Translations under genes and position numbers: made by a program
Shown: one piece after another, positions 1-62,839 of the stretch
Numbering within the stretch: the first letter of the stretch is position 1
How the letters are laid out: every line of letters starts with the position of its first letter
NCBI GenBank assembly: GCA_002707605.1
Contig: PANK01000015.1
Span: 205,989 to 268,827 of the forward strand
DNA from: Hoeflea sp.
GTDB taxonomy: Bacteria; Pseudomonadota; Alphaproteobacteria; Rhizobiales; Rhizobiaceae
DNA: 62,839 nt
Direction of reading: 5' to 3'
The notes under the pieces: model-generated
What the model was told of the DNA's origin: nothing
Databases searched by the model: none
The model's input: the letters and a program-made list of their open reading frames with translations, nothing else

Positions 1-123
1 TACTTCACCGCCTGGGCCGAGCCGGGCGAGAAGGTGAAATATTACGCCGACGTCTATGATCGCGATTCCTATCTTGAGAAGGCGATCGAGGCGACGGAGG
101 CTGAACGTTCCGCCTCCAGCTGA
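1..123 (+). CDS. C-terminal end of a cell-wall protein, probably an L,D-transpeptidase (5' end outside window)
   Basis: Only the last 40 codons are present, ending in TGA. The peptide contains YFTAWAEPGEKVKYYADVYD, an arrangement like the end of YcbB-type L,D-transpeptidases, which cross-link periplasmic peptidoglycan. The catalytic Cys/His domain is outside the window, so this rests on resemblance of the tail alone. The following extensin-like gene, also a cell-wall type protein on the same strand, fits the context. Confidence 0.45.
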   Translation, partial: YFTAWAEPGEKVKYYADVYDRDSYLEKAIEATEAERSASS

Positions 124-134
124 TCCGGCATATC

Positions 135-162
135 GGTTCTCCCGACTGCTGTCGGGGGAACC
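135..162 (+). terminator. Hairpin after the cell-wall gene
   Basis: GGTTC-T-CCCGAC pairs with GTCGGG-G-GAACC around a TGCT loop, 12 nt after the stop codon. There is no U-tract after the stem, so it is either a weak terminator or an mRNA 3'-end stabilising stem. Confidence 0.4.
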
Positions 163-219
163 GCTACTCTGCTGACCGCGTTTCCATCAGGTGATGCTAA
201 TCGCCCGGAAACGTGCCCA

Positions 220-1140
220 GTGACTTATTTCCCCAAGACAAGCCTGTCCGTCCTCGCCCTCGGCCTGCTTTATGCCAGTGCGGGCACCTCTCACGCCGCC
301 TCCGTTCCCTTGCCGGAACCTGCGCCGCGTGCCGAGGCGATCGTTGATGGCGACGCTACGGCTCCGTTGCCGGAGCCGCGTCCGGAACAGGACGACGGAA
401 AGGGTACAGGCAAGGAGACCGCGCCGGCCGACGTCGAGAAAGATGCGGAAAGGCCATCCGCCGATGACGAACAGTCCGAGAGCGATACAGAAGACGATGC
501 CGCTACGGACAACGCAAAGGATGGCGGTTCCGACAAAAAAGTGGAAGCGGGCCCTGTCGAACCGGTGGATCCGGCCTGCGTGGCCAGGCTCGCGCAACTC
601 GGAGCGGTCTTCAAGGCTATTGATCCCATAGCAGGCGAGGGCGGTTGCGGCATTGCTCATCCTTTCGAGATCAGCGGATTTTCCGGCGGCATTTCTCTGA
701 AACCTTCTGCCAAGCTGGATTGTCCGACGGCTGTCGCGCTCACCGAATGGGTGGAGGAAGAACTCAAGCCTGCCGCGGATACCGCCATCCGGACACTGTC
801 GGACGAGGAGAAGCCCGAGGGCAAGGCCATCAAGACGATCCGCCAGGCATCCTCCTATATCTGCCGTCCGCGCAATTCGCAGAAGGGCGCCAAGCTTAGC
901 GAGCACGGTAAGGGCCGCGCTATCGATCTCGCAGGTTTCACACTTGCTGACGGCACGGATGTCACCGTCACGCCGCGCGAGAAGGATCATACGATTGCCG
1001 CCGCGCTGCAGGCGGCCGTTCGCAAGGGTGCGTGCCTGCATTTCACGACGGTGCTCGGTCCGGGCGCGGACAGTTTTCACTCCGATCATATTCATATCGA
1101 TCTCGCCGAGCGCCGGGGCGGCTACCGGATCTGCCAGTAA
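220..1140 (+). CDS. Extensin-like C-terminal domain protein, secreted
   Basis: A 306-aa protein starting at GTG. It has an N-terminal hydrophobic segment and an AxA-like cleavage region (about residues 8-28), so it is probably exported to the periplasm. A low-complexity linker rich in Pro, Glu and Asp follows to about residue 115. The C-terminal half has the extensin-like fold signatures: SEHGKGRAIDLAGF and HSDHIHIDL, the His/Asp pattern of M15-like metal-binding peptidases, plus paired cysteines. Rhizobial genomes commonly carry such proteins. A role in peptidoglycan processing is inferred, not shown. Confidence 0.8.
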   Translation: MTYFPKTSLSVLALGLLYASAGTSHAASVPLPEPAPRAEAIVDGDATAPLPEPRPEQDDGKGTGKETAPADVEKDAERPSADDEQSESDTEDDAATDNAKDGGSDKKVEAGPVEPVDPACVARLAQLGAVFKAIDPIAGEGGCGIAHPFEISGFSGGISLKPSAKLDCPTAVALTEWVEEELKPAADTAIRTLSDEEKPEGKAIKTIRQASSYICRPRNSQKGAKLSEHGKGRAIDLAGFTLADGTDVTVTPREKDHTIAAALQAAVRKGACLHFTTVLGPGADSFHSDHIHIDLAERRGGYRICQ

Positions 1141-1256
1141 TCCACCAAACCCAAGCTATCAGGCTCTTCGTCAAATTCACGTATAGGCGTTGGTAAGGAC
1201 CATGTTGCACACTCGACCCGCTCGAATCGGGGCCGGACAGGAAATGGGGTTGCAGC

Positions 1257-2993
1257 ATGGCGGATATCTATTACGGCGCTTACGGGCCTGACACCGGGCG
1301 CGGACGTCCGCCATACGTCGCCTATGTCGTGCTTCTGGCCTTTCTCGCCGCCGCCGCCGTCATGCAGTTTCTTCCGCTTGTCCTGCCTGTCGGGCCGATG
1401 TACTGGGACGTGCTGATCTATTACGACGCGATCGGGCGGATGAATGCCGGGCAATGGCCGGTCACCGATTTTCAGGTGCCGGTGGGACCACTCGAATACT
1501 GGCTTGCCTGGCTCAACTACCAGTTTTTCCCCGAGGCCCATCCGATCCTGCTTACCCAGCTCGAATGGCTGCCGATCACCGCGCCCGCGATGGCGCTGAT
1601 CCTTTGGGATGCCAGCAAGCGCAGCTCACGGGCCGTCTGGGGCCTCTTGCTTGCCTGGGTGCTCTACACCGCGCTGCCCTTCAACGACATGATCTACAAC
1701 AATTTCGCCGGCAGCGACGGTTACGGGATCTACAACCGGCACGGTTCGCACCTGATGTTCCTGACGGCAGCGACGGTGCTGTTCGTCCGCTCCCGCTATC
1801 TGCAGACGGCACTTTTCTCGATCCTTCTCGTCAGTCTTGCCCTGTGCAAGATCACTGCCTTTGCCGCCGTTGGGCCGCTGCTCATCCTTGGGCTTCTGAC
1901 GCGTCGCATTCACCCCTTCGTGGCGGGCGCCACTGCGCTTATCTGCATCGGAATCACCGGGATACTCCAGCTCGCGACGGGAGTGATTGCCGGCTACGTC
2001 ACCGATATTCTCGTCCTGGCTCAGGAGAATTCCGGTACGCTCTTGCCGCGTTTTCTGACGGCGACATCGCTGCGCATCGATGTGCTCCTGCCGGGCGCGC
2101 TTCTGTGCCTGGTCCTGTTCTGGCGCGAGGTTCTGTCGTTCCGCCGCCCGCGCGACCGCGAGCAACGCGGCATCATCGGCTTTCTCGACGGCGACTGGGT
2201 GTGGATCGGGCTGTCACTCTTCTGCGGACTCGTCTTCGAGACGCAGAATACGGGTGGCCAACCTTATTTCATCGCCTGGCCGGCCATCCTGCGGATGTTG
2301 TTGCGTCCTGGCGATGTATTCGGCACCGCGCGGTTCCTCATCTACGTGCTGACGGCCTTTACCGTCGTGCCGGCAGTCTCCACCATCGCCTACAAGGCGG
2401 TGCGGCTGACGGCGCTGGCACCGACCTACATTCCGCTCGATGCACCGGTTCTCGGGCCAGTCGGCCGCATATCCGTCAAGGATGTCTACGCCGAACAGGC
2501 CGAGCGCATGAGGCCCTTCTACATCAATCACCGGGACCAGTTCATCGAGATCGCCGAGACCGGAGCGCTGCCTTCGTTCCGGCTCTTCATCGAACATGAC
2601 TACCAGTTTCTGCTGATCCAGGAGATGGGCCGCGCGGCGGACGCGATCGAGAAACTCGAGGCGCGCACACACGAGCATTTCCGCTCCGTGCTCGATCTCG
2701 ATTTCGCCAATCCCTTTCCGTTTATCCTCAAACGGGCAGGGGCGGAGCATGTGATGATCGGCGCAGATCCGTCGCGGTCGATTCCGACGCCTGACGAAGC
2801 AACATTGCTTGGAATTTCCGAGACGGATTTGATCCTTGCGCCGAAGTGTCCGTTCCACCGTGCCCGTTACGACATTCTCGAGCTTTACAAGCCGGCTCTC
2901 GCTGATCGTGTGACGGCGCAGCTAACACCCTGCTACGATGTGCTGCTCAAGCCCGGGAGCCCGTTCCTGAAAGCGCTGACTGAACGAGAGTAA
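1257..2993 (+). CDS. Large integral membrane protein, possibly glycosyltransferase-like
   Basis: A 578-aa protein with an ATG start. The first about 390 residues hold roughly ten hydrophobic segments, starting with VVLLAFLAAAAVMQFLPLVL. The remaining about 190 residues are soluble. A polytopic N-terminus with an acidic residue in the first loop (YWDVLIYYDAIG) resembles GT39/ArnT-type transferases, but no decisive motif was recognised. It is host chromosome, upstream of the prophage. Confidence 0.65.
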   Translation: MADIYYGAYGPDTGRGRPPYVAYVVLLAFLAAAAVMQFLPLVLPVGPMYWDVLIYYDAIGRMNAGQWPVTDFQVPVGPLEYWLAWLNYQFFPEAHPILLTQLEWLPITAPAMALILWDASKRSSRAVWGLLLAWVLYTALPFNDMIYNNFAGSDGYGIYNRHGSHLMFLTAATVLFVRSRYLQTALFSILLVSLALCKITAFAAVGPLLILGLLTRRIHPFVAGATALICIGITGILQLATGVIAGYVTDILVLAQENSGTLLPRFLTATSLRIDVLLPGALLCLVLFWREVLSFRRPRDREQRGIIGFLDGDWVWIGLSLFCGLVFETQNTGGQPYFIAWPAILRMLLRPGDVFGTARFLIYVLTAFTVVPAVSTIAYKAVRLTALAPTYIPLDAPVLGPVGRISVKDVYAEQAERMRPFYINHRDQFIEIAETGALPSFRLFIEHDYQFLLIQEMGRAADAIEKLEARTHEHFRSVLDLDFANPFPFILKRAGAEHVMIGADPSRSIPTPDEATLLGISETDLILAPKCPFHRARYDILELYKPALADRVTAQLTPCYDVLLKPGSPFLKALTERE

Positions 2994-3011
2994 GGGGAGA
3001 CGCGCGGCACA

Positions 3012-3263
3012 TCAGACGTCGGACGAACGACTGATCTCAATTTCCGGCGATTTCGTGGATATTACATGTGCAGCCCGTACGTCTCCGGCAGCGCGGTGAT
3101 GGTTCTCGAGAATCTCGCGTTCATATATGCGCCTGGCAGCCTTGATGGAGGCGACGAGGTTGGCGAGATCGTGCCTGCATTCGTTTTCCGGCTGCTTCAT
3201 CGCCTTTGCGAGCAGCTCTTCGCCGGACTGTTCCAGTATCTTGAGAACCTTGAGAGTTTGCAT
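3012..3263 (-). CDS. Small hypothetical protein
   Basis: An 83-aa, mostly helical, charged protein (start MQTLKVLKILEQSGEELL) on the opposite strand to the preceding genes and convergent with the membrane protein. A G-rich stretch lies just upstream of the ATG. No family was recognised. It is the last host gene before the tRNA. Confidence 0.5.
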   Translation of the reverse strand: MQTLKVLKILEQSGEELLAKAMKQPENECRHDLANLVASIKAARRIYEREILENHHRAAGDVRAAHVISTKSPEIEISRSSDV

Positions 3264-3449
3264 CCTGCGCCCCCCTATGCAACCGCATCGAGAATGCCTG
3301 ATATAGAGGAAACTGCAATTAACTTTAATATATGTAAATATATCTATCGAGGGCTGTTCGATTGATGGGTGCGATGGTCTCGAAGTCAGCTTCCGCGCGG
3401 GTAGCCGGAAGGCAGATGAACGCAGCCGGGCGATGTCTGAAATGCCGAC

Positions 3450-3479
3450 TTGACGCCACCGGCAATCCGCGACTATACC
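3450..3479 (+). promoter_or_regulatory. Promoter of the tRNA-Val gene
   Basis: TTGACG (3450-3455), an 18-bp spacer and TATACC (3474-3479) lie about 35 bp before the first tRNA base. This fits a sigma-70-type tRNA promoter. In the lysogen it would transcribe the cut tRNA and run into the 3' end of integrase in antisense. Confidence 0.5.
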
Positions 3480-3513
3480 CCGCCCGTCGACGCAGCCTGA
3501 CGGCTTGGCGTTC

Positions 3514-3552
3514 GGGCGCGTAGCTCAGCGGGAGAGCACTGCCTTCACACGG
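3514..3552 (+). tRNA. 5' half of tRNA-Val(CAC), interrupted by the prophage
   Basis: Acceptor strand GGGCGCG, D-stem GCTC/GAGC, anticodon 5' stem CTGCC and loop TTCACAC (anticodon CAC) are intact. After GG (3551-3552) the sequence leaves the tRNA: no matching anticodon 3' stem beyond GG, no T-arm and no CGCGCCC acceptor strand follow. The break coincides with the end of the integrase gene, so this is an integration scar. The missing half should lie at the other prophage end. Confidence 0.85.
3539..3552. other. attL core within the tRNA-Val anticodon arm
   Basis: The tRNA match ends at 3552, and the integrase stop codon (reverse complement of 3545-3547) lies inside the anticodon loop. The attP/attB identity block must therefore include at least about CTTCACACGG. 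The anticodon arm is a known crossover site for tyrosine integrases. The exact core needs the right-hand junction, which is outside the window. Confidence 0.7.
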
Positions 3553-4609
3553 GCGAGCGGCGCATTGAAATCGCTGCAAAATTCCCGCCTTTCCCCCGGT
3601 TTTCCCCCACAGCATCGAACTCCCAACCCGCCTTGCGGGCATCTTCCCCCAGCTCCGGCGTGCCGAGTTTTGTGTAGCGCTGCCACTCCTGACTGGTCCA
3701 TCCGCCCTCGTCACGCAGGCGCAGGACGTCATGGGTCTGAGCGTAGAACCATGTCGCCCATGAATGTCGGCAGACGTGCGGGGTGTAGATCTTCGGGTCG
3801 ATTCCGGCGGCGTCGGCTGCATCCTTCCACTGATACTTGATCTGACCGCCTTCGCCGTGGCCGGTGCGAAATGGGTTGCCGTCCGATCGCGTGAACACAG
3901 GACCGCGCGGCACCTCCGGCCGGATGGTGGAGAGGGCGGCGACGGTGCGGTCGATCAGCGTCAAGCGCCGCTCGGCGTCGGTCTTGGTATCGCGGAGGAT
4001 GGCGAAGCGGTGTTCGAGCGAAACGTCACGCCAGTCGAGCGCCAGCGTTTCCCCCATGCGGCTACCCTGTCCAAACAGGAACGTCACCAACACAGCGAAA
4101 TGCCGGTGTGGGTGCGCTGCCATGGCGGTGATCAGCGCCTCGGCTTGATCGGGCACCATGAAGACCGTGCGCTTCTTGCCGCCCTTGGGTGACCGGAATT
4201 TCGGGGCGGCGCAAAGCTCCTCAGCCGCGGCATTATTCAGGATGGCCTTGATCGGTGTGAAGAGCTGCCGGGCGACCGTCGCTGGGGTCGCCTTCGGGAA
4301 AAGCTTATTAGCGGCTCGGCGCATCTCACTGAGGTTGATGTCTTTAACGGCCATGTCGCCAAAATACTGAACGATCGCGGGCCGGATCTTCGCATCGGGC
4401 TTCTCGGTCAGATACATCGCGAGGGCTTGGTCGAAGCGCAAACCGGATGGGCCGATCTGGTCGCCTGTCAGCTCTGCGAGGATTTCCTTGAGGACGATAC
4501 GAGCATCAGCCTTCGAACTTTCCTTTGTGCTTCGCTCGATGCGGCGACCGTTGATGGTGCCCCTCGCGATCCAGTAGGGCGAGCCTGGGCGTTTGACGAG
4601 TGTGAGCAA
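3545..4609 (-). CDS. int: Phage tyrosine integrase
   Basis: A 354-aa site-specific recombinase. The C-terminal catalytic domain shows Arg I in GSRMGETLAL, the H-x-x-R box in HVCRHSWATW and the nucleophilic Tyr in QRYTKL. The N-terminal part is an Arm/SAM-like DNA-binding region. Its stop codon is supplied by the tRNA anticodon loop, so the gene abuts the attachment site. It is the last gene of the leftward early operon, and its start overlaps the end of the small HTH gene upstream, consistent with coupled int/xis control. Confidence 0.95.
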   Translation of the reverse strand: MLTLVKRPGSPYWIARGTINGRRIERSTKESSKADARIVLKEILAELTGDQIGPSGLRFDQALAMYLTEKPDAKIRPAIVQYFGDMAVKDINLSEMRRAANKLFPKATPATVARQLFTPIKAILNNAAAEELCAAPKFRSPKGGKKRTVFMVPDQAEALITAMAAHPHRHFAVLVTFLFGQGSRMGETLALDWRDVSLEHRFAILRDTKTDAERRLTLIDRTVAALSTIRPEVPRGPVFTRSDGNPFRTGHGEGGQIKYQWKDAADAAGIDPKIYTPHVCRHSWATWFYAQTHDVLRLRDEGGWTSQEWQRYTKLGTPELGEDARKAGWEFDAVGENRGKGGNFAAISMRRSPV

Positions 4610-4806
4610 TTTTCGGGCTCCATTATCTTTTGCAAATCTTCGGGCAAAAAGAACATTGCCCGACCGAGCTCACGATATGCGCCGATCTTCCGTGCTCGCT
4701 CGCGCAAAGTCCGCTCGGAAATTCGGATGCCCCTTTCCCACAGGATATCCACAGCGGCCGCCGGCGAGATTGCGCTCTCGAGAAAGGTGCTTTTTTCGGT
4801 GCTCAT
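4468..4806 (-). CDS. Small HTH protein, candidate excisionase
   Basis: A 112-aa protein starting at ATG 4806, in an ATGA overlap with the upstream gene's stop. Residues about 12-60 (SPAAAVDILWERGIRISERT) read like a MerR/excisionase winged helix, with a Lys/Arg-rich wing. It precedes and overlaps integrase by 142 bp, the usual place for xis. Function as a recombination directionality factor is inferred from position and fold. Confidence 0.6.
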   Translation of the reverse strand: MSTEKSTFLESAISPAAAVDILWERGIRISERTLRERARKIGAYRELGRAMFFLPEDLQKIMEPENCSHSSNAQARPTGSRGAPSTVAASSEAQRKVRRLMLVSSSRKSSQS

Positions 4807-5150
4807 CTCATTCCCATTTCGTCGAGGAAATTGTCGATCCCTTCCGGGCGATCGGGCTCCCGGAAATAGCTCTTCATGTCGGCCCAGACCTCGGTAATGA
4901 TGCGATGGCAAATCCATTGCATCCGATTGATCTGGTGTACCCGGCCGGCATACTTTTTTTGTTTCCGCATCCGATCGAGCCTGTCGAATGCTCGGCGGTG
5001 CTTCATGAAGCGGCGGTTCATTGCCGACGGCAGGGATCTCCGACATTTCCCGCAAATGATCTCGTCGCCATCCTCGTACTTGTCCGCCGGCGCGGTACGA
5101 TTGCAGCGCGGGTTGATGCATGGAATGCGGCCGGGCTTGGTGGAGCGCAT
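4803..5150 (-). CDS. Zinc-ribbon hypothetical phage protein
   Basis: A 115-aa basic protein. CINPRC and, about 25 residues later, CGKC form a likely four-cysteine zinc site, followed by an Arg/Lys-rich helical region. The start at ATG 5150 was chosen because upstream in-frame codons look non-coding. It has a 4-nt overlap with the excisionase-like gene, so the two are probably translationally coupled. DNA or RNA binding is plausible but not shown. Confidence 0.55.
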   Translation of the reverse strand: MRSTKPGRIPCINPRCNRTAPADKYEDGDEIICGKCRRSLPSAMNRRFMKHRRAFDRLDRMRKQKKYAGRVHQINRMQWICHRIITEVWADMKSYFREPDRPEGIDNFLDEMGMR

Positions 5151-5151
5151 T

Positions 5152-5433
5152 TCAGTGTTTCCCTCTCGGCGGCATGGCATAGCTCGCCGTGGGCGCGAAC
5201 TTCGTGTGCTCTGCTGGCTCGATCGGGGCGCGCAATTCCGTGCCGTCAACGGACACCCGCGGCTCGGCATAGTGGTTGCCTGCCGGCACACCGATGAACC
5301 GGAACTCTACCCCGCATTGGGCGCAGTGGACTTTAACGCTTGCGGTGTATCCCGTCACAGGCCCGGCCTTTTCGTCGGTAAGGCGTGCGACGCTGACCGA
5401 GGCCATGAATTCTTCATGCTTGCACTTGGTCAT
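5152..5433 (-). CDS. Hypothetical phage protein with a Cys pair
   Basis: A 93-aa protein from ATG 5433, overlapping the upstream stop by 4 nt. It has Cys/His near the N-terminus (TKCKHEEF) and CAQCGVEF at about residue 35, suggesting one zinc site. The rest is beta-rich. No family was recognised. It is part of the tightly overlapping leftward accessory operon. Confidence 0.5.
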   Translation of the reverse strand: MTKCKHEEFMASVSVARLTDEKAGPVTGYTASVKVHCAQCGVEFRFIGVPAGNHYAEPRVSVDGTELRAPIEPAEHTKFAPTASYAMPPRGKH

Positions 5434-5708
5434 GCGCTGCCCTCGACATCCGGTCCGGTAAGCTCGCGCACACTCTTTTCGAGAAGCTCGCGCATCTCGA
5501 CCAACGTCATGTCGGTCGCCCCGGTGCGCTGGATGGAGACAGAGCCGCCGTAAAGCGGGCCGCCAGCATGGTATTGCACCATCCATGCCACCATCTCATC
5601 CCCGCACATCAGGTGCTGGTGAACGCATGGTGGTTCCTCGTCGTCTTCCATCTCCACTGCCGGCGCATCGACCCAGATGAGCGGTTTGCTGAAATCGTAG
5701 ACGCACAT
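5430..5708 (-). CDS. Hypothetical acidic phage protein
   Basis: A 92-aa protein. ATG 5708 (TGATG overlap) is preferred over an overlapping GTG at 5711. The C-terminal region MTLVEMRELLEKSVRELTG is a clear amphipathic helix. No known domain was recognised. It is coupled to its neighbours at both ends. Confidence 0.5.
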   Translation of the reverse strand: MCVYDFSKPLIWVDAPAVEMEDDEEPPCVHQHLMCGDEMVAWMVQYHAGGPLYGGSVSIQRTGATDMTLVEMRELLEKSVRELTGPDVEGSA

Positions 5709-6025
5709 CACGAGCTTCCTTTCCGAGCGTCCATCATCGCGTCGGCCATCGCGTAGGCGTCACGGGCCATAAGGTCGATTAGGTCGCCATCGCCTTCCGG
5801 ATGGTGCTGGCCGGCTGACGTCGCCAAGATGATTGACGGTAGCGCCGCCATGGCGATCTGATCTCGGAGGGTCGCGCCGTCGTGCTCTGGAGCTTCCAGT
5901 CTGGCGATGATCTCGCTGTTTAGAGATCGTCCAGCAGTTTCGGCGGCGCGCTTGAGCTCATCCCGGAGGCCGCGCGGTAACCTAAGTTGAAACTGATCGG
6001 GCTTGCTTCTATTGACGGCACCCAT
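5708..6025 (-). CDS. Arc-like ribbon-helix-helix DNA-binding protein
   Basis: A 105-aa protein. Residues about 10-45 (QFQLRLPRGLRDELKRAAE, then GRSLNSEIIARLE) match the Arc/MetJ ribbon-helix-helix: a strand that inserts in the major groove followed by two helices. It probably acts as a dimeric repressor of phage genes. ATG 6025 overlaps the upstream stop (TGATG). The C-terminal half is not recognised. Confidence 0.75.
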   Translation of the reverse strand: MGAVNRSKPDQFQLRLPRGLRDELKRAAETAGRSLNSEIIARLEAPEHDGATLRDQIAMAALPSIILATSAGQHHPEGDGDLIDLMARDAYAMADAMMDARKGSS

Positions 6026-6711
6026 CACGAGCCCTCCTTGTGTTTGGCGAGGGCGGCGATCTGCAGAAGATCAAGATCAGCCTGTGAAATCTGCCCTTGT
6101 AGCCCCATGTCGCCGCCAACGGACGAGAACGTGGGGCACATTGTTTTTTCGATACGGGCGATTGCTGCTTTCACTGCCTCCACAATCTCGCTTCCCGCTG
6201 CGGGGGATGGGTCGAGGGTGGCGCGAGCCATAAAGCTGCCGAGCTGGTCCATGGTGATCAGCGCATGGTCCGGGTATTCTTCCGGTGATGTGACGTCAGG
6301 CGTCTCAACGAGTATTTGCCAAGCCTCCTCGACCGTGAGCTTTTCCTCGTTCTCCCAACCATCCCACTTCACCCCCTCCTGTGTGGGGCGGGTGGTACCG
6401 AGGGCGACCTTTAACGCGTCGGTAATCCACTCTTCCGCAAGATCGTACTCTTCGCGGTGCGCTGCCGGGTTCTGCGCGAACTCCATCGTGTAGCCGTTTA
6501 TGCCATCAACGACAGAGACGGCTGCATCGCGGATCGCGCGGTCCAGAGCGTCGTTAGCGTACTTCTGTGTGGGATAAGTGCCCCGATCCGCCATGACCGC
6601 CCGTGCCAGATCCTCGAGCGTGAAGATCGGCTTCCAGTGATCTCGGCAGAACTGCATGACGTCGTCTGGGATCTCGGCGCGCCGCTGCGCGATTGACTTA
6701 CCCTCAGGCAT
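6025..6711 (-). CDS. Hypothetical phage protein
   Basis: A 228-aa, acidic and largely helical protein starting at ATG 6711, 8 nt inside the preceding gene. No catalytic motif or family was recognised. The N-terminal about 60 residues (IPDDVMQFCRDHWKPIFTLE) could form a compact helical domain. It belongs to the same leftward cassette as the recombination genes. Confidence 0.55.
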   Translation of the reverse strand: MPEGKSIAQRRAEIPDDVMQFCRDHWKPIFTLEDLARAVMADRGTYPTQKYANDALDRAIRDAAVSVVDGINGYTMEFAQNPAAHREEYDLAEEWITDALKVALGTTRPTQEGVKWDGWENEEKLTVEEAWQILVETPDVTSPEEYPDHALITMDQLGSFMARATLDPSPAAGSEIVEAVKAAIARIEKTMCPTFSSVGGDMGLQGQISQADLDLLQIAALAKHKEGS

Positions 6712-6943
6712 GATCTGACGCCTCGCTGTCAGTTTTCTCGATGATGGTGCCTTCGATTGTCTGCCCAACCGGTGGGACAGCGTGGAAGCCGCAAGCCTCA
6801 TCGACTCCAAGCGCCCAAAGACAGTGACCGGCATTGCGGGTGGCAAACTCGCGCTGCTTCGGGCCTATGGCCGTGTCCGCTAAGGCCGCGAAGGCGGCAA
6901 ACGAAGAAGCGAGAACTTGCCGGGCGTGGTCGACGTGGGTCAT
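6704..6943 (-). CDS. Small hypothetical phage protein
   Basis: A 79-aa protein starting at ATG 6943, overlapping the stop of the ASCH-like gene. It is Ala/His-rich with two cysteines. No family was recognised. Tight overlaps on both sides support it as a gene. Confidence 0.5.
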   Translation of the reverse strand: MTHVDHARQVLASSFAAFAALADTAIGPKQREFATRNAGHCLWALGVDEACGFHAVPPVGQTIEGTIIEKTDSEASDHA

Positions 6944-7680
6944 TCCGCTTCCTTCTCGATCTGGTCGATGTTGCCGCGATGTACCTCGAAAGTGATGGCG
7001 ACGACCCACGGGTTTATGTCCCAGCCATAGCCACGCGCAGCGTTGATCATGTTCCATAGTCGCCTAAAGCTATCGTGAGCCGTCGGGCAGTATTGGGCGG
7101 GCACTTCGCGACCGGCTACGAACGTGGTCATGAACGTGGAAATGCCGTAGGGGTAATAGCCCTGATGCAGCGGCTCTACACCCTCGGCGATCGCATCCTC
7201 CTCGCCGATGTCCTTCAGCCGCTGCACCCTCACGTCGGCGACGATCAGCGTAAGGCGGGAAGCCCAGCGGGGCATGTGGATGGATGGTCGCCAAGGGTAT
7301 CCGCGGGTGTCTGCGTCAAGATCGGCACACGGGTCGGTCGCGGCATAGCGAACGTCGCACACACGGTTCTTGGTCGGTTGATAGTCTCCGAAGGACAGGC
7401 CCTGCCACGACTCCCGCACCCAAAGACGGTCGCCGATGGCGAAACGTGGTGACCAGTGAGGCGTAACTGAATCTCGCCCATGCGGGCGCATGATGGGAGC
7501 GTCAAACTTGTCGCGCATTTCATACAGGGAGCGCCCGTTTTCGGTTGATGTGCCGACCTTGACGAATTCGCTCACCTTCTCGATGTCGTCGAAATCCACA
7601 ATCCGCCGCGTCTGTGTCTTGCGGCCGTCGAGGATGGCGCGGATCATCGGCCCGGAAAAGAGGATAGGGCTGTCGCGCAT
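6940..7680 (-). CDS. ASCH/PUA-like phage protein
   Basis: A 246-aa protein. The N-terminus PILFSGPMIRAILDGRKTQT followed by RR is the hallmark of phage ASCH-related proteins. A Trp-rich segment, GDRLWVRESW, follows. These folds are thought to bind RNA or modified bases, but the function is unknown. It is encoded with a one-base TAATG overlap behind the J-domain gene. Confidence 0.75.
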   Translation of the reverse strand: MRDSPILFSGPMIRAILDGRKTQTRRIVDFDDIEKVSEFVKVGTSTENGRSLYEMRDKFDAPIMRPHGRDSVTPHWSPRFAIGDRLWVRESWQGLSFGDYQPTKNRVCDVRYAATDPCADLDADTRGYPWRPSIHMPRWASRLTLIVADVRVQRLKDIGEEDAIAEGVEPLHQGYYPYGISTFMTTFVAGREVPAQYCPTAHDSFRRLWNMINAARGYGWDINPWVVAITFEVHRGNIDQIEKEAE

Positions 7681-8267
7681 TATCCAATCTCCCGCATCGC
7701 TTCGGACTTCGCGTCGTTCAGCTCCGTCATCAGTGCATGAGAGCCTTGGGGCTGGTCTGGATGGCGCTTCTTCGCTTCGGCGCGATACAGACGGTCAAGC
7801 TCGTCGCGAGTGATTTCGTCGTCTGGTGCAAGGCCAAAGACCTGGCGCCACGTCCGCTTGTTCACGCCGTCCGGCGAGGGCAGCGCTTGGAAGCCCTTGA
7901 AGGTGGCGCGGGCAATGTGGAGCCCGCCGTGGCGAACCTCGGTCCTACGAGCCTCGATGACGTGATGGATGGCCTGGAGATTGTCCTCGACCTTTGGGTA
8001 GCGATCGACGGCGATGCAGACCTGCATGTCATCCCAGACGAACCAGACCGCTACACCAGTGTCTTGCGGGTTGTTGACCCCCAGCGTCACGTTGCTCGAT
8101 ATCACTACGTCGCCGACATTCTGGCCGCTATCGGTAGCGAACCGGCGCAGGGAGTCCTGGACATTGTTCATCGCCGCCGAGAGTTTCGAGCGAAACTGAG
8201 ATGACGCCTTCTTGCTTGTGCGCGGCAACGTGCTCGGCCACTGGAGTGGATAAGGGGGGATGCTCAT
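7680..8267 (-). CDS. Phage protein with C-terminal DnaJ-like J domain
   Basis: A 195-aa protein from ATG 8267. The C-terminal about 60 residues have a helix, an HPD tripeptide (AKKRHPDQPQGS) and a following helix, as in J domains that stimulate Hsp70 ATPase. The N-terminal about 130 residues are unassigned. A link to host DnaK in replication or recombination is inference. Confidence 0.65.
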   Translation of the reverse strand: MSIPPYPLQWPSTLPRTSKKASSQFRSKLSAAMNNVQDSLRRFATDSGQNVGDVVISSNVTLGVNNPQDTGVAVWFVWDDMQVCIAVDRYPKVEDNLQAIHHVIEARRTEVRHGGLHIARATFKGFQALPSPDGVNKRTWRQVFGLAPDDEITRDELDRLYRAEAKKRHPDQPQGSHALMTELNDAKSEAMREIG

Positions 8268-8458
8268 GAAATTCTCCTCGCGTGGAAGATCAGACCCCGA
8301 TTGCACTTGATCATGACTGTTCGAACGGACCAGCCGAGAAGGTAGGAGGCGGACAGCGGCTTATCGCGATACCAAAGCGTCACGCCCTGACTGATCAGAT
8401 GCATGGCAACGATCGGCGAGGAGATGCGTATCCCGCGCTCATAGACTGGCTTCGTCAT
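8264..8458 (-). CDS. Small hypothetical protein
   Basis: A 64-aa protein, ATG 8458, 4-nt overlaps on both sides. It is basic with a central hydrophobic stretch. No family was recognised. Confidence 0.45.
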   Translation of the reverse strand: MTKPVYERGIRISSPIVAMHLISQGVTLWYRDKPLSASYLLGWSVRTVMIKCNRGLIFHARRIS

Positions 8459-8568
8459 GCCGCTTCGTCCTTCGCCACGGCCCCGTTGACGGGATCGACA
8501 TTGCGCATGCTGGAAACGGCGATCTGTCGAGCGGCGCGGATGCGGTTGATGAGGTGGCGGAAGTTCAT
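8455..8568 (-). CDS. Very small basic protein
   Basis: A 37-aa peptide (start MNFRHLINRIRAARQIAV) from ATG 8568. The end overlaps the next ATG and the start overlaps the upstream stop. Coding is supported only by this perfect overlap chain. Confidence 0.4.
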   Translation of the reverse strand: MNFRHLINRIRAARQIAVSSMRNVDPVNGAVAKDEAA

Positions 8569-8726
8569 GTGAAAATCCTCCAGACGGCAGCGGTGATGAA
8601 GAACACCAACGCCAGGATGGCGCTGATAACGAAGCCGGGCTTGCTGGTTGTGGCGAAGCCCATGGCGGCTGCCCATGTGAAGAACAGAGCGAGGGCGTGA
8701 AGCGCGATTTGAGCGGCAGCGATCAT
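8565..8726 (-). CDS. Small membrane protein
   Basis: A 53-aa protein. ATG 8726 was chosen over GTG 8753 because GGAG lies 8 nt before it. Two hydrophobic segments (about residues 5-24 and 32-50) predict a two-pass hairpin in the inner membrane. Function is unknown. Confidence 0.5.
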   Translation of the reverse strand: MIAAAQIALHALALFFTWAAAMGFATTSKPGFVISAILALVFFITAAVWRIFT

Positions 8727-8775
8727 CGTGTCCGCTCCATATGAATGGGCCACTGCAGGGGGAATTCCGGGACCA

Positions 8776-9177
8776 TTACTTGATCCTCCTCTGTGCTATG
8801 TGTTCGCGGATGATTGCTCTCGCGGCTTTGACGTTGCCGGAGACTGAATACAAAGCCGACGCCAGTCCGAACGGATCTTCAATGCCGCGAGCCTGGTAAA
8901 ACTCGAGCTCGTTCATGTCGTGCTGCGCGCGGTGCTGTGCCGGTGTCATGGGAAGCGTCCAAGCATCGTCTGGCTTTCTGCCCATCCCTGTCCGCTTCTT
9001 GCGATGAGCGGGGCTTCCTGTCCGGATGTGGCACGCCTCGCACGGGCCCTTGCCGTCGATGACGGAGGGGAGTTGCCGGATGAAATCGAGGTGCTTTTCG
9101 TCTTCAATCCGCTTCTGGGTCTTGTCGGCCGGGTCCAGTGAGAACGCGGTGCTCGGCCGCTTGATCATCATCGCCAT
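8776..9177 (-). CDS. Ref-like HNH nuclease family protein
   Basis: A 133-aa protein with ATG 9177 preceded by GAGG. CEACH at about residue 45, then LPMTPAQHRAQHDMNELEFY and a GIEDPFGL-type motif match the phage P1 Ref / DUF968 group. Ref is an HNH endonuclease that cuts DNA at RecA filaments. Its position next to RecT and an exonuclease fits a recombination role. Confidence 0.7.
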   Translation of the reverse strand: MAMMIKRPSTAFSLDPADKTQKRIEDEKHLDFIRQLPSVIDGKGPCEACHIRTGSPAHRKKRTGMGRKPDDAWTLPMTPAQHRAQHDMNELEFYQARGIEDPFGLASALYSVSGNVKAARAIIREHIAQRRIK

Positions 9178-9185
9178 GCCTAACC

Positions 9186-9908
9186 TCAACCAAACGGATT
9201 TTTTGTCTGCCGATCACGCAGATCGAGATGATAGCGGCACGCGTGTTTGATCCTTTCGTCCATATCCCGCTGATCGAGGCACCAGCGCAGATAGCCGCTG
9301 TCGATCTCTTCCCATGGCTGGTTCTCGTGCCTCTTGTGGGGGCACGTCCGGAGCAAGATGGGCCGCTCGCTAATCTCAAGCATCTTCTCGACGGTCAGGC
9401 CCATATCGAGCATGTGAACGAGGAGGTGTGCGGTTACATGGGTGTCGGGTCCGGCGCGATGCGCGGGTATGGCGAGATGATCCGTCACCGGCAGATCGAG
9501 CCAGTAGCGCATAACCTGATTGCCGTGGGATGGAGCATCCGGGAAAATCTCATAGGCAACCTTGAAGGTGCAGATGAACGGAAACCCCTGCGGGTCGAAG
9601 AAATGGGCTTCGAACTCTGCATTGTGCGCGACGAAGATGTCGCCCGGTTCCATGTGGGAGCGAAGGCACTCTCGACCGTAGTTCGCAGGCGGCCGCCCCC
9701 TGACCATCGCGGTCGTGATGTGATGAACTGCCGAAGTTTCAGCCGGGATCGTCCGATGGGGGTCAACTGTAGTCGACCACCAAGGCTTTATCTCGATGTC
9801 GCCCATGTCCCGATCTACGACGACGTCGGTAAGGCCGACTTCGCAGATCTCAGCGTTGGGGTCGTTCTGCTTGCCGGTGGTTTCGAGATCGATGACGCGG
9901 AACTTCAT
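9186..9908 (-). CDS. DEDD (DnaQ/ExoX-like) 3'-5' exonuclease
   Basis: A 240-aa protein. ExoI is VIDLETTG (Asp7, Glu9), ExoII is AHNAEFE and ExoIII is HRAGPD (His-x4-Asp), i.e. the DEDDh family. ExoII carries Glu where Asp is usual, a variant seen in ExoX-like proteins. The C-terminus WEEIDSGYLRWCL resembles the domain after the nuclease in phage ExoX-like proteins. It overlaps recT by 4 nt, so it probably trims strands for annealing. Confidence 0.85.
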   Translation of the reverse strand: MKFRVIDLETTGKQNDPNAEICEVGLTDVVVDRDMGDIEIKPWWSTTVDPHRTIPAETSAVHHITTAMVRGRPPANYGRECLRSHMEPGDIFVAHNAEFEAHFFDPQGFPFICTFKVAYEIFPDAPSHGNQVMRYWLDLPVTDHLAIPAHRAGPDTHVTAHLLVHMLDMGLTVEKMLEISERPILLRTCPHKRHENQPWEEIDSGYLRWCLDQRDMDERIKHACRYHLDLRDRQTKNPFG

Positions 9909-11092
9909 TTCGCGCCTCCGGGAATATCAAAGTCGATACCGGTGTTTTCTGACACTGTATCGAGGCTGATCTCGATGTCCTTCTCCCACTCACCACCTTT
10001 GCCTTGGGCGACAAGCGCTTTGTCGACGATGTCGATGACGTGCTTGAGGAGCGGATGAAGGTACTCAGAAAGGTTGGCCTTCCACCCAGGAACGCTCGCT
10101 TTCAGAATTCCGCGACGATCAGCGGCGTCGACGTCCCTTGACGGTGCAGCCATGTCGACAAGCTTCTGCAGCGTCTCGATAAGGCTCGGCATGTCCTTCT
10201 TGTGGATCCTTTCGGGGAATGGAGAGGCGGGCTCCGAAGATGTATCGGCTTTTGCTTCGGAGCCCTGCGATCCGGACTTTTGGGGCGCTGTCTCGGATCG
10301 CTCGTCGGCGGCGTTGGAGGATGCCGCAAGATCCGCCTCCGACGATTTGAGATCTATGGTGGTGCCTGAGAAAGGATCGACGCGCTCCACCTCGGGGCGC
10401 TTGTCGTTGAAATCGTACATGGCGTCTTGGCGCTCGATGATGGCGCGGATCCTGTCGTTGTTCACGGTGATGAATTTCGCACCGCGCCGGAGAACTGCCT
10501 TGCGACACATTTCCGGGAACCACTTTGTCCACGCCGGTGAACCCGGGCTCTTTGAGGCTTTTCGAACGTCATCAAGGGCAGACCGGCTCATGATCTCCCG
10601 GTGCATGACCAACTTGTCAGGGCCACGAAAGACGACATAGGCACCAATGATCTCTCCGCGGTCCTTCGCAAACGGGTTGGCTTTGTGGCTCAAGCTCTCG
10701 AGGTCGTCCATGTCGACCTCGAACTTGTCCGTCTCGTAAACGCATTCACAGAGGATCGTGGAGACACCGCCGAGCTCACGAAGGCGTTTCATCACGCCGT
10801 AAACCATCGGTTGGTAGTTGGCAGTCAGCTTGCCATCGACCTTATAGGGGAGGATGACTGCCTCTTTGGCATCCGGTATGAGGCCGTCGAACGCGCACTT
10901 CGCGAGCTCTCTCCGGATGCTATCGGGAGTGCAATCCAGTATGTCTGGGTTCTGCTGACACGCAACGTTGAAGGCCGTCGCCAAGCGGCTGTAGTCGAGG
11001 CCAGCGTCCATAGCGATCGGTGCGAGCTCGCCCCGCACGGAGTCGATGATCGCGAGTGCGGTTTGCGGCTTAGCGGTTTGCTGGTTGCTCAT
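9905..11092 (-). CDS. recT: RecT single-strand annealing protein
   Basis: A 395-aa protein. Residues about 10-230 have the RecT core (AKCAFDGLIPDAKEAVILPY, GVMKRLRELGGV, KWFPEMCRKAVLRRGAKF). RecT coats single strands and anneals homologous DNA during phage replication. The Ser/Glu-rich stretch at about 255-300 is a linker to a helical tail longer than in Rac RecT. It overlaps the RecE-like nuclease gene by 23 nt. Confidence 0.93.
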   Translation of the reverse strand: MSNQQTAKPQTALAIIDSVRGELAPIAMDAGLDYSRLATAFNVACQQNPDILDCTPDSIRRELAKCAFDGLIPDAKEAVILPYKVDGKLTANYQPMVYGVMKRLRELGGVSTILCECVYETDKFEVDMDDLESLSHKANPFAKDRGEIIGAYVVFRGPDKLVMHREIMSRSALDDVRKASKSPGSPAWTKWFPEMCRKAVLRRGAKFITVNNDRIRAIIERQDAMYDFNDKRPEVERVDPFSGTTIDLKSSEADLAASSNAADERSETAPQKSGSQGSEAKADTSSEPASPFPERIHKKDMPSLIETLQKLVDMAAPSRDVDAADRRGILKASVPGWKANLSEYLHPLLKHVIDIVDKALVAQGKGGEWEKDIEISLDTVSENTGIDFDIPGGAK

Positions 11093-12242
11093 GGAGAATG
11101 CCTCGGTTGTAGGTGGGGAGGAAGGATTTGTTCAGACGAAGCGGCTTGCGCGGCGGCGGGCTCCACAACTGGTCGGGGCCAAACTCCGACATGTAGAAGC
11201 TGTAGGTTTCGAGCGCGTGCTGGATGACCGGCTCCATGTCGTTCAACATCTCATCGTCGCCGGCGACGGAGATAACGACGGGCACCAGCCCCTTATCTCG
11301 GCGGATCATCACCCAGACCCAATCCACCTGCTCGGCGAATAGGAAATGTTCGAGGAAGTCGGGCGAGGGGCCATCGCCGAAGATCTTGCCCTGGCGGAAG
11401 AGCTTGCGCGCGGCAATCCGGCCTTGGAGGTAATATTTTCCCTGGATGTCGTAGAACATGTCGTAGATTTTTCGGATCGCCGCATCCTCATCGGTGGCGC
11501 CCTTGAAGGTCGAAAACGCCTTGGCATCAACGATCAACGCGTTGGGGCGAGTAGCCGTCGGAGCGAGCGGGTAGTCGAAGCGACATTTGCGCCGGATGCC
11601 ATCCTGTTCGTAGATGACGGACATCTCGGGAGCGCCACCGCTGAGTGACCCGGCAGTCATGACGGCGCGCAGTATCGGATCTCGCTCCATCAACTCAATT
11701 GCATCCTCGACCTGCTTGACCTGCTTCGGGGTCAGCATCTCGTAGTCGGGGTGCTCCTCGTGCCAGCTCGCAAGGATCTCGTCGAAGATCGGCGGACAAT
11801 CGTCGATTTCCTTGGCGCGAGCGATGAGATCGGGCTTGTTGCCGGTGAGCTTCTGGCCGTGCTGTCTGAGGAAATCCTTGACGCTGTCGGTCGTCGTCAA
11901 CGCACCCTTGTAATCGCTGGGTTTTGGGGGCTCTGCGTAGCGCTCTTCGAAGGCTTCCTTGCCCTCGAGGAGGCGGCAATGGAACGCTTTCCCGAAAGTC
12001 ATCGCCTCGGTCTGAACCCGCTCCTCAGGGCGCATGCGCTCATACTGGAAGAGCACCGGTGCAGTCGCCAGCTTGACGATCGACGTCGAGCCAAGGGCCG
12101 GATCCGCATGATACTTCTCCTCGTCGAGGCCGAAGTGGATGCCGAGCGGCAGGCGGCAATCATCCATCTTGGCGATGATTCCCTCAGACAGCTCGCCGAT
12201 CATGGGCGGGCGCTCTTCGTCCAGGCCAAAGATGTCAGGCAT
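11070..12242 (-). CDS. RecE-like PD-(D/E)XK exonuclease (DUF3799 type)
   Basis: A 390-aa protein. It opens with GIHFGLDEEKYHADPALGST-type residues typical of the family. The catalytic signature is FDYP followed by LIVDAKAF (D-x-K) and YDIQGKYYL (the RecB-family Q-x3-Y motif). It supplies the 5'-3' resection partner of RecT. The initial ATG lies inside the 3' end of the small membrane protein gene (8-nt overlap). Confidence 0.88.
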   Translation of the reverse strand: MPDIFGLDEERPPMIGELSEGIIAKMDDCRLPLGIHFGLDEEKYHADPALGSTSIVKLATAPVLFQYERMRPEERVQTEAMTFGKAFHCRLLEGKEAFEERYAEPPKPSDYKGALTTTDSVKDFLRQHGQKLTGNKPDLIARAKEIDDCPPIFDEILASWHEEHPDYEMLTPKQVKQVEDAIELMERDPILRAVMTAGSLSGGAPEMSVIYEQDGIRRKCRFDYPLAPTATRPNALIVDAKAFSTFKGATDEDAAIRKIYDMFYDIQGKYYLQGRIAARKLFRQGKIFGDGPSPDFLEHFLFAEQVDWVWVMIRRDKGLVPVVISVAGDDEMLNDMEPVIQHALETYSFYMSEFGPDQLWSPPPRKPLRLNKSFLPTYNRGILHEQPANR

Positions 12243-12405
12243 AGAAAATCCCTCTCAAAAGGATCGACAAACCAATCAGATGGATTGCCGTCACAGTTCC
12301 GAAAAAAATGGCGGTTGCGACTTCTCGATCCTTCATCGCGAGTTTGGTCACGACGAAGAAGGTGACGACATCGAGAAGCATGATGACGACGAGGACCCAG
12401 GTCAT
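12235..12405 (-). CDS. 56-aa membrane protein between nuclease and ATPase
   Basis: The reading frame from ATG 12405 to TGA 12235 encodes two hydrophobic helices (WVLVVIMLLDVVTFFVVT, and AIFFGTVTAIHLIGLSILL) split by KLAMKDREVA. It overlaps the ATPase stop by 4 nt and the nuclease start by 8 nt, so translation is coupled. It is probably an inner-membrane protein of unknown role in a DNA-recombination operon. Confidence 0.6.
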   Translation of the reverse strand: MTWVLVVIMLLDVVTFFVVTKLAMKDREVATAIFFGTVTAIHLIGLSILLRGIFYA

Positions 12406-13706
12406 TCGGCAGCTACGGCTACTGCAGCGCCCCGAACTCGGCCGTCTTCGATTACGACACCCGTACCTTCACCGTCGCTTACGCGTTCGATCCAGACTTG
12501 CAGATCGTTGGCTTCCGCGTAGGTTTTCAGCTCTGCCATGGCCTCGTTGTCGAGGAGCGAGCCGTCGCGGACACGGACAATGCGAAGTTTCGGGTTCATC
12601 GATCCGGCAACTGCGATCGAAACCCTCAGGCGCTGCGCGTCGGACAGCTGGTCGAAAGGCACATCGCCCACGAACACGCCGTCGTCTGTGAAGGACAAGC
12701 CCTCAACCGGGAGCTTGGCTGCTGCAACAGCGTTGCGCGCCGTTTCCCGTAGCTTATCGATTTTGACCGTGAGGTCGTCGACAACCTGCTGTTGGCCAGA
12801 AACCAAGTCAGCGATCCTCTTACGCTCCTCCGCCTTGTCGAACAGGTCGTTGATCCGCTCGAGATCGTCGAGCCTGGCTTTCATTGCAGCAACATCGACC
12901 CGGGCAGGGATGGTGAAGCTGTCGACGAGATCGCGCAGCTCCTCAAGTTCCGTTTCCAAGCTCTTGAGGCCTTCTCTCTCCGCCGCCAGTCGGCTTTCGA
13001 GATCGGCGATTCGCTGTTTGCTATCGGCAATCGCGTTCTCTCGGCCTTCCACCTGGCCTTCCAGCCTGCGCAACTCGTTTTCGGCCCGATCAACAGCGGT
13101 GTTTTCCCGCATGGCCTCGCCGATGCGATCAAGAACTTCACCGACGGATGCGCGCTCGGCCGGCGCATCTTCGATCTCGGGCAATGAACTAAGTTGACCC
13201 TCAAGGTCGCGAAGGCGTCGCTTCGCATTGGTGCGCTCGTCGAAGAGAGCTTCTGCCTCCATCTCGTTCGCAGCAAAATTGAATTCGGGCACGAGCGCGC
13301 GCAGGGACTTCGCTTGGTCAGCGGGCTTCATGCGGGCAAAGGCGAGGGGGTCGAAAGTGAGTTGGCCGACGAAGCCGTTGAGAACTTCTTGAGGGCTCTG
13401 ATAGCGCGCGCCTTCTTTGTTCTCGACGGTAATCGAGGTGGTGTACTCGCCACCATCTTTCGCTTTGAACTTCCGGGTGACGACATATTCGCCGAGATCC
13501 AGGCGGACAAAGCCGTTATCCTGGCCGTCACGGACAGGCTTCTGCTGCACGACTTTCTGCGAGCCAAGGGCCCACCAGATCGCATCGAGAACCGATGTTT
13601 TTCCCTGGCCGTTCTTGCCGGTGATCTCGACGAGGTTGGTGTCAGGGTGGATCTCAACGGCGACGAGCCGCTTGATGTTTTCTGCTTCGAGGCTGATGAT
13701 TTTCAT
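12402..13706 (-). CDS. Rad50/SbcC/RecF-like AAA ATPase
   Basis: A 434-aa protein. Walker A is GKNGQGKTSVLDA (about residues 32-44). A long coiled-coil fills about residues 150-310, and LSDAQRLRVSIA is a signature-like segment. The Walker B region (LRIVRVRDGSLLD) departs from the usual hhhhDE. No SbcD/Mre11 nuclease is adjacent; RecE-like, RecT and DEDD proteins are. The start at ATG 13706 was chosen because upstream residues look non-coding. It probably organises DNA ends for recombination. Confidence 0.85.
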   Translation of the reverse strand: MKIISLEAENIKRLVAVEIHPDTNLVEITGKNGQGKTSVLDAIWWALGSQKVVQQKPVRDGQDNGFVRLDLGEYVVTRKFKAKDGGEYTTSITVENKEGARYQSPQEVLNGFVGQLTFDPLAFARMKPADQAKSLRALVPEFNFAANEMEAEALFDERTNAKRRLRDLEGQLSSLPEIEDAPAERASVGEVLDRIGEAMRENTAVDRAENELRRLEGQVEGRENAIADSKQRIADLESRLAAEREGLKSLETELEELRDLVDSFTIPARVDVAAMKARLDDLERINDLFDKAEERKRIADLVSGQQQVVDDLTVKIDKLRETARNAVAAAKLPVEGLSFTDDGVFVGDVPFDQLSDAQRLRVSIAVAGSMNPKLRIVRVRDGSLLDNEAMAELKTYAEANDLQVWIERVSDGEGTGVVIEDGRVRGAAVAVAAE

Positions 13707-13884
13707 GCGACATCTCCTTTTCGAAGAGCTCGAGCGCTTCGATTGCTGCTTGTGCCTCGCCGATGAACCTGGCGCGGATGAGCGGTGGCAGTCGGGCCCA
13801 ACGCACTTCGGCGCGACGTGGGTCTGCCTCTTGGGAGAATGTGCGGTAGATCGCGAAGGCGACGAATTCGGCGCGATCAACCAT
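13654..13884 (-). CDS. Small hypothetical protein upstream of the ATPase
   Basis: A 76-aa protein, ATG 13884, whose end overlaps the ATPase start by 53 nt. The first about 55 residues are helical (AEFVAFAIYRTFSQEADP) and the last about 20 are basic. No family was recognised. Confidence 0.5.
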   Translation of the reverse strand: MVDRAEFVAFAIYRTFSQEADPRRAEVRWARLPPLIRARFIGEAQAAIEALELFEKEMSHENHQPRSRKHQAARRR

Positions 13885-14134
13885 CGCTAAGGGACCGAAG
13901 CATCAGTGCCCTATTCGCATTGTCGATGAGCTCTCGTTCCCGTTCTTTGAGCGGTTTTCCGGCCATGAACTTCTCGATTGCCCTTTTTGTCTCCAGGTCT
14001 TCCACGACATCCTCAAATCGTTTCGCCGACCGGTTCGGCTTCCGCTTCTGGCTTCGGCCGGCGTCAAGTTCGACCGCGTCGACGGCTGTCCTTGTGGGGA
14101 TATCGCTACAAAAGAATTTGTAATCAGTCAACAA
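13877..14134 (-). CDS. First gene of the leftward operon, start uncertain
   Basis: The open frame runs to a TTG at 14134, but that TTG is part of the likely -35 of the leftward promoter. A better start is the GTG about 130 nt from the stop side, preceded by TTTGAGGATGTC, giving a protein of about 42 aa that begins with EDLETKRAIEKFMAG. The product is charged and helical with no family recognised. The coordinates give the maximal frame. Confidence 0.45.
   Translation of the reverse strand: MLTDYKFFCSDIPTRTAVDAVELDAGRSQKRKPNRSAKRFEDVVEDLETKRAIEKFMAGKPLKERERELIDNANRALMLRSLSDG
14103..14131 (-). promoter_or_regulatory. Leftward early promoter (PL) with repressor operator
   Basis: On the minus strand TTGACT (14126-14131), a 17-bp spacer and TAGCGA (14103-14108) form a promoter. 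The 18-bp palindrome CTACAAAAGAATTTGTAA (14106-14123) sits between and over the boxes. It matches the operator at 15430-15447 in 17 of 18 positions. This should be where the repressor shuts off recombination and integration genes in the lysogen. Confidence 0.7.
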
Positions 14135-14524
14135 AAAAAATTGTAGAGCATTGCCGAATTGAAAATTCGATTGTAGAAAACAGGAAGCCCCGCCGTGAGG
14201 AGCGGGGCTTCAAAAAAGAGATCGGTCGGTTGAAGACGATGGCGATCTCACCGTGATGGACACGGTTTGTTCCTTACCATCGGGCGCGCGAAAAAGGAAG
14301 CCCCACTCCGAAAGACCGAAGGGGTTCGCGCCGTAGCCTGCCAGGGCTTCGATAAAGTGCGGTCAAGGGTTGGTGCTGGGTTTCAACCAACTCGGAAGGG
14401 GTGACGGACGGCTCCGGCGGTCAAGATCACTACCGGCATAGGGGCTAAACCTGTGTGCTTTCGAGCGCAGGGCTTAGTCCTCCTATGTTCGGAGCTCAGG
14501 ACTCACCAGCGGTCAAAAGATGGT
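14135..14524. other. 390-bp gene-free region with hairpins
   Basis: No convincing coding frame. It holds TTGTAG half-sites at 14141 and 14171, a strong hairpin AAGCCCCGC/GCGGGGCTT (14185-14210) flanked by an A-run and TTTT, a second GGAAGCCCC copy near 14293 with partial pairing to GGGGTTC, and AGTCCT/AGGACT (14476-14503). It could contain a terminator for the repressor transcript or a small antisense RNA. Confidence 0.4.
14185..14210 (-). terminator. GC-rich hairpin, probable terminator of the repressor transcript
   Basis: Nine paired bases (AAGCCCCGC with GCGGGGCTT) around an 8-nt loop. In the leftward direction it is followed by CCTGTTTTC, a weak U-tract. It lies between the repressor unit and PL, where insulation is expected. 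Confidence 0.45.
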
Positions 14525-14743
14525 TCAATCTTTCTCAGGATCTATCCCGAATATCCTCATAGCCCCATAGGCGACCAAGAGAAAAACCGCGAAAGCGAGC
14601 ATAAGCACGGCGAGGTTGTCTCTGAAAAAATAAGCGCCGAGCGCAACCAGAAGTGCCAAACCAAGAAGGCCGGCGATGGCCGATCGAACCACGGCGGCGC
14701 CAAACAGAAGGACAGCGGCGATTATCGCTACGAGATAGAACAT
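14525..14743 (-). CDS. Small membrane protein downstream of the repressor
   Basis: A 72-aa protein with two or three hydrophobic helices (MFYLVAIIAAVLLFGAAVV; GLLGLALLVALGAYFF; LMLAFAVFLLVAYGAM) ending in a charged tail. The ATG is one base after the repressor stop, so it is probably co-expressed in the lysogen. Superinfection exclusion or similar is possible, but nothing specific was recognised. Confidence 0.6.
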   Translation of the reverse strand: MFYLVAIIAAVLLFGAAVVRSAIAGLLGLALLVALGAYFFRDNLAVLMLAFAVFLLVAYGAMRIFGIDPEKD

Positions 14744-14744
14744 T

Positions 14745-15395
14745 CTACTCTTTCGAGACTGAATAGACGACGCGGCCGAGAACTCTCACCTCATCACCTT
14801 CTGAGCCATCTACCGGTATTGGTTGTTGGAATAGCGGATCTGTGGATTCGGGAAGAAGCCACAATGAGCCGGTATCATCTTTCCATAAAGATTTCACGGT
14901 TGCTTCATGCATCCCGTCTGCGCGCCGCCGCTCGATGATGTAGCGTTTGCCAGGCACGAGCGCCACTTCATCGTCGTGTGCATTGACGTAGATGAGGGCG
15001 GTTCCTTCCGGATACCGCCGGTTCATAGAAGGGCCTCGGGCCTCAACTCCGTAAAGCTCAAGTCGCGAAAATTCTGCATCGTTGGGCACCGCCACCTCAT
15101 ACCAATCATCCGGATCCCACTCTGACGCCTCGGCCCATTCTCCGGCCTGGACATGCCCTCGGATCATAACCCTTCGGATATCTGGTGCCGCTTCCTCAAC
15201 GCCGCTTTCAAGGTATTGTGGTGAAACCGATAGTTCCATTGCAAGCGGAACGATGTAGCGCGGGCGCTTGACGATGCCGCGTTCAAGAGCTTGTACCGCC
15301 TGCGGTTTGATCCCGATGCGTCGCGCGAGCTCTGACTGAGACAGCCCCGACTTTAGCCGTAGGCGCCTTACCCGGTTTCCAAGATCTTGATTCAT
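14745..15395 (-). CDS. CI/LexA-type phage repressor (XRE HTH plus S24 peptidase)
   Basis: A 216-aa protein. The N-terminal HTH is LSQSELARRIGIKPQAVQAL (about residues 19-38). The C-terminal S24 domain has a likely Ala-Gly self-cleavage site in HVQAGEWAEA, a catalytic Ser in ARGPSM and Lys in VPGKRYII. It should maintain lysogeny and be inactivated through RecA. ATG 15395 lacks a Shine-Dalgarno, and GATAAT ends about 7 nt upstream, so the mRNA may be leaderless. Confidence 0.92.
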   Translation of the reverse strand: MNQDLGNRVRRLRLKSGLSQSELARRIGIKPQAVQALERGIVKRPRYIVPLAMELSVSPQYLESGVEEAAPDIRRVMIRGHVQAGEWAEASEWDPDDWYEVAVPNDAEFSRLELYGVEARGPSMNRRYPEGTALIYVNAHDDEVALVPGKRYIIERRRADGMHEATVKSLWKDDTGSLWLLPESTDPLFQQPIPVDGSEGDEVRVLGRVVYSVSKE

Positions 15396-15480
15396 GGCCA
15401 AATTATCCGAAATTTGTAGATGATTTTCGCTACAAAAGAATTTGTTGACAATTACAAAAAGATTTGTAGAGTGGCGGCCT
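15396..15480. promoter_or_regulatory. Divergent early control region with operators and PR
   Basis: Rightward promoter: TTGACA (15445-15450), 16 bp, TAGAGT (15467-15472). Operators: CTACAAAAGAATTTGTTG (15430-15447) and TTACAAAAAGATTTGTAG (15452-15469), both 18-bp dyads with a 4-bp centre and separated by 4 bp. A degenerate third site with half-site TTTGTAG (15413-15419) overlaps GATAAT (minus strand, 15402-15407), a likely -10 for the repressor. Expected transcription starts fall at or just before both ATGs. Confidence 0.75.
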
Positions 15481-15720
15481 ATGAGCACCACCGAAAACAC
15501 CTTCGAGCCGGGTTGGCCGGCGGTCATCGCCAAGGCGGGAAACCAGGAGCGTGTCGCCGAAATCCTCGGCGTCAAGCAGCAGACAATCTCTGCTCGCATC
15601 GTCAAAGGAAAACCGCCGAGCCTCGACGATTGCTTCCGGCTTTCCGAGGCACTTGGCATGCCACGTCATGAAATCCGTCCGGATGTGTTCCCCGCCGCAG
15701 TCGGCGAGGGGGCTGGATGA
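15481..15720 (+). CDS. Cro/YdaS-like transcriptional regulator
   Basis: A 79-aa protein with an HTH (ERVAEILGVKQQTISARI, about residues 24-41) of the Cro/YdaS type. It is divergent from the repressor and first in the rightward operon, so it probably represses the repressor promoter to commit to lytic growth. No good Shine-Dalgarno precedes ATG 15481, and TAGAGT ends 8 nt before it, suggesting a leaderless mRNA. Confidence 0.85.
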   Translation: MSTTENTFEPGWPAVIAKAGNQERVAEILGVKQQTISARIVKGKPPSLDDCFRLSEALGMPRHEIRPDVFPAAVGEGAG

Positions 15721-15871
15721 TCGGTGTGTGCTGACCAGTTGAACAGTCGATGACAGGGCGCGGGGCCAGAGCTTCCAAACAAGACCGCCGCTTTCCCATC
15801 ATCATTCGACATCGTCATTCTCCGTCCGCCTCTCTGGCGGTGAGTGAAAACTAGCAAGAGAGGATTTCGCG

Positions 15872-16378
15872 ATGACGGAAAAGTCGTGTCGGGAGACGGA
15901 AATGTCACGAGTAGAGTTTGTTGGCGCTGGCGATGTTGTCGAGAAGCATAGGGCGCAACTCCGCCTGGAGATGTCGGAGGGGATCAAGTTCCTTGGCTCC
16001 GGAGGTCAGAACCGTAAGGACGAGTCCAAAATTGCGGCGCGTCTGACGAAACTCACCCACTCGATGGTCGAGCGTCTTCGCTACAAGAAAATTCAGGGTC
16101 CGGAGGGTGCGATCGTTGAGATCGTCCGGGAAGCGGTGAGGGTGAAAAAGGCCGATGACGCAAAACGAGAAGAACACAAACGGTTTGTCGAAAGCCAATC
16201 ACGGGGCGCTGCCGCAGGAGCAAGGCTTGGAAGCGAGGAAATCGCTTACCGCCTCGCCACGGTTGAAGAGAGGCTGGCTCGCATTGATCCTGAATTCCAC
16301 GGGGAGGCGATTGGTCGGCTTCGGTTCGCTCGTGACGTATTGGGGCGCGCTTCTGATCGAGGCAACGACCGACAATGA
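15872..16378 (+). CDS. Hypothetical early protein
   Basis: A 168-aa charged helical protein, with ATG 15872 preceded by AGAGAGGA. Segments such as KTHSMVERLRYKKIQG-like helices and a Lys/Glu-rich central stretch suggest coiled-coil or nucleic-acid binding. No family was recognised. It overlaps the next gene by 4 nt. Confidence 0.6.
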   Translation: MTEKSCRETEMSRVEFVGAGDVVEKHRAQLRLEMSEGIKFLGSGGQNRKDESKIAARLTKLTHSMVERLRYKKIQGPEGAIVEIVREAVRVKKADDAKREEHKRFVESQSRGAAAGARLGSEEIAYRLATVEERLARIDPEFHGEAIGRLRFARDVLGRASDRGNDRQ

Positions 16379-16608
16379 CCGCTCTCACCGCTCTCCAGAG
16401 ATCAAGGATTCTCTCGCTGTGGGCAATGGGGGGAGACACGGCGACGATCGCGATCGCGGTGAAAGCTACAGAGGCTGAGGTCAGCCGTTTCCTGCATGCC
16501 GAACGTGAGGCGCGCCTCGCGATTGGACACGCTGAAACCCAAACGTATGTCGGCCGACGAGAGTGTCGCGCCAAGTTCTTTATCCACCGAAGGAAGGATT
16601 CGGCATGA
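16375..16608 (+). CDS. Small HTH protein
   Basis: A 77-aa protein. RSRILSLWAMGGDTATIAIA followed by VKATEAEVSRFLHAERE has the helix-turn-helix pattern of phage and transposase-type DNA-binding modules. ATGA overlaps join it to both neighbours. It is probably a regulator or a DNA-targeting accessory. Confidence 0.6.
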   Translation: MTALTALQRSRILSLWAMGGDTATIAIAVKATEAEVSRFLHAEREARLAIGHAETQTYVGRRECRAKFFIHRRKDSA

Positions 16609-17114
16609 GCAAGCCAGGACATAATTCAGGCCCCGACCGTGGGCTCTTTTTCAGCCACCTCAGTGCTGTGCAGAAGGCGACAAACCGCAAGGATGATGCA
16701 TCCGCCGAAGTGTCGCGCGCTAAGCGGCTCGCCAAGGCCGACGGCATCTATACCGATGATCTGACCACGGTCCTCGACTGGATGAAGACGGAGGATCGTC
16801 AGATCGTCGTCGACAGGCTCGAGCGCATGTATCGCTACGCTCAGTGGCTCAACATTATCCCCGAAGATCAGGGCGATCTCTTTGCTGACCGGCGTCCGAA
16901 GGCGGAAGCGAACTTCGCTGAGGGTCTAGCGGACGGCCTTCGAGGCGTCACGCTCGATGAGGCGCGCGGCAAGGACTACGAGCGCGGCTGGCAGGAAGGC
17001 CAGAAAGAGCTCTTGGCCGGCATCAAGAAGATGGGAACCGCGAATACCGAAGAACTGCAGGAGGAGGCCAAAACCTCCAGCGAACAAGATGCCGCTGCGA
17101 AAGCGGCGGAGTAG
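16605..17114 (+). CDS. Hypothetical protein with GapR-like segment
   Basis: A 169-aa protein from ATG 16605. After the N-terminal MSKPGHNSG, residues about 35-80 (RAKRLAKADGIYTDDLTTVL) resemble part of the GapR/DUF2312 family of alphaproteobacterial DNA-binding proteins, but only loosely. The C-terminal half is acidic with GKDYERGWQEGQKELLAGIK. The function is not assigned. Confidence 0.55.
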   Translation: MSKPGHNSGPDRGLFFSHLSAVQKATNRKDDASAEVSRAKRLAKADGIYTDDLTTVLDWMKTEDRQIVVDRLERMYRYAQWLNIIPEDQGDLFADRRPKAEANFAEGLADGLRGVTLDEARGKDYERGWQEGQKELLAGIKKMGTANTEELQEEAKTSSEQDAAAKAAE

Positions 17115-17256
17115 GCCCGACAGTCCTTTCCCCGCGGCCCACGATGGCAGGGCGGGAAATCAAGGCGGTGCTGCGTGCCGGGTTGGGCCGGGGTTGAGGT
17201 TACCCTCATGAAGTCCGGTAAGCACCGCAAGCCATCGAAATTCTAAGGGGGGTAAC

Positions 17257-17847
17257 ATGCTGCATCCGGGTCCGTTGTTTGGAGATTGGCCGTTTACCGG
17301 CCTTTCGCCGGCATCCTACGGGATGATCATGGCAGACCCGCCATGGGACTTCTCCAATTGGTCGGAGAAGGGCGAGGTGAAGAACGCCAAGGCTCACTAC
17401 CGATGCATGCCGATGGAATGGATCATGTCCCTTCCGGTGCTCGACCTTGCCGCACCTGACTCTCTGCTCTGGTGCTGGGGTACTCCTCCGATGCTCGACC
17501 AGCAGATCGTTTGCGTCAAATCGTGGGGCTTCACCTATGTGACGCAGGGCACCTGGGTGAAGACAACGAAGAACGGGAAGCTGCATTTCGGCACCGGATA
17601 CTTCATGCGCGGGGCTGGAGAACCCTTCCTGCTCTTCAAGCGCGGCAAACCGAAAATCGCCGCGCGCGATATCCGCAACGTCTTTCTCGCTCCGGTCGGG
17701 AAGCACTCTGAAAAGCCAGCCAAGAGCTATCAGATGTGCGAGCGCATGGCGCCGAAGGTTTTGCGGCTTGAACTGTTCTCCCGGACAAACCGCAAGGGCT
17801 GGGATGCCTGGGGCGACGAGATCGGCAAGCTCGGCGAGGCGGCGTGA
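17257..17847 (+). CDS. MT-A70 family N6-adenine DNA methyltransferase
   Basis: A 196-aa protein. DPPW (residues 27-30, in MIMADPPWDFSNW) is the catalytic motif. Later FGTGYFMRGAGEPFLLFKRG and VGKHSEKP are typical of the phage MT-A70 group. It probably methylates adenine in phage DNA for restriction avoidance or regulation. GGGGGG lies just upstream of the ATG. It is followed with a TGATG overlap by a hypothetical gene. Confidence 0.9.
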   Translation: MLHPGPLFGDWPFTGLSPASYGMIMADPPWDFSNWSEKGEVKNAKAHYRCMPMEWIMSLPVLDLAAPDSLLWCWGTPPMLDQQIVCVKSWGFTYVTQGTWVKTTKNGKLHFGTGYFMRGAGEPFLLFKRGKPKIAARDIRNVFLAPVGKHSEKPAKSYQMCERMAPKVLRLELFSRTNRKGWDAWGDEIGKLGEAA

Positions 17848-18185
17848 TGGCGTGGTGGGAATACGCATACGTCGGCCAACGAGTCGAGTGCATTAGTGAA
17901 GCGGTGGATATTCGAGGTGTAGAGCTTCTATCCTCCTGTGAGATTCCGGTAATCGGCGGCCATTATACCATCCGTGCGATCACAGTTTCGGAGATCAGGG
18001 TAGAAGTCTGTCTGAAACTCGTGGAGATACCGGATCAGACAGTGAGTTTCCTGTTCTATGGCGACCTTTACACCGGTGACGTCATCTTCGGTGCGAACAA
18101 CTTCCGCCCGCTGCAAGAGAGCTCTCATCCCGCTTTCAGAGGAATAAGGGCACTTCTCGACACCAACGTGGAGGAGCCGGCGTGA
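17847..18185 (+). CDS. Hypothetical beta-rich protein
   Basis: A 112-aa protein, ATG 17847 (overlapping the methylase stop). Predominantly beta with segments GGHYTIRAITVSEIRVEVCL and GANNFRPL, a pattern shared by small phage proteins of unknown role. Coupled to both neighbours. Confidence 0.55.
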   Translation: MAWWEYAYVGQRVECISEAVDIRGVELLSSCEIPVIGGHYTIRAITVSEIRVEVCLKLVEIPDQTVSFLFYGDLYTGDVIFGANNFRPLQESSHPAFRGIRALLDTNVEEPA

Positions 18186-18730
18186 CGGAGCGGGGAAACA
18201 CAGATCCGCGCAAAGCGCGCCTCGAACTCATCAGAAGCCGGCTCGCGCGCCTGCAGGATCACATTTGGCAGACGATCGTTGACGAGCACGGCACCGGCAT
18301 TGAGACGAAGAGGGCATCTGGTGGAGGGCATGAAGCCCCCGTGCCGTTCTGCCGCTTCACCAATGCAAGCCAAGTTGAAATCAAGTTCTTCACCGACGCC
18401 GTCGAGGACATGAAGTTCCTGCTGGGATTGCTCGATCAGGCGTTTGCCCAGATTCGTCAGAAGTCGAAGACATCCACCGATGCCGAAGAGAACGGGCCAA
18501 ACTACGCCGCAGAAGCTTCGATGAAGTGCGACGACAACGCGTTCCGAGTGTTTCTCGCTGAGCGCCACCCCGGTGACCACCCCGACATGGAGAACGCCAA
18601 GGACCTTGCCGTGGCGAGGTTGAAGTCTGCGTTGAAAATCAAGAGCCGCAAGGAGCTCACCAGAAACGCCGAGGCGGCGGCGCGATGGCGAGATCTCCGA
18701 GCAGAATTCGAACTGTGGGCCCGTCGATGA
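18182..18730 (+). CDS. Hypothetical helical protein
   Basis: A 182-aa protein, GTG start in a GTGA overlap. A helical hairpin at residues about 9-30 and FFTDAVEDMKFLLGLLDQAF near residue 65 suggest a coiled-coil. The C-terminal third is Arg/Lys-rich. No family was recognised. Confidence 0.55.
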   Translation: MTERGNTDPRKARLELIRSRLARLQDHIWQTIVDEHGTGIETKRASGGGHEAPVPFCRFTNASQVEIKFFTDAVEDMKFLLGLLDQAFAQIRQKSKTSTDAEENGPNYAAEASMKCDDNAFRVFLAERHPGDHPDMENAKDLAVARLKSALKIKSRKELTRNAEAAARWRDLRAEFELWARR

Positions 18731-20478
18731 AAAAGAAACCCATCCTCGTTGCAGATCTCCTTTGCGGTGCCGGCGGTTCGTCGACAGGCTGCGAGCAGGC
18801 TCTTGAAGAGCTCGGGCTCGACATGGAGCTCGTCTGCGTCAACCATTGGCCGATCGCTATCGAGACGCATCAGAGGATGCATCCGCGCGCACGTCATTTC
18901 GTGCAGGACATTGCCACCGTCCGTCCTCACATTCTGGTGCCTGAGGGCTATCTCGATCTCCTCATGGCATCTCCGACCTGCACGCACCATTCGAACGCGC
19001 GCGGCGGTAAGCCGACCAGCGACCAACAGCGCTCCGATCCCTGGCACATCATCACCTGGCTTACGGAGCTTCGCGTCAAGCGCATCATCATCGAGAATGT
19101 CTGGGAGTTCACCCATTGGGGCCCGGTCAACCGCATGACCGGCAAGCCGATCAAGTCTCGTCGTGGCGAATATTTCCATGCTTGGCTGAACGCGCTCAGG
19201 GCCTGCGGCTTCACGCAGCTCGAATATCGGAAACTCAACGCGGCTGACTACGGCGACGCGACGACTCGAGAGCGGTTCATCCTGATGGCCCGTTCCGATG
19301 GCAAGAAGATCAACTGGCCGATGCCGACGCACCAGAAGGTGAAGGATGGCGTGGCCTCGCTCTTCGAAGACCTCAAACCCTGGCGTCCGGCAAGCGAGAT
19401 TATCGACTGGTCGATTAAGGGAAGGTCAATATTCAACCGGCCGAAGCCACTGGCGCCGAAAACGTTGATGCGGATCTATTCGGGAGCGCTTCGCAATGAC
19501 TGGCCGAACCCCTACCTCGTCATCCTGCGCAACCATATGGCGGCCCAAGGCATCGACGTGCCGCTGCCGACAATTGCCGCAAGCGGAACGCACATAGGCA
19601 TCGCCGAACCGGTTGTCGTATCTCCCCGTCATGGCAAGGAAGGTGCTGGACCTCGTCCTAGAACGGTGGGTCAACCGCTTCCCACCATAACTGCCGGTGG
19701 AAGCCAGTTCGCCGTTGCCGAGCCCATTGTCGTCAACATGAAGGGGAAGAGCACAGCAACGCCGGCGAGCGTTCCGCTACCGACCCAGACTGCTGCAGCT
19801 CCCCATCTCTTCTCGGCTGAGCCGGTCGTCCTTTCTCAGAATTCGAGCGGTGCCGCGCGGCCCACGAGCCAACCTCTCCCGACTATCACGACAGGCGGTG
19901 CAGGTGCTGAGAAGCGAGAAGGTTGCGCCCGTCCCATGCTTGTCGAGCCGTTCGTTCTGTCTCAAGCTTCCGGCGGGCAGGGACGTCCAACAAGCGAGCC
20001 CATCCCAACCGCACCGACCGGCGGTGCCCACGCACTGATCGCCCCATATTATGGTTCGGGATCTGGCGAGACGTGCCAGCCGGTCAATGACCCGCTGCCA
20101 ACCATGACCGCCCGAGGGCGCTTCGGCATGGTTGTCCCCGTCACCCAGAGCAACGGCGGCGCGGTTGCCCGTGACGTCGAGCGCGAGCCGCTGGCAACGA
20201 TGACCACGGCCAAGGGTGGTGAGTTCGCCCTCGCTGAGGGTGGAGAGCACTACGACATCCTGTTCCGCATGCTCGAACCGCACGAACTGGCAGCAGCTAT
20301 GGGCTTCAACACCGAAGACCAGACCTATGAGTTCGCCGGCACCAAGACGCAGAAGATCAAGCAGATCGGCAACGCCGTCTCGGTCCGGAAGATGAAGGCG
20401 TGCGTGAGCGCGCTCATGGCGGGCGCGGCGCCGAAGCCGCGGATCCCTTCGGAAGAGTTTCGGGAGGCAGCGGAATAG
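18727..20478 (+). CDS. C5-cytosine DNA methyltransferase with variant motif IV and internal repeats
   Basis: A 583-aa protein. Motif I is DLLCGAGG (residues 10-17). The catalytic loop is SPTCTHHS, with Cys85 one residue further from Pro than in the canonical P-C-Q. Motif VI is ENV (123-125) and TTRERF is motif VIII. Residues about 275-510 are seven degenerate units built on PLPT-x-x-x-x-G, far longer than a normal target-recognition region. The C-terminal motifs FNTEDQTYEF and IGNAVSV follow. It probably modifies cytosines in phage DNA, but the exact product is uncertain. Confidence 0.88.
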   Translation: MKKKPILVADLLCGAGGSSTGCEQALEELGLDMELVCVNHWPIAIETHQRMHPRARHFVQDIATVRPHILVPEGYLDLLMASPTCTHHSNARGGKPTSDQQRSDPWHIITWLTELRVKRIIIENVWEFTHWGPVNRMTGKPIKSRRGEYFHAWLNALRACGFTQLEYRKLNAADYGDATTRERFILMARSDGKKINWPMPTHQKVKDGVASLFEDLKPWRPASEIIDWSIKGRSIFNRPKPLAPKTLMRIYSGALRNDWPNPYLVILRNHMAAQGIDVPLPTIAASGTHIGIAEPVVVSPRHGKEGAGPRPRTVGQPLPTITAGGSQFAVAEPIVVNMKGKSTATPASVPLPTQTAAAPHLFSAEPVVLSQNSSGAARPTSQPLPTITTGGAGAEKREGCARPMLVEPFVLSQASGGQGRPTSEPIPTAPTGGAHALIAPYYGSGSGETCQPVNDPLPTMTARGRFGMVVPVTQSNGGAVARDVEREPLATMTTAKGGEFALAEGGEHYDILFRMLEPHELAAAMGFNTEDQTYEFAGTKTQKIKQIGNAVSVRKMKACVSALMAGAAPKPRIPSEEFREAAE

Positions 20479-20480
20479 CG

Positions 20481-21071
20481 ATGGAAGCACCGAAATCATA
20501 CTTCGTGATGGACCCCGGCCGGAAGATGGGGTTCGCGTCGTGTCTAGCCGGTGGCGCGAAGCTGAGATCTGGAACATGGCGCTTTACCCAGAAGCTCCAT
20601 GGGGCTTGTTTCGCCGACTATCTCACGCGGCTGAAAGTGATGCTTGCCGATCTACCGGACTGTCAGGTCGGCATGGAGTTGATGACCATCGTTACCCATG
20701 AGGATGCCAGAGGTTTGCCACGCGTGGACGCAGAGCAGGTGATGTTCTCGAGCGGATGGCCGACCCACACCCAGACTATTCTCTTCACCAAGGACATGCG
20801 TGAACTGGAAATGATCCCAATCCAGTCCTGGAGATCAAAAACGCACGGGTACGTCACGACACCGAAGGGCTCGAAAATGGACCAGAACGCTCGGGCGGCA
20901 TGGTTCAAAGAAAAGGCGATGGCTTACTGCGATGCAAATGGCTGGGAGTATGACTCTCCGGACGAAGCCGAAGCCTTGTGCATGCTGGACTATCTTCGGC
21001 AGCTCCATGAGCCCGGGTACGCTTTCGAGCGCGGCCGAGTCTTCGAACATCACCAGCCGGTGCTATTCTAA
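20481..21071 (+). CDS. RuvC-like (RNase H fold) resolvase candidate
   Basis: A 196-aa protein from ATG 20481. MDPGRKMGFA near the N-terminus supplies the first acidic residue of an RNase H fold, GMELMTIV the next, and SPDEAEALCMLDYL the C-terminal acidic pair, as in RuvC-type Holliday-junction nucleases. It lies beside primase and helicase genes. It could instead be a non-catalytic relative. Confidence 0.7.
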   Translation: MEAPKSYFVMDPGRKMGFASCLAGGAKLRSGTWRFTQKLHGACFADYLTRLKVMLADLPDCQVGMELMTIVTHEDARGLPRVDAEQVMFSSGWPTHTQTILFTKDMRELEMIPIQSWRSKTHGYVTTPKGSKMDQNARAAWFKEKAMAYCDANGWEYDSPDEAEALCMLDYLRQLHEPGYAFERGRVFEHHQPVLF

Positions 21072-22129
21072 TGGCTCGTTCGGAATTGAAATATGAGGAA
21101 ATCGTCGAGCGCCTGAACGACATGGTCGAGACGGTCGCAGAGAAGTGCATTCCGGACGGACGTCGACACGGAAATTACTGGACCGGTGATCTGCACGGGA
21201 AGTGCTCAGTCCACATCAAAGGTGCTCGCACAGGGCTTGTCGGCTTCTGGCAGGGGCAGCGTCCTGGCGCCAATGGCGGGAACCTCATCCATCTGATCCA
21301 GATCGCTTACGGTTGTTCTACTCACGGGCAGGCCGTCCAGATCGCCAAGCGCGAGTTTCTGCATATCGAGGATCGCCCCCTTACTGCCGAAGAAAAGCGC
21401 GAATGGGCTCGATCTAAGGATGAATCTGAACGCAAGCGAAAAGTTCGCGAAGCCGAAGCTGCAGCTGATCGAGAACAGAAGTCCGACGATGTCCGGGCGA
21501 TATGGGGCAGAGCGCAGACGATCGCCGGCACTCTCGCGGAACGGTATCTCGTCGGCCGCGGTGTCGATCCGCGCCTGATCGGAAAATGGCCTCCCTCTCT
21601 GCGGTTTCATCCGGCACTTCCGCTCGGCCGCGATGCTCACCCATGTCTGATCTGTGGCGTACAGGGCAGCGACCGCAAGCTCATCTCTATTTGGCGAATA
21701 TTCCTGACGCCGGATGGCCGGGCGCTGGAAGACAGAGAAGGTGACAAGATCAAGCTTGGTCTTGGCCCTGCAGCCGGAGGCGCCGTTCGCCTCGGACCGA
21801 TCGGTGAGACGCTGATCGTAACCGAAGGCGTGGAGACAGGATTTGGTGCGGGGTTGATCAACGGGTGGAAGTTCCCTGTGTGGGCCGCCCTTTCCACCTC
21901 CGGAATGATGTCTCTCGATATCCCGAACGGTGTGAAGAAGCTTCTCATCTACGGAGACGGGGACCGCCATCGGCTCAACAAGCTTGCTGGCAGTGTGGAA
22001 CTGCCGCCCGGGAAAAAGGCGGCGGAAACTTTGAAGAAGCGTGCGGAGGAGATGGGAGTTTCGGTGTCGATTCTTCTCCCGCCAGAGCCGGATGACTGGC
22101 TCGATGTTTGGAATGGAACGAAAAAATGA
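21071..22129 (+). CDS. Phage primase/Toprim protein
   Basis: A 352-aa protein. The Toprim signature is LIVTEGVETGFGA (Glu) followed by LLIYGDGD (D-x-D). The N-terminal region (residues about 1-100) has a His/Cys-containing module like primase zinc domains, though some ligands are not obvious. A charged helix separates the two. It overlaps the helicase start (ATGA), giving a primase-helicase unit. Confidence 0.85.
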   Translation: MARSELKYEEIVERLNDMVETVAEKCIPDGRRHGNYWTGDLHGKCSVHIKGARTGLVGFWQGQRPGANGGNLIHLIQIAYGCSTHGQAVQIAKREFLHIEDRPLTAEEKREWARSKDESERKRKVREAEAAADREQKSDDVRAIWGRAQTIAGTLAERYLVGRGVDPRLIGKWPPSLRFHPALPLGRDAHPCLICGVQGSDRKLISIWRIFLTPDGRALEDREGDKIKLGLGPAAGGAVRLGPIGETLIVTEGVETGFGAGLINGWKFPVWAALSTSGMMSLDIPNGVKKLLIYGDGDRHRLNKLAGSVELPPGKKAAETLKKRAEEMGVSVSILLPPEPDDWLDVWNGTKK

Positions 22130-23502
22130 CGGACACCAAGAATATTCAGATGATCCTTCTCGGCGCGATCCTGCTCTCACCGGAGAACTACTGGACGGTG
22201 GAGGCGATGCTGGAGGAAGACTGCTTCACTGTCGAGGCCCACAAGCAGATCTATCGGGTGATCAGGGAAAGAGCGATCGCCGGCAAGTCCCTGCAGCGTG
22301 ACCTCGTCGCGGCGGATCTTCCAGGTGAGGTTGGGGACGCGGAACCATCGGCGTTTCTGTCGATGCTGACCTATCACGCCAACAAGGAAGGTGTCGGCCT
22401 CATCGAGGAGTTTGCCGAAACGCTGCGAAGCGACGCATTGCGAAAGCGCATAGCTTCCCTCGCCGAAGGCATGCTGAAAACCGCGAAGGATCCGGTGTCG
22501 AACCCGATGATGATCCTCGATCGCGCGGCTCAACGCGTGGCGGAGCTCTCGCAACTCGGCGACATCGAGACTGAATCGACGCTTCAATCTTCGCTGATCA
22601 GAGCCATGAAGATGGCGGATAAGGGGGACAAGTCGATAGCAGCTATCCAGCCGTGCCTAGCCGGGATGGAGGAGCTCATCAACTTCTACCCGCCCGGGTC
22701 GCTGACGCTGATGGGCGGCGGCCCCGGCTCCGGCAAGACAGCATTCGCGATGCAGCAATTGATTTTCACCTCTCAGGTACTCCCGTCTACCCTTTTCGAA
22801 TACGAAATGGACAATGCGCCCCTTGTGGCCAGATCACTCAGCGAGCACACCGGAGTTCCTCTTAAGCAGTTCCTCATGGGGATGACGAAAGAGCAGGCGG
22901 AGCACATCCAGCATGTCGCCGAGCAGCTCCGAAATCACAAATTGCGTATCGTGGCGCCGCCTAAGATGTCGATCCACCAATTGCGCAGTCGAGCGCTGGC
23001 GCACAAGGAGCGGCACGGTCTCGCGCTCATGGTCGTCGACCACTTGAAGCTCATCGAGCGCCCGTCAAAGTTCAAGGTGGATCGGGTCCAGGCTGCCTAC
23101 GACAACGCCTATGACCTCAAGATCCTCGCCAAAGAGCTCGGTTGCGCCATCATTGCGTTGGCGCAGTTCACCAAGGCCGGGCGCGACAAGGAGAACCCGG
23201 AGCCGGAGATGGAAGACTTCTACGGCGGCTCTCTCGAAGAACACGCAGATATCATCCTTGCCCTGTTCAACCGGTACGACTGGCTTTCAAGGAACCCGCC
23301 GCGGTCGAACACAGGGAAGGCCGCCGAAAAGTGGCAAGAGGACAGGATGATGAGCGAGAACAGGATCGAGGTTTACAAGCTCAAGCATCGGTTCATGGCA
23401 CCGCGCGGCCGCAAGTTTTTCCATTGGGACGGTGCGAAGTCGAAGTTTTCGGATATCGCAGGCGGGGGTGCACAAGGCGACCTCCTCGGCGATGCGGCTT
23501 AA
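22126..23502 (+). CDS. dnaB: Replicative DNA helicase, DnaB family
   Basis: A 458-aa protein. The N-terminal DnaB domain begins IQMILLGAILLSPENYW. Walker A is GGGPGSGKTAF (about residues 204-214) and Walker B ALMVVDH. The H4/arginine-finger region is near ALAQFTKAGR. It unwinds phage DNA as a hexamer and should work with the adjacent primase. ATG 22126 was chosen because it overlaps the primase stop. Confidence 0.93.
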   Translation: MTDTKNIQMILLGAILLSPENYWTVEAMLEEDCFTVEAHKQIYRVIRERAIAGKSLQRDLVAADLPGEVGDAEPSAFLSMLTYHANKEGVGLIEEFAETLRSDALRKRIASLAEGMLKTAKDPVSNPMMILDRAAQRVAELSQLGDIETESTLQSSLIRAMKMADKGDKSIAAIQPCLAGMEELINFYPPGSLTLMGGGPGSGKTAFAMQQLIFTSQVLPSTLFEYEMDNAPLVARSLSEHTGVPLKQFLMGMTKEQAEHIQHVAEQLRNHKLRIVAPPKMSIHQLRSRALAHKERHGLALMVVDHLKLIERPSKFKVDRVQAAYDNAYDLKILAKELGCAIIALAQFTKAGRDKENPEPEMEDFYGGSLEEHADIILALFNRYDWLSRNPPRSNTGKAAEKWQEDRMMSENRIEVYKLKHRFMAPRGRKFFHWDGAKSKFSDIAGGGAQGDLLGDAA

Positions 23503-23512
23503 GGGGAATATC

Positions 23513-23866
23513 GTGGCGATTACGTTCCTTCCAGAACTTGCAACCAAGCGATCCGCCGGCGGTCATCGCGCACTGTTCCGTCTATTCGAAGAGCAGGACT
23601 GGCGGTTTGTCATGAAAGATGGCTCGCCAGCTTTGTTCGCTAATCAGGGCGCCGCTCGGAATGCTGCCAGAGACGTCATAAGGGCAATCCTCAACCCAAC
23701 TATGAGGAGCGAGGTTATCAAAGGGCAGAGACTGCCGCCGGAACTCCTCGATTTCATGGGAAACAAGCATGAAGAACGGGCGAGGCAGTTCACAGCGAGA
23801 AAGCGCGGCATCCCGAGGTTGGAGGTAGTGGTGAAGAGGAGCAGACGCGTTGAAAATGCGAACTGA
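23513..23866 (+). CDS. Hypothetical protein after the helicase
   Basis: A 117-aa protein. GTG 23513 was chosen since AAGGGG lies 7 nt upstream; ATG 23492 is a weaker alternative. Basic C-terminus (KRGIPRLEVVVKRSRRVE). No domain was recognised. Confidence 0.55.
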   Translation: MAITFLPELATKRSAGGHRALFRLFEEQDWRFVMKDGSPALFANQGAARNAARDVIRAILNPTMRSEVIKGQRLPPELLDFMGNKHEERARQFTARKRGIPRLEVVVKRSRRVENAN

Positions 23867-24176
23867 ACTTCAAGCCGACAGCAAGCGATCCCGCCATTCG
23901 GTCGCGACCATCTATACCGTGTGGCTCCTCTGGCTGTTCGGCTTCACTGAATCTAAAATCGGCCAAGCGCTTAATCTGAGAAAGGGTCAGGTGTCTGGCA
24001 TCATCAACCAGTCAGACTACCGCAACCGAGCCGACATGACGCACGATCAAAGGCAGAAGGAATTCGATGACCTGTTGTCGAAGCGCTTCGACCAAAACGG
24101 TTACCCGATTGACGGTGGACTATTCCGCACACTGCCTGAGAAAATCCTCCCACTAAACGGCAGGGGCAGAAGATGA
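23856..24176 (+). CDS. HTH-containing hypothetical protein
   Basis: A 106-aa protein from ATG 23856. IYTVWLLWLFGFTESKIGQA followed by LNLRKGQVSGIINQ fits a sigma-like or terminase-like helix-turn-helix. It overlaps its neighbours by 4-11 nt. Confidence 0.6.
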   Translation: MRTELQADSKRSRHSVATIYTVWLLWLFGFTESKIGQALNLRKGQVSGIINQSDYRNRADMTHDQRQKEFDDLLSKRFDQNGYPIDGGLFRTLPEKILPLNGRGRR

Positions 24177-24778
24177 GCACATCGAAATTGAAAGCAAAGC
24201 TGCGGGATCGGACGCCCGGTTATGACGGTCGGCCACCAGACCTGCGTGTCAGAAGAATCGGAGCAGAGGAGCATGGTTTCAACATCCTGCTCAACACCAA
24301 TTCTGCCCCTCTGGAATGGCTCGTGAACAGTGGTCGGCTCGAAGGCAAGAAGGATCCTGCGGGGCGCGCACTGGTGAGAACCAGCGCCGGCCAGGCAATT
24401 CGATCACTCTTTCAGGGCGCAGAGATCAGCCCACTCAAATCCGTCTCCATGGAGCCTTCGACCCGGCAGGCCGGGGTGAAACTAGTTTCCGACCACCAGA
24501 TCGATTGCATGAACGCGCTGGATCGCCTGAAACGAACTGTTCCGGTGCGCGACCTTGAGATCCTGCGGAGGGTGTGCTTCGAGGACTTCTGGTATTGGGA
24601 CGTGCCCGTGAAGCGAGAGAAGAGGCGTCGTATCAGCGAGGTGAATCGCTGCTTGGATCTGGTCGCGCTGGCACTAGGGATGCTGACTAGGATCGACTAC
24701 ACGAAACGCTGGCGCCGACAGCCAGGGATTGCCGACGTAGCAAAATCAAAGGCAGCCGATACGAAAGGCGATGCGTGA
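24173..24778 (+). CDS. Hypothetical protein ending the rightward early operon
   Basis: A 201-aa protein. Residues about 105-170 (SDHQIDCMNALDRL, then RRVCFEDFWYWDV) loosely resemble DUF6456-type alphaproteobacterial regulators. The 3' end overlaps the convergent small gene by 33 nt and there is no obvious terminator between them. Confidence 0.5.
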   Translation: MSTSKLKAKLRDRTPGYDGRPPDLRVRRIGAEEHGFNILLNTNSAPLEWLVNSGRLEGKKDPAGRALVRTSAGQAIRSLFQGAEISPLKSVSMEPSTRQAGVKLVSDHQIDCMNALDRLKRTVPVRDLEILRRVCFEDFWYWDVPVKREKRRRISEVNRCLDLVALALGMLTRIDYTKRWRRQPGIADVAKSKAADTKGDA

Positions 24779-25057
24779 CAGGAAGCTGTCACGTTTGCCA
24801 GTTGCTGCGAGCGAAGCAGTGTAGAGCTTTTTGCGTAAGACCTGTCTTGCCTCCGGACCCAAGTCCGATGTTCGAATGTCCGAGACAGCATCGCGAATTA
24901 TCGCTTTGAAGGGGGAAGTGTTCCCGGAGAAGGAAAATCCCCGCAACGCGGCCCGCTTGGCCTCGGTCAAATCCATTCCTTGTTCAACAAGCTGATCGAC
25001 ACGCATCAGCAACACGGAAATCGCGTTGGCGACAACGCCTCTTTCAACGGTGTTCAT
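24746..25057 (-). CDS. Small hypothetical protein, last gene of the second leftward block
   Basis: A 103-aa protein, ATG 25057 overlapping the next gene's stop. Helical: NAISVLLMRVDQLVEQGMDL and a basic C-terminal half. No family was recognised. Its stop lies inside the convergent rightward gene. Confidence 0.5.
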   Translation of the reverse strand: MNTVERGVVANAISVLLMRVDQLVEQGMDLTEAKRAALRGFSFSGNTSPFKAIIRDAVSDIRTSDLGPEARQVLRKKLYTASLAATGKRDSFLSRIAFRIGCL

Positions 25058-25305
25058 GCGGCTTTTCCTTTCAACGTTCCGATGATCGCCTTTACCCGGG
25101 CGAAGTCCTCAGCGTTCTCTGGGGACCACTCAGGCAGTCCGGCGGCGACGGCGGACATGGCCAGGCGCTCGGTAGGGGTGAGCTCTCGCTCACCCGCCTT
25201 GACCTGGACGGTGACCCGGGGCTTGAGCCCGATCGACCTCCCGGCCTCGGAGACCTGCTTTCCGTGAAACCCCATGTGTCCCATCCATTCGACGAAGATG
25301 TTCAT
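25054..25305 (-). CDS. Small hypothetical protein
   Basis: An 83-aa protein, ATG 25305, 4-nt overlaps on each side. The segment KQVSEAGRSIGLKPRVTVQV followed by LTPTERLAMSAVAAG might be a short DNA-binding fold. Not assigned. Confidence 0.5.
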   Translation of the reverse strand: MNIFVEWMGHMGFHGKQVSEAGRSIGLKPRVTVQVKAGERELTPTERLAMSAVAAGLPEWSPENAEDFARVKAIIGTLKGKAA

Positions 25306-25754
25306 GCGCCTTCCTCCTGTGCGTCTTTCGCGATCTTCTCCGCGATTTTGAAATTCTGATCACTCGCCTTTAGGAGCTCGGTGAAGGGCCAGACGTAGTG
25401 AGGTATGTCTTGTTCACCGTCGAGCCATTTGATAATGCGCGCCTGCGGAACGCCTATGAGCTCAGCGAAATAGGTTGGAGTGATGTCGATCTCTGCCAGA
25501 ACACTACCCAGGTTTGCGGCCGACATACGTCGGTAGCCGCCAGCACGGCGGGTGTCGACGACACGCGACTCGAGCAGACCGACCAGCGCCACGCATGCGG
25601 CCTCTCGAGCGGTCACTTGGCTTTCAGTCTCGAAAACGGTTCCGTCTGGATTTCGAACGTATTCAGGAATGAGCCCGGGAAGGGCAAATTGAGCGCGGTA
25701 AGTGCCGCCAGACTGCGGCAAGGCCTTCGCGATAACGCGTGACGCGGGTTTCAT
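25302..25754 (-). CDS. XRE-like regulator
   Basis: A 150-aa protein. DITPTYFAELIGVPQARIIK at about residues 90-109 is a helix-turn-helix of the XRE/antitoxin kind. GGAGATATT precedes ATG 25754. First of a three-gene unit following the terminator at 25772-25798, so it has its own promoter or receives read-through. Confidence 0.65.
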   Translation of the reverse strand: MKPASRVIAKALPQSGGTYRAQFALPGLIPEYVRNPDGTVFETESQVTAREAACVALVGLLESRVVDTRRAGGYRRMSAANLGSVLAEIDITPTYFAELIGVPQARIIKWLDGEQDIPHYVWPFTELLKASDQNFKIAEKIAKDAQEEGA

Positions 25755-25771
25755 AATATCTCCATAGGGTG

Positions 25772-25798
25772 CAAAAAATCGCGGGGATGATCCCCGCG
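25772..25798 (-). terminator. Intrinsic terminator after the DUF4942 methylase
   Basis: On the minus strand CGCGGGGATCATCCCCGCG (25780-25798) is a near-perfect dyad followed by ATTTTTTGC. It lies 23 bp after the methylase stop. Confidence 0.8.
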
Positions 25799-25820
25799 CT
25801 ATAACGCATATTCTGCGTTT

Positions 25821-27593
25821 TTACCATCTATTTTGAGCGCGCCCGTCCTTGTAGACGCTGACGATCACGGTGTTGACGTTGGTGCCCTGTTCCGAGAAGG
25901 CACCGGCGGGCAGGTCGGTCCACTTGGCCTTCATCCGCTCCATGAGAGCCTGGAAGGCTTTCGACTTCTTCGTCGTGCGCCATTCGGTGCCGGACGACAT
26001 CACCGCAACGAGCCGGCCGTCCGGTTTCAGGAACTTAAGCGCGTGGGTGACGTGGTCGATATCGCGCTCCCGATCGAACGGCGGGTTCATGACGACAAGG
26101 TCATAGATCGGGTTCGGCTCGATGGTGAGGAAGTCGGCGCAAGTGACGCGCCGGTGTCCTTGGTTCTCGAGCTGTGCGGCAAGGTGAGGCTGCATCTCGA
26201 TGCAGTCGGTATCCCAACCGCGGTTGATGGCCTCGGCCGCCAGGTTGCCGGTGCCGGCCGAAGGCTCGAGGACGAGAGGTGTGGTGTCTCGGTAGTCGAA
26301 GGGTCTGATTTTGTTCCAGACCTCTTCCGCGACCGCCGGCGGCGTGGGGAAGAAACCGAAATACTTCGCAGGCGCCGTCTTACGATTTTCAAGCGGATCC
26401 TCGTCGACGCCGTCGTTCATCTGGTCGCCGACCTGAGCACCGTAGTAGCCGGCCAGAATGCGGTTGACCTGGACGAGGAGATCTTTCCGGGTCATCCAAA
26501 GGTGCATGTTGCCGTTCTTGAAGATCCGGACTTTGAAGAAGGCGCTTTCGATTTCGCTCTGCGCACGCTCATGGGATCGCTTCTGGTCGATGTGCCAGAC
26601 GATGGATGCCGGGTCCATGAGGCGGCCGTGGCTGCCCTCAGGATCGTCTGAAACGCGGTTCTTGCGGTCGAGGACCAGGAAGATGCGTTCGATGTCCATG
26701 AGGCGCTGCTGTGAGCTGCCAGAACCGTAGCCATTCCATCCGCCCCAATCGTTGAAGCAGCGCTCGAAAATCACGCGGTTGCCGATCTTGAAGCCGTCGT
26801 GCGAACGAAAGCGGCGGTCCAGTTTCGTGAAGGTGTTCACGACCGAGCGTTGGAAGATCTCGTGAGACTGGCCAATGAGGCTTTCGACCGTAGCTTGGAT
26901 GTTTTCGACCGACACCGGCGGCAGGCCGCGCTGGACGTGACGCTCACGTTCGATCGTCTCGAGAGACGAGAGAATGTCCTCGATCCATCGGTCCGGGGCT
27001 TCGGTTTCCTTCTTGAGGGCGTTGATCATCGCGTTCCCGCAGGTGGTGAGCTTCGCCATCATGTCGTCGTTGACCACGCAAACACTTTCGAAATCGTGGG
27101 CGATGTCCTTGAGCTCACGGACAAAGCGGTTCGGCTCATCCCACCTATACCGATGTTCTTCATCGCTCTCGAGAAAGGCATTCAAAGATCGCTCGATCAT
27201 GTCGACAGCGCGCTCAATGGTGCCGTAGCGCGGCTCCTTGTGCTGCATCTGCTTTTCGAGCTCGGCGACGGCCGCCGAATCCATCAGGCTTTCGATCTTG
27301 GTCATGCGGATGACGTGCTCCCAGACCGTGATATCGATCAGCCGGCGCGCGGTTCGCATGTACTGCGTGTGATCGGGCAGGGTAACGGCGTCGTTGAAGG
27401 CTTTCACTTCCTGACTCGAGTCGTAGACACGGGACGGTTTGCCGGGGGCGGCCAGCTCCCACCGGTCAGCCGCCGCCTGAATGGCCTCGTGAGCCTCGCG
27501 GATTTTCTCGAATGCCACCTCATACAAGTCGATGGCGGCATTGCGGTGGGCGACGATCTGCTCGATCGTCTGGCGTGGCACGATGGCGTTCAT
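25821..27593 (-). CDS. DUF4942 / N6-adenine methyltransferase
   Basis: A 590-aa protein. The N-terminal about 370 residues are the helical DUF4942-type region. The C-terminal Rossmann methylase has LEPSAGTGNLA (motif I), a CADFL-like acidic site and NPPF (catalytic, in VVMNPPFDRERD). It probably methylates adenine in DNA. An AGGAGA box and a copy of the start-associated motif precede the ATG. Confidence 0.85.
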   Translation of the reverse strand: MNAIVPRQTIEQIVAHRNAAIDLYEVAFEKIREAHEAIQAAADRWELAAPGKPSRVYDSSQEVKAFNDAVTLPDHTQYMRTARRLIDITVWEHVIRMTKIESLMDSAAVAELEKQMQHKEPRYGTIERAVDMIERSLNAFLESDEEHRYRWDEPNRFVRELKDIAHDFESVCVVNDDMMAKLTTCGNAMINALKKETEAPDRWIEDILSSLETIERERHVQRGLPPVSVENIQATVESLIGQSHEIFQRSVVNTFTKLDRRFRSHDGFKIGNRVIFERCFNDWGGWNGYGSGSSQQRLMDIERIFLVLDRKNRVSDDPEGSHGRLMDPASIVWHIDQKRSHERAQSEIESAFFKVRIFKNGNMHLWMTRKDLLVQVNRILAGYYGAQVGDQMNDGVDEDPLENRKTAPAKYFGFFPTPPAVAEEVWNKIRPFDYRDTTPLVLEPSAGTGNLAAEAINRGWDTDCIEMQPHLAAQLENQGHRRVTCADFLTIEPNPIYDLVVMNPPFDRERDIDHVTHALKFLKPDGRLVAVMSSGTEWRTTKKSKAFQALMERMKAKWTDLPAGAFSEQGTNVNTVIVSVYKDGRAQNRW

Positions 27594-27608
27594 GGGTATC
27601 TCCTTGGT

Positions 27609-27622
27609 GCATGTTTGCAGGG
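27609..27622 (-). promoter_or_regulatory. Start-associated motif, copy 1
   Basis: GCATGTTTGCAGGG on the plus strand, a divergent copy, 15 nt before the ATG of the DUF4942 methylase. Confidence 0.6.
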
Positions 27623-27630
27623 TGTTGGGA

Positions 27631-27830
27631 TCAGCGCTTCGGCAACGACTTTGCCGGCATGGAGGCGGACGACCGGACAGACTTGATCGTCATCTCGCCG
27701 GCGCCGCAGCGATACTCGTTCGGGAAGAACGTGCCGTGGATGGTGTCCCGGAATTCCTCGACGGCGGAAGATCGGGTGACCTTCTTGTCGAAGCGGATCG
27801 GACGGTAACTTCGTGGGTGTGAGCCTTCAT
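27631..27830 (-). pseudogene. Small gene split between two frames
   Basis: GGAGATCCAG precedes ATG 27830, which opens MKAHTHEVTV; that frame then drifts into Ser/Arg-rich shadow. The frame one base back carries a sensible protein (IRFDKKVTRSSAVEEFRDTI, then HGTFFPNEYRCGAGEMTIKS) to the stop at 27631. The 200-nt span is one base short of a multiple of three near ACCGTCCG, so either a deletion or a -1 shift joins them. The only alternative ATG (27852) lies inside the regulatory motif. Confidence 0.5.
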
Positions 27831-27848
27831 CTGGATCTCCTGATTGTT

Positions 27849-27860
27849 GCATGATTGCGG
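27849..27860 (-). promoter_or_regulatory. Start-associated motif, copy 2
   Basis: GCATGATTGCGG, 18 nt before ATG 27830 of the small split gene. Confidence 0.7.
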
Positions 27861-27861
27861 T

Positions 27862-28923
27862 TTAGGACGGCGTCCTGCGCGACTTCTCGTCGAGCAGTTC
27901 CGCATACCTTTGATGGATGCTGTCGGGTGATAGGTGGTGCGACTTGAAGCCGTAGATCTCGGAGATTTTTTGCCGGACGGAGCTGAGGATTTCGGCTTCG
28001 TCGTCGGACAGCATGCGAGTGGGCCATCCCTTAACGTAGAGCATCGGCTTGGTTATCTGGGCTTCGATGTCCTTCCTGATGGACGCCCGCTGCTTTGCCA
28101 ATTTGAACGCGTCGCGAGCTTCGTCATCCAGGAGCTGCGGAGCAATGTCACCAAGCCACCGGGCGCCTTGAAAGGCGAAGCTGCTATCAATCTCCAACTG
28201 CACCATCCGGCGGTATAGATCGCGGCTTTCTCGCTGCTCGCTCGCGGCAACCATATCCTGCATGCTCGACATGATGCAGAATCGGCAGGAGACGCGTCCC
28301 ATGCCGAAGACGCGATATGCGGGATGAGGTCGGAGGCCCGAGGCGTCGATCATCTCGAACACCTCTCCGACCGAGAGGTCGATAATGGGTCGCCACGTCC
28401 ATACTCGGCTCTGGCGATCGCCATCCGCGACGAGCATGCGAGAACGAGCGGCGCTCTCTTCTCGGCGGACCCCTGTAACATTGATGATCGTTTGTCCCTT
28501 AAATCGCCGCTTGAGCTCCGCCATGATGACGTGAGTTTTGAGTTCGGAGGTGCAGAACCGCATAGCTGGCGTGGACCAGCAGGGGACAAGGGTTACAGTG
28601 CTCAACTGCTCATAGCGCGCTTGGCTGGAGCTCCATCGGCTCTCCCAGCGTTCCATGAGGCCCCCGGCTTTGCGGCGAACAACTACGAGCTCGCATTTCA
28701 GGTGGTCCGCCAGATCTTGGCAAACATGGATACTGTCGTTCCACTCAACCGACCCCAAATCTGCGTGGATCAATATCCGCGGGCCCACATGCCCCGCTTG
28801 ATCCAAGTGCGAAAAGGTTGCGAGGGCTGCGGCTTGGCTGTCTTTGCCGCCGGAAACGCCGATGGCGACGGGAGTGTTTTTTGCGATGAGGTCGCGAACT
28901 TCCTCAGTCAGGGCGACGCCCAT
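27862..28923 (-). CDS. PAPS-reductase/DndC-like ATP-pyrophosphatase family protein
   Basis: A 353-aa protein. The PP-loop GVSGGKDSQAAA is at about residues 21-32. Further Cys-containing motifs are PCWSTPAMRFCTSELK and RVSCRFCIMSS, which could ligate a cluster. Enzymes of this superfamily adenylate substrates in sulfate assimilation, tRNA thiolation and phosphorothioate (Dnd) systems. No other dnd genes are visible. ATG 28923 follows AAGGAGC. Confidence 0.85.
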   Translation of the reverse strand: MGVALTEEVRDLIAKNTPVAIGVSGGKDSQAAALATFSHLDQAGHVGPRILIHADLGSVEWNDSIHVCQDLADHLKCELVVVRRKAGGLMERWESRWSSSQARYEQLSTVTLVPCWSTPAMRFCTSELKTHVIMAELKRRFKGQTIINVTGVRREESAARSRMLVADGDRQSRVWTWRPIIDLSVGEVFEMIDASGLRPHPAYRVFGMGRVSCRFCIMSSMQDMVAASEQRESRDLYRRMVQLEIDSSFAFQGARWLGDIAPQLLDDEARDAFKLAKQRASIRKDIEAQITKPMLYVKGWPTRMLSDDEAEILSSVRQKISEIYGFKSHHLSPDSIHQRYAELLDEKSRRTPS

Positions 28924-28940
28924 GTTTCTGCTCCTTTGTT

Positions 28941-28955
28941 GCATAATTGCGGGGG
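28941..28955 (-). promoter_or_regulatory. Start-associated motif, copy 3
   Basis: GCATAATTGCGGGGG, 17 nt before the PAPS-reductase-like start. Confidence 0.7.
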
Positions 28956-28959
28956 TGTG

Positions 28960-28979
28960 GCCGGGCCCGGAAGCCCGGC
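28960..28979. repeat. Intergenic hairpin before motif copy 3
   Basis: GCCGGGC and GCCCGGC pair around CCGGAA. It has no U-tract. It lies between the stop of the XRE gene and the motif. Confidence 0.5.
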
Positions 28980-28993
28980 GCGGGTATCGCCGC

Positions 28994-29377
28994 TTACTTC
29001 GCGACTGCCTTGATCATCTTGATGAAGTCGGCCTTCCTCTCGTCATCGAGAGCACGGAAAGCGCGGAGTAGGGCAACCTCACTGTCGTCAGCGACATGTT
29101 CCGGGCTTTTCTCTGCCGCACCAATGCCATCAACGCCGCGAAATAGGGCTTCAATGTCCGTGTTGAGCGTGTGGCAGAACTCCACCATGCGGCTGGCACT
29201 TATGCGGTTGGTGCCCTTCTCATACTTCTGGACTTGCTGGAAGGTGATGCCGGCGGCATCGGCAAGCTTCTCCTGAGTCATCCCGCGCTGCAGGCGGATG
29301 AGGCGCAGGTTTTGGCCGACAATGGCGTCGACCTCGCGGACTGTTTTCGCATTCTCTGTCAGTGCAACATGGTTCAT
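28994..29377 (-). CDS. XRE-family transcriptional regulator
   Basis: A 127-aa protein. The HTH at about residues 24-60 is MTQEKLADAAGITFQQVQKY, with the typical KGTNRISASRM extension, as in alphaproteobacterial phage-type regulators. The C-terminal half is helical. It probably controls neighbouring phage genes. AGGAGATCAAC precedes ATG 29377. Confidence 0.88.
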   Translation of the reverse strand: MNHVALTENAKTVREVDAIVGQNLRLIRLQRGMTQEKLADAAGITFQQVQKYEKGTNRISASRMVEFCHTLNTDIEALFRGVDGIGAAEKSPEHVADDSEVALLRAFRALDDERKADFIKMIKAVAK

Positions 29378-29395
29378 GTTGATCTCCTTTCGGTT

Positions 29396-29410
29396 GCACA
29401 GTTGCGGGGG
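29396..29410 (-). promoter_or_regulatory. Start-associated motif, copy 4
   Basis: GCACAGTTGCGGGGG, 18 nt before the XRE regulator start. Confidence 0.65.
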
Positions 29411-29422
29411 TAGTCGGGGTGG

Positions 29423-30580
29423 TCAGAGGCGCTTGGGCATCTGAACCATGGTGACCTCCGGATTGGCGAGGTCACGGATAAGCATGGGCGATCCCTCATC
29501 GATGAGGCCAAACTCCACATGCCCTTCGATCTGGCCGAACATGTCGAGCATGTAGCTCGGGTTCACGCCGATGACGAAGTCGATCTCGTTGTCAGATCGG
29601 ATGGTCATTTCGGCCGAGCCGGCCGACACCTCGTCCAGCGTGAATGTCAGCTCGCCAGGCGCAAAGGTGAGCTTCACCGCCTTGCCTTTCTCGACGGCGA
29701 TCGAAGTGACCTGCTTGATGGCGTCGGCCATGGCGCGGGGACAGGCACTGGCCGTCATCGCGGGCTTAGTGGGGATGACACGGCTGTAGTCGGGGAACGT
29801 GCCGTCAACCAGCTTCGTGAGCAGGGTTTCCTCGGTGTCGAGCTCGAACTGCACCAGATCGTCAGTCGCGCGGATGGCGACGTTCTCCGGGCACTCTTTC
29901 CGCTTGAGCAGGCGGTGCAGCTCCTTGACCGCCTTGAGGGGGATGATGACGCCCTCGAGTCCTTCGGCACCCTCGGGGAGCTCGATGCTGAAACGGGAAA
30001 GACGATGGCCATCCGTCGCGACGAAGTCCATTCCGGAGGTTTCGCCGTCGGTGGTCGGGCACATGTAGATGCCGTTCAGGTAGTAGCGTGACTCCTCAGT
30101 GGAGATTGCGAAGCTGACCTTCTCGATGATCTTGAGCAGCTGAGCGCTGGGGATGGTGAAATACTGGTTGAGCTGCCGGATCTCCGTGTCGTTGATCGAA
30201 GGCAACTCCTCGTCGCGGTTCGCCACTTCGTTCAGCTTGACGTTCAGCTTCCCGATGGAAACCTGGCAGCCGTGTTCGAGCATCGTGAAGGTGACCTCAT
30301 CCGACTTCTTCGCCTTTTTGAGAAGGTTCAGACCGGTCTGGCAGTCGAAGACCGCAAGGAAGCCCTTCGGTGCCTGGCACCGGATGAAGGTGGTTGAGGT
30401 TAGGTCCAGCGAGGTCGCAGATATTGCGATCCCGCCGGGTGCGCTGCGGACGACGGCGGCATACAGGATTTCAACTTCAGCCTTTTTGTCGATGGCCTTG
30501 GATGCATTCGTGAGAGCGCGCAGGGCATCGTCGTGTGAGATGGTGACGGAAGCGGCTTCGATGGTGGAAAAGGCAGTCAT
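29423..30580 (-). CDS. DNA polymerase III sliding clamp (beta subunit) homologue
   Basis: A 385-aa protein, the full length of bacterial DnaN. The hallmark stretches are TEESRYYLNGIYM and ATDGHRLSRF in the middle domain, FPDYSRVIP in the third, and a C-terminus VQMPKRL close to the clamp's MPMR-type end. It would encircle DNA and tether polymerase or repair partners. No polymerase gene is visible in the window. Confidence 0.92.
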   Translation of the reverse strand: MTAFSTIEAASVTISHDDALRALTNASKAIDKKAEVEILYAAVVRSAPGGIAISATSLDLTSTTFIRCQAPKGFLAVFDCQTGLNLLKKAKKSDEVTFTMLEHGCQVSIGKLNVKLNEVANRDEELPSINDTEIRQLNQYFTIPSAQLLKIIEKVSFAISTEESRYYLNGIYMCPTTDGETSGMDFVATDGHRLSRFSIELPEGAEGLEGVIIPLKAVKELHRLLKRKECPENVAIRATDDLVQFELDTEETLLTKLVDGTFPDYSRVIPTKPAMTASACPRAMADAIKQVTSIAVEKGKAVKLTFAPGELTFTLDEVSAGSAEMTIRSDNEIDFVIGVNPSYMLDMFGQIEGHVEFGLIDEGSPMLIRDLANPEVTMVQMPKRL

Positions 30581-30598
30581 GGATATCTCCGTGGTGTC

Positions 30599-30612
30599 GC
30601 ATAATTGCGGGG
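30599..30612 (-). promoter_or_regulatory. Start-associated motif, copy 5
   Basis: GCATAATTGCGGGG, 18 nt before the sliding-clamp start. Confidence 0.7.
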
Positions 30613-30630
30613 TGGTGCGGCTGCACCCAT

Positions 30631-30650
30631 GACCGGCACGGATGCCGGTC
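30631..30650. repeat. Intergenic hairpin
   Basis: Perfect 8-bp stem GACCGGCA/TGCCGGTC with loop CGGA, between gene end (30671) and motif copy 5. Confidence 0.55.
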
Positions 30651-30670
30651 GCAGCTACAGTCGGGACTTT

Positions 30671-31441
30671 TCAAGCCTGCTCGGGGAGGAGGTAATCTGA
30701 CGGCTTGAACATGAGAAACATCGGGGGGCGTGCCGCCGCGCTGATCGGGTCCGGGCTGTCCAGGTCGTACTGTTCGCCGATCTCGAGGATGACCTTCTCC
30801 GGCATCTCGCCATCGAGGCGGGCCTTCTCGATAACTTCCTCGAAGTCGTCGACGAGCTCCTCATAGCTCCAGTGGTGCTTGGCAGCCTTGCGAGCATCTT
30901 CGTACCAGCGCTGTTTAGCGATCTTGGCGAGTACCGTGATTGCGGTGGCCCGCGGGTCTGGAAGCGTGTCTCCGGACGCGGCCGGGTGACCGTCGTGGAG
31001 GCAGTGTTCCATGATCAGCGGCACCACGTCCCAATCGTAGGACATGCAGTCGAAGGGCTCACCGGCCGTCTGACAGATGTCGTAGACCTTGAGGAGCCAC
31101 CCTGCGTATATATTGGAGCTCGCACTGCGTAGCTCCATGCTGCCGACACCCTCTCGATATGTGGCCCAGACATCGATCTTCTGATCGGTATCCGAGAGGG
31201 TGACGTCGTTGATCCACTCCCAGATGCAGAGAGCTGCCTCCATTTCGAGGTGGGTGAACGCGCCGAGCCGTCGAGCGAGGTCGGCGGTCAGTGCGACCTT
31301 GTTGCGAAGCTTGAGGAAACTGCAATCCGCCGGCGGCACCTCGCCGCTCTGGGCGTCGTAAATGTGGGTGTTGATCGCCTCATCAAGGGCTTCCTTGGTC
31401 TGGTCGATGACTTCGATATAGCTGTTGACGTGGTCGTGCAT
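30671..31441 (-). CDS. Hypothetical acidic protein
   Basis: A 256-aa acidic, helical protein from ATG 31441 (start MHDHVNSYIEVIDQTKEAL). No family was recognised. ATG 31441 was chosen because GGAGACACCT and the motif precede it. Confidence 0.65.
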   Translation of the reverse strand: MHDHVNSYIEVIDQTKEALDEAINTHIYDAQSGEVPPADCSFLKLRNKVALTADLARRLGAFTHLEMEAALCIWEWINDVTLSDTDQKIDVWATYREGVGSMELRSASSNIYAGWLLKVYDICQTAGEPFDCMSYDWDVVPLIMEHCLHDGHPAASGDTLPDPRATAITVLAKIAKQRWYEDARKAAKHHWSYEELVDDFEEVIEKARLDGEMPEKVILEIGEQYDLDSPDPISAAARPPMFLMFKPSDYLLPEQA

Positions 31442-31458
31442 AGGTGTCTCCGTTTTGC

Positions 31459-31472
31459 GCATGATTGCGGGG
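31459..31472 (-). promoter_or_regulatory. Start-associated motif, copy 6
   Basis: GCATGATTGCGGGG, 17 nt before ATG 31441. Confidence 0.75.
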
Positions 31473-31475
31473 TAT

Positions 31476-31670
31476 TCAGTTCGGTTTGTTGGTGGCTCTG
31501 TGGTCGAACTCAAGCACCTGAGTGAACTCTTCATCGCGCCTCAAAGTCACGAGATAGCCGGCTTCGAGCTCGAACTTCGCCAGATCGAGGGCTTCATCAT
31601 CTTGGCGGACGTAGCGAGCAAGGAATTCCTGGGATCGCTCGCCGCCCCAGATATCGCAGATGATCATCAT
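31476..31670 (-). CDS. Small hypothetical protein
   Basis: A 64-aa protein (MMIICDIWGGERSQEFLARY). GGAG lies 8 nt before ATG 31670. It lies four bases beyond motif copy 6. No family was recognised. Confidence 0.55.
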   Translation of the reverse strand: MMIICDIWGGERSQEFLARYVRQDDEALDLAKFELEAGYLVTLRRDEEFTQVLEFDHRATNKPN

Positions 31671-31683
31671 GGGCTTACTCCGA

Positions 31684-32169
31684 TCACTTCGTTTCTCCTT
31701 TCTCGATTTGCTGTAGGGCGGCCCGGCCGATCTTGAGCACATCCTGATCGTTCGGCGCGGCGAACAGGATCATGGCTATTTCCACGGCTTGCCGGGGATT
31801 GATGGTGTCATTCTCGCCGATCGGGTTGGCCTCATAGTGCTCCACCTCTTCGTCGACGGCATACTTTGAAACAGTGCCGTCTAACGTCTCGCCGCACTTC
31901 ATGCAGTGCGGGCAGGTGTCTTCGTTGATAGCGTCGGTGGCGCAGACGAAATGGTCTTCCTGCGTTTCCTCTGGGAGCAAAGGCTTCGCTGCACTCAGGA
32001 GCGCGTCGGCACACTCGCGACACCAGAGGTGAGCTTCGTCTGAGTAGATCGAGCCGCCTTTGGCATCCTTGAGGCTGAATTGGCCCACGATGTAATAGGC
32101 TTGGGGTGCAACGAAACCTTGCTGTTTTGCGAAGGACTCGAGGGCATGTGCCATTTGGAAAGCGTCCAT
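31684..32169 (-). CDS. Hypothetical protein with a zinc-binding Cys cluster
   Basis: A 161-aa protein from ATG 32169. WCREC and CPHCMKC spaced by about 40 residues form a probable zinc site. The rest is acidic. No motif copy precedes it; a GGAGCATAAGG-like box does. Role unknown. Confidence 0.6.
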   Translation of the reverse strand: MDAFQMAHALESFAKQQGFVAPQAYYIVGQFSLKDAKGGSIYSDEAHLWCRECADALLSAAKPLLPEETQEDHFVCATDAINEDTCPHCMKCGETLDGTVSKYAVDEEVEHYEANPIGENDTINPRQAVEIAMILFAAPNDQDVLKIGRAALQQIEKGETK

Positions 32170-32174
32170 AATCC

Positions 32175-32471
32175 TTATGCTCCATAGGGTGTTGCGAACA
32201 GCACGTATTCGCGCTCTTCGATGGTGATCGTCTCGAACCGGCAATCCATGATGCTTGCCAGCGTGTCGAAGTCGTCGGAGCGCATCGTCTCCTCCCGGAC
32301 GCTCTGGAAATCGTGATCGTCCTGATCGATCTCCCAAGCCTCCAGGTGCATATCGAGCCCGGCGATGTTGATGTGGGCCAAGAGCCGGCAGTCTGGATCG
32401 GGTTCCGGGCCGCAAGGGTTCCATTTCAGCGCTTCGAGCGGGATGCGGGGTGATGTGTTGGAGTTTGTCAT
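32175..32471 (-). CDS. Small hypothetical protein
   Basis: A 98-aa acidic protein, ATG 32471 overlapping the upstream stop. No family was recognised. Confidence 0.55.
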   Translation of the reverse strand: MTNSNTSPRIPLEALKWNPCGPEPDPDCRLLAHINIAGLDMHLEAWEIDQDDHDFQSVREETMRSDDFDTLASIMDCRFETITIEEREYVLFATPYGA

Positions 32472-32692
32472 CCGTCGCTGTCCTCAATCTCTTCAGCTTC
32501 GGCCATTTCCGCGGCAAGTTGGGCGAAGTGGGCCACGTCTTTGACGCCACACTCGAGTCGTGCGAGGTGGAGCAAATCGGTGATCAGATCCTTGATGTCG
32601 GTCTGGAGTTCGCCCTCGGCAGCATGAACCATTCGAAATCCCTCGATCGCTGCGTAAGCCCAGGCAGCTCGGTCGGAATTCGTCGGCGTCAT
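32468..32692 (-). CDS. Small acidic helical protein
   Basis: A 74-aa protein from ATG 32692. DIKDLITDLLHLARLECG and an acidic tail of Glu/Asp/Ala are consistent with a DNA-mimic or adaptor peptide, but nothing specific was recognised. 4-nt overlaps on both sides. Confidence 0.55.
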   Translation of the reverse strand: MTPTNSDRAAWAYAAIEGFRMVHAAEGELQTDIKDLITDLLHLARLECGVKDVAHFAQLAAEMAEAEEIEDSDG

Positions 32693-33486
32693 GGCGTCAC
32701 CTCGTTGTTGTTGGCGCCGATGACATTGAGCTCCTCGATCGAGGCGTAACACCGATCTTCGCCATGCTCGGTCTGCAAGGACTGGAGGCAGAGTTTCCAG
32801 TCTTCGGCTGTGGCGCGGACGATGTCGCCGTTGTCGGCGAGCATGATGTTGACCAGATCAACGGCGGATGCGGTTGCGCTCTCGATAGAGGCATGAGCCT
32901 CAGTCTTGATACCCGGCACGCTGAAATGCTCTGCGGTCAGGACGTAAATGCGGGCCGGCGTCGGCTGGGTGGGCTCAATCGAAGGCAATCCTGCCGAGAT
33001 CTCGCGGGCTTCTCGGATCATCACCATGAAGGCTTGGAGTTCTGAGCACAGGCGCTCGTCGTTGAAATCGGCGATGTAGTCGGCGACATCGTCGTATTCC
33101 TTCGATGCAGCGTGCTCCGGATCGCCGAACTCGTCCTCCGGGGTAGTGAAGCTGGCCATCCGGTGAACGAATTCTGCGAAACTGTCGGCTCTTTCCTTCA
33201 GGTCGCTCGGCGCTGACGGTTTCTTTCGACCGTCCAGCGAGTTGACGAAGGCAACGACGTCGCTGAACGCGCCAGCCCGGTGTTGCGACGTCCATTCCTC
33301 GGGGTCAGCAAGATAGGCGAGGGAGTGGCATCCCGGGCACTGGCCGGCCGGAACGATGCAGCCGGGGTCGAGACGCTGCTCGATATCCTCGATCATTTCG
33401 AGCTTTCCGGCCGGGGTGACGGTGCCGCAGTTATCGCAGCGGCAGGGAGCGTCTTCGCTCCGGTTTGCGAGATAGCATTCAGACAT
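32689..33486 (-). CDS. Hypothetical protein with N-terminal zinc ribbon
   Basis: A 265-aa protein. CRCDNC and CPGC (about residues 15-52) form a four-Cys zinc ribbon. The rest is acidic. GGAGATCAC precedes ATG 33486, and motif copy 7 lies 17 nt upstream. First of a four-gene overlapping unit. Confidence 0.65.
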   Translation of the reverse strand: MSECYLANRSEDAPCRCDNCGTVTPAGKLEMIEDIEQRLDPGCIVPAGQCPGCHSLAYLADPEEWTSQHRAGAFSDVVAFVNSLDGRKKPSAPSDLKERADSFAEFVHRMASFTTPEDEFGDPEHAASKEYDDVADYIADFNDERLCSELQAFMVMIREAREISAGLPSIEPTQPTPARIYVLTAEHFSVPGIKTEAHASIESATASAVDLVNIMLADNGDIVRATAEDWKLCLQSLQTEHGEDRCYASIEELNVIGANNNEVTP

Positions 33487-33503
33487 GTGATCTCCGTAGG
33501 TTT

Positions 33504-33520
33504 GCATGATTGCGGGGGGA
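33504..33520 (-). promoter_or_regulatory. Start-associated motif, copy 7
   Basis: GCATGATTGCGGGGGGA, 17 nt before ATG 33486. Confidence 0.75.
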
Positions 33521-33528
33521 GGGTGCTG

Positions 33529-33762
33529 TTATTCGTTCCACGAAACTCCAGCATCCGGGTATTTCTGCTCCATGGCGGCGACCATGGCGTTCGCCTCATC
33601 AAGCGTCAGGTTCTCGTGCTCTTCGATCATCTCGATCGCGCCGTCGTCGTCAGGCTCTGCGCTGACGGTGACGTCATAGAACTGGATGGGAGCGGGGATG
33701 TTGCTGGCGATGGTGCAGTCGCCACTCGGGGTGACGGCCATGCCGAAGACTTGGATCTCCAT
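33529..33762 (-). CDS. Small hypothetical protein
   Basis: A 77-aa acidic protein (MEIQVFGMAVTPSGDCTIA). It directly follows the next gene with one base between, so is coupled to it. No family was recognised. Confidence 0.55.
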   Translation of the reverse strand: MEIQVFGMAVTPSGDCTIASNIPAPIQFYDVTVSAEPDDDGAIEMIEEHENLTLDEANAMVAAMEQKYPDAGVSWNE

Positions 33763-33763
33763 G

Positions 33764-34309
33764 TCAGGCCGCCTTTGTCATCTTCCAGCGTGCCAGCTTC
33801 GGCGCGAGGTGCTGGCGCACCTCTTCGGAGAGAGTGATCGGGCGGATCTTCGTCCACTGCGAGCTCTCGATATTCTCGATCGACTTGCGGATTGTCTCGA
33901 CGGCTTCGAGAGCTGGGTGCATCTCCAGAATCTCCCTCAACTGCTTGAGCTGCATTTTGTCGTCTTCGACTTCGGTCCACTGGCACCGGCGATCCTTCAA
34001 TCCGTCGTAGGACTGGAAGCCCGCGCCATAGTCTCCGCCTGCCTCGTTATTGCTGACGTAATCGAGAGAATGCTCTTCCAGCATGGCAGTGCAATCGAGG
34101 TTGCCGTAGTTCACGTCATTGAAGTGAAAGGTCATCATCCATCCCTCCGACGCGCAGACGGCGATGACCAAGTCGAGGTCGCCGGCTACGTTCGACGGGT
34201 CGTCGAGGTTTCCGCCGTCGCATTCGATGGCTTCGATGATGTCGTTGAGAGCTTCGACGGTTTTGATCTCACCCCCAATCTCGAGGGTCACGTAGCATCT
34301 GTCTCCCAT
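33764..34309 (-). CDS. Hypothetical acidic protein
   Basis: A 181-aa protein. AGGAGTTCCCC precedes ATG 34309. Segments CASEGWMMTFHFNDVNYG and GGDYGAGFQSYDGL suggest a mixed alpha/beta domain. No family was recognised. Confidence 0.6.
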   Translation of the reverse strand: MGDRCYVTLEIGGEIKTVEALNDIIEAIECDGGNLDDPSNVAGDLDLVIAVCASEGWMMTFHFNDVNYGNLDCTAMLEEHSLDYVSNNEAGGDYGAGFQSYDGLKDRRCQWTEVEDDKMQLKQLREILEMHPALEAVETIRKSIENIESSQWTKIRPITLSEEVRQHLAPKLARWKMTKAA

Positions 34310-34321
34310 GGGGAACTCCTG

Positions 34322-35500
34322 TCAGTGGGTTACGGAAATGGCTTCACCGAAGGGCGTGTTGCCGACGAGCTCATCGAAGTTGCGACTGTCGCCGTAGACG
34401 CCCCAGAGGACCGGCACATCAGGTTCTGGCCCGAAGTCGTGGCAGTAGAGGTCGGTGAAGAAGATGATGGCCCGCGCATCCTGGGCATTCTCACGAAGCC
34501 AGGCGAAGGCCGGCGCAAAGCGGGTGCCGCCGCCGCCCTGCGGATCGAGGCGGATATCGTCACCGCGCTCGAATGTCTGGTGATTGTGGACCTCGGCATC
34601 GCAGTAGACGACCGTGATCTTGTCGATGATGCCGTCACCGAACGCGCCGTTGATTTCGGAAGCGAACCGCTGCAGCACTTTCGCATTGATCGAGCCGGAT
34701 GTGTCGACGGCGACCGCAAGATGAGCGATGCCCTCAAACCGGGTGCTCGGAAGCACGATGTCCATGGGGAGATAGCGGCGGTTGGGCCGCGACCATGTGA
34801 AATCCGGAGTGCCCGCGGCGTCGTCGATGAAGCGGCGAAGGACGGACTGCCAGTCGACAACCGGCTTCAATAGCTGGTCGATGATACGCTGCATGCTGGC
34901 GGGCATGTTGCCGGCGGCCTGCTTGGCGGCGAGCGAGGCGGCCTGTTTGAGAGCGACGTCCATCTCGGCCGAAGCTTCGGCGAGTTCGGCCGGGCTGTTG
35001 CCGCCGTCGAGAACGCCACCGCATCCGCCCGGATCTCCACCGCCGGGATTGCTGCCCTTGCCGCCGCTGCCGCCGTCGCCGTCGGGCAGAAGATTGTAGA
35101 CTTCCTCGGCGGCCATCCCGGTGAATGCGGGGTTGTGCAATCCCTCTTTCGGCATCTTGCCGATGTTCGTGGCGACCAGCTCGCCGTTGATCACGTAGTC
35201 GGTCGCGATGTCCCACTTTTTCGGGTCACGCACCTGGCGCCGGGTGTGGTGCTTAAGCGCACAGTGCATGATCTCGTGGACGAACACGAAGACCAGCTCT
35301 TGCTTGCTCAGCTTGTCGACAAACGGCGGCCAGTAGTAGATCGACTTGCCGTCGGTCGCCATCGTGTCGCAGGTCTTTTCGTCCTTGCACTCGATGAGAT
35401 TGAGGCGGACGGCGAGCGCGCCGAAGAAGGGCTGCGAGAACATCAGGTCAGCCTTGGCGGCGACGAGCCTGCGCTCGATCGAAAGGTCTTTCCATGCCAT
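34322..35500 (-). CDS. VWA-domain protein with N-terminal HExxH metallopeptidase-like domain (DUF2201 type)
   Basis: A 392-aa protein. FVHEIMHCAL (HExxH) sits at about residue 75 in a putative metallopeptidase domain. A Gly-rich linker at about 140-170 follows, then a VWA-like domain with AVDTSGSI (MIDAS-type) near residue 270. It lies two genes from a MoxR AAA ATPase, the usual partner. In known pairs such as CobS-CobT the ATPase and VWA act as a remodelling or metal-insertion machine; the substrate here is unknown. Confidence 0.85.
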   Translation of the reverse strand: MAWKDLSIERRLVAAKADLMFSQPFFGALAVRLNLIECKDEKTCDTMATDGKSIYYWPPFVDKLSKQELVFVFVHEIMHCALKHHTRRQVRDPKKWDIATDYVINGELVATNIGKMPKEGLHNPAFTGMAAEEVYNLLPDGDGGSGGKGSNPGGGDPGGCGGVLDGGNSPAELAEASAEMDVALKQAASLAAKQAAGNMPASMQRIIDQLLKPVVDWQSVLRRFIDDAAGTPDFTWSRPNRRYLPMDIVLPSTRFEGIAHLAVAVDTSGSINAKVLQRFASEINGAFGDGIIDKITVVYCDAEVHNHQTFERGDDIRLDPQGGGGTRFAPAFAWLRENAQDARAIIFFTDLYCHDFGPEPDVPVLWGVYGDSRNFDELVGNTPFGEAISVTH

Positions 35501-35509
35501 GGGTGGCTC

Positions 35510-35857
35510 CTATCGTTTGATCATGCGAAAGCGCGCAGCCTTCGCCATTTCCTCAGGTGGTAACTGGAGGCGCATCAGGTTCTTGATGCTGCCGGGACGT
35601 ACTCGCGGTATCTTGCCGCCATAGGTGGCGGCGATGATTTCGCGGTCGGGCGGTGCTTTCGGCGTCTTGAGCTGGCTCACGCCAACCTTCCATTTTCCCT
35701 CCGTCACGTCGAAGATGAGGGCCCAATGCCCCATGCGGAGGTTCTCGCGGAGGCCGAAGAAGTGCCACCGCAGTTCGCGGGGTGGTCCGCCCAGCTTCGT
35801 TGAGCGAATCTCCTGAAACCCATAAGGGCCGTGTAAGGTGCGGATGCCGCTAGGCAT
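35510..35857 (-). CDS. Hypothetical protein in the MoxR-VWA unit
   Basis: A 115-aa basic, beta-rich protein (ELRWHFFGLRENLRMGHWAL). The start overlaps the upstream stop by 8 nt. No family was recognised. Its place between ATPase and VWA genes suggests a shared role. Confidence 0.55.
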   Translation of the reverse strand: MPSGIRTLHGPYGFQEIRSTKLGGPPRELRWHFFGLRENLRMGHWALIFDVTEGKWKVGVSQLKTPKAPPDREIIAATYGGKIPRVRPGSIKNLMRLQLPPEEMAKAARFRMIKR

Positions 35858-36194
35858 TGGTCATCCTTTTTCTGGCGATATGAGCGATGTGTTTGGCGTT
35901 GAGCATATCGAGGAGGGTGTCCTTGAATTTGCCTTTGAACGGGCCAATCCTGCCCACGTTGCCGAACAGGCCATTGAAGACAGCATCGGCCTCTCTCTGG
36001 TGGCGTTCCGACGCGCTCCCGAACCGGAAGGTGGAGCCGCCGCCAAAGTAGCAGGACAGGTGGACGAGGCAGGCTTCGCCGGTCGAACGACGCCCCAAGA
36101 AGGTGAAGGCCGTTCGACCGCGCGCGCCGGTCCCGTAATCTGTGTAGTTCACGGGGCCATAGAGCATGGTGATGTGCGCCCGTTCCTTAGTCAC
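35850..36194 (-). CDS. Hypothetical protein in the MoxR-VWA unit
   Basis: A 114-aa protein. GTG 36194 is in the ATPase stop region; ATG 36167 is a possible alternative. Gly/Phe-rich middle (CYFGGGSTFRFGSA) and basic C-terminus. No family was recognised. Confidence 0.55.
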   Translation of the reverse strand: MTKERAHITMLYGPVNYTDYGTGARGRTAFTFLGRRSTGEACLVHLSCYFGGGSTFRFGSASERHQREADAVFNGLFGNVGRIGPFKGKFKDTLLDMLNAKHIAHIARKRMTNA

Positions 36195-37179
36195 CGAAGA
36201 TGATGTCCTTGTTCCGCTGCGCCCAATCCGAATAGGCAGCTGTGTGGGACAGGGCGATGTCGCGATTGACGGCGTCCGTCATCATCAGCACTTCGAACTC
36301 TCCCGGCATGCGACCGCAGTAGATCGCTGCGTTCTCCAGCTCGCCGCTCGTCTCGACGCGGGCGGCAAGGGCAATCGAGATCGCGAACATGGCGGAGCGG
36401 TCCTTCGGCACAGGTGCCCGCTCAGGCTGGGTGAGCACGAGGTCAAGGGACGGGAGATCCTTCAGAGTCCGTAGGAAGCCCATGAACTCGGACGCCGCGC
36501 CGCTTCCAACGAGGCCGGAGACAAGACGCAAGAGGCGATGCTGAGGAGCGGTGGCGACCTTCGATACGCTCGCCCACTGTCGCGGCGACGGGAACGCGCG
36601 GACGTCGCTGCCTTCCATCGAATGCAGTAGACCCGGGCGGAATTTCAGGAATGCAATGACCATCGGGTCGATCGTGTTCTTGTATGCCCACCGGGCAAAT
36701 GTCTCGACATCATGCTCGACGTCGATGTGGGCGAAACGGTTGGCGAGCGCGGTCGGCATGCGCTGCGCGGCGGCCTTGTCCGACTGGCGATTGCCGGCGG
36801 CGACGATGCGCCAGCCGGGCGGAAGCTGGTACTCGCCAACCTTGCGGTCGAGAACGAGGCCAAAGCATGCCGCCTGCATGGACGGTGCAGCCGTGTTGAT
36901 CTCGTCGAGAAACAGGATTCCCTCGGAGCCGTCGCGGTCGGCGTTGGGCAGATCGTGCGGCGGCAGCCATTTGGATGTGTCGCCCTTGATGGAGGGAAGG
37001 CCGCGCAGGTCGACTGGATCGCGCAGGTTGGCGCGGAAGTCGATCATGGGCCATCCGCGTTCCTTGGCGATCGACTTGACGATGTCGGACTTGCCGATGC
37101 CAGGCGCGCCCCAGAGCATCGAAGGAATGTCGGCTTCGAGGTAGTCGGTGAGGGTTTCGGTTGCGTCGTGCAGGTTCAT
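36187..37179 (-). CDS. MoxR-type AAA+ ATPase
   Basis: A 330-aa protein from ATG 37179. Walker A is GAPGIGKSDIV (about residues 24-34) and Walker B ILFLDEINTA. The sensor region AAGNRQSD and a MoxR-like lid follow. It is upstream of the VWA/metallopeptidase and near a DUF3150 protein, giving a three-part module of the kind seen in other tailed phages. Function not shown. Confidence 0.9.
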   Translation of the reverse strand: MNLHDATETLTDYLEADIPSMLWGAPGIGKSDIVKSIAKERGWPMIDFRANLRDPVDLRGLPSIKGDTSKWLPPHDLPNADRDGSEGILFLDEINTAAPSMQAACFGLVLDRKVGEYQLPPGWRIVAAGNRQSDKAAAQRMPTALANRFAHIDVEHDVETFARWAYKNTIDPMVIAFLKFRPGLLHSMEGSDVRAFPSPRQWASVSKVATAPQHRLLRLVSGLVGSGAASEFMGFLRTLKDLPSLDLVLTQPERAPVPKDRSAMFAISIALAARVETSGELENAAIYCGRMPGEFEVLMMTDAVNRDIALSHTAAYSDWAQRNKDIIFGD

Positions 37180-37195
37180 GGGTATCTCCGTGGTC

Positions 37196-37211
37196 GCATG
37201 ATTGCGGGGGG
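37196..37211 (-). promoter_or_regulatory. Start-associated motif, copy 8
   Basis: GCATGATTGCGGGGGG, 16 nt before ATG 37179. Confidence 0.75.
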
Positions 37212-37216
37212 TGGTG

Positions 37217-37589
37217 TCAGGTCCAGACGATCTTCTCGAAAAGCACGGCGGGCCCGCTGATTGCGGGTATCTCCTCCGGGTCGAGGTTCGGATCGCGGGT
37301 AAGAGCGTTGTTGCGATAGATCTCGGTCGCCCGGATGTTCCGGATATGGCGGCCGTTGATTGCTGACGTCTCGCCGACGAACATGTCGGCGCGACGATTT
37401 TCGTAGAGCACCGTGACGTGCTCGAAAGGCTCATCGAAATGCAAGCGGATAGACCGCTTGATAGCGTCGTACATCGGCTCACGGGGCGCGCGGAGCATGA
37501 TGTGCGTCAACTGATCCCCGAGCGGGGGGGATCAGCCAGTAGCTATAGGCCGTCCCGGCTAGGTTCGGCGGTGTCAAAAGGCGAGCCAT
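37217..37589 (-). pseudogene. Gene interrupted at a 7-G homopolymer
   Basis: ATG 37589, three bases after the DUF3150 stop, opens a frame reading MARLLTPPNLAGTAYSYWLI. The natural continuation (LGDQLTHIMLRAPREPMYD and onwards to 37217) is in the +1 frame, reached across seven G at 37524-37530. The 373-nt span has one extra base, as expected for a one-base insertion in the run. Sequencing error, real mutation or +1 frameshifting are all possible. If ATG 37498 is used, a 93-aa protein results. Confidence 0.6.
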
Positions 37590-37591
37590 CG

Positions 37592-38494
37592 TCAGAGATA
37601 GGCGGCCACATTGCTGAGGATCGCCTCGGCCTGCGCCTTGACGTCTTCGCGCTTCGTCTCGCTGTCGCGGAGCACCTTGGCGTCCCACTGCGCGAGGGAT
37701 TTCAGCTTGTCGCCGAGATCGGTAAGCGCCGGATCGCCGGTGATGTTGAGCGAGGGGAGAACGGAGACGAGATCGCGGACGTTCTCGACGAGGGAGTCAC
37801 GGAAAATGCCTTCCGTCTTCTCGCCTTTGCGTGTTGCCGGCTTGTATGCGCCGAGCCGGTCGACCATACGCTGGCAGACTTCCGCCACGCGGCGATAGAC
37901 GTCCCCTACTGCGTCACGCGTCGCCTTCTGGACGTTCGCCTCGATTTCGCGGCGGATCATTTCGGCCTGGCCTTCCGACATCGCGACGCGGAAGTCAGAC
38001 GCGGTCTGCACCGGCATGATCCGCACCTCGATGTTGAAGCGCTTCTCGATGATCGAGACGTCCGGATAATCATCTTCACGGAACATGCCGTTGAGGCGTT
38101 TCCGCGCGTCGCTGACATGGTTCGGATAGTCGGCAAGGAACTTTCGGACTTCCGCGTCGAATTTCGCCTTCTGGCCATTGATCCAGTTGGTATGCGCCAG
38201 AAATGCGTCGTTTGCCATAATGCGCTGGCCGTCATCGAGCCACGGCAAGGTGCGCTCGGCAAAACCGTTGCGGGTTTCGGAAACAACTTTCTCGATCGGC
38301 TGGAGCGCCTTCCGGTCGATGAGAAGCTTGTTATAGCGGCCAGCGTCCTTTTCGGCGCCGTGAGAGCTGTTGATCTCGTCGGTGATTTCCTTGTCGAGAC
38401 GGCGCGCCGACCACAAAGAAATTTTCAGAGTGACCAGCATTGCCCGCGACGCGAGGGCGTTGGAAGTCGAGATATTGAGGGCAGGTGCGTTCAT
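37592..38494 (-). CDS. DUF3150-type phage protein
   Basis: A 300-aa protein from ATG 38494. The helical N-terminus (ISLWSARRLDKEITDEI) and KFLADYPNHVSDARKRLNGM resemble the DUF3150 family, which often accompanies MoxR and VWA genes. The product may be an adaptor or substrate of that complex. The rest is coiled-coil-rich. Confidence 0.75.
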   Translation of the reverse strand: MNAPALNISTSNALASRAMLVTLKISLWSARRLDKEITDEINSSHGAEKDAGRYNKLLIDRKALQPIEKVVSETRNGFAERTLPWLDDGQRIMANDAFLAHTNWINGQKAKFDAEVRKFLADYPNHVSDARKRLNGMFREDDYPDVSIIEKRFNIEVRIMPVQTASDFRVAMSEGQAEMIRREIEANVQKATRDAVGDVYRRVAEVCQRMVDRLGAYKPATRKGEKTEGIFRDSLVENVRDLVSVLPSLNITGDPALTDLGDKLKSLAQWDAKVLRDSETKREDVKAQAEAILSNVAAYL

Positions 38495-38511
38495 GATAGG
38501 TCTCCGTTTGC

Positions 38512-38525
38512 GCATTATTGCGGGG
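38512..38525 (-). promoter_or_regulatory. Start-associated motif, copy 9
   Basis: GCATTATTGCGGGG, 17 nt before ATG 38494. Confidence 0.7.
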
Positions 38526-38574
38526 TTAAAACAAAATTCTGAGACGTCCGCTGTTTAACAGCCGGTCGAATGGA

Positions 38575-38592
38575 TTACAAATAAAATTGTAG
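38575..38592. promoter_or_regulatory. Distal copy of the repressor operator
   Basis: TTACAAATAAAATTGTAG has the 7-4-7 dyad architecture of the sites at 15452-15469, with changes in the centre and one arm base. It sits about 80 bp upstream of the DUF3150 start and may put the MoxR unit under repressor control. Confidence 0.45.
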
Positions 38593-38608
38593 ATTGTGCC
38601 TCATCTGG

Positions 38609-38713
38609 TTAGCGGGTGAGCTGGGGAACGATCTCGCCGAGCAGGGGAAGCCAAGCGTAGATTGCTGCGATGAACACGCAGACCGATACGAAGGCGAAAG
38701 CGTCACGAAGCAT
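38609..38713 (-). CDS. 34-aa membrane peptide
   Basis: MLRDAFAFVSVCVFIAAIYA and further residues form a single hydrophobic helix. The ATG at 38713 overlaps the stop of the upstream gene. Its presence is supported by that overlap and by hydrophobicity only. Confidence 0.45.
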   Translation of the reverse strand: MLRDAFAFVSVCVFIAAIYAWLPLLGEIVPQLTR

Positions 38714-38945
38714 TGGCCGCGACCTCTTTCGCGCACTCGCCGCGCGCCATGTAATAGACCTCTTGCGCCCGCTGGCAGGCTTCCCAAGCGGCTTTGACGA
38801 TTGGCGGGTGTGCGGAGTCGTCCGCATCATAGCGGCGATTGCGTGCGTCATCTCCGAACGCATCGACAAGCGCGGTTGAATACGCGTGTTCGGCGGCAAG
38901 CCACGCGGCATAGACCGCCGAGATTGTGGCATCTGAAAGTGTCAA
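38703..38945 (-). CDS. Small hypothetical protein
   Basis: An 80-aa protein with a TTG start at 38945, 9 nt after GGAG and 18 nt after motif copy 10. Helical, Ala-rich (AVYAAWLAAEHAYSTALVDA). No family was recognised. Confidence 0.6.
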   Translation of the reverse strand: MTLSDATISAVYAAWLAAEHAYSTALVDAFGDDARNRRYDADDSAHPPIVKAAWEACQRAQEVYYMARGECAKEVAANAS

Positions 38946-38963
38946 TCGGGTATCTCCTCAGTT

Positions 38964-38976
38964 GCATGATTGCAGG
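38964..38976 (-). promoter_or_regulatory. Start-associated motif, copy 10
   Basis: GCATGATTGCAGG, 18 nt before the TTG start at 38945. Its presence supports that unusual start codon. Confidence 0.65.
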
Positions 38977-38981
38977 ATGAG

Positions 38982-39018
38982 ACACCCGCCCGGAACGGGG
39001 TGGATTCCGGGCGGGTGT
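38982..39018. repeat. 14-bp perfect hairpin
   Basis: ACACCCGCCCGGAA pairs with TTCCGGGCGGGTGT around a 9-nt loop. It sits in the 110-bp gap between two small genes. Confidence 0.6.
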
Positions 39019-39020
39019 AG

Positions 39021-39045
39021 GCGACGGCTAGGGTGTTGCCGTCGC
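39021..39045. repeat. Second adjacent hairpin
   Basis: GCGACGGC/GCCGTCGC, 8 bp, with TTTT on the plus-strand side. It is the wrong way round to terminate the leftward transcript, so it may instead stabilise it. Confidence 0.5.
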
Positions 39046-39055
39046 TTTTCGGGTG

Positions 39056-39229
39056 TCAGTGGACGGTTTCCGCCGGTTCGATGACTCGAGCTTTCCTAAG
39101 ACGCTCGCGCATGGCGTCCGCCTTGGCGAGATACGCGCACAACTCGGCGCTTGCGCGATCACGATCGCGGTCAAGCGCGGTCTCATAGCCGGGATGCTTC
39201 CGGCATGCGGTCGAATACTGGCTTGTCAT
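39056..39229 (-). CDS. Small hypothetical protein
   Basis: A 57-aa protein, ATG 39229 after GGAGATATCACC. Charged helix (ASAELCAYLAKADAMRERLR). No family was recognised. The nearest motif copy (39316) is 87 nt upstream instead of the usual 15-20. Confidence 0.55.
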   Translation of the reverse strand: MTSQYSTACRKHPGYETALDRDRDRASAELCAYLAKADAMRERLRKARVIEPAETVH

Positions 39230-39315
39230 GGTGATATCTCCGGACCGCAAGGCGCAATCAGCCGTGCCGCGATATGGCGCGGGTTGGCGAGATCGGCCTT
39301 AGCGGTCGCTTGTTC

Positions 39316-39330
39316 GCATGGTTGCGGGTG
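39316..39330 (-). promoter_or_regulatory. Start-associated motif, copy 11 (displaced)
   Basis: GCATGGTTGCGGGTG, 87 nt upstream of ATG 39229. A copy without a gene right behind it, or one whose former short gene has been lost. Confidence 0.5.
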
Positions 39331-39394
39331 TCAGCCTGACGGCTGTCAATCGGCACAAACGAGCGTGCGGATAGAGAGACGCCAGAGACGAGAA

Positions 39395-39420
39395 ACCCCG
39401 CCCGGCAAACCGGACGGGGT
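39395..39420 (-). terminator. Hairpin after the Lys-rich gene
   Basis: On the minus strand ACCCCG-T-CCGG/CCGG-G-CGGGGT around TTTG, followed by TTCTCG. It lies 16 bp after the stop at 39436, so it is a partial terminator or 3'-end stem. Confidence 0.5.
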
Positions 39421-39435
39421 AGAGTGCGGCAGCAG

Positions 39436-40038
39436 TTACGCGGCGACGGCTTCCGGAGTGGCAGCGCGGAGAACGACCGTGCCCGGAATCGGGTGGACGT
39501 TATCGGCCTTCTTGGCGGCCTTCTTTTCAGCCTTCTTTTCGGCTTCCGCTGCGACTTCTTTTGCTGCCTTTTCCATGGCAGCCTTGTGAAGGCGGATGAC
39601 GCCATGCATGGCGGAAAGCGTCGCGTGATCGGTGCCGACTTCTTCGGCCTTTTCAATCAGGCTTTCCATCTTGGCGACAAGATCGAATTCGGGCTTCTTG
39701 GCGTCCGCCTTTTTGGTTTCCTTGACATAATCAGCCGGGGCGATTTTCATCGCGGCTTCCATGTCGGATTTGCCCTTGCGATATTCGAACTTTTCGGCCT
39801 TGGCGTCGAATTTGCACTTGCCGAATGCGGTCGCCCATTTGACCAGACCGGCGCGATAGTTGCGCGGTGTCACCTCGTAAAGTGCCTGCACATAGCAAGC
39901 ATCGTTGTGAGCGTCCAAGTGGGTGAGGGCAGAGGCGGCAAGCTGATGCTCGCGTTCCTTGAAGGTTGCGACCTGCTTGGCGCGACCTGCGATTGCGTTT
40001 GCGAGTGCCTTGCCCTTGATGATCTGGAAAGTTGCCAT
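39436..40038 (-). CDS. Hypothetical Lys/Ala-rich protein
   Basis: A 200-aa protein from ATG 40038 (MATFQIIKGKALANAIAGRA). The C-terminal third is Lys/Ala/Glu-rich (KAAKEVAAEAEKKAEKKAAK), like histone H1-type tails. DNA binding is plausible but not shown. First gene of the second leftward block, so probably the most highly expressed there. Confidence 0.65.
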   Translation of the reverse strand: MATFQIIKGKALANAIAGRAKQVATFKEREHQLAASALTHLDAHNDACYVQALYEVTPRNYRAGLVKWATAFGKCKFDAKAEKFEYRKGKSDMEAAMKIAPADYVKETKKADAKKPEFDLVAKMESLIEKAEEVGTDHATLSAMHGVIRLHKAAMEKAAKEVAAEAEKKAEKKAAKKADNVHPIPGTVVLRAATPEAVAA

Positions 40039-40058
40039 TTTGATATCTCCGTTTGTTT

Positions 40059-40072
40059 GCATGATTGCGGGG
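40059..40072 (-). promoter_or_regulatory. Start-associated motif, copy 12
   Basis: GCATGATTGCGGGG, 20 nt before ATG 40038. A further copy and a hairpin lie just upstream. Confidence 0.75.
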
Positions 40073-40095
40073 TTCGTTCCGATAGAACGCATAGG

Positions 40096-40117
40096 GGGCG
40101 ACCGTTTCCGGCCGCCC
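40096..40117. repeat. Hairpin between motif copies 12 and 13
   Basis: GGGCGACCG/CGGCCGCCC with one A-C mismatch and TTTC loop. Confidence 0.5.
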
Positions 40118-40135
40118 GCTAGATTTTCCATCGTT

Positions 40136-40149
40136 GCATGATTGCAGAA
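40136..40149 (-). promoter_or_regulatory. Start-associated motif, copy 13
   Basis: GCATGATTGCAGAA, the most upstream copy, ahead of the whole block. An ATG in the stretch between copies 13 and 12 is in frame with the Lys-rich gene. Confidence 0.6.
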
Positions 40150-41341
40150 TGAAATTGATTTGTTCTCTGTATACCGCGTCACTTGTCGACCGGTCGCACG
40201 CTGCACATTCCCATAGTGTGCCGTCTCGTTACTGTCCTGCTATCGCTGGCCAGTGTGAGCGCCGGGCTATCCCCGGAGTCCTCATGTGGGCTTTCTAAGT
40301 CAGCGCCATACATGAGTTTGCGCCCGATTGACTGGCCAGTGTGTCAAGCTGGCAGCGGATCAATCAACTATTCATTGCGACTGTGCAGACCGTCCCACTC
40401 ACCTTTGCCGGTCAATCGCTGCAACTCGCCTCATGAATGAGAACTTGGCAGAAACCTTACGGCATGCCCGGAAGGGCAGGGAGCAAGAGGAAAGCAGCGC
40501 TGTCAAAGAACGGACCGGGAGGAAACGGTTCAGCCGTCAAAGGCCGGTCACCACCGGAAATCACCGGCTTGACCACGTACATAGTGCAGATATTGCGCGA
40601 TGACAATACACAAAAAGCAGAAAATGCGTTTTGAGATGCATTTTATATGCGTGCTTCATATCGCCAAGGCTTTGGCCAGGTCGAAACGTGACATTGATTA
40701 AGCGCTCGCCAGTTGGGCAACCGGGCTTGCGGCTTACAATCACGCGTCCAGTTCATGGCCACACACTGGCGTCATAGCGCCACCACGCCACGCCATGGCC
40801 AGATCGCACCCAATACCTACCCTTAACCGTCGTGCTGCCATCACTGGCCAGCTTGTCGCCTCATGCCGTTGCAGGGAGAGAGAGGAGAGAGGCAGAGCGA
40901 AGCGAGGAGAGAGGGACAGGACGCCACGCCACCACCACGCCACCGCATGCCAGCTTGCCCGCCTCTGTCCGTTGTCGCTGTCATCTCATGGCAAGCATGC
41001 CGCCGGGTGACTGGTCAGCGCATGCCGTGCTCGCAGTCACCACCACCACGCCAGATAAAGGCCCCACCACCCCGCCAGTTAAAAAATGAACGGCCAGCCC
41101 GGGACCGGCGCGCGAGCTCATATTTTCCGCGCTCTCCAAAAACCCCCAAAGCAGCCGAATCAGACTCGAGCCAGACCTGCGATACCTCTCCGCGGTCGAG
41201 GTGGTTCCAATTAAATTTGTAGAAACTTGGTATTTCGGCGGATGCGAAATATTGAATTTTTGGGCAGAATTTTAAGAGATTTCAAAAACTTGAATTAAAA
41301 AATTCAAAAAGTCCGTGCTACAAGGAAATTTGCAATCTCGG

Positions 41342-41370
41342 TTGACTTTCCAAATTGTTGAGTCATAACA
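41342..41370 (+). promoter_or_regulatory. Candidate late promoter
   Basis: TTGACT (41342-41347), 17 bp, ATAACA (41365-41370). An operator-like dyad CTACAAGGAAATTTGCAA (41318-41335) lies just upstream. It would start a transcript about 20 nt before a hairpin. Confidence 0.45.
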
Positions 41371-41389
41371 GCGGCATAGACCAGAAGTG

Positions 41390-41418
41390 CGCCCGAGCAA
41401 AACAGCTTCGGGCGTTTT
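41390..41418 (+). terminator. Leader terminator ahead of the phage tRNA and late genes
   Basis: CGCCCGA/TCGGGCG stem with an 11-nt loop followed by TTTTAAATTT. A strong intrinsic terminator between a promoter and the genes it should serve implies antitermination or that it insulates. Confidence 0.65.
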
Positions 41419-41426
41419 AAATTTCT

Positions 41427-41503
41427 AGCGGGGTAGAGCAGTCTGGTAGCTCGCCAGGCTCATAACCTGGAGGCCGCGGGTTCGAATCCCGCCCTCGCAA
41501 CCA
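41427..41503 (+). tRNA. Phage-encoded tRNA-Met(CAT), initiator-like
   Basis: 77 nt with encoded CCA. The acceptor bases 2-7 GCGGGG pair with CCTCGC, but A1 faces A72 (unpaired). The anticodon loop is CTCATAA, and the T-arm GCGGG-TTCGAAT-CCCGC is perfect. The D-stem carries A11-T24. Unpaired 1-72 and A11-U24 are identity elements of bacterial initiators. The anticodon stem has two G-C pairs and an A-T where three G-C pairs are usual, so initiator identity is not complete. Confidence 0.85.
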
Positions 41504-41521
41504 ACTCGTGCTATAGCGCGA

Positions 41522-41665
41522 TTGGCGATCGGGACAGTGACCGAGCCAGGTCCAAGGTTGAAGCCGAACGAGTAAGGCCATGACCGTCTAGTTCACTCTG
41601 CTGGCGACGGATAGCCGATAGCAGGGTGGTCGTGGGTTCGAATCCCTACCTGACCTGATCGCCAA
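41522..41665 (+). ncRNA. Structured tRNA-like element next to the tRNA
   Basis: TTGGCGATC (41522-41530) pairs with GATCGCCAA (41657-41665), CAGGTC (41547-41552) with GACCTG (41652-41657), and the interior has GTGGGTTCGAATCCCTAC, a T-arm-like loop. CTGCT/AGCAG and GGC/GCC form an inner hairpin. The 3' end reads GCCAACCA. At about 146 nt it is too long for a standard tRNA, so it is a degraded tRNA or an undescribed RNA. Confidence 0.4.
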
Positions 41666-41689
41666 CCAATTCGCGGGAAATCGCAACGA

Positions 41690-41790
41690 AATTGGCGGGC
41701 CGACCTGAAAAGCAGGGTCGGGTAAGTCACCTGCAGTAGCCATGGGCCTAGCGTTCTCGCTGAAAGCCTGACCTCGAAACCTCGCCAATT
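41690..41790. repeat. Second nested inverted repeat
   Basis: AATTGGCG (41690-41697) pairs with CGCCAATT (41783-41790). Inside it, CCGACCTG/CAGGGTCGG forms a hairpin. The outer arms resemble those of the preceding element. Confidence 0.4.
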
Positions 41791-41983
41791 GAATACCTGG
41801 AGCGCGCTCACCGACAGGCGCGTTGAAAACGGAGTGGCTGCAGCGGTGAGGCGGCCCTCCAATCATTCAAGGTTGTATCAGCCGTCCGGTTTGTGCCGAA
41901 ATTTGCGGGTTTATACCAACCAAAGATGGAATTTCGGTCCCTTGGGCATCAAAACCTTTCGCCGCTGGCGACCCGCACGGATC

Positions 41984-42403
41984 ATGGAGACGCCGCATAC
42001 GAAGCGCAGCCATGAAAAGCGGCGTGGTTCCGCCCGTGAGCGTGGCTACGATCGCGATTGGGAGCGGGTAGCGGCGGAATATCTGAAATCAGTCAACCAT
42101 CTCTGCGAGGAGCACCTGAGGCGCGGTTACCTGGAGCCGGCCGAGCTCGTCGACCACGTCGAGCCATTGCGTGATCGACCGAAACGCAGGCTTGACCCGA
42201 CCAACCTCGATGCCTTGTGCCGCCAGTGTCACGACGGGTGGAAGCGGCGCCTTGAAGCGTATGCGAGACGTATGAACCAGATCCCGCTTCTCCCAATGTG
42301 GGTGAAGCACCCGGATACACGGCCGGCGCATTTTCAAATCCGCTGCGATGGGCCCCTCAGAGAAGCGGACCGATGCGAAACAAGCGAGCCGAGGACGAGA
42401 TAG
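41984..42403 (+). CDS. HNH endonuclease
   Basis: A 139-aa protein from ATG 41984. ELVDHVEPLRD (His, Asp) and the Cys pair in LDALCRQCHDGWKRR are the HNH/treble-clef signature, with CEEH upstream. Such proteins sit just before terminase genes in many HK97-type phages and support DNA cleavage by terminase. Confidence 0.88.
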   Translation: METPHTKRSHEKRRGSARERGYDRDWERVAAEYLKSVNHLCEEHLRRGYLEPAELVDHVEPLRDRPKRRLDPTNLDALCRQCHDGWKRRLEAYARRMNQIPLLPMWVKHPDTRPAHFQIRCDGPLREADRCETSEPRTR

Positions 42404-42798
42404 ACGACGAGGTCGACACCTTCGAGCCAGAACAGACGGCCGGAGAAGTTGTCACCTTGCCGAATTACTCGGCGATACCCGAGCCGACGATCCCGCTCGA
42501 TCCGGGAGGGCGCAATGTCTACGACACCTGGTGCCGCAACCTGATCGAGATCGGCCAGTTGACGGCAATCTCCGTCGCCTACGTCGAATCGCTGGCCCTG
42601 GCGACGGATGAAATCGCCACTGCCAAGAGAAAAGAACGCAGCCTCCGCGGCCCCATGGAAATGAGGCGCAGCGCGACGCTTAAGCTGGAGCGCTACATTG
42701 GCAACAAGACAGTCGAAGGGCCGGGCCGGGGCGAAAACCCCTTCTCTGCTTTCGGCTTCGCGAAAAGAGCTCGACAGCGGCGTCACCCTCACGATTGA
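42373..42798 (+). CDS. Terminase small subunit
   Basis: A 141-aa protein from ATG 42373. It is helical in the middle (EIGQLTAISVAYVESLALAT) and basic at the end (FSAFGFAKRARQRR), in line with P27-type small terminases that recognise packaging sites. The 3' 101 nt overlap the large subunit in another frame. Confidence 0.8.
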   Translation: MRNKRAEDEIDDEVDTFEPEQTAGEVVTLPNYSAIPEPTIPLDPGGRNVYDTWCRNLIEIGQLTAISVAYVESLALATDEIATAKRKERSLRGPMEMRRSATLKLERYIGNKTVEGPGRGENPFSAFGFAKRARQRRHPHD

Positions 42799-44524
42799 GG
42801 GCGGAAAGTACGCCGACTATGTCAGGATCGGTGTTTTGTATGCCGAACTGGTCGTCGACGAGAAGATCCCGGCGTGCCGCCTGATCATCCTCGCATGTCA
42901 GCGGTTTCTCGACATGCGGCGGATGGCGGCCGAGACCGGTAACGAGTTCTACTGGTCCGATGAGCACGCGATCGAGGTTTGTGCGTTCATCGAGCAATTG
43001 CCGCACGTCAAAGGCGTGCTGGCAAAGCAGAAGATCCGGCTCGAGCCGTGGCAAATCTGGATCCTGATCGCGATCTACGGCTTCCGATGGGCGGATACCG
43101 GTGATCGCGTGGTCACGATCGCCCAGCTCGAGATCACCCGAAAGAGCGGAAAGTCGCTGCTGGCGGCCGGTATCGCACATTATGAACTCGGGCCTAACGC
43201 GCATATCGGCGATGACCTGTACATCATCGCGCCGACGGCGGCACTAGCGCTCAAGGTGCTCGAGCCGATGAAGAAGATGGTCGAGTTTACCCCGACCTTG
43301 AAGGAGCACTACGCGGTAACGGACGTGAGCGACCGGATCACGTTCCATGAGACCGACAGTTACGCGATGATCCTGCCGGCGTCCGGCAAGAAGCAGGATG
43401 GCCACGACCCGAAAGTCGTCATCGCGGACGAGTTCCACTCGCTGCCGGCGTCGATCTTCAACGTGATGAAGTCGGCGCAGGGCGCGCGACCGGAATCGCT
43501 GTTCCTCGAGATCGGCTCGGCTGGCTACAACGCCTTCGGTGTCGGCTGGGACGAGCGCAACATGGCGATCGAAGTCCTGGAGGGTAAGCGCACCCGCTGG
43601 GAGCTCTTCGCCGCGATCTTCACGATCGACCAAGAGGATTTCGGCAACTGGCGCTCGGACATCGTGCTTCAGAAGGCAAACCCGAACGCCGGCATCTCCT
43701 TGCCGCTTCGCAAACTGCGGCAGGAAGTCGATGAGATTTTCACAAGCCCGCGGAACAAGAACGAAACGCTCCGCACCAGGTTCAACGTCTGGGGCCTTGG
43801 TGAGGGCAAGCTCATCTCCCGCGACCAGTGGGACGCTTGCCTCGATAAAGACCTCACTCGGCGCCTGTTCAAGGGCTGCCGGGCGTGGGCTGGGGTAGAC
43901 TTGGCAAGTCGAAACGACATGATCTGCTACGTCATTTTGGTCGAGATGGGAGAGGATATCGTGCCATTTGCGCGGTATTACGTCCCTGAGAGCGGGCCGT
44001 GGATCGAGGATGAAGAGGTAACCGCTCTCTACATGCACTGGAGTAGCGAGGGTTACCTCACTTTTACCCCGGGTAGTTACCACAAGTACAATTCTCTACT
44101 CGCCGATCTTGAGGCCGACCTGGAGTATTTCGACGTAGAGATGATCGCGGTCGACGATCGGGAAGCCAACGCGGTAATGGCGGTTCTCGAAGGGAAGGGT
44201 CACCCGGTTGTGGCTTTCCGGAAAAACGCCACGAACTTTTCCGAGCCGACCAAGGACATCATCGCGCGCACCACGGGTCGCGTGAAGGGGTTGAGGCACG
44301 ACGGAAACCCGATCCTCGCCTGGAACGTCGAAAACACGATTGGCGGTTACAATACGGCGGATCTGGTTCTCCCGAAGAAGATCGCGCCGAACTCGAACAT
44401 GAAAATCGATGGCTTCGACGCCGCGGTTCAGGCCAACGCCTGCCGCTTGCAGCTCGTCGAATTCAAGGACGAAAAGCGCAAACCGAACCCGATGGCAGAA
44501 CGTGGCGTCAGGGTCATGGAGTAG
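42698..44524 (+). CDS. Terminase large subunit
   Basis: A 608-aa protein with a TTG start at 42698 (GGAG 9 nt upstream). The ATPase Walker A-like EITRKSGKSLLAAG (about residues 141-154), Walker B VVIADEFHS, and nuclease acids in WAGVDLAS and AVDDREA are all present. It cuts and pumps DNA into proheads. Confidence 0.95.
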   Translation: MATRQSKGRAGAKTPSLLSASRKELDSGVTLTIEGGKYADYVRIGVLYAELVVDEKIPACRLIILACQRFLDMRRMAAETGNEFYWSDEHAIEVCAFIEQLPHVKGVLAKQKIRLEPWQIWILIAIYGFRWADTGDRVVTIAQLEITRKSGKSLLAAGIAHYELGPNAHIGDDLYIIAPTAALALKVLEPMKKMVEFTPTLKEHYAVTDVSDRITFHETDSYAMILPASGKKQDGHDPKVVIADEFHSLPASIFNVMKSAQGARPESLFLEIGSAGYNAFGVGWDERNMAIEVLEGKRTRWELFAAIFTIDQEDFGNWRSDIVLQKANPNAGISLPLRKLRQEVDEIFTSPRNKNETLRTRFNVWGLGEGKLISRDQWDACLDKDLTRRLFKGCRAWAGVDLASRNDMICYVILVEMGEDIVPFARYYVPESGPWIEDEEVTALYMHWSSEGYLTFTPGSYHKYNSLLADLEADLEYFDVEMIAVDDREANAVMAVLEGKGHPVVAFRKNATNFSEPTKDIIARTTGRVKGLRHDGNPILAWNVENTIGGYNTADLVLPKKIAPNSNMKIDGFDAAVQANACRLQLVEFKDEKRKPNPMAERGVRVME

Positions 44525-44530
44525 GCCGGA

Positions 44531-45907
44531 ATGTCGGACGAAAAACAGAGTGGTTCGCCGATGAACGCGCGATCGCTGTCGCGGTCGGCCGACGAAGTGT
44601 GGACATTGCAGGAGTACGGTGACCGGCTGTTCTCGATTGGCGGCAGCATCTTCGGTCCCGAGCGCACGATGTTCCGTTTGGCAGTGTCGAACCTCTGCAT
44701 TGAGGTTCTATCGCAGGACGTCGCGAAGACGCCGCTCTATCTCCGGAAGCGCACAAAGTTTGGCTGGGAGATCGTGGCGCCCAAAGCACATCCGGTCGCG
44801 GCTCTGATCAACTCGATGCCGAACCCGTTCCACAACGGCATCTACGACCTGATGCGCGAGACTGTCTCCCACCTGGCGATTTCCAGCGAGGTCTATTTCG
44901 CCGGGAGGCGGACCAATGGTGGGGATCTGCTTGAATTCTGTTCGATCCCGCGCGGTCGTGTCGCCGAGGCGGCGGTCAATATCGAGAACCGCCGCTGGTA
45001 CTACGACATCCAGCCGAGCAGTAATCACGATATGGCGCTGTACGGCTGGGCGCGGGGGCGGCAGCCGGCGGGGACCGTCAGCCATGTCCGCCATCGCTCG
45101 CTGAACGGGAACGAAGCCTTGGCGACGTCAGCGCTTTCGCGAAGCGCGGTATCGCTCCTGGAGACCATGCAGGAATTCCAGTCCGGCTCCTACGGGAACG
45201 GTGGTGTGCCGGTGGTTGCCTTCGGCTTCCCGGATGCGCTGGACGACAAGCAATTTGAGCGCCTCAAGGAAGGGTTCCGTCGGGCGATCAAGAAAGCGCA
45301 GTCGGATGGAACTCCGGTCATCCTCGAGGGCGCCGACGGTGAGGTGCCTCAGGTCCACAAACTGTCGCAGTCGGCGACGGACGCGGATTTCATCAAGTCC
45401 AATCTGAGCGCGGCGATGGACGTGATCAGGTTCTTCCGCGTGCCGCCGCACAAGGTCTACCTGATGGATTCCATCAAGTACGACAACATGGATTCAGCGG
45501 AACGCCTCTACGTCGACGATACTCTTCGGAGTTACTTCAACGACATCGTCGAGGGTCTGAACCGCGTGCTCCTGACCGAAGAAGAGCGGAAGCAATATTC
45601 GCTCTGGTTTGACACCGATCAGGCCTACGCGATGAACCCGAAAGAGCGGCAGCTCATCGTCGAGAGCCGCTGGAAGAACGGGATGATCGAATTCGACGAG
45701 ATGCGCCGGAAGATCGGCGAGAACTCGATCGGCGGCGATGCTGGCCGGGTGCGGATGATTTCCGGGAACTTCGTTCTCGTGGACCCCGGCAACGAAGTCA
45801 TCATGCGTGCCGGCGGGAACACGCCGGGCGGCGAGGATCCGGCCGACAAAACGGACGACAAAGACAGCGACAAGGGGCTCCGCCTCGTCGCAAGCCGAGA
45901 GGAGTAG
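44531..45907 (+). CDS. Portal protein, HK97 family
   Basis: A 458-aa protein matching the typical size. VSHLAISSEVYFAG and IRFFRVPPHKVYLMDS are common portal segments. The C-terminus is acidic/Ser-rich. It forms the dodecameric DNA channel at the capsid vertex. It follows the terminase by 6 nt. Confidence 0.93.
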   Translation: MSDEKQSGSPMNARSLSRSADEVWTLQEYGDRLFSIGGSIFGPERTMFRLAVSNLCIEVLSQDVAKTPLYLRKRTKFGWEIVAPKAHPVAALINSMPNPFHNGIYDLMRETVSHLAISSEVYFAGRRTNGGDLLEFCSIPRGRVAEAAVNIENRRWYYDIQPSSNHDMALYGWARGRQPAGTVSHVRHRSLNGNEALATSALSRSAVSLLETMQEFQSGSYGNGGVPVVAFGFPDALDDKQFERLKEGFRRAIKKAQSDGTPVILEGADGEVPQVHKLSQSATDADFIKSNLSAAMDVIRFFRVPPHKVYLMDSIKYDNMDSAERLYVDDTLRSYFNDIVEGLNRVLLTEEERKQYSLWFDTDQAYAMNPKERQLIVESRWKNGMIEFDEMRRKIGENSIGGDAGRVRMISGNFVLVDPGNEVIMRAGGNTPGGEDPADKTDDKDSDKGLRLVASREE

Positions 45908-45910
45908 GAT

Positions 45911-46990
45911 ATGCCGGTTAAGAAGGAAGTCAGCCTCGACGAGGTGCTCGAGTCCCGCAAGGATTTCTCCGACGGCGACGGCGGCATTTACAAGGCGCAT
46001 ATCTCCCCGCGTTCCTGGAATGACGAAGAGCGGTCCGCCGTCTTCATCATGAGCGCCGAGACGGAAGACCGTTATCGCGACGTCGTGGTGCAGGCCGGCA
46101 TCGACAGCTCTCATTTCGAGAAGAACCCGGTGGCACTGTTCGGTCATCGCTCCTGGGATATGCCGATCGGCACCTGGTCGGATCTGCGCATGGTGAAGGC
46201 ATCGCCGCGCCGGACCGAGGGAAAGCTGACGTTCACCGAAGCGGGCGTCGACGAGATGGCGGACCGGACCGCCAAAAACGTCAAGGTGGGCGTGCTCAAG
46301 GCCTGCTCGATCGGGTTTCGCCCGCGGATGGTCGAGAAGATCCTCGACGACGAGGGCAACTGGACCTGGGGCTACAAGTTCAACGACACCGAGCTGTTCG
46401 AGTGCTCGGTCGTGACGATCCCGGCGGTCCGCGAGGCCCTGATCAAGGGCACTGCAAACGGCGACAAGGTTTCCGACATCATCGACCCGGTGATGATTGA
46501 AGATTTCCTGGAGACCGTGCGCGCCAATCCGGCGGTTTCGAAGATGGTCGATCGCGAGCTCTATGAATCGGTGCTCCGTGAGGTGACCGGCAACAAGACC
46601 TTTGGCAATGTCGGCACGATTTCAGTCAACGCCGAACGGCCCGAATGGCTTGACGAGCTCAAGGACGTTGCGGATCGCATTGAGCGTGCGACCGGTGGAT
46701 CTTCCTCCGATCAGGAGGAGGAGAGTGAAGATCAGATCGATCCCATCCAGAAGGAAACCTTCGACGCGGTCGAGCGCGCACTTTCCGAGGTCGAGCCGAA
46801 GCTCGAAGAGCTCGGTGATGAGGATGAGGAGCGCAAGTCGGCGCTGTCCGGCCTGTTCTCGCGTGTCCGGTCGATCTTCACCACGGAGAAGAACGAGGAA
46901 GAGCAGAAGCCCGTCCTCGCCAGCGAGGAGCAAAAGGCGGCCCTGAAAGCCCGCCTGGAAGCCCTCAATCTGGACAAAACCGCCGCCTGA
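45911..46990 (+). CDS. HK97-type prohead protease, possibly fused to scaffold
   Basis: A 359-aa protein. His in VALFGHRSWDMPIG and Ser in KACSIGFRP are the catalytic pair. The domain ends at about residue 190. The rest is acidic, coiled-coil-like, ending in EEQKAALKARLEALNLDK, a tail resembling a scaffold domain. It trims capsid proteins in maturing proheads. Confidence 0.9.
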   Translation: MPVKKEVSLDEVLESRKDFSDGDGGIYKAHISPRSWNDEERSAVFIMSAETEDRYRDVVVQAGIDSSHFEKNPVALFGHRSWDMPIGTWSDLRMVKASPRRTEGKLTFTEAGVDEMADRTAKNVKVGVLKACSIGFRPRMVEKILDDEGNWTWGYKFNDTELFECSVVTIPAVREALIKGTANGDKVSDIIDPVMIEDFLETVRANPAVSKMVDRELYESVLREVTGNKTFGNVGTISVNAERPEWLDELKDVADRIERATGGSSSDQEEESEDQIDPIQKETFDAVERALSEVEPKLEELGDEDEERKSALSGLFSRVRSIFTTEKNEEEQKPVLASEEQKAALKARLEALNLDKTAA

Positions 46991-47027
46991 CGACGGTTTC
47001 ACAGATGGTTCCGCAAGGAACCTGCAG

Positions 47028-47055
47028 CCCGCCCGAACAGTGGCGGGTTTTTTTT
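47028..47055 (+). terminator. Strong intrinsic terminator between protease and capsid genes
   Basis: CCCGCC/GGCGGG with an 8-nt loop, then eight T. It is 38 bp after the protease stop and 23 bp before the capsid ATG. Confidence 0.8.
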
Positions 47056-47077
47056 GCTCAAACAACAGGAGAAACAG

Positions 47078-48397
47078 ATGCTTGAGCAGCTCAAGAAGGC
47101 CCTTGCGGAAAAGGTCAAGGGGTTGGACGCGCTCGAGACGCGTGCATTCGCGACCGACGCGACCGAAGAGGAAACCAAGGCACTCGAGACCGCATTGAGC
47201 GAGATCGAGGATCTGAAAAAGCAGATCGCCACCGCTGAGACCATCGAAGCTCTTCGGCGTGACGCCGCAGCCCCGGCCGGCGACACGGCCGGCACCACCA
47301 CTCCGGCTTCCGCCAAGAGCGCGACCGAGCCGGCGCAGAAGCTCGGCGCCGTCATGTGCGGCATGATCAAAGCCTACCGCGAAAGCGGTGCGAAGGGCTT
47401 CAAGGCGACCGCGTCCGCGATGAGCGAGCTGGGTCACGAAAGCCTTGCGAACGATCTCGTCGCGGCTAACACCAAGTCGATGAACTCGGTCGACGGTGCG
47501 TCGGGCGGCGTGATGATTCCGGAGACCTTTGCACCGGATGTCATCGGTCTGCTCTACCCGATGTCTTCGTTCATGTCGGGCGATCCGACGGTCCTCCCGA
47601 TGCCGCGCGGCTCCTACCGCCAGGCGAAGGGTGCGTCCGGCGCGACCGCCGCGTACCGGGGTGAAGGTGTCGATATCCAGGTGAGCAATCCGACGCTCAA
47701 GGATATCAACATGACCGCTCACCTCCTGAGCGGCATCGTCCCGCTCACCAACCAGCTCATCAGCTACTCGCTGGGCGCTGCCGAGCGGTTCGCACGCACC
47801 GACCTTGCGATGGCGATGTCGACCAAGATGGACATGGCCGGCTTCCTGGGAACTGGCGTCGACGACGACCCGACTGGCATCATGAATGCAGCGGGCGTCT
47901 ATTCGGTGGCCGCCACCAACTCCACCACCCCCACACAGGCGCAGGTGGACGCGGACGCCCGGAAGCTGCTCAATCGCTTCACGCGCTATCCGATCCTCCG
48001 CCAGAAGCTCGCATGGCGCATGTCCGTCACCACCAAGGGCTACCTTGAGGATATGACGGACGGGAACGGGAACTACATCTACCCCGAGCTCCGCAAGGAG
48101 AGCCCGCGGTGGAAGGGCTATCCGGTCGAAGTCGCCGGCACGTTCCCCGAAAACCTCGGCGCGGGCACCAACGAGACCTATCTCGCCCTGATTTCGTTCG
48201 GCCACGTTCTGGTCGGTGATGCGAAGGGACTGGAGTTCGCCATTTCGGACCAGGCATCCATCAAGGTCGGCAACGACATGGTTTCGATGTTCTCGACCGA
48301 TCAGACGGCGATCCGCGCCACGATGGAGCACGACTTCACCACTCGCTACTACGAGGCCGTCGCCTACCTTACCGGCGTGAAGTGGGGCAACGCCTGA
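47078..48397 (+). CDS. Major capsid protein, HK97 fold
   Basis: A 439-aa protein. AGGAGAAACAG precedes ATG 47078. The N-terminal about 105 residues are coiled-coil (delta-domain-like) and probably removed by the protease. The rest (DGASGGVMIPETFAPDVIGL, ISFGHVLVGD, DQASIKVGNDMV) matches HK97 capsids. Confidence 0.95.
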   Translation: MLEQLKKALAEKVKGLDALETRAFATDATEEETKALETALSEIEDLKKQIATAETIEALRRDAAAPAGDTAGTTTPASAKSATEPAQKLGAVMCGMIKAYRESGAKGFKATASAMSELGHESLANDLVAANTKSMNSVDGASGGVMIPETFAPDVIGLLYPMSSFMSGDPTVLPMPRGSYRQAKGASGATAAYRGEGVDIQVSNPTLKDINMTAHLLSGIVPLTNQLISYSLGAAERFARTDLAMAMSTKMDMAGFLGTGVDDDPTGIMNAAGVYSVAATNSTTPTQAQVDADARKLLNRFTRYPILRQKLAWRMSVTTKGYLEDMTDGNGNYIYPELRKESPRWKGYPVEVAGTFPENLGAGTNETYLALISFGHVLVGDAKGLEFAISDQASIKVGNDMVSMFSTDQTAIRATMEHDFTTRYYEAVAYLTGVKWGNA

Positions 48398-48468
48398 TAG
48401 GCGCATGAACCGAAGCTAATCGGTGGCGCTAAACGGGCGCCATCGACCCTCAAACCCGGAGAAAACCA

Positions 48469-48852
48469 ATGAATCTCAAGGTCAATGGCCGCGGTCTGGT
48501 CGTGATGAAAGTCCTTCGCGCGTTCGGCGTCTACAAGGGGGGCCAGATCGCCGGCTTCGAGCCGCCTGCCGCAAAGACGCTCCTCGAGAAGGGGTACGCC
48601 GAGCTCTACGGCGAATCCGCCCCCACCGAGGCCGATAAGTCGGCAGTCGAAAAGAAGCCGGAGGGCGGGGACAAGTTCTTCGTCATCGCCACCGCAGAAG
48701 GCACGGTCTCGATCCCCGAGAACTGGACCAAAGAGCACCACAACAAGCGGATCGCCTGGGCGAAGGAAATCAAGCCGGATGCCGAGTCTCTCAACTCGGA
48801 GGGCGCCAACCAGATCATCGCGGAAGCGGTGAAGGACCAGGAAGCGGCCTGA
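48469..48852 (+). CDS. Hypothetical head protein
   Basis: A 127-aa acidic protein with a good RBS (GGAGAAAACC). A short beta-rich start (MNLKVNGRGLVVMKVLRAFG), then IPENWTKEHHNKRIAWAKEI. Placement after the capsid gene suggests a head accessory, but no family was recognised. Confidence 0.65.
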   Translation: MNLKVNGRGLVVMKVLRAFGVYKGGQIAGFEPPAAKTLLEKGYAELYGESAPTEADKSAVEKKPEGGDKFFVIATAEGTVSIPENWTKEHHNKRIAWAKEIKPDAESLNSEGANQIIAEAVKDQEAA

Positions 48853-48895
48853 GCGATCAGGCCCACCTTCCATTAACGCAAAAGGAGAAGCGACG

Positions 48896-49381
48896 ATGAA
48901 TCGCGCAGACATCCACAACGGCGGTTTTCGCTGCCGATCCGCATTCGGCGATAGCATCGCCGCAACCGCCGGCGGCGCCGGTGATGCCACCGAAGCGAAT
49001 GGCAATTGGGTCAGTCGCGACGATGCGACCTCCGGCATGGCTGTTTCGGCGAAGCTGATCATCGCATATGCCGCCACCCTGGCGGAGGATGAGACGCTGT
49101 CGATCGACGTCAACATCCAGGACGCATCCAATTCCGGCGGAACCGGAGCGGCCGACTACGGCGCCGCCTATGAGGCCACCGATGTTGCGACCGGCGGCAC
49201 CGGCGGCACCACCGAAGAGGGCACGATCGAGCTGGACTTCGATCTCTCCTCGGCGAACGAGTTCGTGCGCAGTCAGGTCACGCCCGATCTCAGTGCGGCA
49301 GATACCGACACGGCAACCCTGACCGCGACCTGGGTCTTCTTCGGCGCTCCCCAGCAGCCGATGAGTAAATCGGTCATCTGA
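48896..49381 (+). CDS. Putative head decoration protein
   Basis: A 161-aa Gly/Thr/Ala-rich, beta-strand-rich protein with AAGGAGAAGCGACG before the ATG. Gly repeats (VATGGTGGTTEEG) and position support a capsid decoration/cement role. Not assigned to a family. Confidence 0.65.
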   Translation: MNRADIHNGGFRCRSAFGDSIAATAGGAGDATEANGNWVSRDDATSGMAVSAKLIIAYAATLAEDETLSIDVNIQDASNSGGTGAADYGAAYEATDVATGGTGGTTEEGTIELDFDLSSANEFVRSQVTPDLSAADTDTATLTATWVFFGAPQQPMSKSVI

Positions 49382-49489
49382 TGCCCGAGCGCAAAGCTCC
49401 CTGCGGCGCCGAACGCGCCGTGGGGAATTACCCAAATCGGGCCATCGGCGCATCCGAGCGAGATGGCCCTGAGCGAGTGGTGCGGGTGA

Positions 49490-50077
49490 ATGGACCTGAA
49501 AATCCTCGAGAGATCGGACACCCGATGCGTCGAAAAGGGCCTGGTGAAGGAAAACTCCCGGGTTCGCCACGCAAGTGAAGACGCTCTGATTGATCAGGCG
49601 ATCGAAGCTGCGGAGGAGTATGCGGAAGGTTTCATGAACCGACCGATCATGCTCACGAAATTTCAGTTGAGGGTGGCGCGCGTGCTGCCGGAAATCACGC
49701 TGCCGCGGCCGCCTCTGGTCGAACTGGTGTCGCTTGCGTACACGCCGAAAGGCGATGCGTCCGTAGAGGTCGATTTGAGCTCCGTCACTGAGCGGGAAGT
49801 CGACATGCTTTCTACCGTGACCGTCGCAGATCTATCGGCGACGAGCGGCGACATGACGGTCGTCTATACCGCCGGCCATGAAGAGGCCAGCGATGTTCCC
49901 TCGACGATCGTGCGTGCGGTGCTGCTTCTGGCGAGCCACTTCTACAAGAACCGCGAGGCTACCTTCATCGATTCCCGCGTTATGAACGTGGAGAAGAAGA
50001 TCCCTTACGGCGTTCGCGACCTGCTGATCAGGCATCGCATCCCGAATGCCGATTCGATGATCAACGGGGGCTACTGA
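49490..50077 (+). CDS. Head-tail connector (gp6-like adaptor)
   Basis: A 195-aa protein from ATG 49490. LIDQAIEAAEEYAEGFMNRP then a beta segment, and LLLASHFYKNREATF, are the gp6-like/DNA-packaging adaptor pattern that binds the portal. It overlaps the next gene start by one base. Confidence 0.8.
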   Translation: MDLKILERSDTRCVEKGLVKENSRVRHASEDALIDQAIEAAEEYAEGFMNRPIMLTKFQLRVARVLPEITLPRPPLVELVSLAYTPKGDASVEVDLSSVTEREVDMLSTVTVADLSATSGDMTVVYTAGHEEASDVPSTIVRAVLLLASHFYKNREATFIDSRVMNVEKKIPYGVRDLLIRHRIPNADSMINGGY

Positions 50078-50460
50078 TGCCAGCCAGTCCCATGCGGCGT
50101 ACAAAGCTCGTGGCGTTCAGAAAGCGGACGCAGACGCGAGGCGGCGAGTTCGACGATTACGTCTGGGCGAATGTCTCGGAAGCGTGGGTCTCGATCAGCC
50201 CGGATCGCGGTCGAGAAGCTCTGTCCGCCGGCGAAACTCTGGCGAGCGTCGTCTACAGCGTGCGCGGTGACTATCTCGATCTCGAGAAGGTGACCGAAGA
50301 CATGCTCATGATCTTCAATCCTGAGCACTCCTACGAGGGTGCCATGCCTGGCAACACAGTGGTCTACGAGATCAAGGCTGTGATGCCGGATGAAGAGTTC
50401 AATGAGGACATCCTTCTCAAGGTCATCCGAAGCAACCGGCCGTTGGCCAATATCAAGTAG
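50077..50460 (+). CDS. Head closure protein (head-tail adaptor)
   Basis: A 127-aa protein. FRKRTQTRGGEFDDYVWANV and WVSISPDRGREALSAGE are typical of the SPP1 gp16/HK97 gp7-like family that closes the connector after packaging. Confidence 0.8.
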   Translation: MPASPMRRTKLVAFRKRTQTRGGEFDDYVWANVSEAWVSISPDRGREALSAGETLASVVYSVRGDYLDLEKVTEDMLMIFNPEHSYEGAMPGNTVVYEIKAVMPDEEFNEDILLKVIRSNRPLANIK

Positions 50461-50469
50461 GAGAAGAAA

Positions 50470-50829
50470 ATGGCTACGATCAATTCGATCAAGCCCACGC
50501 CGGCAGGCGCGGTTGCTGCATTCACCCCCAGCACACCCGCAGGTGACGTCGTGCCGTATCTCGGTGGCGATCTCATTCTCGAGTTCGTGAACGGTCATAC
50601 ATCGGCCGTCACCGTAAATATCGTGCCCACCAAGCCGACCACCAATGTCTCTGGCGTGGGGCCAGTCAACGTGCCGACGCGGTCGCTGGCGCTCGGCCAG
50701 AATCAGCACGGCATCATCGCATTTTCGGAAGACGAGATCGGTGCCTATCTCAATACGTCGCGCCGAGTGCCGATCACGTACACCAGCGGCAACGTGGCAC
50801 TTCTCGCCCGGGCGATCACTCGGCTGTAA
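50470..50829 (+). CDS. Hypothetical structural protein
   Basis: A 119-aa Pro/Thr-rich beta-sandwich-like protein (PYLGGDLILEFVNGHTSAVT). A head or tail minor component by position. No family was recognised. Confidence 0.65.
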   Translation: MATINSIKPTPAGAVAAFTPSTPAGDVVPYLGGDLILEFVNGHTSAVTVNIVPTKPTTNVSGVGPVNVPTRSLALGQNQHGIIAFSEDEIGAYLNTSRRVPITYTSGNVALLARAITRL

Positions 50830-50835
50830 TGCTCA

Positions 50836-51285
50836 GTGAGTGGCGTAACCGGACATCGCCAGACAGGCGCGTCTCTGCGGCGTCTCGCGAACAGCCTGCA
50901 GCGACCGGTATCTGAAGCGTCGCGGTACGCTCTTGGGCCTATTTTGCGGGCGGCGAAGGCTAACTTGCTGGCGAACGGTTCCTATGTTTACGGTAATCTC
51001 TACCGGGGCATGGCGATCCGCCAGAAGGGTAAGACTTCTGCCAGCAACACCCACGCCGTTACGGCGACAGGAAAGGCAATTGGCGAAGCGCATCTCGTCG
51101 AATTCGGGACTGACCCACACTGGCAGCCGAGACGAGGCCGATGGCACCCTGGCGCGGATCCTAAGCCGTTCCTCACGCCTGCCTACGTCCAGAATGAGCA
51201 GGAGGCGATCAGGCGCTTTGGCGAGGCCTACGGGCCGGCCGTCGAGCGCCAAGCCGATCGCCTGAGAGCTAAGGGCAAGCTATGA
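50836..51285 (+). CDS. HK97 gp10-like neck/tail protein
   Basis: A 149-aa protein with GTG 50836. Residues about 60-105 (TATGKAIGEAHLVEFGTDPH, then WHPGADPKPFLTPAY) match the gp10-like putative neck family. It overlaps the next gene by 4 nt. Confidence 0.85.
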   Translation: MSGVTGHRQTGASLRRLANSLQRPVSEASRYALGPILRAAKANLLANGSYVYGNLYRGMAIRQKGKTSASNTHAVTATGKAIGEAHLVEFGTDPHWQPRRGRWHPGADPKPFLTPAYVQNEQEAIRRFGEAYGPAVERQADRLRAKGKL

Positions 51286-51674
51286 AAGCGGTCACCGCCA
51301 TTCGATCGATCATGCGTGACGATGCGGAACTTTCTGCCTTCTGCATGGGCGACATCCACATCGGAAACGTCCCGAACGGAACGCTGCGTCCAAATCTCGC
51401 CCTAATGCAGGTAGGCGGAGCCGATGGCGTCAACCACGATGGCCCGAGCCGCTTCCATAATGATGCGGTGCGGGTCTACAGCCGCGGCGATAGCGTCGAA
51501 GATGCGACAACGCTCTCTCGGCATGTGTTCCGCGTCTTGCACGGTTACTCAGGCGCTCGTTTCGAGATCCTGATCGATCTCATCCACCGGACCAACTCGG
51601 TATCAGATTACATGGAAGATGCTGACGTCTACCGGTGCATCGACGACTACCGAGTCCACTACAGCGAGGCATGA
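51282..51674 (+). CDS. Tail completion protein (DUF3168-like)
   Basis: A 130-aa protein between the neck and major tail genes. VTAIRSIMRDDAELSAFC and FHNDAVRVYSRGDSVEDATT fit the DUF3168/gpU-type tail-terminator family. Confidence 0.78.
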   Translation: MKAVTAIRSIMRDDAELSAFCMGDIHIGNVPNGTLRPNLALMQVGGADGVNHDGPSRFHNDAVRVYSRGDSVEDATTLSRHVFRVLHGYSGARFEILIDLIHRTNSVSDYMEDADVYRCIDDYRVHYSEA

Positions 51675-51675
51675 A

Positions 51676-51951
51676 ATGGCGAGGAAATTCAAGCCGGCCC
51701 CCGAAGCTTCGGCGGTCGAAGAGGGCGAAGCTTTGCCCGAAGCACTGGCTGCCGAGGCGGTCGTGGAACCGGCGGAAGAGCCGAAGCAAGAAGCCAAGGA
51801 CGCGGCCCCGCCCGGGTTCGAGGAAAGCACCTGGTCTGATGTCCCCATGTGGCGATGCCTGAAATGCGGAGAGACGACCTTCGACGTCAACGAGACACAT
51901 CAGCATACCTGCAAGCAAGTCGGGTATCCCGTTAAAGGAGAAGACGAATGA
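51676..51951 (+). CDS. Hypothetical protein with a C-terminal zinc ribbon
   Basis: A 91-aa protein. Acidic Ala/Glu/Pro-rich first half, then CLKCGETTFDVNETHQHTC, a likely zinc-binding site. Its stop overlaps the major tail start. Role unknown. Confidence 0.6.
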   Translation: MARKFKPAPEASAVEEGEALPEALAAEAVVEPAEEPKQEAKDAAPPGFEESTWSDVPMWRCLKCGETTFDVNETHQHTCKQVGYPVKGEDE

Positions 51952-52391
51952 CCGAACGCCTTGGCTTTGGCACCACGCTCGAGATTGGCGACGGTGCGAC
52001 CCCGAGCGAGAACTTTGCCACCATCGGCCAGATCGCGACCGGCCCGGATGTCGAGGAGTCTTCCGACAAGCAGGAAGTCACCAGCCACTCGAGTCCTTCG
52101 CGGAACGGCAAGCCGGTGAAGCAGTATATGGGTGGTCCGATTGATCCCGGATCGCTCACCTTCACCGTCAACTACGACTATGACAATGCCACTCACAAGC
52201 GGGCCACTGGCTTGAAGGGCATGATTGGCCTGGTCAAGACGTTCCGCCTCCGCGAGGCCGGCAGCACAACCCGTGAAACGTTCACGGCCCTCATCGAGCG
52301 TGTCGGCCGCCAGTATCCTGTCGGAACGCAGATGCAGATGTCGGTGACGCTCCAGATCACCTCCGACATCGCCGAAGAAGCTGTCGTGTAG
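51948..52391 (+). CDS. Major tail tube protein
   Basis: A 147-aa protein. FGTTLEIGDGATPSENFATI and LTFTVNYDYDN, with a C-terminal beta segment, resemble lambda gpV-like/phi13-type tube proteins. Placement before the G/GT chaperone supports this. Confidence 0.85.
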   Translation: MTERLGFGTTLEIGDGATPSENFATIGQIATGPDVEESSDKQEVTSHSSPSRNGKPVKQYMGGPIDPGSLTFTVNYDYDNATHKRATGLKGMIGLVKTFRLREAGSTTRETFTALIERVGRQYPVGTQMQMSVTLQITSDIAEEAVV

Positions 52392-52402
52392 GCGGACGAT
52401 TG

Positions 52403-52831
52403 ATGGCAGGAAAACTCCAAAGTAAGGCGCCTTTCCCTGAGGCGGGGAAGGGCGCCTATTTCCGCTTCACTCTCGGCGCGTTGGACGAGCTCGAAACGAC
52501 CTATGGGCAGGACTACTACGAGCGGGTAGAGGCCGGCCTGAACAAGGGTTCGGCAAAGACCATCCTGCGATGCGCAGAGGTAGGGCTCTTCCAGCCAAAC
52601 GAGACCGGCCGTGACGTCGTCACTCCGCTGGATCCTGACGAGCCCATCGAGTGGCCGCTTGAAAAGGCGACCGAGCCTATTCTCGACGCCCTGTCTCTCG
52701 CTTTGTTCGGGAAGAAATATACCGAGCTCCTGGAGCACATCGCGAAGCGTCAGGCTGAGATGGCTGCCGAACTCGATAAGATGGATGAAGAGGAAAACCC
52801 TTCGCAGGCCTCTCCGGCGTCGAGCGAATAG
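52403..52831 (+). CDS. Tail assembly chaperone, short product (gpG-like)
   Basis: A 142-aa protein. FRFTLGALDELETTYGQDYY is the common start of these chaperones. It ends in acidic EEENPSQASP. ATG 52403 was chosen over TTG 52400. The gene overlaps a second frame that extends it after a -1 shift. It acts with tape measure during tail assembly. Confidence 0.8.
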   Translation: MAGKLQSKAPFPEAGKGAYFRFTLGALDELETTYGQDYYERVEAGLNKGSAKTILRCAEVGLFQPNETGRDVVTPLDPDEPIEWPLEKATEPILDALSLALFGKKYTELLEHIAKRQAEMAAELDKMDEEENPSQASPASSE

Positions 52832-53106
52832 AGGCCATCGCCCATAGGGCGGGTCTGAAACCGGAAGAGGCCTGGCGGCTCACGCCCAGCGAAATCATTC
52901 GGTACGGGCGAAACGTCGCCCGCCTCGAGACAGAGAGATTCCGGCGCAGAATGATGGCTGAGTACGCCAACGCGTATCTGCACAGGGTCAAGAAGTTCCC
53001 GTCGCTCGACGGTTTCATGAACCCGGGAAAGTTGCCGTCCAAAGCGTCCATCGTCTCGGCCGTCCGCGCCGCGGCGGCGGCTCGCGCCGCATCACAAAAT
53101 CGATAG
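52403..53106 (+). CDS. Tail assembly chaperone, frameshifted fusion (gpGT-like)
   Basis: At GGAAAAC (52792-52798) a -1 shift from GAA to AAA continues as KPFAGLSGVERIEAIAHRAG, then LKPEEAWRLTPSEI and a helical tail to TAG 53106. The second frame has no ATG start before its own MM at about residue 52. Lambda-like phages make GT this way. The slip site is not a classical X-XXY-YYZ with three identical first bases, so efficiency is uncertain. Confidence 0.78.
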
Positions 53107-53115
53107 GAGGCGGCA

Positions 53116-56013
53116 ATAGTCGCAACAGTCGGGTCCATCCAGGTTCTGTTTGATGTGCAGTATGGAGCTGCCATCAACGGGATCCGGAGGTTCGCATCAG
53201 AGACCGAGCGCGGTGGGGACCGCGCCGATAGATCCGTCCGGCGCCTTGATCGCTCTGGTTCGTTGCTCAACCGGACCTTCGGCCGCCTTGATGCGTCGCG
53301 GTTCCAGACGCTATCGCTCAGCGCGCTCCGGGCATCAAACTCGGTCGATCGACTACGCGGTATCCTGCTCGCCACGACGACGTTGGCCGGTGGATTGGGA
53401 GCTGCGTTCACGGTTCGCGGTCTCCAGGAGTATTCCGACACTTGGACGAAGGTCGGAAACCGTCTTCGCATTGTGAAGAAAGATGTACAGGATCTTCGAG
53501 ACCTCGAGGATACCATCTACCGCGTAGCGCAACGGTCACGCTCTCAGTACGAAGCCACCGGCGTTCTTTTTGCGCGCATCGCGACATCAGCCAAGCGATT
53601 GAACATCGCACAGACCGATACGCTACGTGTTACCGAAACGATCCAGAAGTCGTTTCTTGTAGGTGGCGCCACTCCCGTCGAAGCCGCACAATCCACCATC
53701 CAGCTTTCACAGGGTATCGCATCCAACCGTCTACAGGGCGACGAGCTGCGATCAGTTCTCGAGAACCCGGCGCTTGGCCAGTTGCTTGCCGATCGGATAA
53801 CCGACGGTGACATTGGAAAGCTCCGCAAGCTTGCGGCTGACGGCGAGCTAACGGCCGGCGTAATTGTGCGCGCCTTCCGTGATGCAAGCGAGGAGATCGA
53901 TGTTCTTTTCGCGCAGACCACCCAGACAATCGCGGAAGCCTTCACCCGGGTCGACAATGCCGTCATGCGCTCGATCGGGACTAGCGGTTCGATCAACTCG
54001 GGCGCGCGTGCGACGGTATCGGTTCTGAATGCGATCGCCGAAAACATCGACGAGATCGGAGATGCGCTGGTTCTACTCGGCGTCGCTCTCGGCTCGAGGC
54101 TTGGTGGGAAGGCGGTCGCCGGCCTGACGGCCTATATGTCGGCAACCAACCAGGCGCGTATTTCCACGCTAGATGCAATGCGTGCCGAACAGGCCGAAGC
54201 AGCATCCCTCGAAAAGTTGACCGCGGCTCGGCTCAGGGCGGCTCAGGCTGCATATGCCAACGCGCGCGCGGGCGCAGCATTCGGAACATCCCAAGTTAAG
54301 GCGGGGCGAGAGTTGCAGGCGGCGAATGCAGCTCACTACGCAGCAACGCAGAGAGCTTCGGTAGCGACCAAGGAGTTTAACACCGCGCTCCGTAATCAGA
54401 CGGTAGTCGCACGCGCTACCGGCCTTGCAATGAAGGGTCTCGGCGGTGCGCTTGCGCTGGTGGGAGGGCCTGTGGGCGCAGCCTTCCTGGCTCTGGGCGC
54501 CACAATGTTCCTGTTGAGCAATCGCGCTGCCGAAGCAGAGGAACGGCTGCTAGAATACACCGACGCGATGTCGAAGGCGGGCGAGTCCTCGGAAAAGACT
54601 GCAAGCAGCGTCGATGAGGCGGCCAAATACTTCTCTCGACTGACCGAAAGCGCTGACAAGGCAACCCGCAACCTGAACCTGAATAAGGCCAAGCAGGATG
54701 CGGCAGCTCTGTCGTTGCAGCTCCGCGCGATGGCGTCGGAGGCGAACGGTGCAGCGCGTGATTTCTCCGGTGGCCTGGCGCGTGAATTAAATGGTCTGAT
54801 CGAAAAGCTCTTGAGTGGCGAGATGAACGCCACTGAGTTCGGTGATGCCGTCAAGAATATCGAGAACGCTGATCCGGATGTCAGCGCGATACTGGTGGAG
54901 ATCGCCAAAGTTGGTCTCGCTGCCGTCGGTGCTCTAGGCCGAGTGAAGGCGCTGGAGAGCGGCCTTGCGGATCTTGGGGCGATCGGCAAGTCCGGTCGGC
55001 CCGGGACACTTGATGGGAAAGTCATTCCGATCCCTGAGGACATCAAGGACCGGCTCAAGTCTGACCTGATCGAGCAGAAGGACGATCGCGTCAAGGCCGC
55101 TAACGAAGCAGGAACGTTGGACGAGTTCACCCGCCGGTTGTTCGGCCTCGATCCCGAAGATTTCGGCTCAAAAAAGAAGAAATCGCGCCTTTCCGATAGC
55201 GAAAAGCAGCTCAAAAAATTCAACGAAAGCCTCGCAAAGCTGCGCCAAGACAAGGCGGCGATGTTCCTTTCAGATCTCGACCAAAAGGTGGTCGATACGG
55301 CACAGTCGTTTGGCGTAGCCGCTGATGAGATCGACAAGTTCGTCAAGTCAGGCGGCGGTGCTGGAGACGTTTCGCCGCAGATCGCACAGATCCGGGCAGA
55401 GCTCGAGAAGATCGCTGACAACGAGAAGCTGAGCGCTGCAATCGACGATATCGCAGACTCGTTCGGCGACTTTTTCAGTGATGTGCTGAGCGGTTCGGAA
55501 TCGATGGGCGACGCGTTCCTGAACCTCGCAAAGCGCCTCGCAGATGTCGCGCTACAACTCTTCTTCATCCAACCCTTAGTCGAGGGCATCAAAAACTCGA
55601 TGCGCGGAGGCATTTCCGGCGGTGGAGGCTTCGGCTCAGCGCTTGGCGGTCTTGGCAGCGCTCTCCTCGGCGGTCTTACCGGTCTTGACAGCCTGTTCAG
55701 CTATGAAGGCGGCGGCAAAACCCCCCAGCGCCCGCGTGTTGGCGGCCTTGATGGCTTTGGAGGCCATCTCGCGATGGTCCACCCGAACGAAACCATCGTC
55801 GATGATATCCAGCCGTCCGGCGGAATGGGCGCTTTCCAGGGGGATGTTGCGGTTGCCGGCCCATCCTATGCCCCCACCTACAATATCGACGCGCGTGGGG
55901 CCGACCAGGCGGCGATTGCAAGGCTGGAGCGTGCACTGGCGAAGCGTGACGAAACGTTCGGGCGTGACGTGTTCAAAGTCATGAAAAGCGTCCCAAACAG
56001 GAGGGTCAGGTGA
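53116..56013 (+). CDS. Tape measure protein
   Basis: A 965-aa protein if started at ATA 53116, which is 5 nt after AGGAGG; the first conventional start would be GTG 53155, without an RBS. N-terminal VATVGSIQVLFDVQYGAA is typical. A hydrophobic block (GLGGALALVGGPVGAAFLAL) lies near residue 430. Helical Ala/Arg-rich repeats set tail length. The C-terminus has NETIVDD and a Gly-rich stretch. Confidence 0.9.
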   Translation: MVATVGSIQVLFDVQYGAAINGIRRFASETERGGDRADRSVRRLDRSGSLLNRTFGRLDASRFQTLSLSALRASNSVDRLRGILLATTTLAGGLGAAFTVRGLQEYSDTWTKVGNRLRIVKKDVQDLRDLEDTIYRVAQRSRSQYEATGVLFARIATSAKRLNIAQTDTLRVTETIQKSFLVGGATPVEAAQSTIQLSQGIASNRLQGDELRSVLENPALGQLLADRITDGDIGKLRKLAADGELTAGVIVRAFRDASEEIDVLFAQTTQTIAEAFTRVDNAVMRSIGTSGSINSGARATVSVLNAIAENIDEIGDALVLLGVALGSRLGGKAVAGLTAYMSATNQARISTLDAMRAEQAEAASLEKLTAARLRAAQAAYANARAGAAFGTSQVKAGRELQAANAAHYAATQRASVATKEFNTALRNQTVVARATGLAMKGLGGALALVGGPVGAAFLALGATMFLLSNRAAEAEERLLEYTDAMSKAGESSEKTASSVDEAAKYFSRLTESADKATRNLNLNKAKQDAAALSLQLRAMASEANGAARDFSGGLARELNGLIEKLLSGEMNATEFGDAVKNIENADPDVSAILVEIAKVGLAAVGALGRVKALESGLADLGAIGKSGRPGTLDGKVIPIPEDIKDRLKSDLIEQKDDRVKAANEAGTLDEFTRRLFGLDPEDFGSKKKKSRLSDSEKQLKKFNESLAKLRQDKAAMFLSDLDQKVVDTAQSFGVAADEIDKFVKSGGGAGDVSPQIAQIRAELEKIADNEKLSAAIDDIADSFGDFFSDVLSGSESMGDAFLNLAKRLADVALQLFFIQPLVEGIKNSMRGGISGGGGFGSALGGLGSALLGGLTGLDSLFSYEGGGKTPQRPRVGGLDGFGGHLAMVHPNETIVDDIQPSGGMGAFQGDVAVAGPSYAPTYNIDARGADQAAIARLERALAKRDETFGRDVFKVMKSVPNRRVR

Positions 56014-56657
56014 TGGCGAGACCAGATCCGCTTGAGCTACCGCACTATGACATGGTGTCGAGCCTTTTCACGCTCGATACCGGAACGGCCACAGCGCGCC
56101 ACGCGAAAGGAAAAGCCGGAACTGATAGTCAAGTCCGAGATCCGATTTGGATTGCCGAATTCCTGACCAATTCCATGGAGAAGGTGGCAAGAAAATCCTT
56201 TTCGGCGCGGCTCGCTAAGCTCAGATTTCCTGGCCAAACCTTCCTCGCCTGGGACGCCTCTCAGCGGCATCCACTCAACTATCCGGACGGCGTTCCTCAG
56301 ATCCTTGCGTCGACCTGGGACGGAACGGCAACGATCTTGAGTCTCGCCACTCCCGGGCAGATCAACGTTGGCGGCATCCCACCAGGCTTCGTTCTGCTTG
56401 AGGGTGACAAAGTCGGCATCGTTGAAGGTGGAATCTATGGTCTATTCCAGGTTGACGCGGACTGTGTCGCCAATGGGAGCGGCAATCAGGCGATCAAGGT
56501 TCTGCCGCTCGTTGACACCCGTCTCTTTTCCTCTTCAGGAACTGCGGTTCTCTATCGGCCGAAAGCCAAATTCAGCCTCGACAAGTCCTCTGTTTCCGAA
56601 GACGGATCGTATCTTGACACGCCCATTTCGTTCACCGGCTACCAGGTGCTCGTCTGA
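56013..56657 (+). CDS. Distal tail protein (DUF2460-like)
   Basis: A 214-aa protein from ATG 56013 (TGATG overlap with the tape measure). FLAWDASQRHPLNYPDGVPQ then beta-rich segments resemble distal-tail/baseplate proteins in GTA-like tails. The family match is tentative. Confidence 0.7.
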   Translation: MARPDPLELPHYDMVSSLFTLDTGTATARHAKGKAGTDSQVRDPIWIAEFLTNSMEKVARKSFSARLAKLRFPGQTFLAWDASQRHPLNYPDGVPQILASTWDGTATILSLATPGQINVGGIPPGFVLLEGDKVGIVEGGIYGLFQVDADCVANGSGNQAIKVLPLVDTRLFSSSGTAVLYRPKAKFSLDKSSVSEDGSYLDTPISFTGYQVLV

Positions 56658-57247
56658 TGCGCTCGTTCGATCCAGAAATCCTCGACCTTCTCGATGAAGG
56701 AAGGATCAAGATCGCCGGGATGATCCGGTTTGATTTCGGGGAAGGCTCATACGGTTTCATCCAACGGTGGTCTGGATACACCTATGATGGTGTTGATTAT
56801 GAGCCCCTTCCGGAAGGAATCATCTCGATCTCGGACCTGTCGTTCGGCACGGGCACGACAGCGGCCGGGTTTTCGGTAGTTCTGGCGGAGAGCCCGGACG
56901 AAGGGTTGACGCCTGAGGTAATCACGCAAGTTGAGAATTACTCCTATCGGGATCGGCCTGTCACCATCTACGACATGTACATGCACCCCGATACCGGTGC
57001 GGTTCTGAGCAATCCGATTCCAATGATCCGGGGCTACATCAACGCTCTGCCGCACTCGGAAGACCCGGAGCGCGGGTATCTTCTGACAGCCGAGTGCGAA
57101 ACCCGCGCGCTCGACTACTCTAAGGTCAATGGCCGAATCCGCTCCACGGACGACCAAGCGCGGCGCTGTCCGGATGGCGCGACCGATCTCTTCTATCAGG
57201 AAGCCGGTACTGCTGGTCGCGTCAATCTCAAATGGGGCCGGACGTGA
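56657..57247 (+). CDS. Baseplate hub-type protein (DUF2163-like)
   Basis: A 196-aa protein. DYEPLPEGIISISDLSFGTG and TAECETRALDYSKVNGR are features of DUF2163/tail-hub proteins (the GTA gp13-type). It overlaps both neighbours. Confidence 0.8.
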   Translation: MRSFDPEILDLLDEGRIKIAGMIRFDFGEGSYGFIQRWSGYTYDGVDYEPLPEGIISISDLSFGTGTTAAGFSVVLAESPDEGLTPEVITQVENYSYRDRPVTIYDMYMHPDTGAVLSNPIPMIRGYINALPHSEDPERGYLLTAECETRALDYSKVNGRIRSTDDQARRCPDGATDLFYQEAGTAGRVNLKWGRT

Positions 57248-57648
57248 CCCGGCATCTGGAATGGGAAAAGCGCCTCAACGGCGTTTTGGAAACCTATCGA
57301 GATCTCCCAGGCGATTGGGGTGTTTCCGACTGCTGGATTATGGCGACGGACGCATATCTCGCCGTGACCGGGGAAACTTTGCTGCCCGAGCTTCGCCAAT
57401 ACCGTTCGGAGAAGGCCGGATATCGGCTGTTCGCCAAACACGGCTTCACCACGGTCGGGCAGGCGCTCGCCTCTGAACTGGAGGCGGTCAACCGGCTGAA
57501 AGCGAAGCGCGGGGATCTCTGTACGATCGAGCGCGACAGTGTGGAAGCGTGCGGCGTTATCATGGCGCGCGGCGTGGCCGTGAAGTCGTTAACGGGTCTC
57601 GATTTCTACCCGCTCACCGAAATCAAACAGGCTTTCCGGGTTTACTAA
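57244..57648 (+). CDS. NlpC/P60-like tail peptidase (DUF6950 type)
   Basis: A 134-aa protein. GTG 57244 (GTGA overlap) was preferred over ATG 57232, which has no RBS. GVSDCWIMATDAYLAVTG near residue 25 has the Cys region of small phage P60-like/DUF6950 proteins. It lies before the tail-tip gene, so it may open peptidoglycan at entry. Confidence 0.7.
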   Translation: MTRHLEWEKRLNGVLETYRDLPGDWGVSDCWIMATDAYLAVTGETLLPELRQYRSEKAGYRLFAKHGFTTVGQALASELEAVNRLKAKRGDLCTIERDSVEACGVIMARGVAVKSLTGLDFYPLTEIKQAFRVY

Positions 57649-57651
57649 ACG

Positions 57652-60120
57652 ATGCCCTTCATCACAGCTGCAATAGGTGCGATCGCTGGCGCGATCGGCG
57701 GAGCCCTCTCGTTCATTGGCGGCGCGATCGGTGGCCTCGGCTTCTTTGGGAAAGCGCTGCTCTCCATTGGCCTTAATGTAGCAGTTGGCGCCATCCAGAA
57801 AGCTTTCGCGCCGAAGCCGAAGGCGCCGCCGTCAGGCGTCGAACTCGAATTGCAGATCGGATCAAACATCACCCGCAAGGTTATGTGTGGACTTTGCGGC
57901 TCGGCCGGGCATTTCATCTATGCGAACACCTATGGCGCCGGCAACGCGTTCCTCCAGCAGATTTACGTCCTGTCCGACTTCTACACGACGTCACTCGACA
58001 AGGTTTGGCTCGATGGTGAACACGTCACTCTTGGCGTCGAGGATCCGATCAAGGGGCGCGTTGTTACCTCTGGCGACTACGCTAACCTGATCTGGGTGAA
58101 GTTCTACGATGGCTGGCAGACCAGCGCGGACAGCGGCTTGGTCGATAACGCGAACCCATCGACACGCTGGACCGAGAACCATATCGGTTTCGGCACTTCC
58201 TATGTCATCCTGACGCTGAAATACGATCGGGAGAAGTTGGCAAACCCGCCTCAGGCGTTCTTCGAATTCAAGGGCGCTCCGCTATACAATCTGCGACTTG
58301 ACGACACGGTGGGCGGTGACGGCGATCATCGGTTCAACGACATCTCGACCTGGGAGTACAGTGACGACCCTGTCCTGATCGATTACTGCTACCGCCGCGG
58401 CTTCTCGATTAATGGCGACCTGTTCTGCGGGATGTCGATGGCGGCATCCGATCTGCCTATCTCTGAATATGCGACTGCCGCCAACATCTGTGAAGAAGAC
58501 GTGGGTGGGCGCGTGCGATATCGCTGCTCTATCGGCCTAGATTGCTCGGCAGAACACGGCGATAACATCGATGCGTTGATGTTGTCCTGCGGCGGCATGG
58601 TAGTTCATGGCGTGGACGGTACATTCCCGCTGATCGGAACCGACCAAGCCATCGTTGCCACCCTGACCGATGACGATTTGATCGTCGGCGAGCCCGTGGA
58701 TTTCCAGCGCCTCCGGGCCATGGATGAACTGGTTAACTCCGTTTCTGGAACCTATCCGAACCCGGAAAACCAGTGGTCTCCAGCCGGATATCAGAGGGCG
58801 ACGGATACAGAGCTTGTGACGGCCGATCGCCGCACCAAGGACGTCCAGATTAACTTCGACACAGTTCCGGATGGTGAACAGGCCAGTCAGCTTGCCGCGA
58901 TCTACCTGTCGGAGAACCGTTTCGAGGCGACCGCAACGATCACGGTTCGGTCGCGATGGATAGTGCTAGAGCCAGGTGACTGGATCAGGTGGATCTCGGT
59001 ACGCTACGGCAATCGCGTCTACATGGTGACGGATACCGGACTGAAATCGCTAGGTAACGACAAACCGCGCTGCGTCACGCTCAGCCTGCAGGAGCGCGAC
59101 GGCGAGATCTACGAGACGGTCGGTGTCACGCTGCCGCCCGCAGCAATTCCACCTGGCACCCCGGTCTATCAGCAGCAGCTCGTGGATTTCGCCGCTGTCG
59201 GCGTGATCGGAGCGGGCGCGAACAGCCTCGTCTATCCGATGATCCGCGTGAGCTGGTCGACGCCGAGCGACCCGACGGTCGCCGAGATCGTTGTCTTCTG
59301 GCGCGCCAAGGATGGCCCGGGACCGACCTTCTCCCGCGTGATCAAGGTCGGCACGAATATCGCAGTCCTGACGGAAGGCGTGGTTTCGGAGACGGAATAT
59401 GAGGTCTGGCACCAACTCGTTGCCGATCCTGCGCGCGCGACCAGCCCGACAGCGCCGATTGGGGTGACGACGCCCTATGCGCCCTCGCGTGACGTCGAGG
59501 TGACACTTGGGCAGTTGCAGACGGATGTTTATGGCTCGCTCACGAACATCCGTGCAATTCTTGACGATCTCTCGGCCACGGTTACCGATCTCGCGACATC
59601 GTCGGCTCAGGGGCAATTGTCCGTTCAGAGCAACATTCAGGACACGATGGCGGTCTTGGGCGATGCAGTCGCGCTTGTCAGACAAGAAACACGCGTTCTT
59701 GCAAAAGCCGATCTGGCGCTCGCCGAGCAGATCACATCGGTCTCGGCCTCGCTGGGCGACCTTCTTGCGCAGGGGTTGCTCAGCATCCAGGCGCAGGCCG
59801 GCTCCGGCGAAGTCCTGGCCCGCATCGTGATCTATGCCCGTGCCAGTATTGAAGACGACTTCGAAGAAGCGGGAATGGAACTTCAGGTTAAGTCAACCGG
59901 TGGCGTCCTTTCCTCTCAGGTCGTTTTCAACGCGAACAAATTCGTGGTCACCGATGGCAGCAATGAAAACCTGCCGCTCGTCTTCGAGGGGGGGGAGCTC
60001 AAACTCTATGTCGCCCGAATGGCGAAAGCCATTTTGGATGAAACCATCGAGACGGCTGACGGAAAGGTGAGGATCGGCAATTTTGGCGGTGGTGTCTCCG
60101 GCATCAGGGTATCGACGTGA
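57652..60120 (+). CDS. Central tail-tip/host specificity protein
   Basis: An 822-aa protein. The N-terminus is Gly/Ile-rich and hydrophobic (IGAIAGAIGGALSFIGGAIG), followed by phage-tail domains (VWLDGEHVTLG, CCG-free beta regions) and a coiled-coil (residues about 620-720) before a beta tail. The order resembles gpJ/GTA gp15 hub proteins. It should bind receptors and close the tube. Confidence 0.82.
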   Translation: MPFITAAIGAIAGAIGGALSFIGGAIGGLGFFGKALLSIGLNVAVGAIQKAFAPKPKAPPSGVELELQIGSNITRKVMCGLCGSAGHFIYANTYGAGNAFLQQIYVLSDFYTTSLDKVWLDGEHVTLGVEDPIKGRVVTSGDYANLIWVKFYDGWQTSADSGLVDNANPSTRWTENHIGFGTSYVILTLKYDREKLANPPQAFFEFKGAPLYNLRLDDTVGGDGDHRFNDISTWEYSDDPVLIDYCYRRGFSINGDLFCGMSMAASDLPISEYATAANICEEDVGGRVRYRCSIGLDCSAEHGDNIDALMLSCGGMVVHGVDGTFPLIGTDQAIVATLTDDDLIVGEPVDFQRLRAMDELVNSVSGTYPNPENQWSPAGYQRATDTELVTADRRTKDVQINFDTVPDGEQASQLAAIYLSENRFEATATITVRSRWIVLEPGDWIRWISVRYGNRVYMVTDTGLKSLGNDKPRCVTLSLQERDGEIYETVGVTLPPAAIPPGTPVYQQQLVDFAAVGVIGAGANSLVYPMIRVSWSTPSDPTVAEIVVFWRAKDGPGPTFSRVIKVGTNIAVLTEGVVSETEYEVWHQLVADPARATSPTAPIGVTTPYAPSRDVEVTLGQLQTDVYGSLTNIRAILDDLSATVTDLATSSAQGQLSVQSNIQDTMAVLGDAVALVRQETRVLAKADLALAEQITSVSASLGDLLAQGLLSIQAQAGSGEVLARIVIYARASIEDDFEEAGMELQVKSTGGVLSSQVVFNANKFVVTDGSNENLPLVFEGGELKLYVARMAKAILDETIETADGKVRIGNFGGGVSGIRVST

Positions 60121-61763
60121 TGCCGGAGCTCTTCATTGGGATCGATTATGAGGGCGTGCCCTGCCTAAAGATCACCAAGGACAGTGCCGACGATCCGGCA
60201 ACGACGCCGGACAGCGAGCGGGAGAAGTTCGCCTATAACTCGAAGGACGGGGCGCTGGCGGAGCTGGCAGATATTGCGTCGCCATTGGTGGCGGATGTCT
60301 TGGACCCATCCGAGTGGGGCAACGTCAAGACCATAGACTATGGAAACGGAAACCAAACGAAGATTTACTTCTCGCCGCCGGCATCCAACGAATACACCTA
60401 CGAGAGAGCAATGGCTCGTGGTGCGTCTGGGGGCGTGGAGAACCCGGACGGCGAAATTTTCTACAGCACCCGCTATTTCGATAATCTGGTCTACGACTGC
60501 CCCATGCTTTCCGATGCCTGTCAGATCAGAAGCACAGGACGGTTCACAAGCGTGTACACGCTCGCCTACGACTTCTTCATCATCACATCGGGGTCTTTTG
60601 AGTACGCCGATGCAAAGCAGTCGGTAGTAGCCGACGATTATACGGTTGATGCAGGCACGCCAGCTCTCCAGACACGTCCGTCAGCCGCCTCAGTATCTGG
60701 CGGCATGCGTGTCATGCGGTATTGGGATTTTGGCAGCACAATAGTTGTTCTCCGCGATATCGCTGCGGTAGCCCGCAAGGGGGGCAGGAAGCCAGACACA
60801 ATTCTTGGCCCGATATATGATCGGTTCCAGGTCGCTTGGAACCTGCCGGCGGACAACACGCCCCTGGCTATAGCCCCAGACATCACAGGAACATCGGGCG
60901 TCGACGCCATCGTCATCAGCCCGACCGAGTTCAAGGTTGCGCGGCCGGGCTATGATGTCGACACGGCCACCTTCGACGAACTCGTCTTCTCGGCGGAGCG
61001 GCGGCCTGCAAAGATCATTGCTGCCGGTGACGTTCTTGTGCCCGCTGGCACGATTTACGAGATCGAATGCGGCTTCGATCTTCCCGACACAATCGCCGTC
61101 GAGCAGGCCACCTATAATGCGGGAATAACATTCCCGTTCCCCTACAATCTCTACATCGATGACTCATGGAACTTCGAGTACGAGATTTCCGGATCAAAGG
61201 TGATCCTGCACAACGACAAGGGGATCAACTACCGCGTCCGTTACATGGTGTTGGCAACCGACGCTGAAGGCCCAACCACCGGCACGAACGACGTGTTCCG
61301 CAAGATCGAGGTCGATGGCGAGGGCGTCTTCCAGATCCTGCGTCCCGGCGCGGCCGAACCGCCGACCCTGGCAGACATCATCATCGACAGCCGGTGGCCA
61401 AGCATCCCGATCCTGAAGGAAGGTTATATCGAGGTTGGCATCGGCGACCTGACGCACACCATCGATTTCGACAATCCCCGCGACCTGTTCCCGTTTGTGA
61501 AATTCTCCGTGGTCCGCGCCGGTCCGGGCGGCGTGAACCTGGCAGTCCCCCCTATTGTCCGCAAGCGCATCAACAACACGGGCAGTGACTACTCCCGCCT
61601 CGGTGCTGATACAACCTACTGCGACCTGTTGAGCAACACCCAGATCCGGTTCAGCACCTTCCGTGGGCGCAGGATCGAATTCCGACCGGGCAGCGGCACC
61701 ACCACCTACGATGCCTATCCCGTGATTGGCATCCGCTACTACATCCTCGGCATCCCAAACTAG
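60120..61763 (+). CDS. Tail fibre/tip protein
   Basis: A 547-aa protein, ATG 60120 overlapping the stop of the hub gene. Beta-rich throughout, with Pro/Asp turns (PDGVxx-like segments, IEVDGEGVFQIL). No family was recognised. Position and composition support a tail-fibre or receptor-binding role. Confidence 0.7.
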   Translation: MPELFIGIDYEGVPCLKITKDSADDPATTPDSEREKFAYNSKDGALAELADIASPLVADVLDPSEWGNVKTIDYGNGNQTKIYFSPPASNEYTYERAMARGASGGVENPDGEIFYSTRYFDNLVYDCPMLSDACQIRSTGRFTSVYTLAYDFFIITSGSFEYADAKQSVVADDYTVDAGTPALQTRPSAASVSGGMRVMRYWDFGSTIVVLRDIAAVARKGGRKPDTILGPIYDRFQVAWNLPADNTPLAIAPDITGTSGVDAIVISPTEFKVARPGYDVDTATFDELVFSAERRPAKIIAAGDVLVPAGTIYEIECGFDLPDTIAVEQATYNAGITFPFPYNLYIDDSWNFEYEISGSKVILHNDKGINYRVRYMVLATDAEGPTTGTNDVFRKIEVDGEGVFQILRPGAAEPPTLADIIIDSRWPSIPILKEGYIEVGIGDLTHTIDFDNPRDLFPFVKFSVVRAGPGGVNLAVPPIVRKRINNTGSDYSRLGADTTYCDLLSNTQIRFSTFRGRRIEFRPGSGTTTYDAYPVIGIRYYILGIPN

Positions 61764-61772
61764 GGAAATCCC

Positions 61773-62839
61773 ATGACACAATACGTCACTGGCGGCACGA
61801 TTGCCGTCACGAACGGCTCTCCAGTCGTGACCGGAACGCTGACCAGTTTTCAGGCCTCGCTCGTTGCAGAGGGTTCGATCCTCTACGTGAAGGGTGCCGC
61901 CTATCCGATCCAGTCGGTGCAGTCCGATACCCAGCTCACGCTGAAAATCCCCTATGCCGGCACCACGGAAAGCGGACTTGCCTACACGATCGGCCGCGCC
62001 GAGGCGATCCAGTCCCAGACCGTGCTCAACGCCAACAAGACGGCCGTTCTGCTCGACAATCTCCCGGTGTTCAGCCAGCAGGGCAAAGCGCTGCTGCAGG
62101 CACCTGATTTCGTTGCGCAGCAGGCCATCCTCGGCTTTTCCGGAACCTACAGCTTCGCCTTTGACGACGCCACGGCAATGGCAGACCCCGGCGCGGGCAA
62201 CTGGCGGGCGAACCATGCGACGCTCGGCAGCGCGACAGCGATCGCCATTTCGGCGCTTGACGCGAACGGAGACGATCAATCGGATTTCCTCGTCTCGCGC
62301 TTCCTGTCGACGTCTTTGTACAAATGCCAGATCGGCATCACAGAAGGCGGGGTGCGGAGCCAGGTCAACGCCACGGGGATCACCGACAACGGCGACTGGC
62401 TTCTGATTGCGATCGACAACACATCCTGGATCAATGACGGTGCCATGGCGCTTGCCGATGCGGACCCCTGCAGCTTTGTGTTCGTGTTGACGGGCAACAA
62501 GGGCGCAGATGGTGTGGATGGCGCGCCCGGGTCGTCCAATGTCGTCGGCACGTCCACTACCTCGCTGACGATCGGCACCGGCAACAAGACCTTCACCATT
62601 GCCCAAACCAACCGTGGCTGGGGCGTGGGCGCTCGTCTGCGGGCGTCATCCACCGCTGCGCCCTCGGTTTTCATGGAAGGCGTTGTGACCGCCTATAGCG
62701 GCACGTCGCTGACGCTGAGTGTGGACCTGGTCTCAGGAAACGGCACCGTCGCCAACTGGACGATCAACCTTACGGGGCAAGCTCCAGATCAGCAGTTCCC
62801 GGATCTCGACCCGCTCGACATTGTCGATGCTGTTCCCAG
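61773..62839 (+). CDS. Tail fibre protein, N-terminal part (3' end outside window)
   Basis: An open frame from ATG 61773 to the window end. The N-terminal block MTQYVTGGTIAVTNGSPVVT and further repeats of Gly/Thr/Ser-rich strands suggest a fibre stem. GADGVDGAPGSS is a short collagen-like segment. Host range is inferred only. The frame continues beyond the window without a stop. Confidence 0.75.
   Translation, partial: MTQYVTGGTIAVTNGSPVVTGTLTSFQASLVAEGSILYVKGAAYPIQSVQSDTQLTLKIPYAGTTESGLAYTIGRAEAIQSQTVLNANKTAVLLDNLPVFSQQGKALLQAPDFVAQQAILGFSGTYSFAFDDATAMADPGAGNWRANHATLGSATAIAISALDANGDDQSDFLVSRFLSTSLYKCQIGITEGGVRSQVNATGITDNGDWLLIAIDNTSWINDGAMALADADPCSFVFVLTGNKGADGVDGAPGSSNVVGTSTTSLTIGTGNKTFTIAQTNRGWGVGARLRASSTAAPSVFMEGVVTAYSGTSLTLSVDLVSGNGTVANWTINLTGQAPDQQFPDLDPLDIVDAVP

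Follow-up and report, generated by a model that had tools for sequence, protein, structure and literature searches.

Small hairpins repeated before the head genes of a prophage replication operon as candidate RNA translational operators

The repeat that recurs before gene starts in a prophage of this Hoeflea sp. contig is probably a family of small RNA hairpins, judged from sequence comparison to be translational operators for the head genes of a replication operon that a phage factor would read in the mRNA. In the window, the whole 62,839-nucleotide stretch analyzed, a search for CCCCGCAATCATGCAA that allows at most three mismatches finds 13 minus-strand sites within 27607-40149 and a single plus-strand site at 41855, against a mean of 0.95 and a maximum of 3 in window shuffles searched on both strands (0 of 100 shuffles reach the total of 14). 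Every window copy is a small stem-loop, GCA-ATCA-TGC, lengthened to 4 pairs in 8 of the 13, and in 11 of the 13 an SD core, mostly GGAG, follows 3-8 nt after the stem and is itself followed by a start codon. The sequence-only reading had described the motif before 11 minus-strand genes, and all 11 carry a copy; the fixed placement before starts also stands, with the motif-to-start-codon spacing revised from 15-20 nt to a measured 13-18 nt. The two additional copies that it listed are present as well (39314-39329 and 40134-40149), both without an SD.

40135..40146, minus strand: hairpin copy 1, TGCA-ATCA-TGCA, in the leader, without SD; covariance model R1 20.3 bits
40059..40068, minus strand: hairpin copy 2, before gene 39436-40038 (phrog_1448); R1 31.1 bits
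39315..39326, minus strand: hairpin copy 3, CGCA-ACCA-TGCG, without SD, about 85 nt before the gene starting at 39229; R1 23.3 bits
38963..38974, minus strand: hairpin copy 4, before gene 38703-38945 (TTG start); R1 27.4 bits
38511..38522, minus strand: hairpin copy 5, before gene 37592-38494 (DUF3150); kept at orthologues in L019, L022 and L034
37195..37206, minus strand: hairpin copy 6, before gene 36187-37179 (MoxR-like AAA ATPase); R1 37.1 bits, the best of the genome
33504..33513, minus strand: hairpin copy 7, before gene 32689-33486
31458..31469, minus strand: hairpin copy 8, before gene 30671-31441
30598..30609, minus strand: hairpin copy 9, before gene 29423-30580 (sliding clamp)
29396..29405, minus strand: hairpin copy 10, loop ACTG, before gene 28994-29377 (HTH regulator)
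28941..28950, minus strand: hairpin copy 11, before gene 27862-28923 (PAPS reductase-like)
27849..27858, minus strand: hairpin copy 12, before the short ORF starting at 27830
27608..27619, minus strand: hairpin copy 13, before gene 25821-27593 (DUF4942/methyltransferase); kept at orthologues in L020 and L021

Related phage records are cited by our L and G numbers; in L022, the homologue of the gene starting at 39229 has an element directly in front. The window stretch 34322-35500 carries the PHROG label HNH endonuclease, but is DUF2201 in Pfam.

Of the 22 called genes that lie after the first gene and before the terminator-like site, 12 are separated from the gene upstream by at least 30 nt, and 10 of these carry the element; the other 10 genes, which are closer to or overlap their upstream neighbour, all lack it (Fisher p = 1e-4; gene starts were set by hand, with 32490 mis-set and 27830 entered one base off, and three genes past the terminator are omitted, among them the element-free one at 25754, with 66 nt upstream of it), in agreement with the initial observation that tightly overlapping genes lack the motif. 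A sigma-70-type scan of 24500-42000 found no sigma-70-like site in the element-bearing block, and the two promoter-like sites of that region (4.3 expected) both lie upstream of 40149. Terminator-like sites number 18 in the region, against 15.8 expected, and the following one ranks first.

25780..25798, minus strand: terminator-like site, 8 pairs with an ATTTTTT tail, a consensus match that would close the element-bearing operon

The layout is consistent with a replication or early operon that would be transcribed as a single leftward unit, ended by the site at 25798-25780, and made up of translation units, nearly all of which bear a hairpin at their head gene; element-free genes that overlap or closely trail another gene would probably be coupled to it. 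A phage-encoded factor would bind the stem-loop beside the SD in the mRNA and tune translation of the head genes jointly, most likely by ribosome exclusion, which would repress them in the lysogen or once the early phase has passed. It is in this sense that we infer the action of the hairpin in mRNA, the phage-encoded reader, the effect on translation initiation and its sign.

The element occurs in alphaproteobacterial phages and prophages, for which we have 26 records; L124 and L149 are both among them and represent one phage, which leaves 25 distinct (L118-L120 and L147 are close kin). Duplicate rows, recognized from the contig or from element lists that coincide, are L138 = L122, L151; L124 = L052, L149; L131 = L123; L132 = L034, L053; and L115 = L051. 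Its consensus in the relatives consists of a C-run, a stem usually of 3-4 pairs with A-U as the closing pair, a tetraloop of the form ANNR, a linker rich in A and GGAG, and each phage has about 4-16 elements, with up to about fifteen genes preceded. The sequence-only reading knew of nothing of this type in alphaproteobacterial phages; the element spans many such phages, not one, with other loop types in the relatives, and our search of the open-licence PMC literature found no description of it. Orthologous genes retain the element at 36 to 61% protein identity, so that enrichment at homologous gene starts in related phages, chosen beforehand as the point on which the motif could fail, is indeed seen.

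Compensatory stem changes, as looked for in a cis-acting RNA hairpin, are found across the relatives. Stem pair 3, which was not used for selection, is Watson-Crick in 172 of 182 distinct cores (shuffle mean 82, maximum 104), as GC in 105, CG in 53 and TA in 14, and the same selection on the opposite strands yields 12 picks, 4 of them paired. In the wider set of 26 records, which still includes near-copies, the pair outside selection is Watson-Crick in 247 of 259, and at least two pair types occur in 23 of the 26 records. Alignment A6, made up of 56 of the 174 elements of the ANYA (136) and ATYG (38) groups, hand-picked for variety and selected for pairs 2 and 3, has 95.5% of its cells paired and a covariation score of 0.52, compared with 0.10 when shuffled and at most 0.051 when slid. 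Pair 3 is constant in the window (GC in 11 of 11), so that structure is visible there only through the relatives and through pair 4; the window folds are weak, at -0.2 kcal/mol for the isolated 3-bp form and -1.8 to -3.5 kcal/mol for 4-bp forms, and several leave the SD unpaired. Measured from the start of the loop, the SD lies 12-14 nt away in 133 of 196 elements. Covariance model R1 matches 111 sites in 21 sources at E<=1, every one on the ATPase-operon strand; whole records include some R1 matches on the opposite strand, and the genomes of L143 and L150 give two weak matches each at E<=0.1. The relatives L121, L143, L150 and L153 are without the element, and no clear ANNR set was seen in L130, L054, L056, L093 and L096. 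Distant phages that share the DUF3150 module have constant palindromes before starts, and G062, found through the 25302-25754 protein alone, has hairpins of its own (GCCCGATCTTGGGC, 4 copies).

These data bear on whether the repeat is read as DNA or as RNA, the two possibilities that had been raised at the outset. A dimeric phage repressor, an alternative sigma factor or an RNA polymerase could bind the repeat as a DNA operator or promoter at each gene start: the element is an inverted repeat, the palindromes of the distant DUF3150-module phages would suit DNA operators equally well, the candidate factor described below has a HigA/Aca-type HTH, which is a DNA-binding fold, and DNA binding was favoured for the cluster K ESAS by Pope et al. 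in 2011, in the part of that paper that treats it (PMC3203893). Mismatch counts do not clearly speak for RNA, with 11 G-U versus 11 A-C at pairs 2-4 over 28 loci; at the closing pair there are 24 G-U versus 7 A-C over the same 28 loci, mostly from L055 (opposite strands 11 versus 10), and L123 has 7 versus 1 at pairs 4-5 and 9 versus 6 over pairs 4-8. We nevertheless consider a DNA site unlikely, since the multiple pair types found at one stem position within single phages mean that no base-specific contact is needed there, and a protein that reads bases in DNA would not readily account for compensatory changes within a single phage; moreover, the orientation is fixed, the loop is asymmetric and the distance to the SD is fixed. 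The RNA branch is favoured over the DNA branch because of the covarying stems, the fixed orientation and SD spacing, and the lack of a sigma-70-like site in the element-bearing block.

Within an RNA reading, the hairpin could instead be a processing or stability element that guides an endoribonuclease or shields a 5' end cut between genes, and one copy per longer intergenic gap would then split the operon into single messages. However, stems of 3-4 bp are rather short for RNase III, and no ribonuclease is among the PHROG matches of the 40 scanned window stretches. The predominance of GGAG at 3-8 nt from the stem recalls T4 RegB, which cleaves GGAG/U in intergenic regions of early genes, but the passages on RegB in the source do not describe a hairpin requirement (PMC3014915), and on balance we regard processing as improbable.

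The loop bears on the nature of the reader. Across 24 records, 228 of 236 elements have the loop base 4 that prevails in their phage, against a permutation mean of 159 and maximum of 173 (L055, L119, L120, L149 and near-empty records being omitted), and the window has another base there than L113 and L154, the closest to it by ATPase; L117 is mixed, with 4 A and 4 G. Since this last loop base is nearly uniform within a phage and different between related phages, the sequences suggest a phage-specific reader, and the occurrence of both an A-type phage (L149) and a G-type phage (L152) in hosts named Rhizobium counts against a host factor. A single origin of the G type may be compatible with the well-supported tree branches taken alone. 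A factor-free translation enhancer, in which a short hairpin with C/A-rich flanks would hold the SD open or aid ribosome landing, fits the presence of the element at most independently started operon genes and the unpaired SD of several window folds, but is very improbable, as a plain spacer gives no reason for each phage to keep to a single loop type and different loop types occur in phages of hosts sharing a genus name.

The 13 best R1 scores in the window's genome are the 13 prophage copies, and the best matches outside the prophage reach only 15.7 bits (E 1.7) and 13.8 bits (E 6.5), among 150 scored of 841 first-look candidates, which disfavours a host regulon. An antisense small RNA is likewise disfavoured, with just one further 3-mismatch match in the window, a chance level, and a leader peptide or upstream ORF starting at the hairpin AUG was rejected, given that its frame relative to the gene varies, that L123 (ATAG-TCC) has no AUG and that G-type phages have GUG. 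Against Rfam (4227 families at gathering threshold, 9 sources), tRNA was the sole match.

The best reader candidate that we observed among the phage proteins, confounded with kinship, is encoded downstream of the terminator-like site.

25302..25754, minus strand: candidate trans-acting factor, 150 aa, with a beta-beta-alpha N-terminal part and a HigA/Aca2-type HTH; putative role

Its predicted model has a mean pLDDT of 90.9 and an XRE HTH fold, with Z scores of 9.9 to HigA2 and 9.0 to Aca2 among known structures and weak sequence matches; Pfam gave no match for the protein, and its N-terminal part is at best faintly 'HicB-like', from the weak Foldseek rows 6u0i (E 0.10) and 6hpb (E 0.28). The family was found at first in 15 of 22 element-bearing records and after whole-record searches in 20 of 22, being recovered in the records of L117, L126, L144 and L152, with L124, the same phage as L149, positive; none was found in the L123 record, and L055 was searched within its 21 kb. 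Among element-free relatives it is clear in L054 (2e-23), weak in L121 (1e-4) and partial in L143, with none in L150 and none within the stretches of L153 and L130, and G095 has a 25302-type homologue and no such hairpins. No gene perfectly separates the phages that bear the element from those that lack it. The first gene of the operon, phrog_1448, was rejected as reader, being found in 17 of 22 element-bearing records and missing in G785, G783, L123, L152 and L055; its model matched nothing in the PDB at E under 1. The regulator at 28994-29377, which the sequence-only reading had put forward, is a poor candidate because homologues occur in only 10 of the 22 element-bearing records.

More tentatively, one phage protein, perhaps the HTH protein 25302-25754, might read the RNA hairpin and so control translation of the whole operon, with loop and closing pair forming a lock and key swapped between phages like an immunity type, a possibility that we regard as doubtful. 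If it were true, co-resident phages could run separate RNA-level regulons, and related systems with different hairpins (L055, L123, G062 and the start palindromes of the DUF3150-module phages) would make such RNA regulons a common kind of phage control that has gone unnoticed. If the operator reading itself is right, the operators would constitute a phage-wide RNA regulon with one hairpin repeated per translation unit, and a ready supply of orthogonal translation switches.

Several known systems invite comparison. The coat protein operators of RNA phages have a stem below an A-N-Y-A tetraloop and serve translational repression, but unlike the present hairpin they have longer stems with a bulged A and extend over the start codon. 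Aca2 reportedly autoregulates by binding an RNA stem-loop at the ribosome-binding site, and the likeness lies in a phage HTH protein together with a stem-loop beside the SD, the modelled candidate HTH aligning with Aca2 (Z 9.0); Aca2, however, acts on one operon, whereas here there are about 4-16 elements per phage and the RNA binding of the candidate is putative. The proposed control of many mRNAs by a single phage protein resembles the T4 RegA regulon, in which, according to the RegA sections of the source, one protein represses about 30 mRNAs by blocking the initiation region, at sites that are unstructured and A+U rich rather than a defined hairpin upstream of the SD (PMC3014915). Microbacterium phages of clusters EC, EF and EG and Citrobacter phage Mordin have 8-12 copies of a repeat just upstream of starts; that of cluster EG is an inverted repeat of 18 bp, found as a rule 14-22 bp ahead of starts, with a single consensus in three genomes and a sequence unlike the present element, and the excerpts considered describe no covariation (PMC7302621, PMC4611695).

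The sequence-only reading had likened the repeat to the start-associated sequences of mycobacteriophages, which is apt for the general kind and fails for the cluster K SAS as defined. As far as the relevant sections report, cluster K SAS/ESAS comprise 11-19 repeats per genome, mostly in one orientation, at translation starts of non-structural genes, with an ESAS consensus that varies between subclusters, an unexplained function and, in the authors' view, little backing for mRNA hairpins (PMC3203893, PMC12699233). The present element shares with them many near-identical copies mostly in one orientation, linked to the starts of non-structural genes. By contrast, the SAS is described there as a 13-bp consensus with the SD inside it, at 3-7 bp from the start (PMC3203893), whereas the present element lies 3-8 nt upstream of the SD, has another sequence and has a stem that covaries strongly. 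Start-linked repeats have been known in several phage groups since 2011, their function given as unexplained in the portions cited (PMC3203893, PMC7302621, PMC4611695), and the comparison made here supplies a structure, specificity types and a candidate reader that make such repeats directly testable in cultured lysogens.

Judged from the sequence, the block that carries the repeated hairpin (a C-run, a short stem closed by A-U, an ANNR tetraloop, an A-rich linker and GGAG) reads as a single operon running leftward, with replication and early functions, comprising phrog_1448, DUF3150, a MoxR-like ATPase, DUF2201/VWA, a sliding clamp, HTH, PAPS reductase-like and DUF4942/methyltransferase genes. 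The motif that the sequence-only reading had seen repeated before gene starts was recovered as 13 minus-strand copies (27607-40149), with about one per whole window in shuffles, and in 11 of these an SD core follows 3-8 nt past the stem and is itself followed by a start codon. Of the 12 operon genes with an upstream gap of at least 30 nt, 10 have the element, and the earlier claim that tightly overlapping genes lack it also held (0/10 overlapping or closely spaced genes). The gene at 25754, past the terminator, has a 66-nt upstream gap and no element.

40134-40149, minus strand: hairpin copy without SD
39314-39329, minus strand: hairpin copy without SD
25798-25780, minus strand: terminator-like site that would close the operon

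The copy at 40134-40149, 77 nt ahead of the one that belongs to the first gene, may serve as a leader site or decoy. The short ORF starting at 27830 (27631-27852) shows an apparent frame change after about 10 codons, with a more protein-like reading in another frame, and a plus-strand tRNA-Met gene (41427-41503) separates the early operon, which runs leftward, from the rightward terminase/portal genes.

A DNA-level search of a phage collection with the window gave no match, and relatives in genomes and viral contigs were reached via the ATPase, VWA and DUF3150 proteins. Enrichment at homologous starts, on which the sequence-only reading had staked its motif, is found there, with the element kept at orthologous starts of proteins only 36-61% identical; it is absent from the ATPase relatives L121, L143, L150 and L153. 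Element-bearing prophages have named hosts in Devosia, Peteryoungia, Ensifer, Brucella tritici, Brucella pecoris, Rhizobium, Pseudochrobactrum and Aurantimonas, genera that we take to be Hyphomicrobiales (placement checked for Devosiaceae only).

Elements were selected on the C-A-ANNR-U-G core, SD and start codon only, leaving the outer stem pairs unused. Of 182 distinct elements, 172 have a Watson-Crick match at the next pair outward (pair 3), where shuffling expects 82, with GC, CG and TA each present in number, and 124 of 182 have one at the pair beyond it (52 expected); as a control, the opposite strands yielded 12 picks, and pair 3 was formed in 4. At least two pair types occur at pair 3 in 23 of 26 records of a wider set, and the covariation score on a hand-picked 56-row alignment is 0.52, falling to 0.10 on shuffling and to no more than 0.051 on sliding. 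Covariance-model matches in 21 sources all lie on the operon strand, while whole records of relatives also contain some on the other strand. For the 4.3-Mb genome containing the window, 150 of 841 candidates were scored, and of these only the prophage copies exceeded chance; an Rfam scan of nine sources matched tRNA as the sole family.

Whether the motif is read as a DNA operator or promoter or as an RNA element had been left undecided, and here the RNA branch is favored: fixed orientation, an asymmetric loop, tight SD spacing and interchangeable pairs speak for a hairpin in single-stranded RNA beside the ribosome site. The counts of G-U versus A-C do not settle the matter, being 11 versus 11 at pairs 2-4 and 24 versus 7 at the closing pair, mostly from one phage, L055, in which that pair is G-U in 12 of 13 elements. 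L123, another relative, with longer stems bearing GGA and TCC at the top, shows 7 versus 1 at pairs 4-5, yet 9 versus 6 over pairs 4-8. Isolated hairpins of 3-4 bp fold weakly (-0.2 to -3.5 kcal/mol), which would fit a protein-held site but is also compatible with no function as RNA.

Loops are ANNA, mostly AUCA, in most phages, ANNG, mostly AUCG, in L113, L154, L125, L128 and L152, and AUAG, AUGG or AUUG in L123. The last loop base is nearly uniform within a phage (228/236 elements agree). The closest kin of the window in the ATPase tree, L113 and L154, nevertheless carry the other loop type (G) and sit among A-type phages on a branch supported at 94/97; a single origin of the G type would still be compatible with the best-supported branches alone. 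The simplest account of a concerted difference at about 10 copies is that one reader serves them all and differs between the phages; this reader is probably the phage's own, because hosts named Rhizobium carry phages of both loop types. Overall, we consider it rather probable that the hairpin is an RNA translational operator read by a phage factor.

A candidate reader is the 150-aa protein of 25302-25754 (minus strand), found in 20 of the 22 element-bearing phages in the records searched, the exceptions being L123 and L055 (the latter searched over its 21 kb). In its predicted model, a beta-beta-alpha N-terminal part is followed by an HTH alignable with both HigA2 (Z 9.9) and Aca2 (Z 9.0). Aca2 is reported to repress translation through a stem-loop that it binds at a ribosome-binding site. 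The gene of this protein type is itself preceded by a hairpin in L128 and has a hairpin-like stretch upstream in L125, so autoregulation would be possible; in the window no hairpin precedes the gene. The XRE HTH is a widespread DNA-binding fold, presence is confounded by kinship, and homologues occur without such hairpins in the element-free relative L054 and the genome G095, so the link between protein and hairpin is suggestive only.

Distant DUF3150-module phages (L055, L057, L060, L065, L069, L070, L082, L085, L089-L092 and L108) each carry a repeated palindrome or hairpin of their own immediately ahead of the SD, for example TAACAATGTTA, TATACGGTATA and TCCTAATTAGGA; opposite-strand controls mostly gave 1 or 2 members (maximum 7, once). 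Since these palindromes are mostly constant in sequence, DNA and RNA readings both fit them. Planktothrix phage Pag-Yong1 carries, between 6736 and 24129, the near-constant palindrome GGTTCAGNCTGAACC, which precedes 12 of the 46 annotated gene starts listed for it. In the L202 stretch of genome G062, which has no ATPase match among its hits, four copies of GCCCGATCTTGGGC (13330-12704, minus strand), each ahead of an SD and start codon, lie upstream of clamp, methyltransferase and 25302-type protein genes.

Passages in earlier papers already report start-associated repeats, function unknown, in several phage groups (PMC3203893, PMC12699233, PMC7302621, PMC4611695). Compared with those repeats, the hairpin element is set apart by strong stem covariation, by its position upstream of the SD, and by its loop types and candidate reader.
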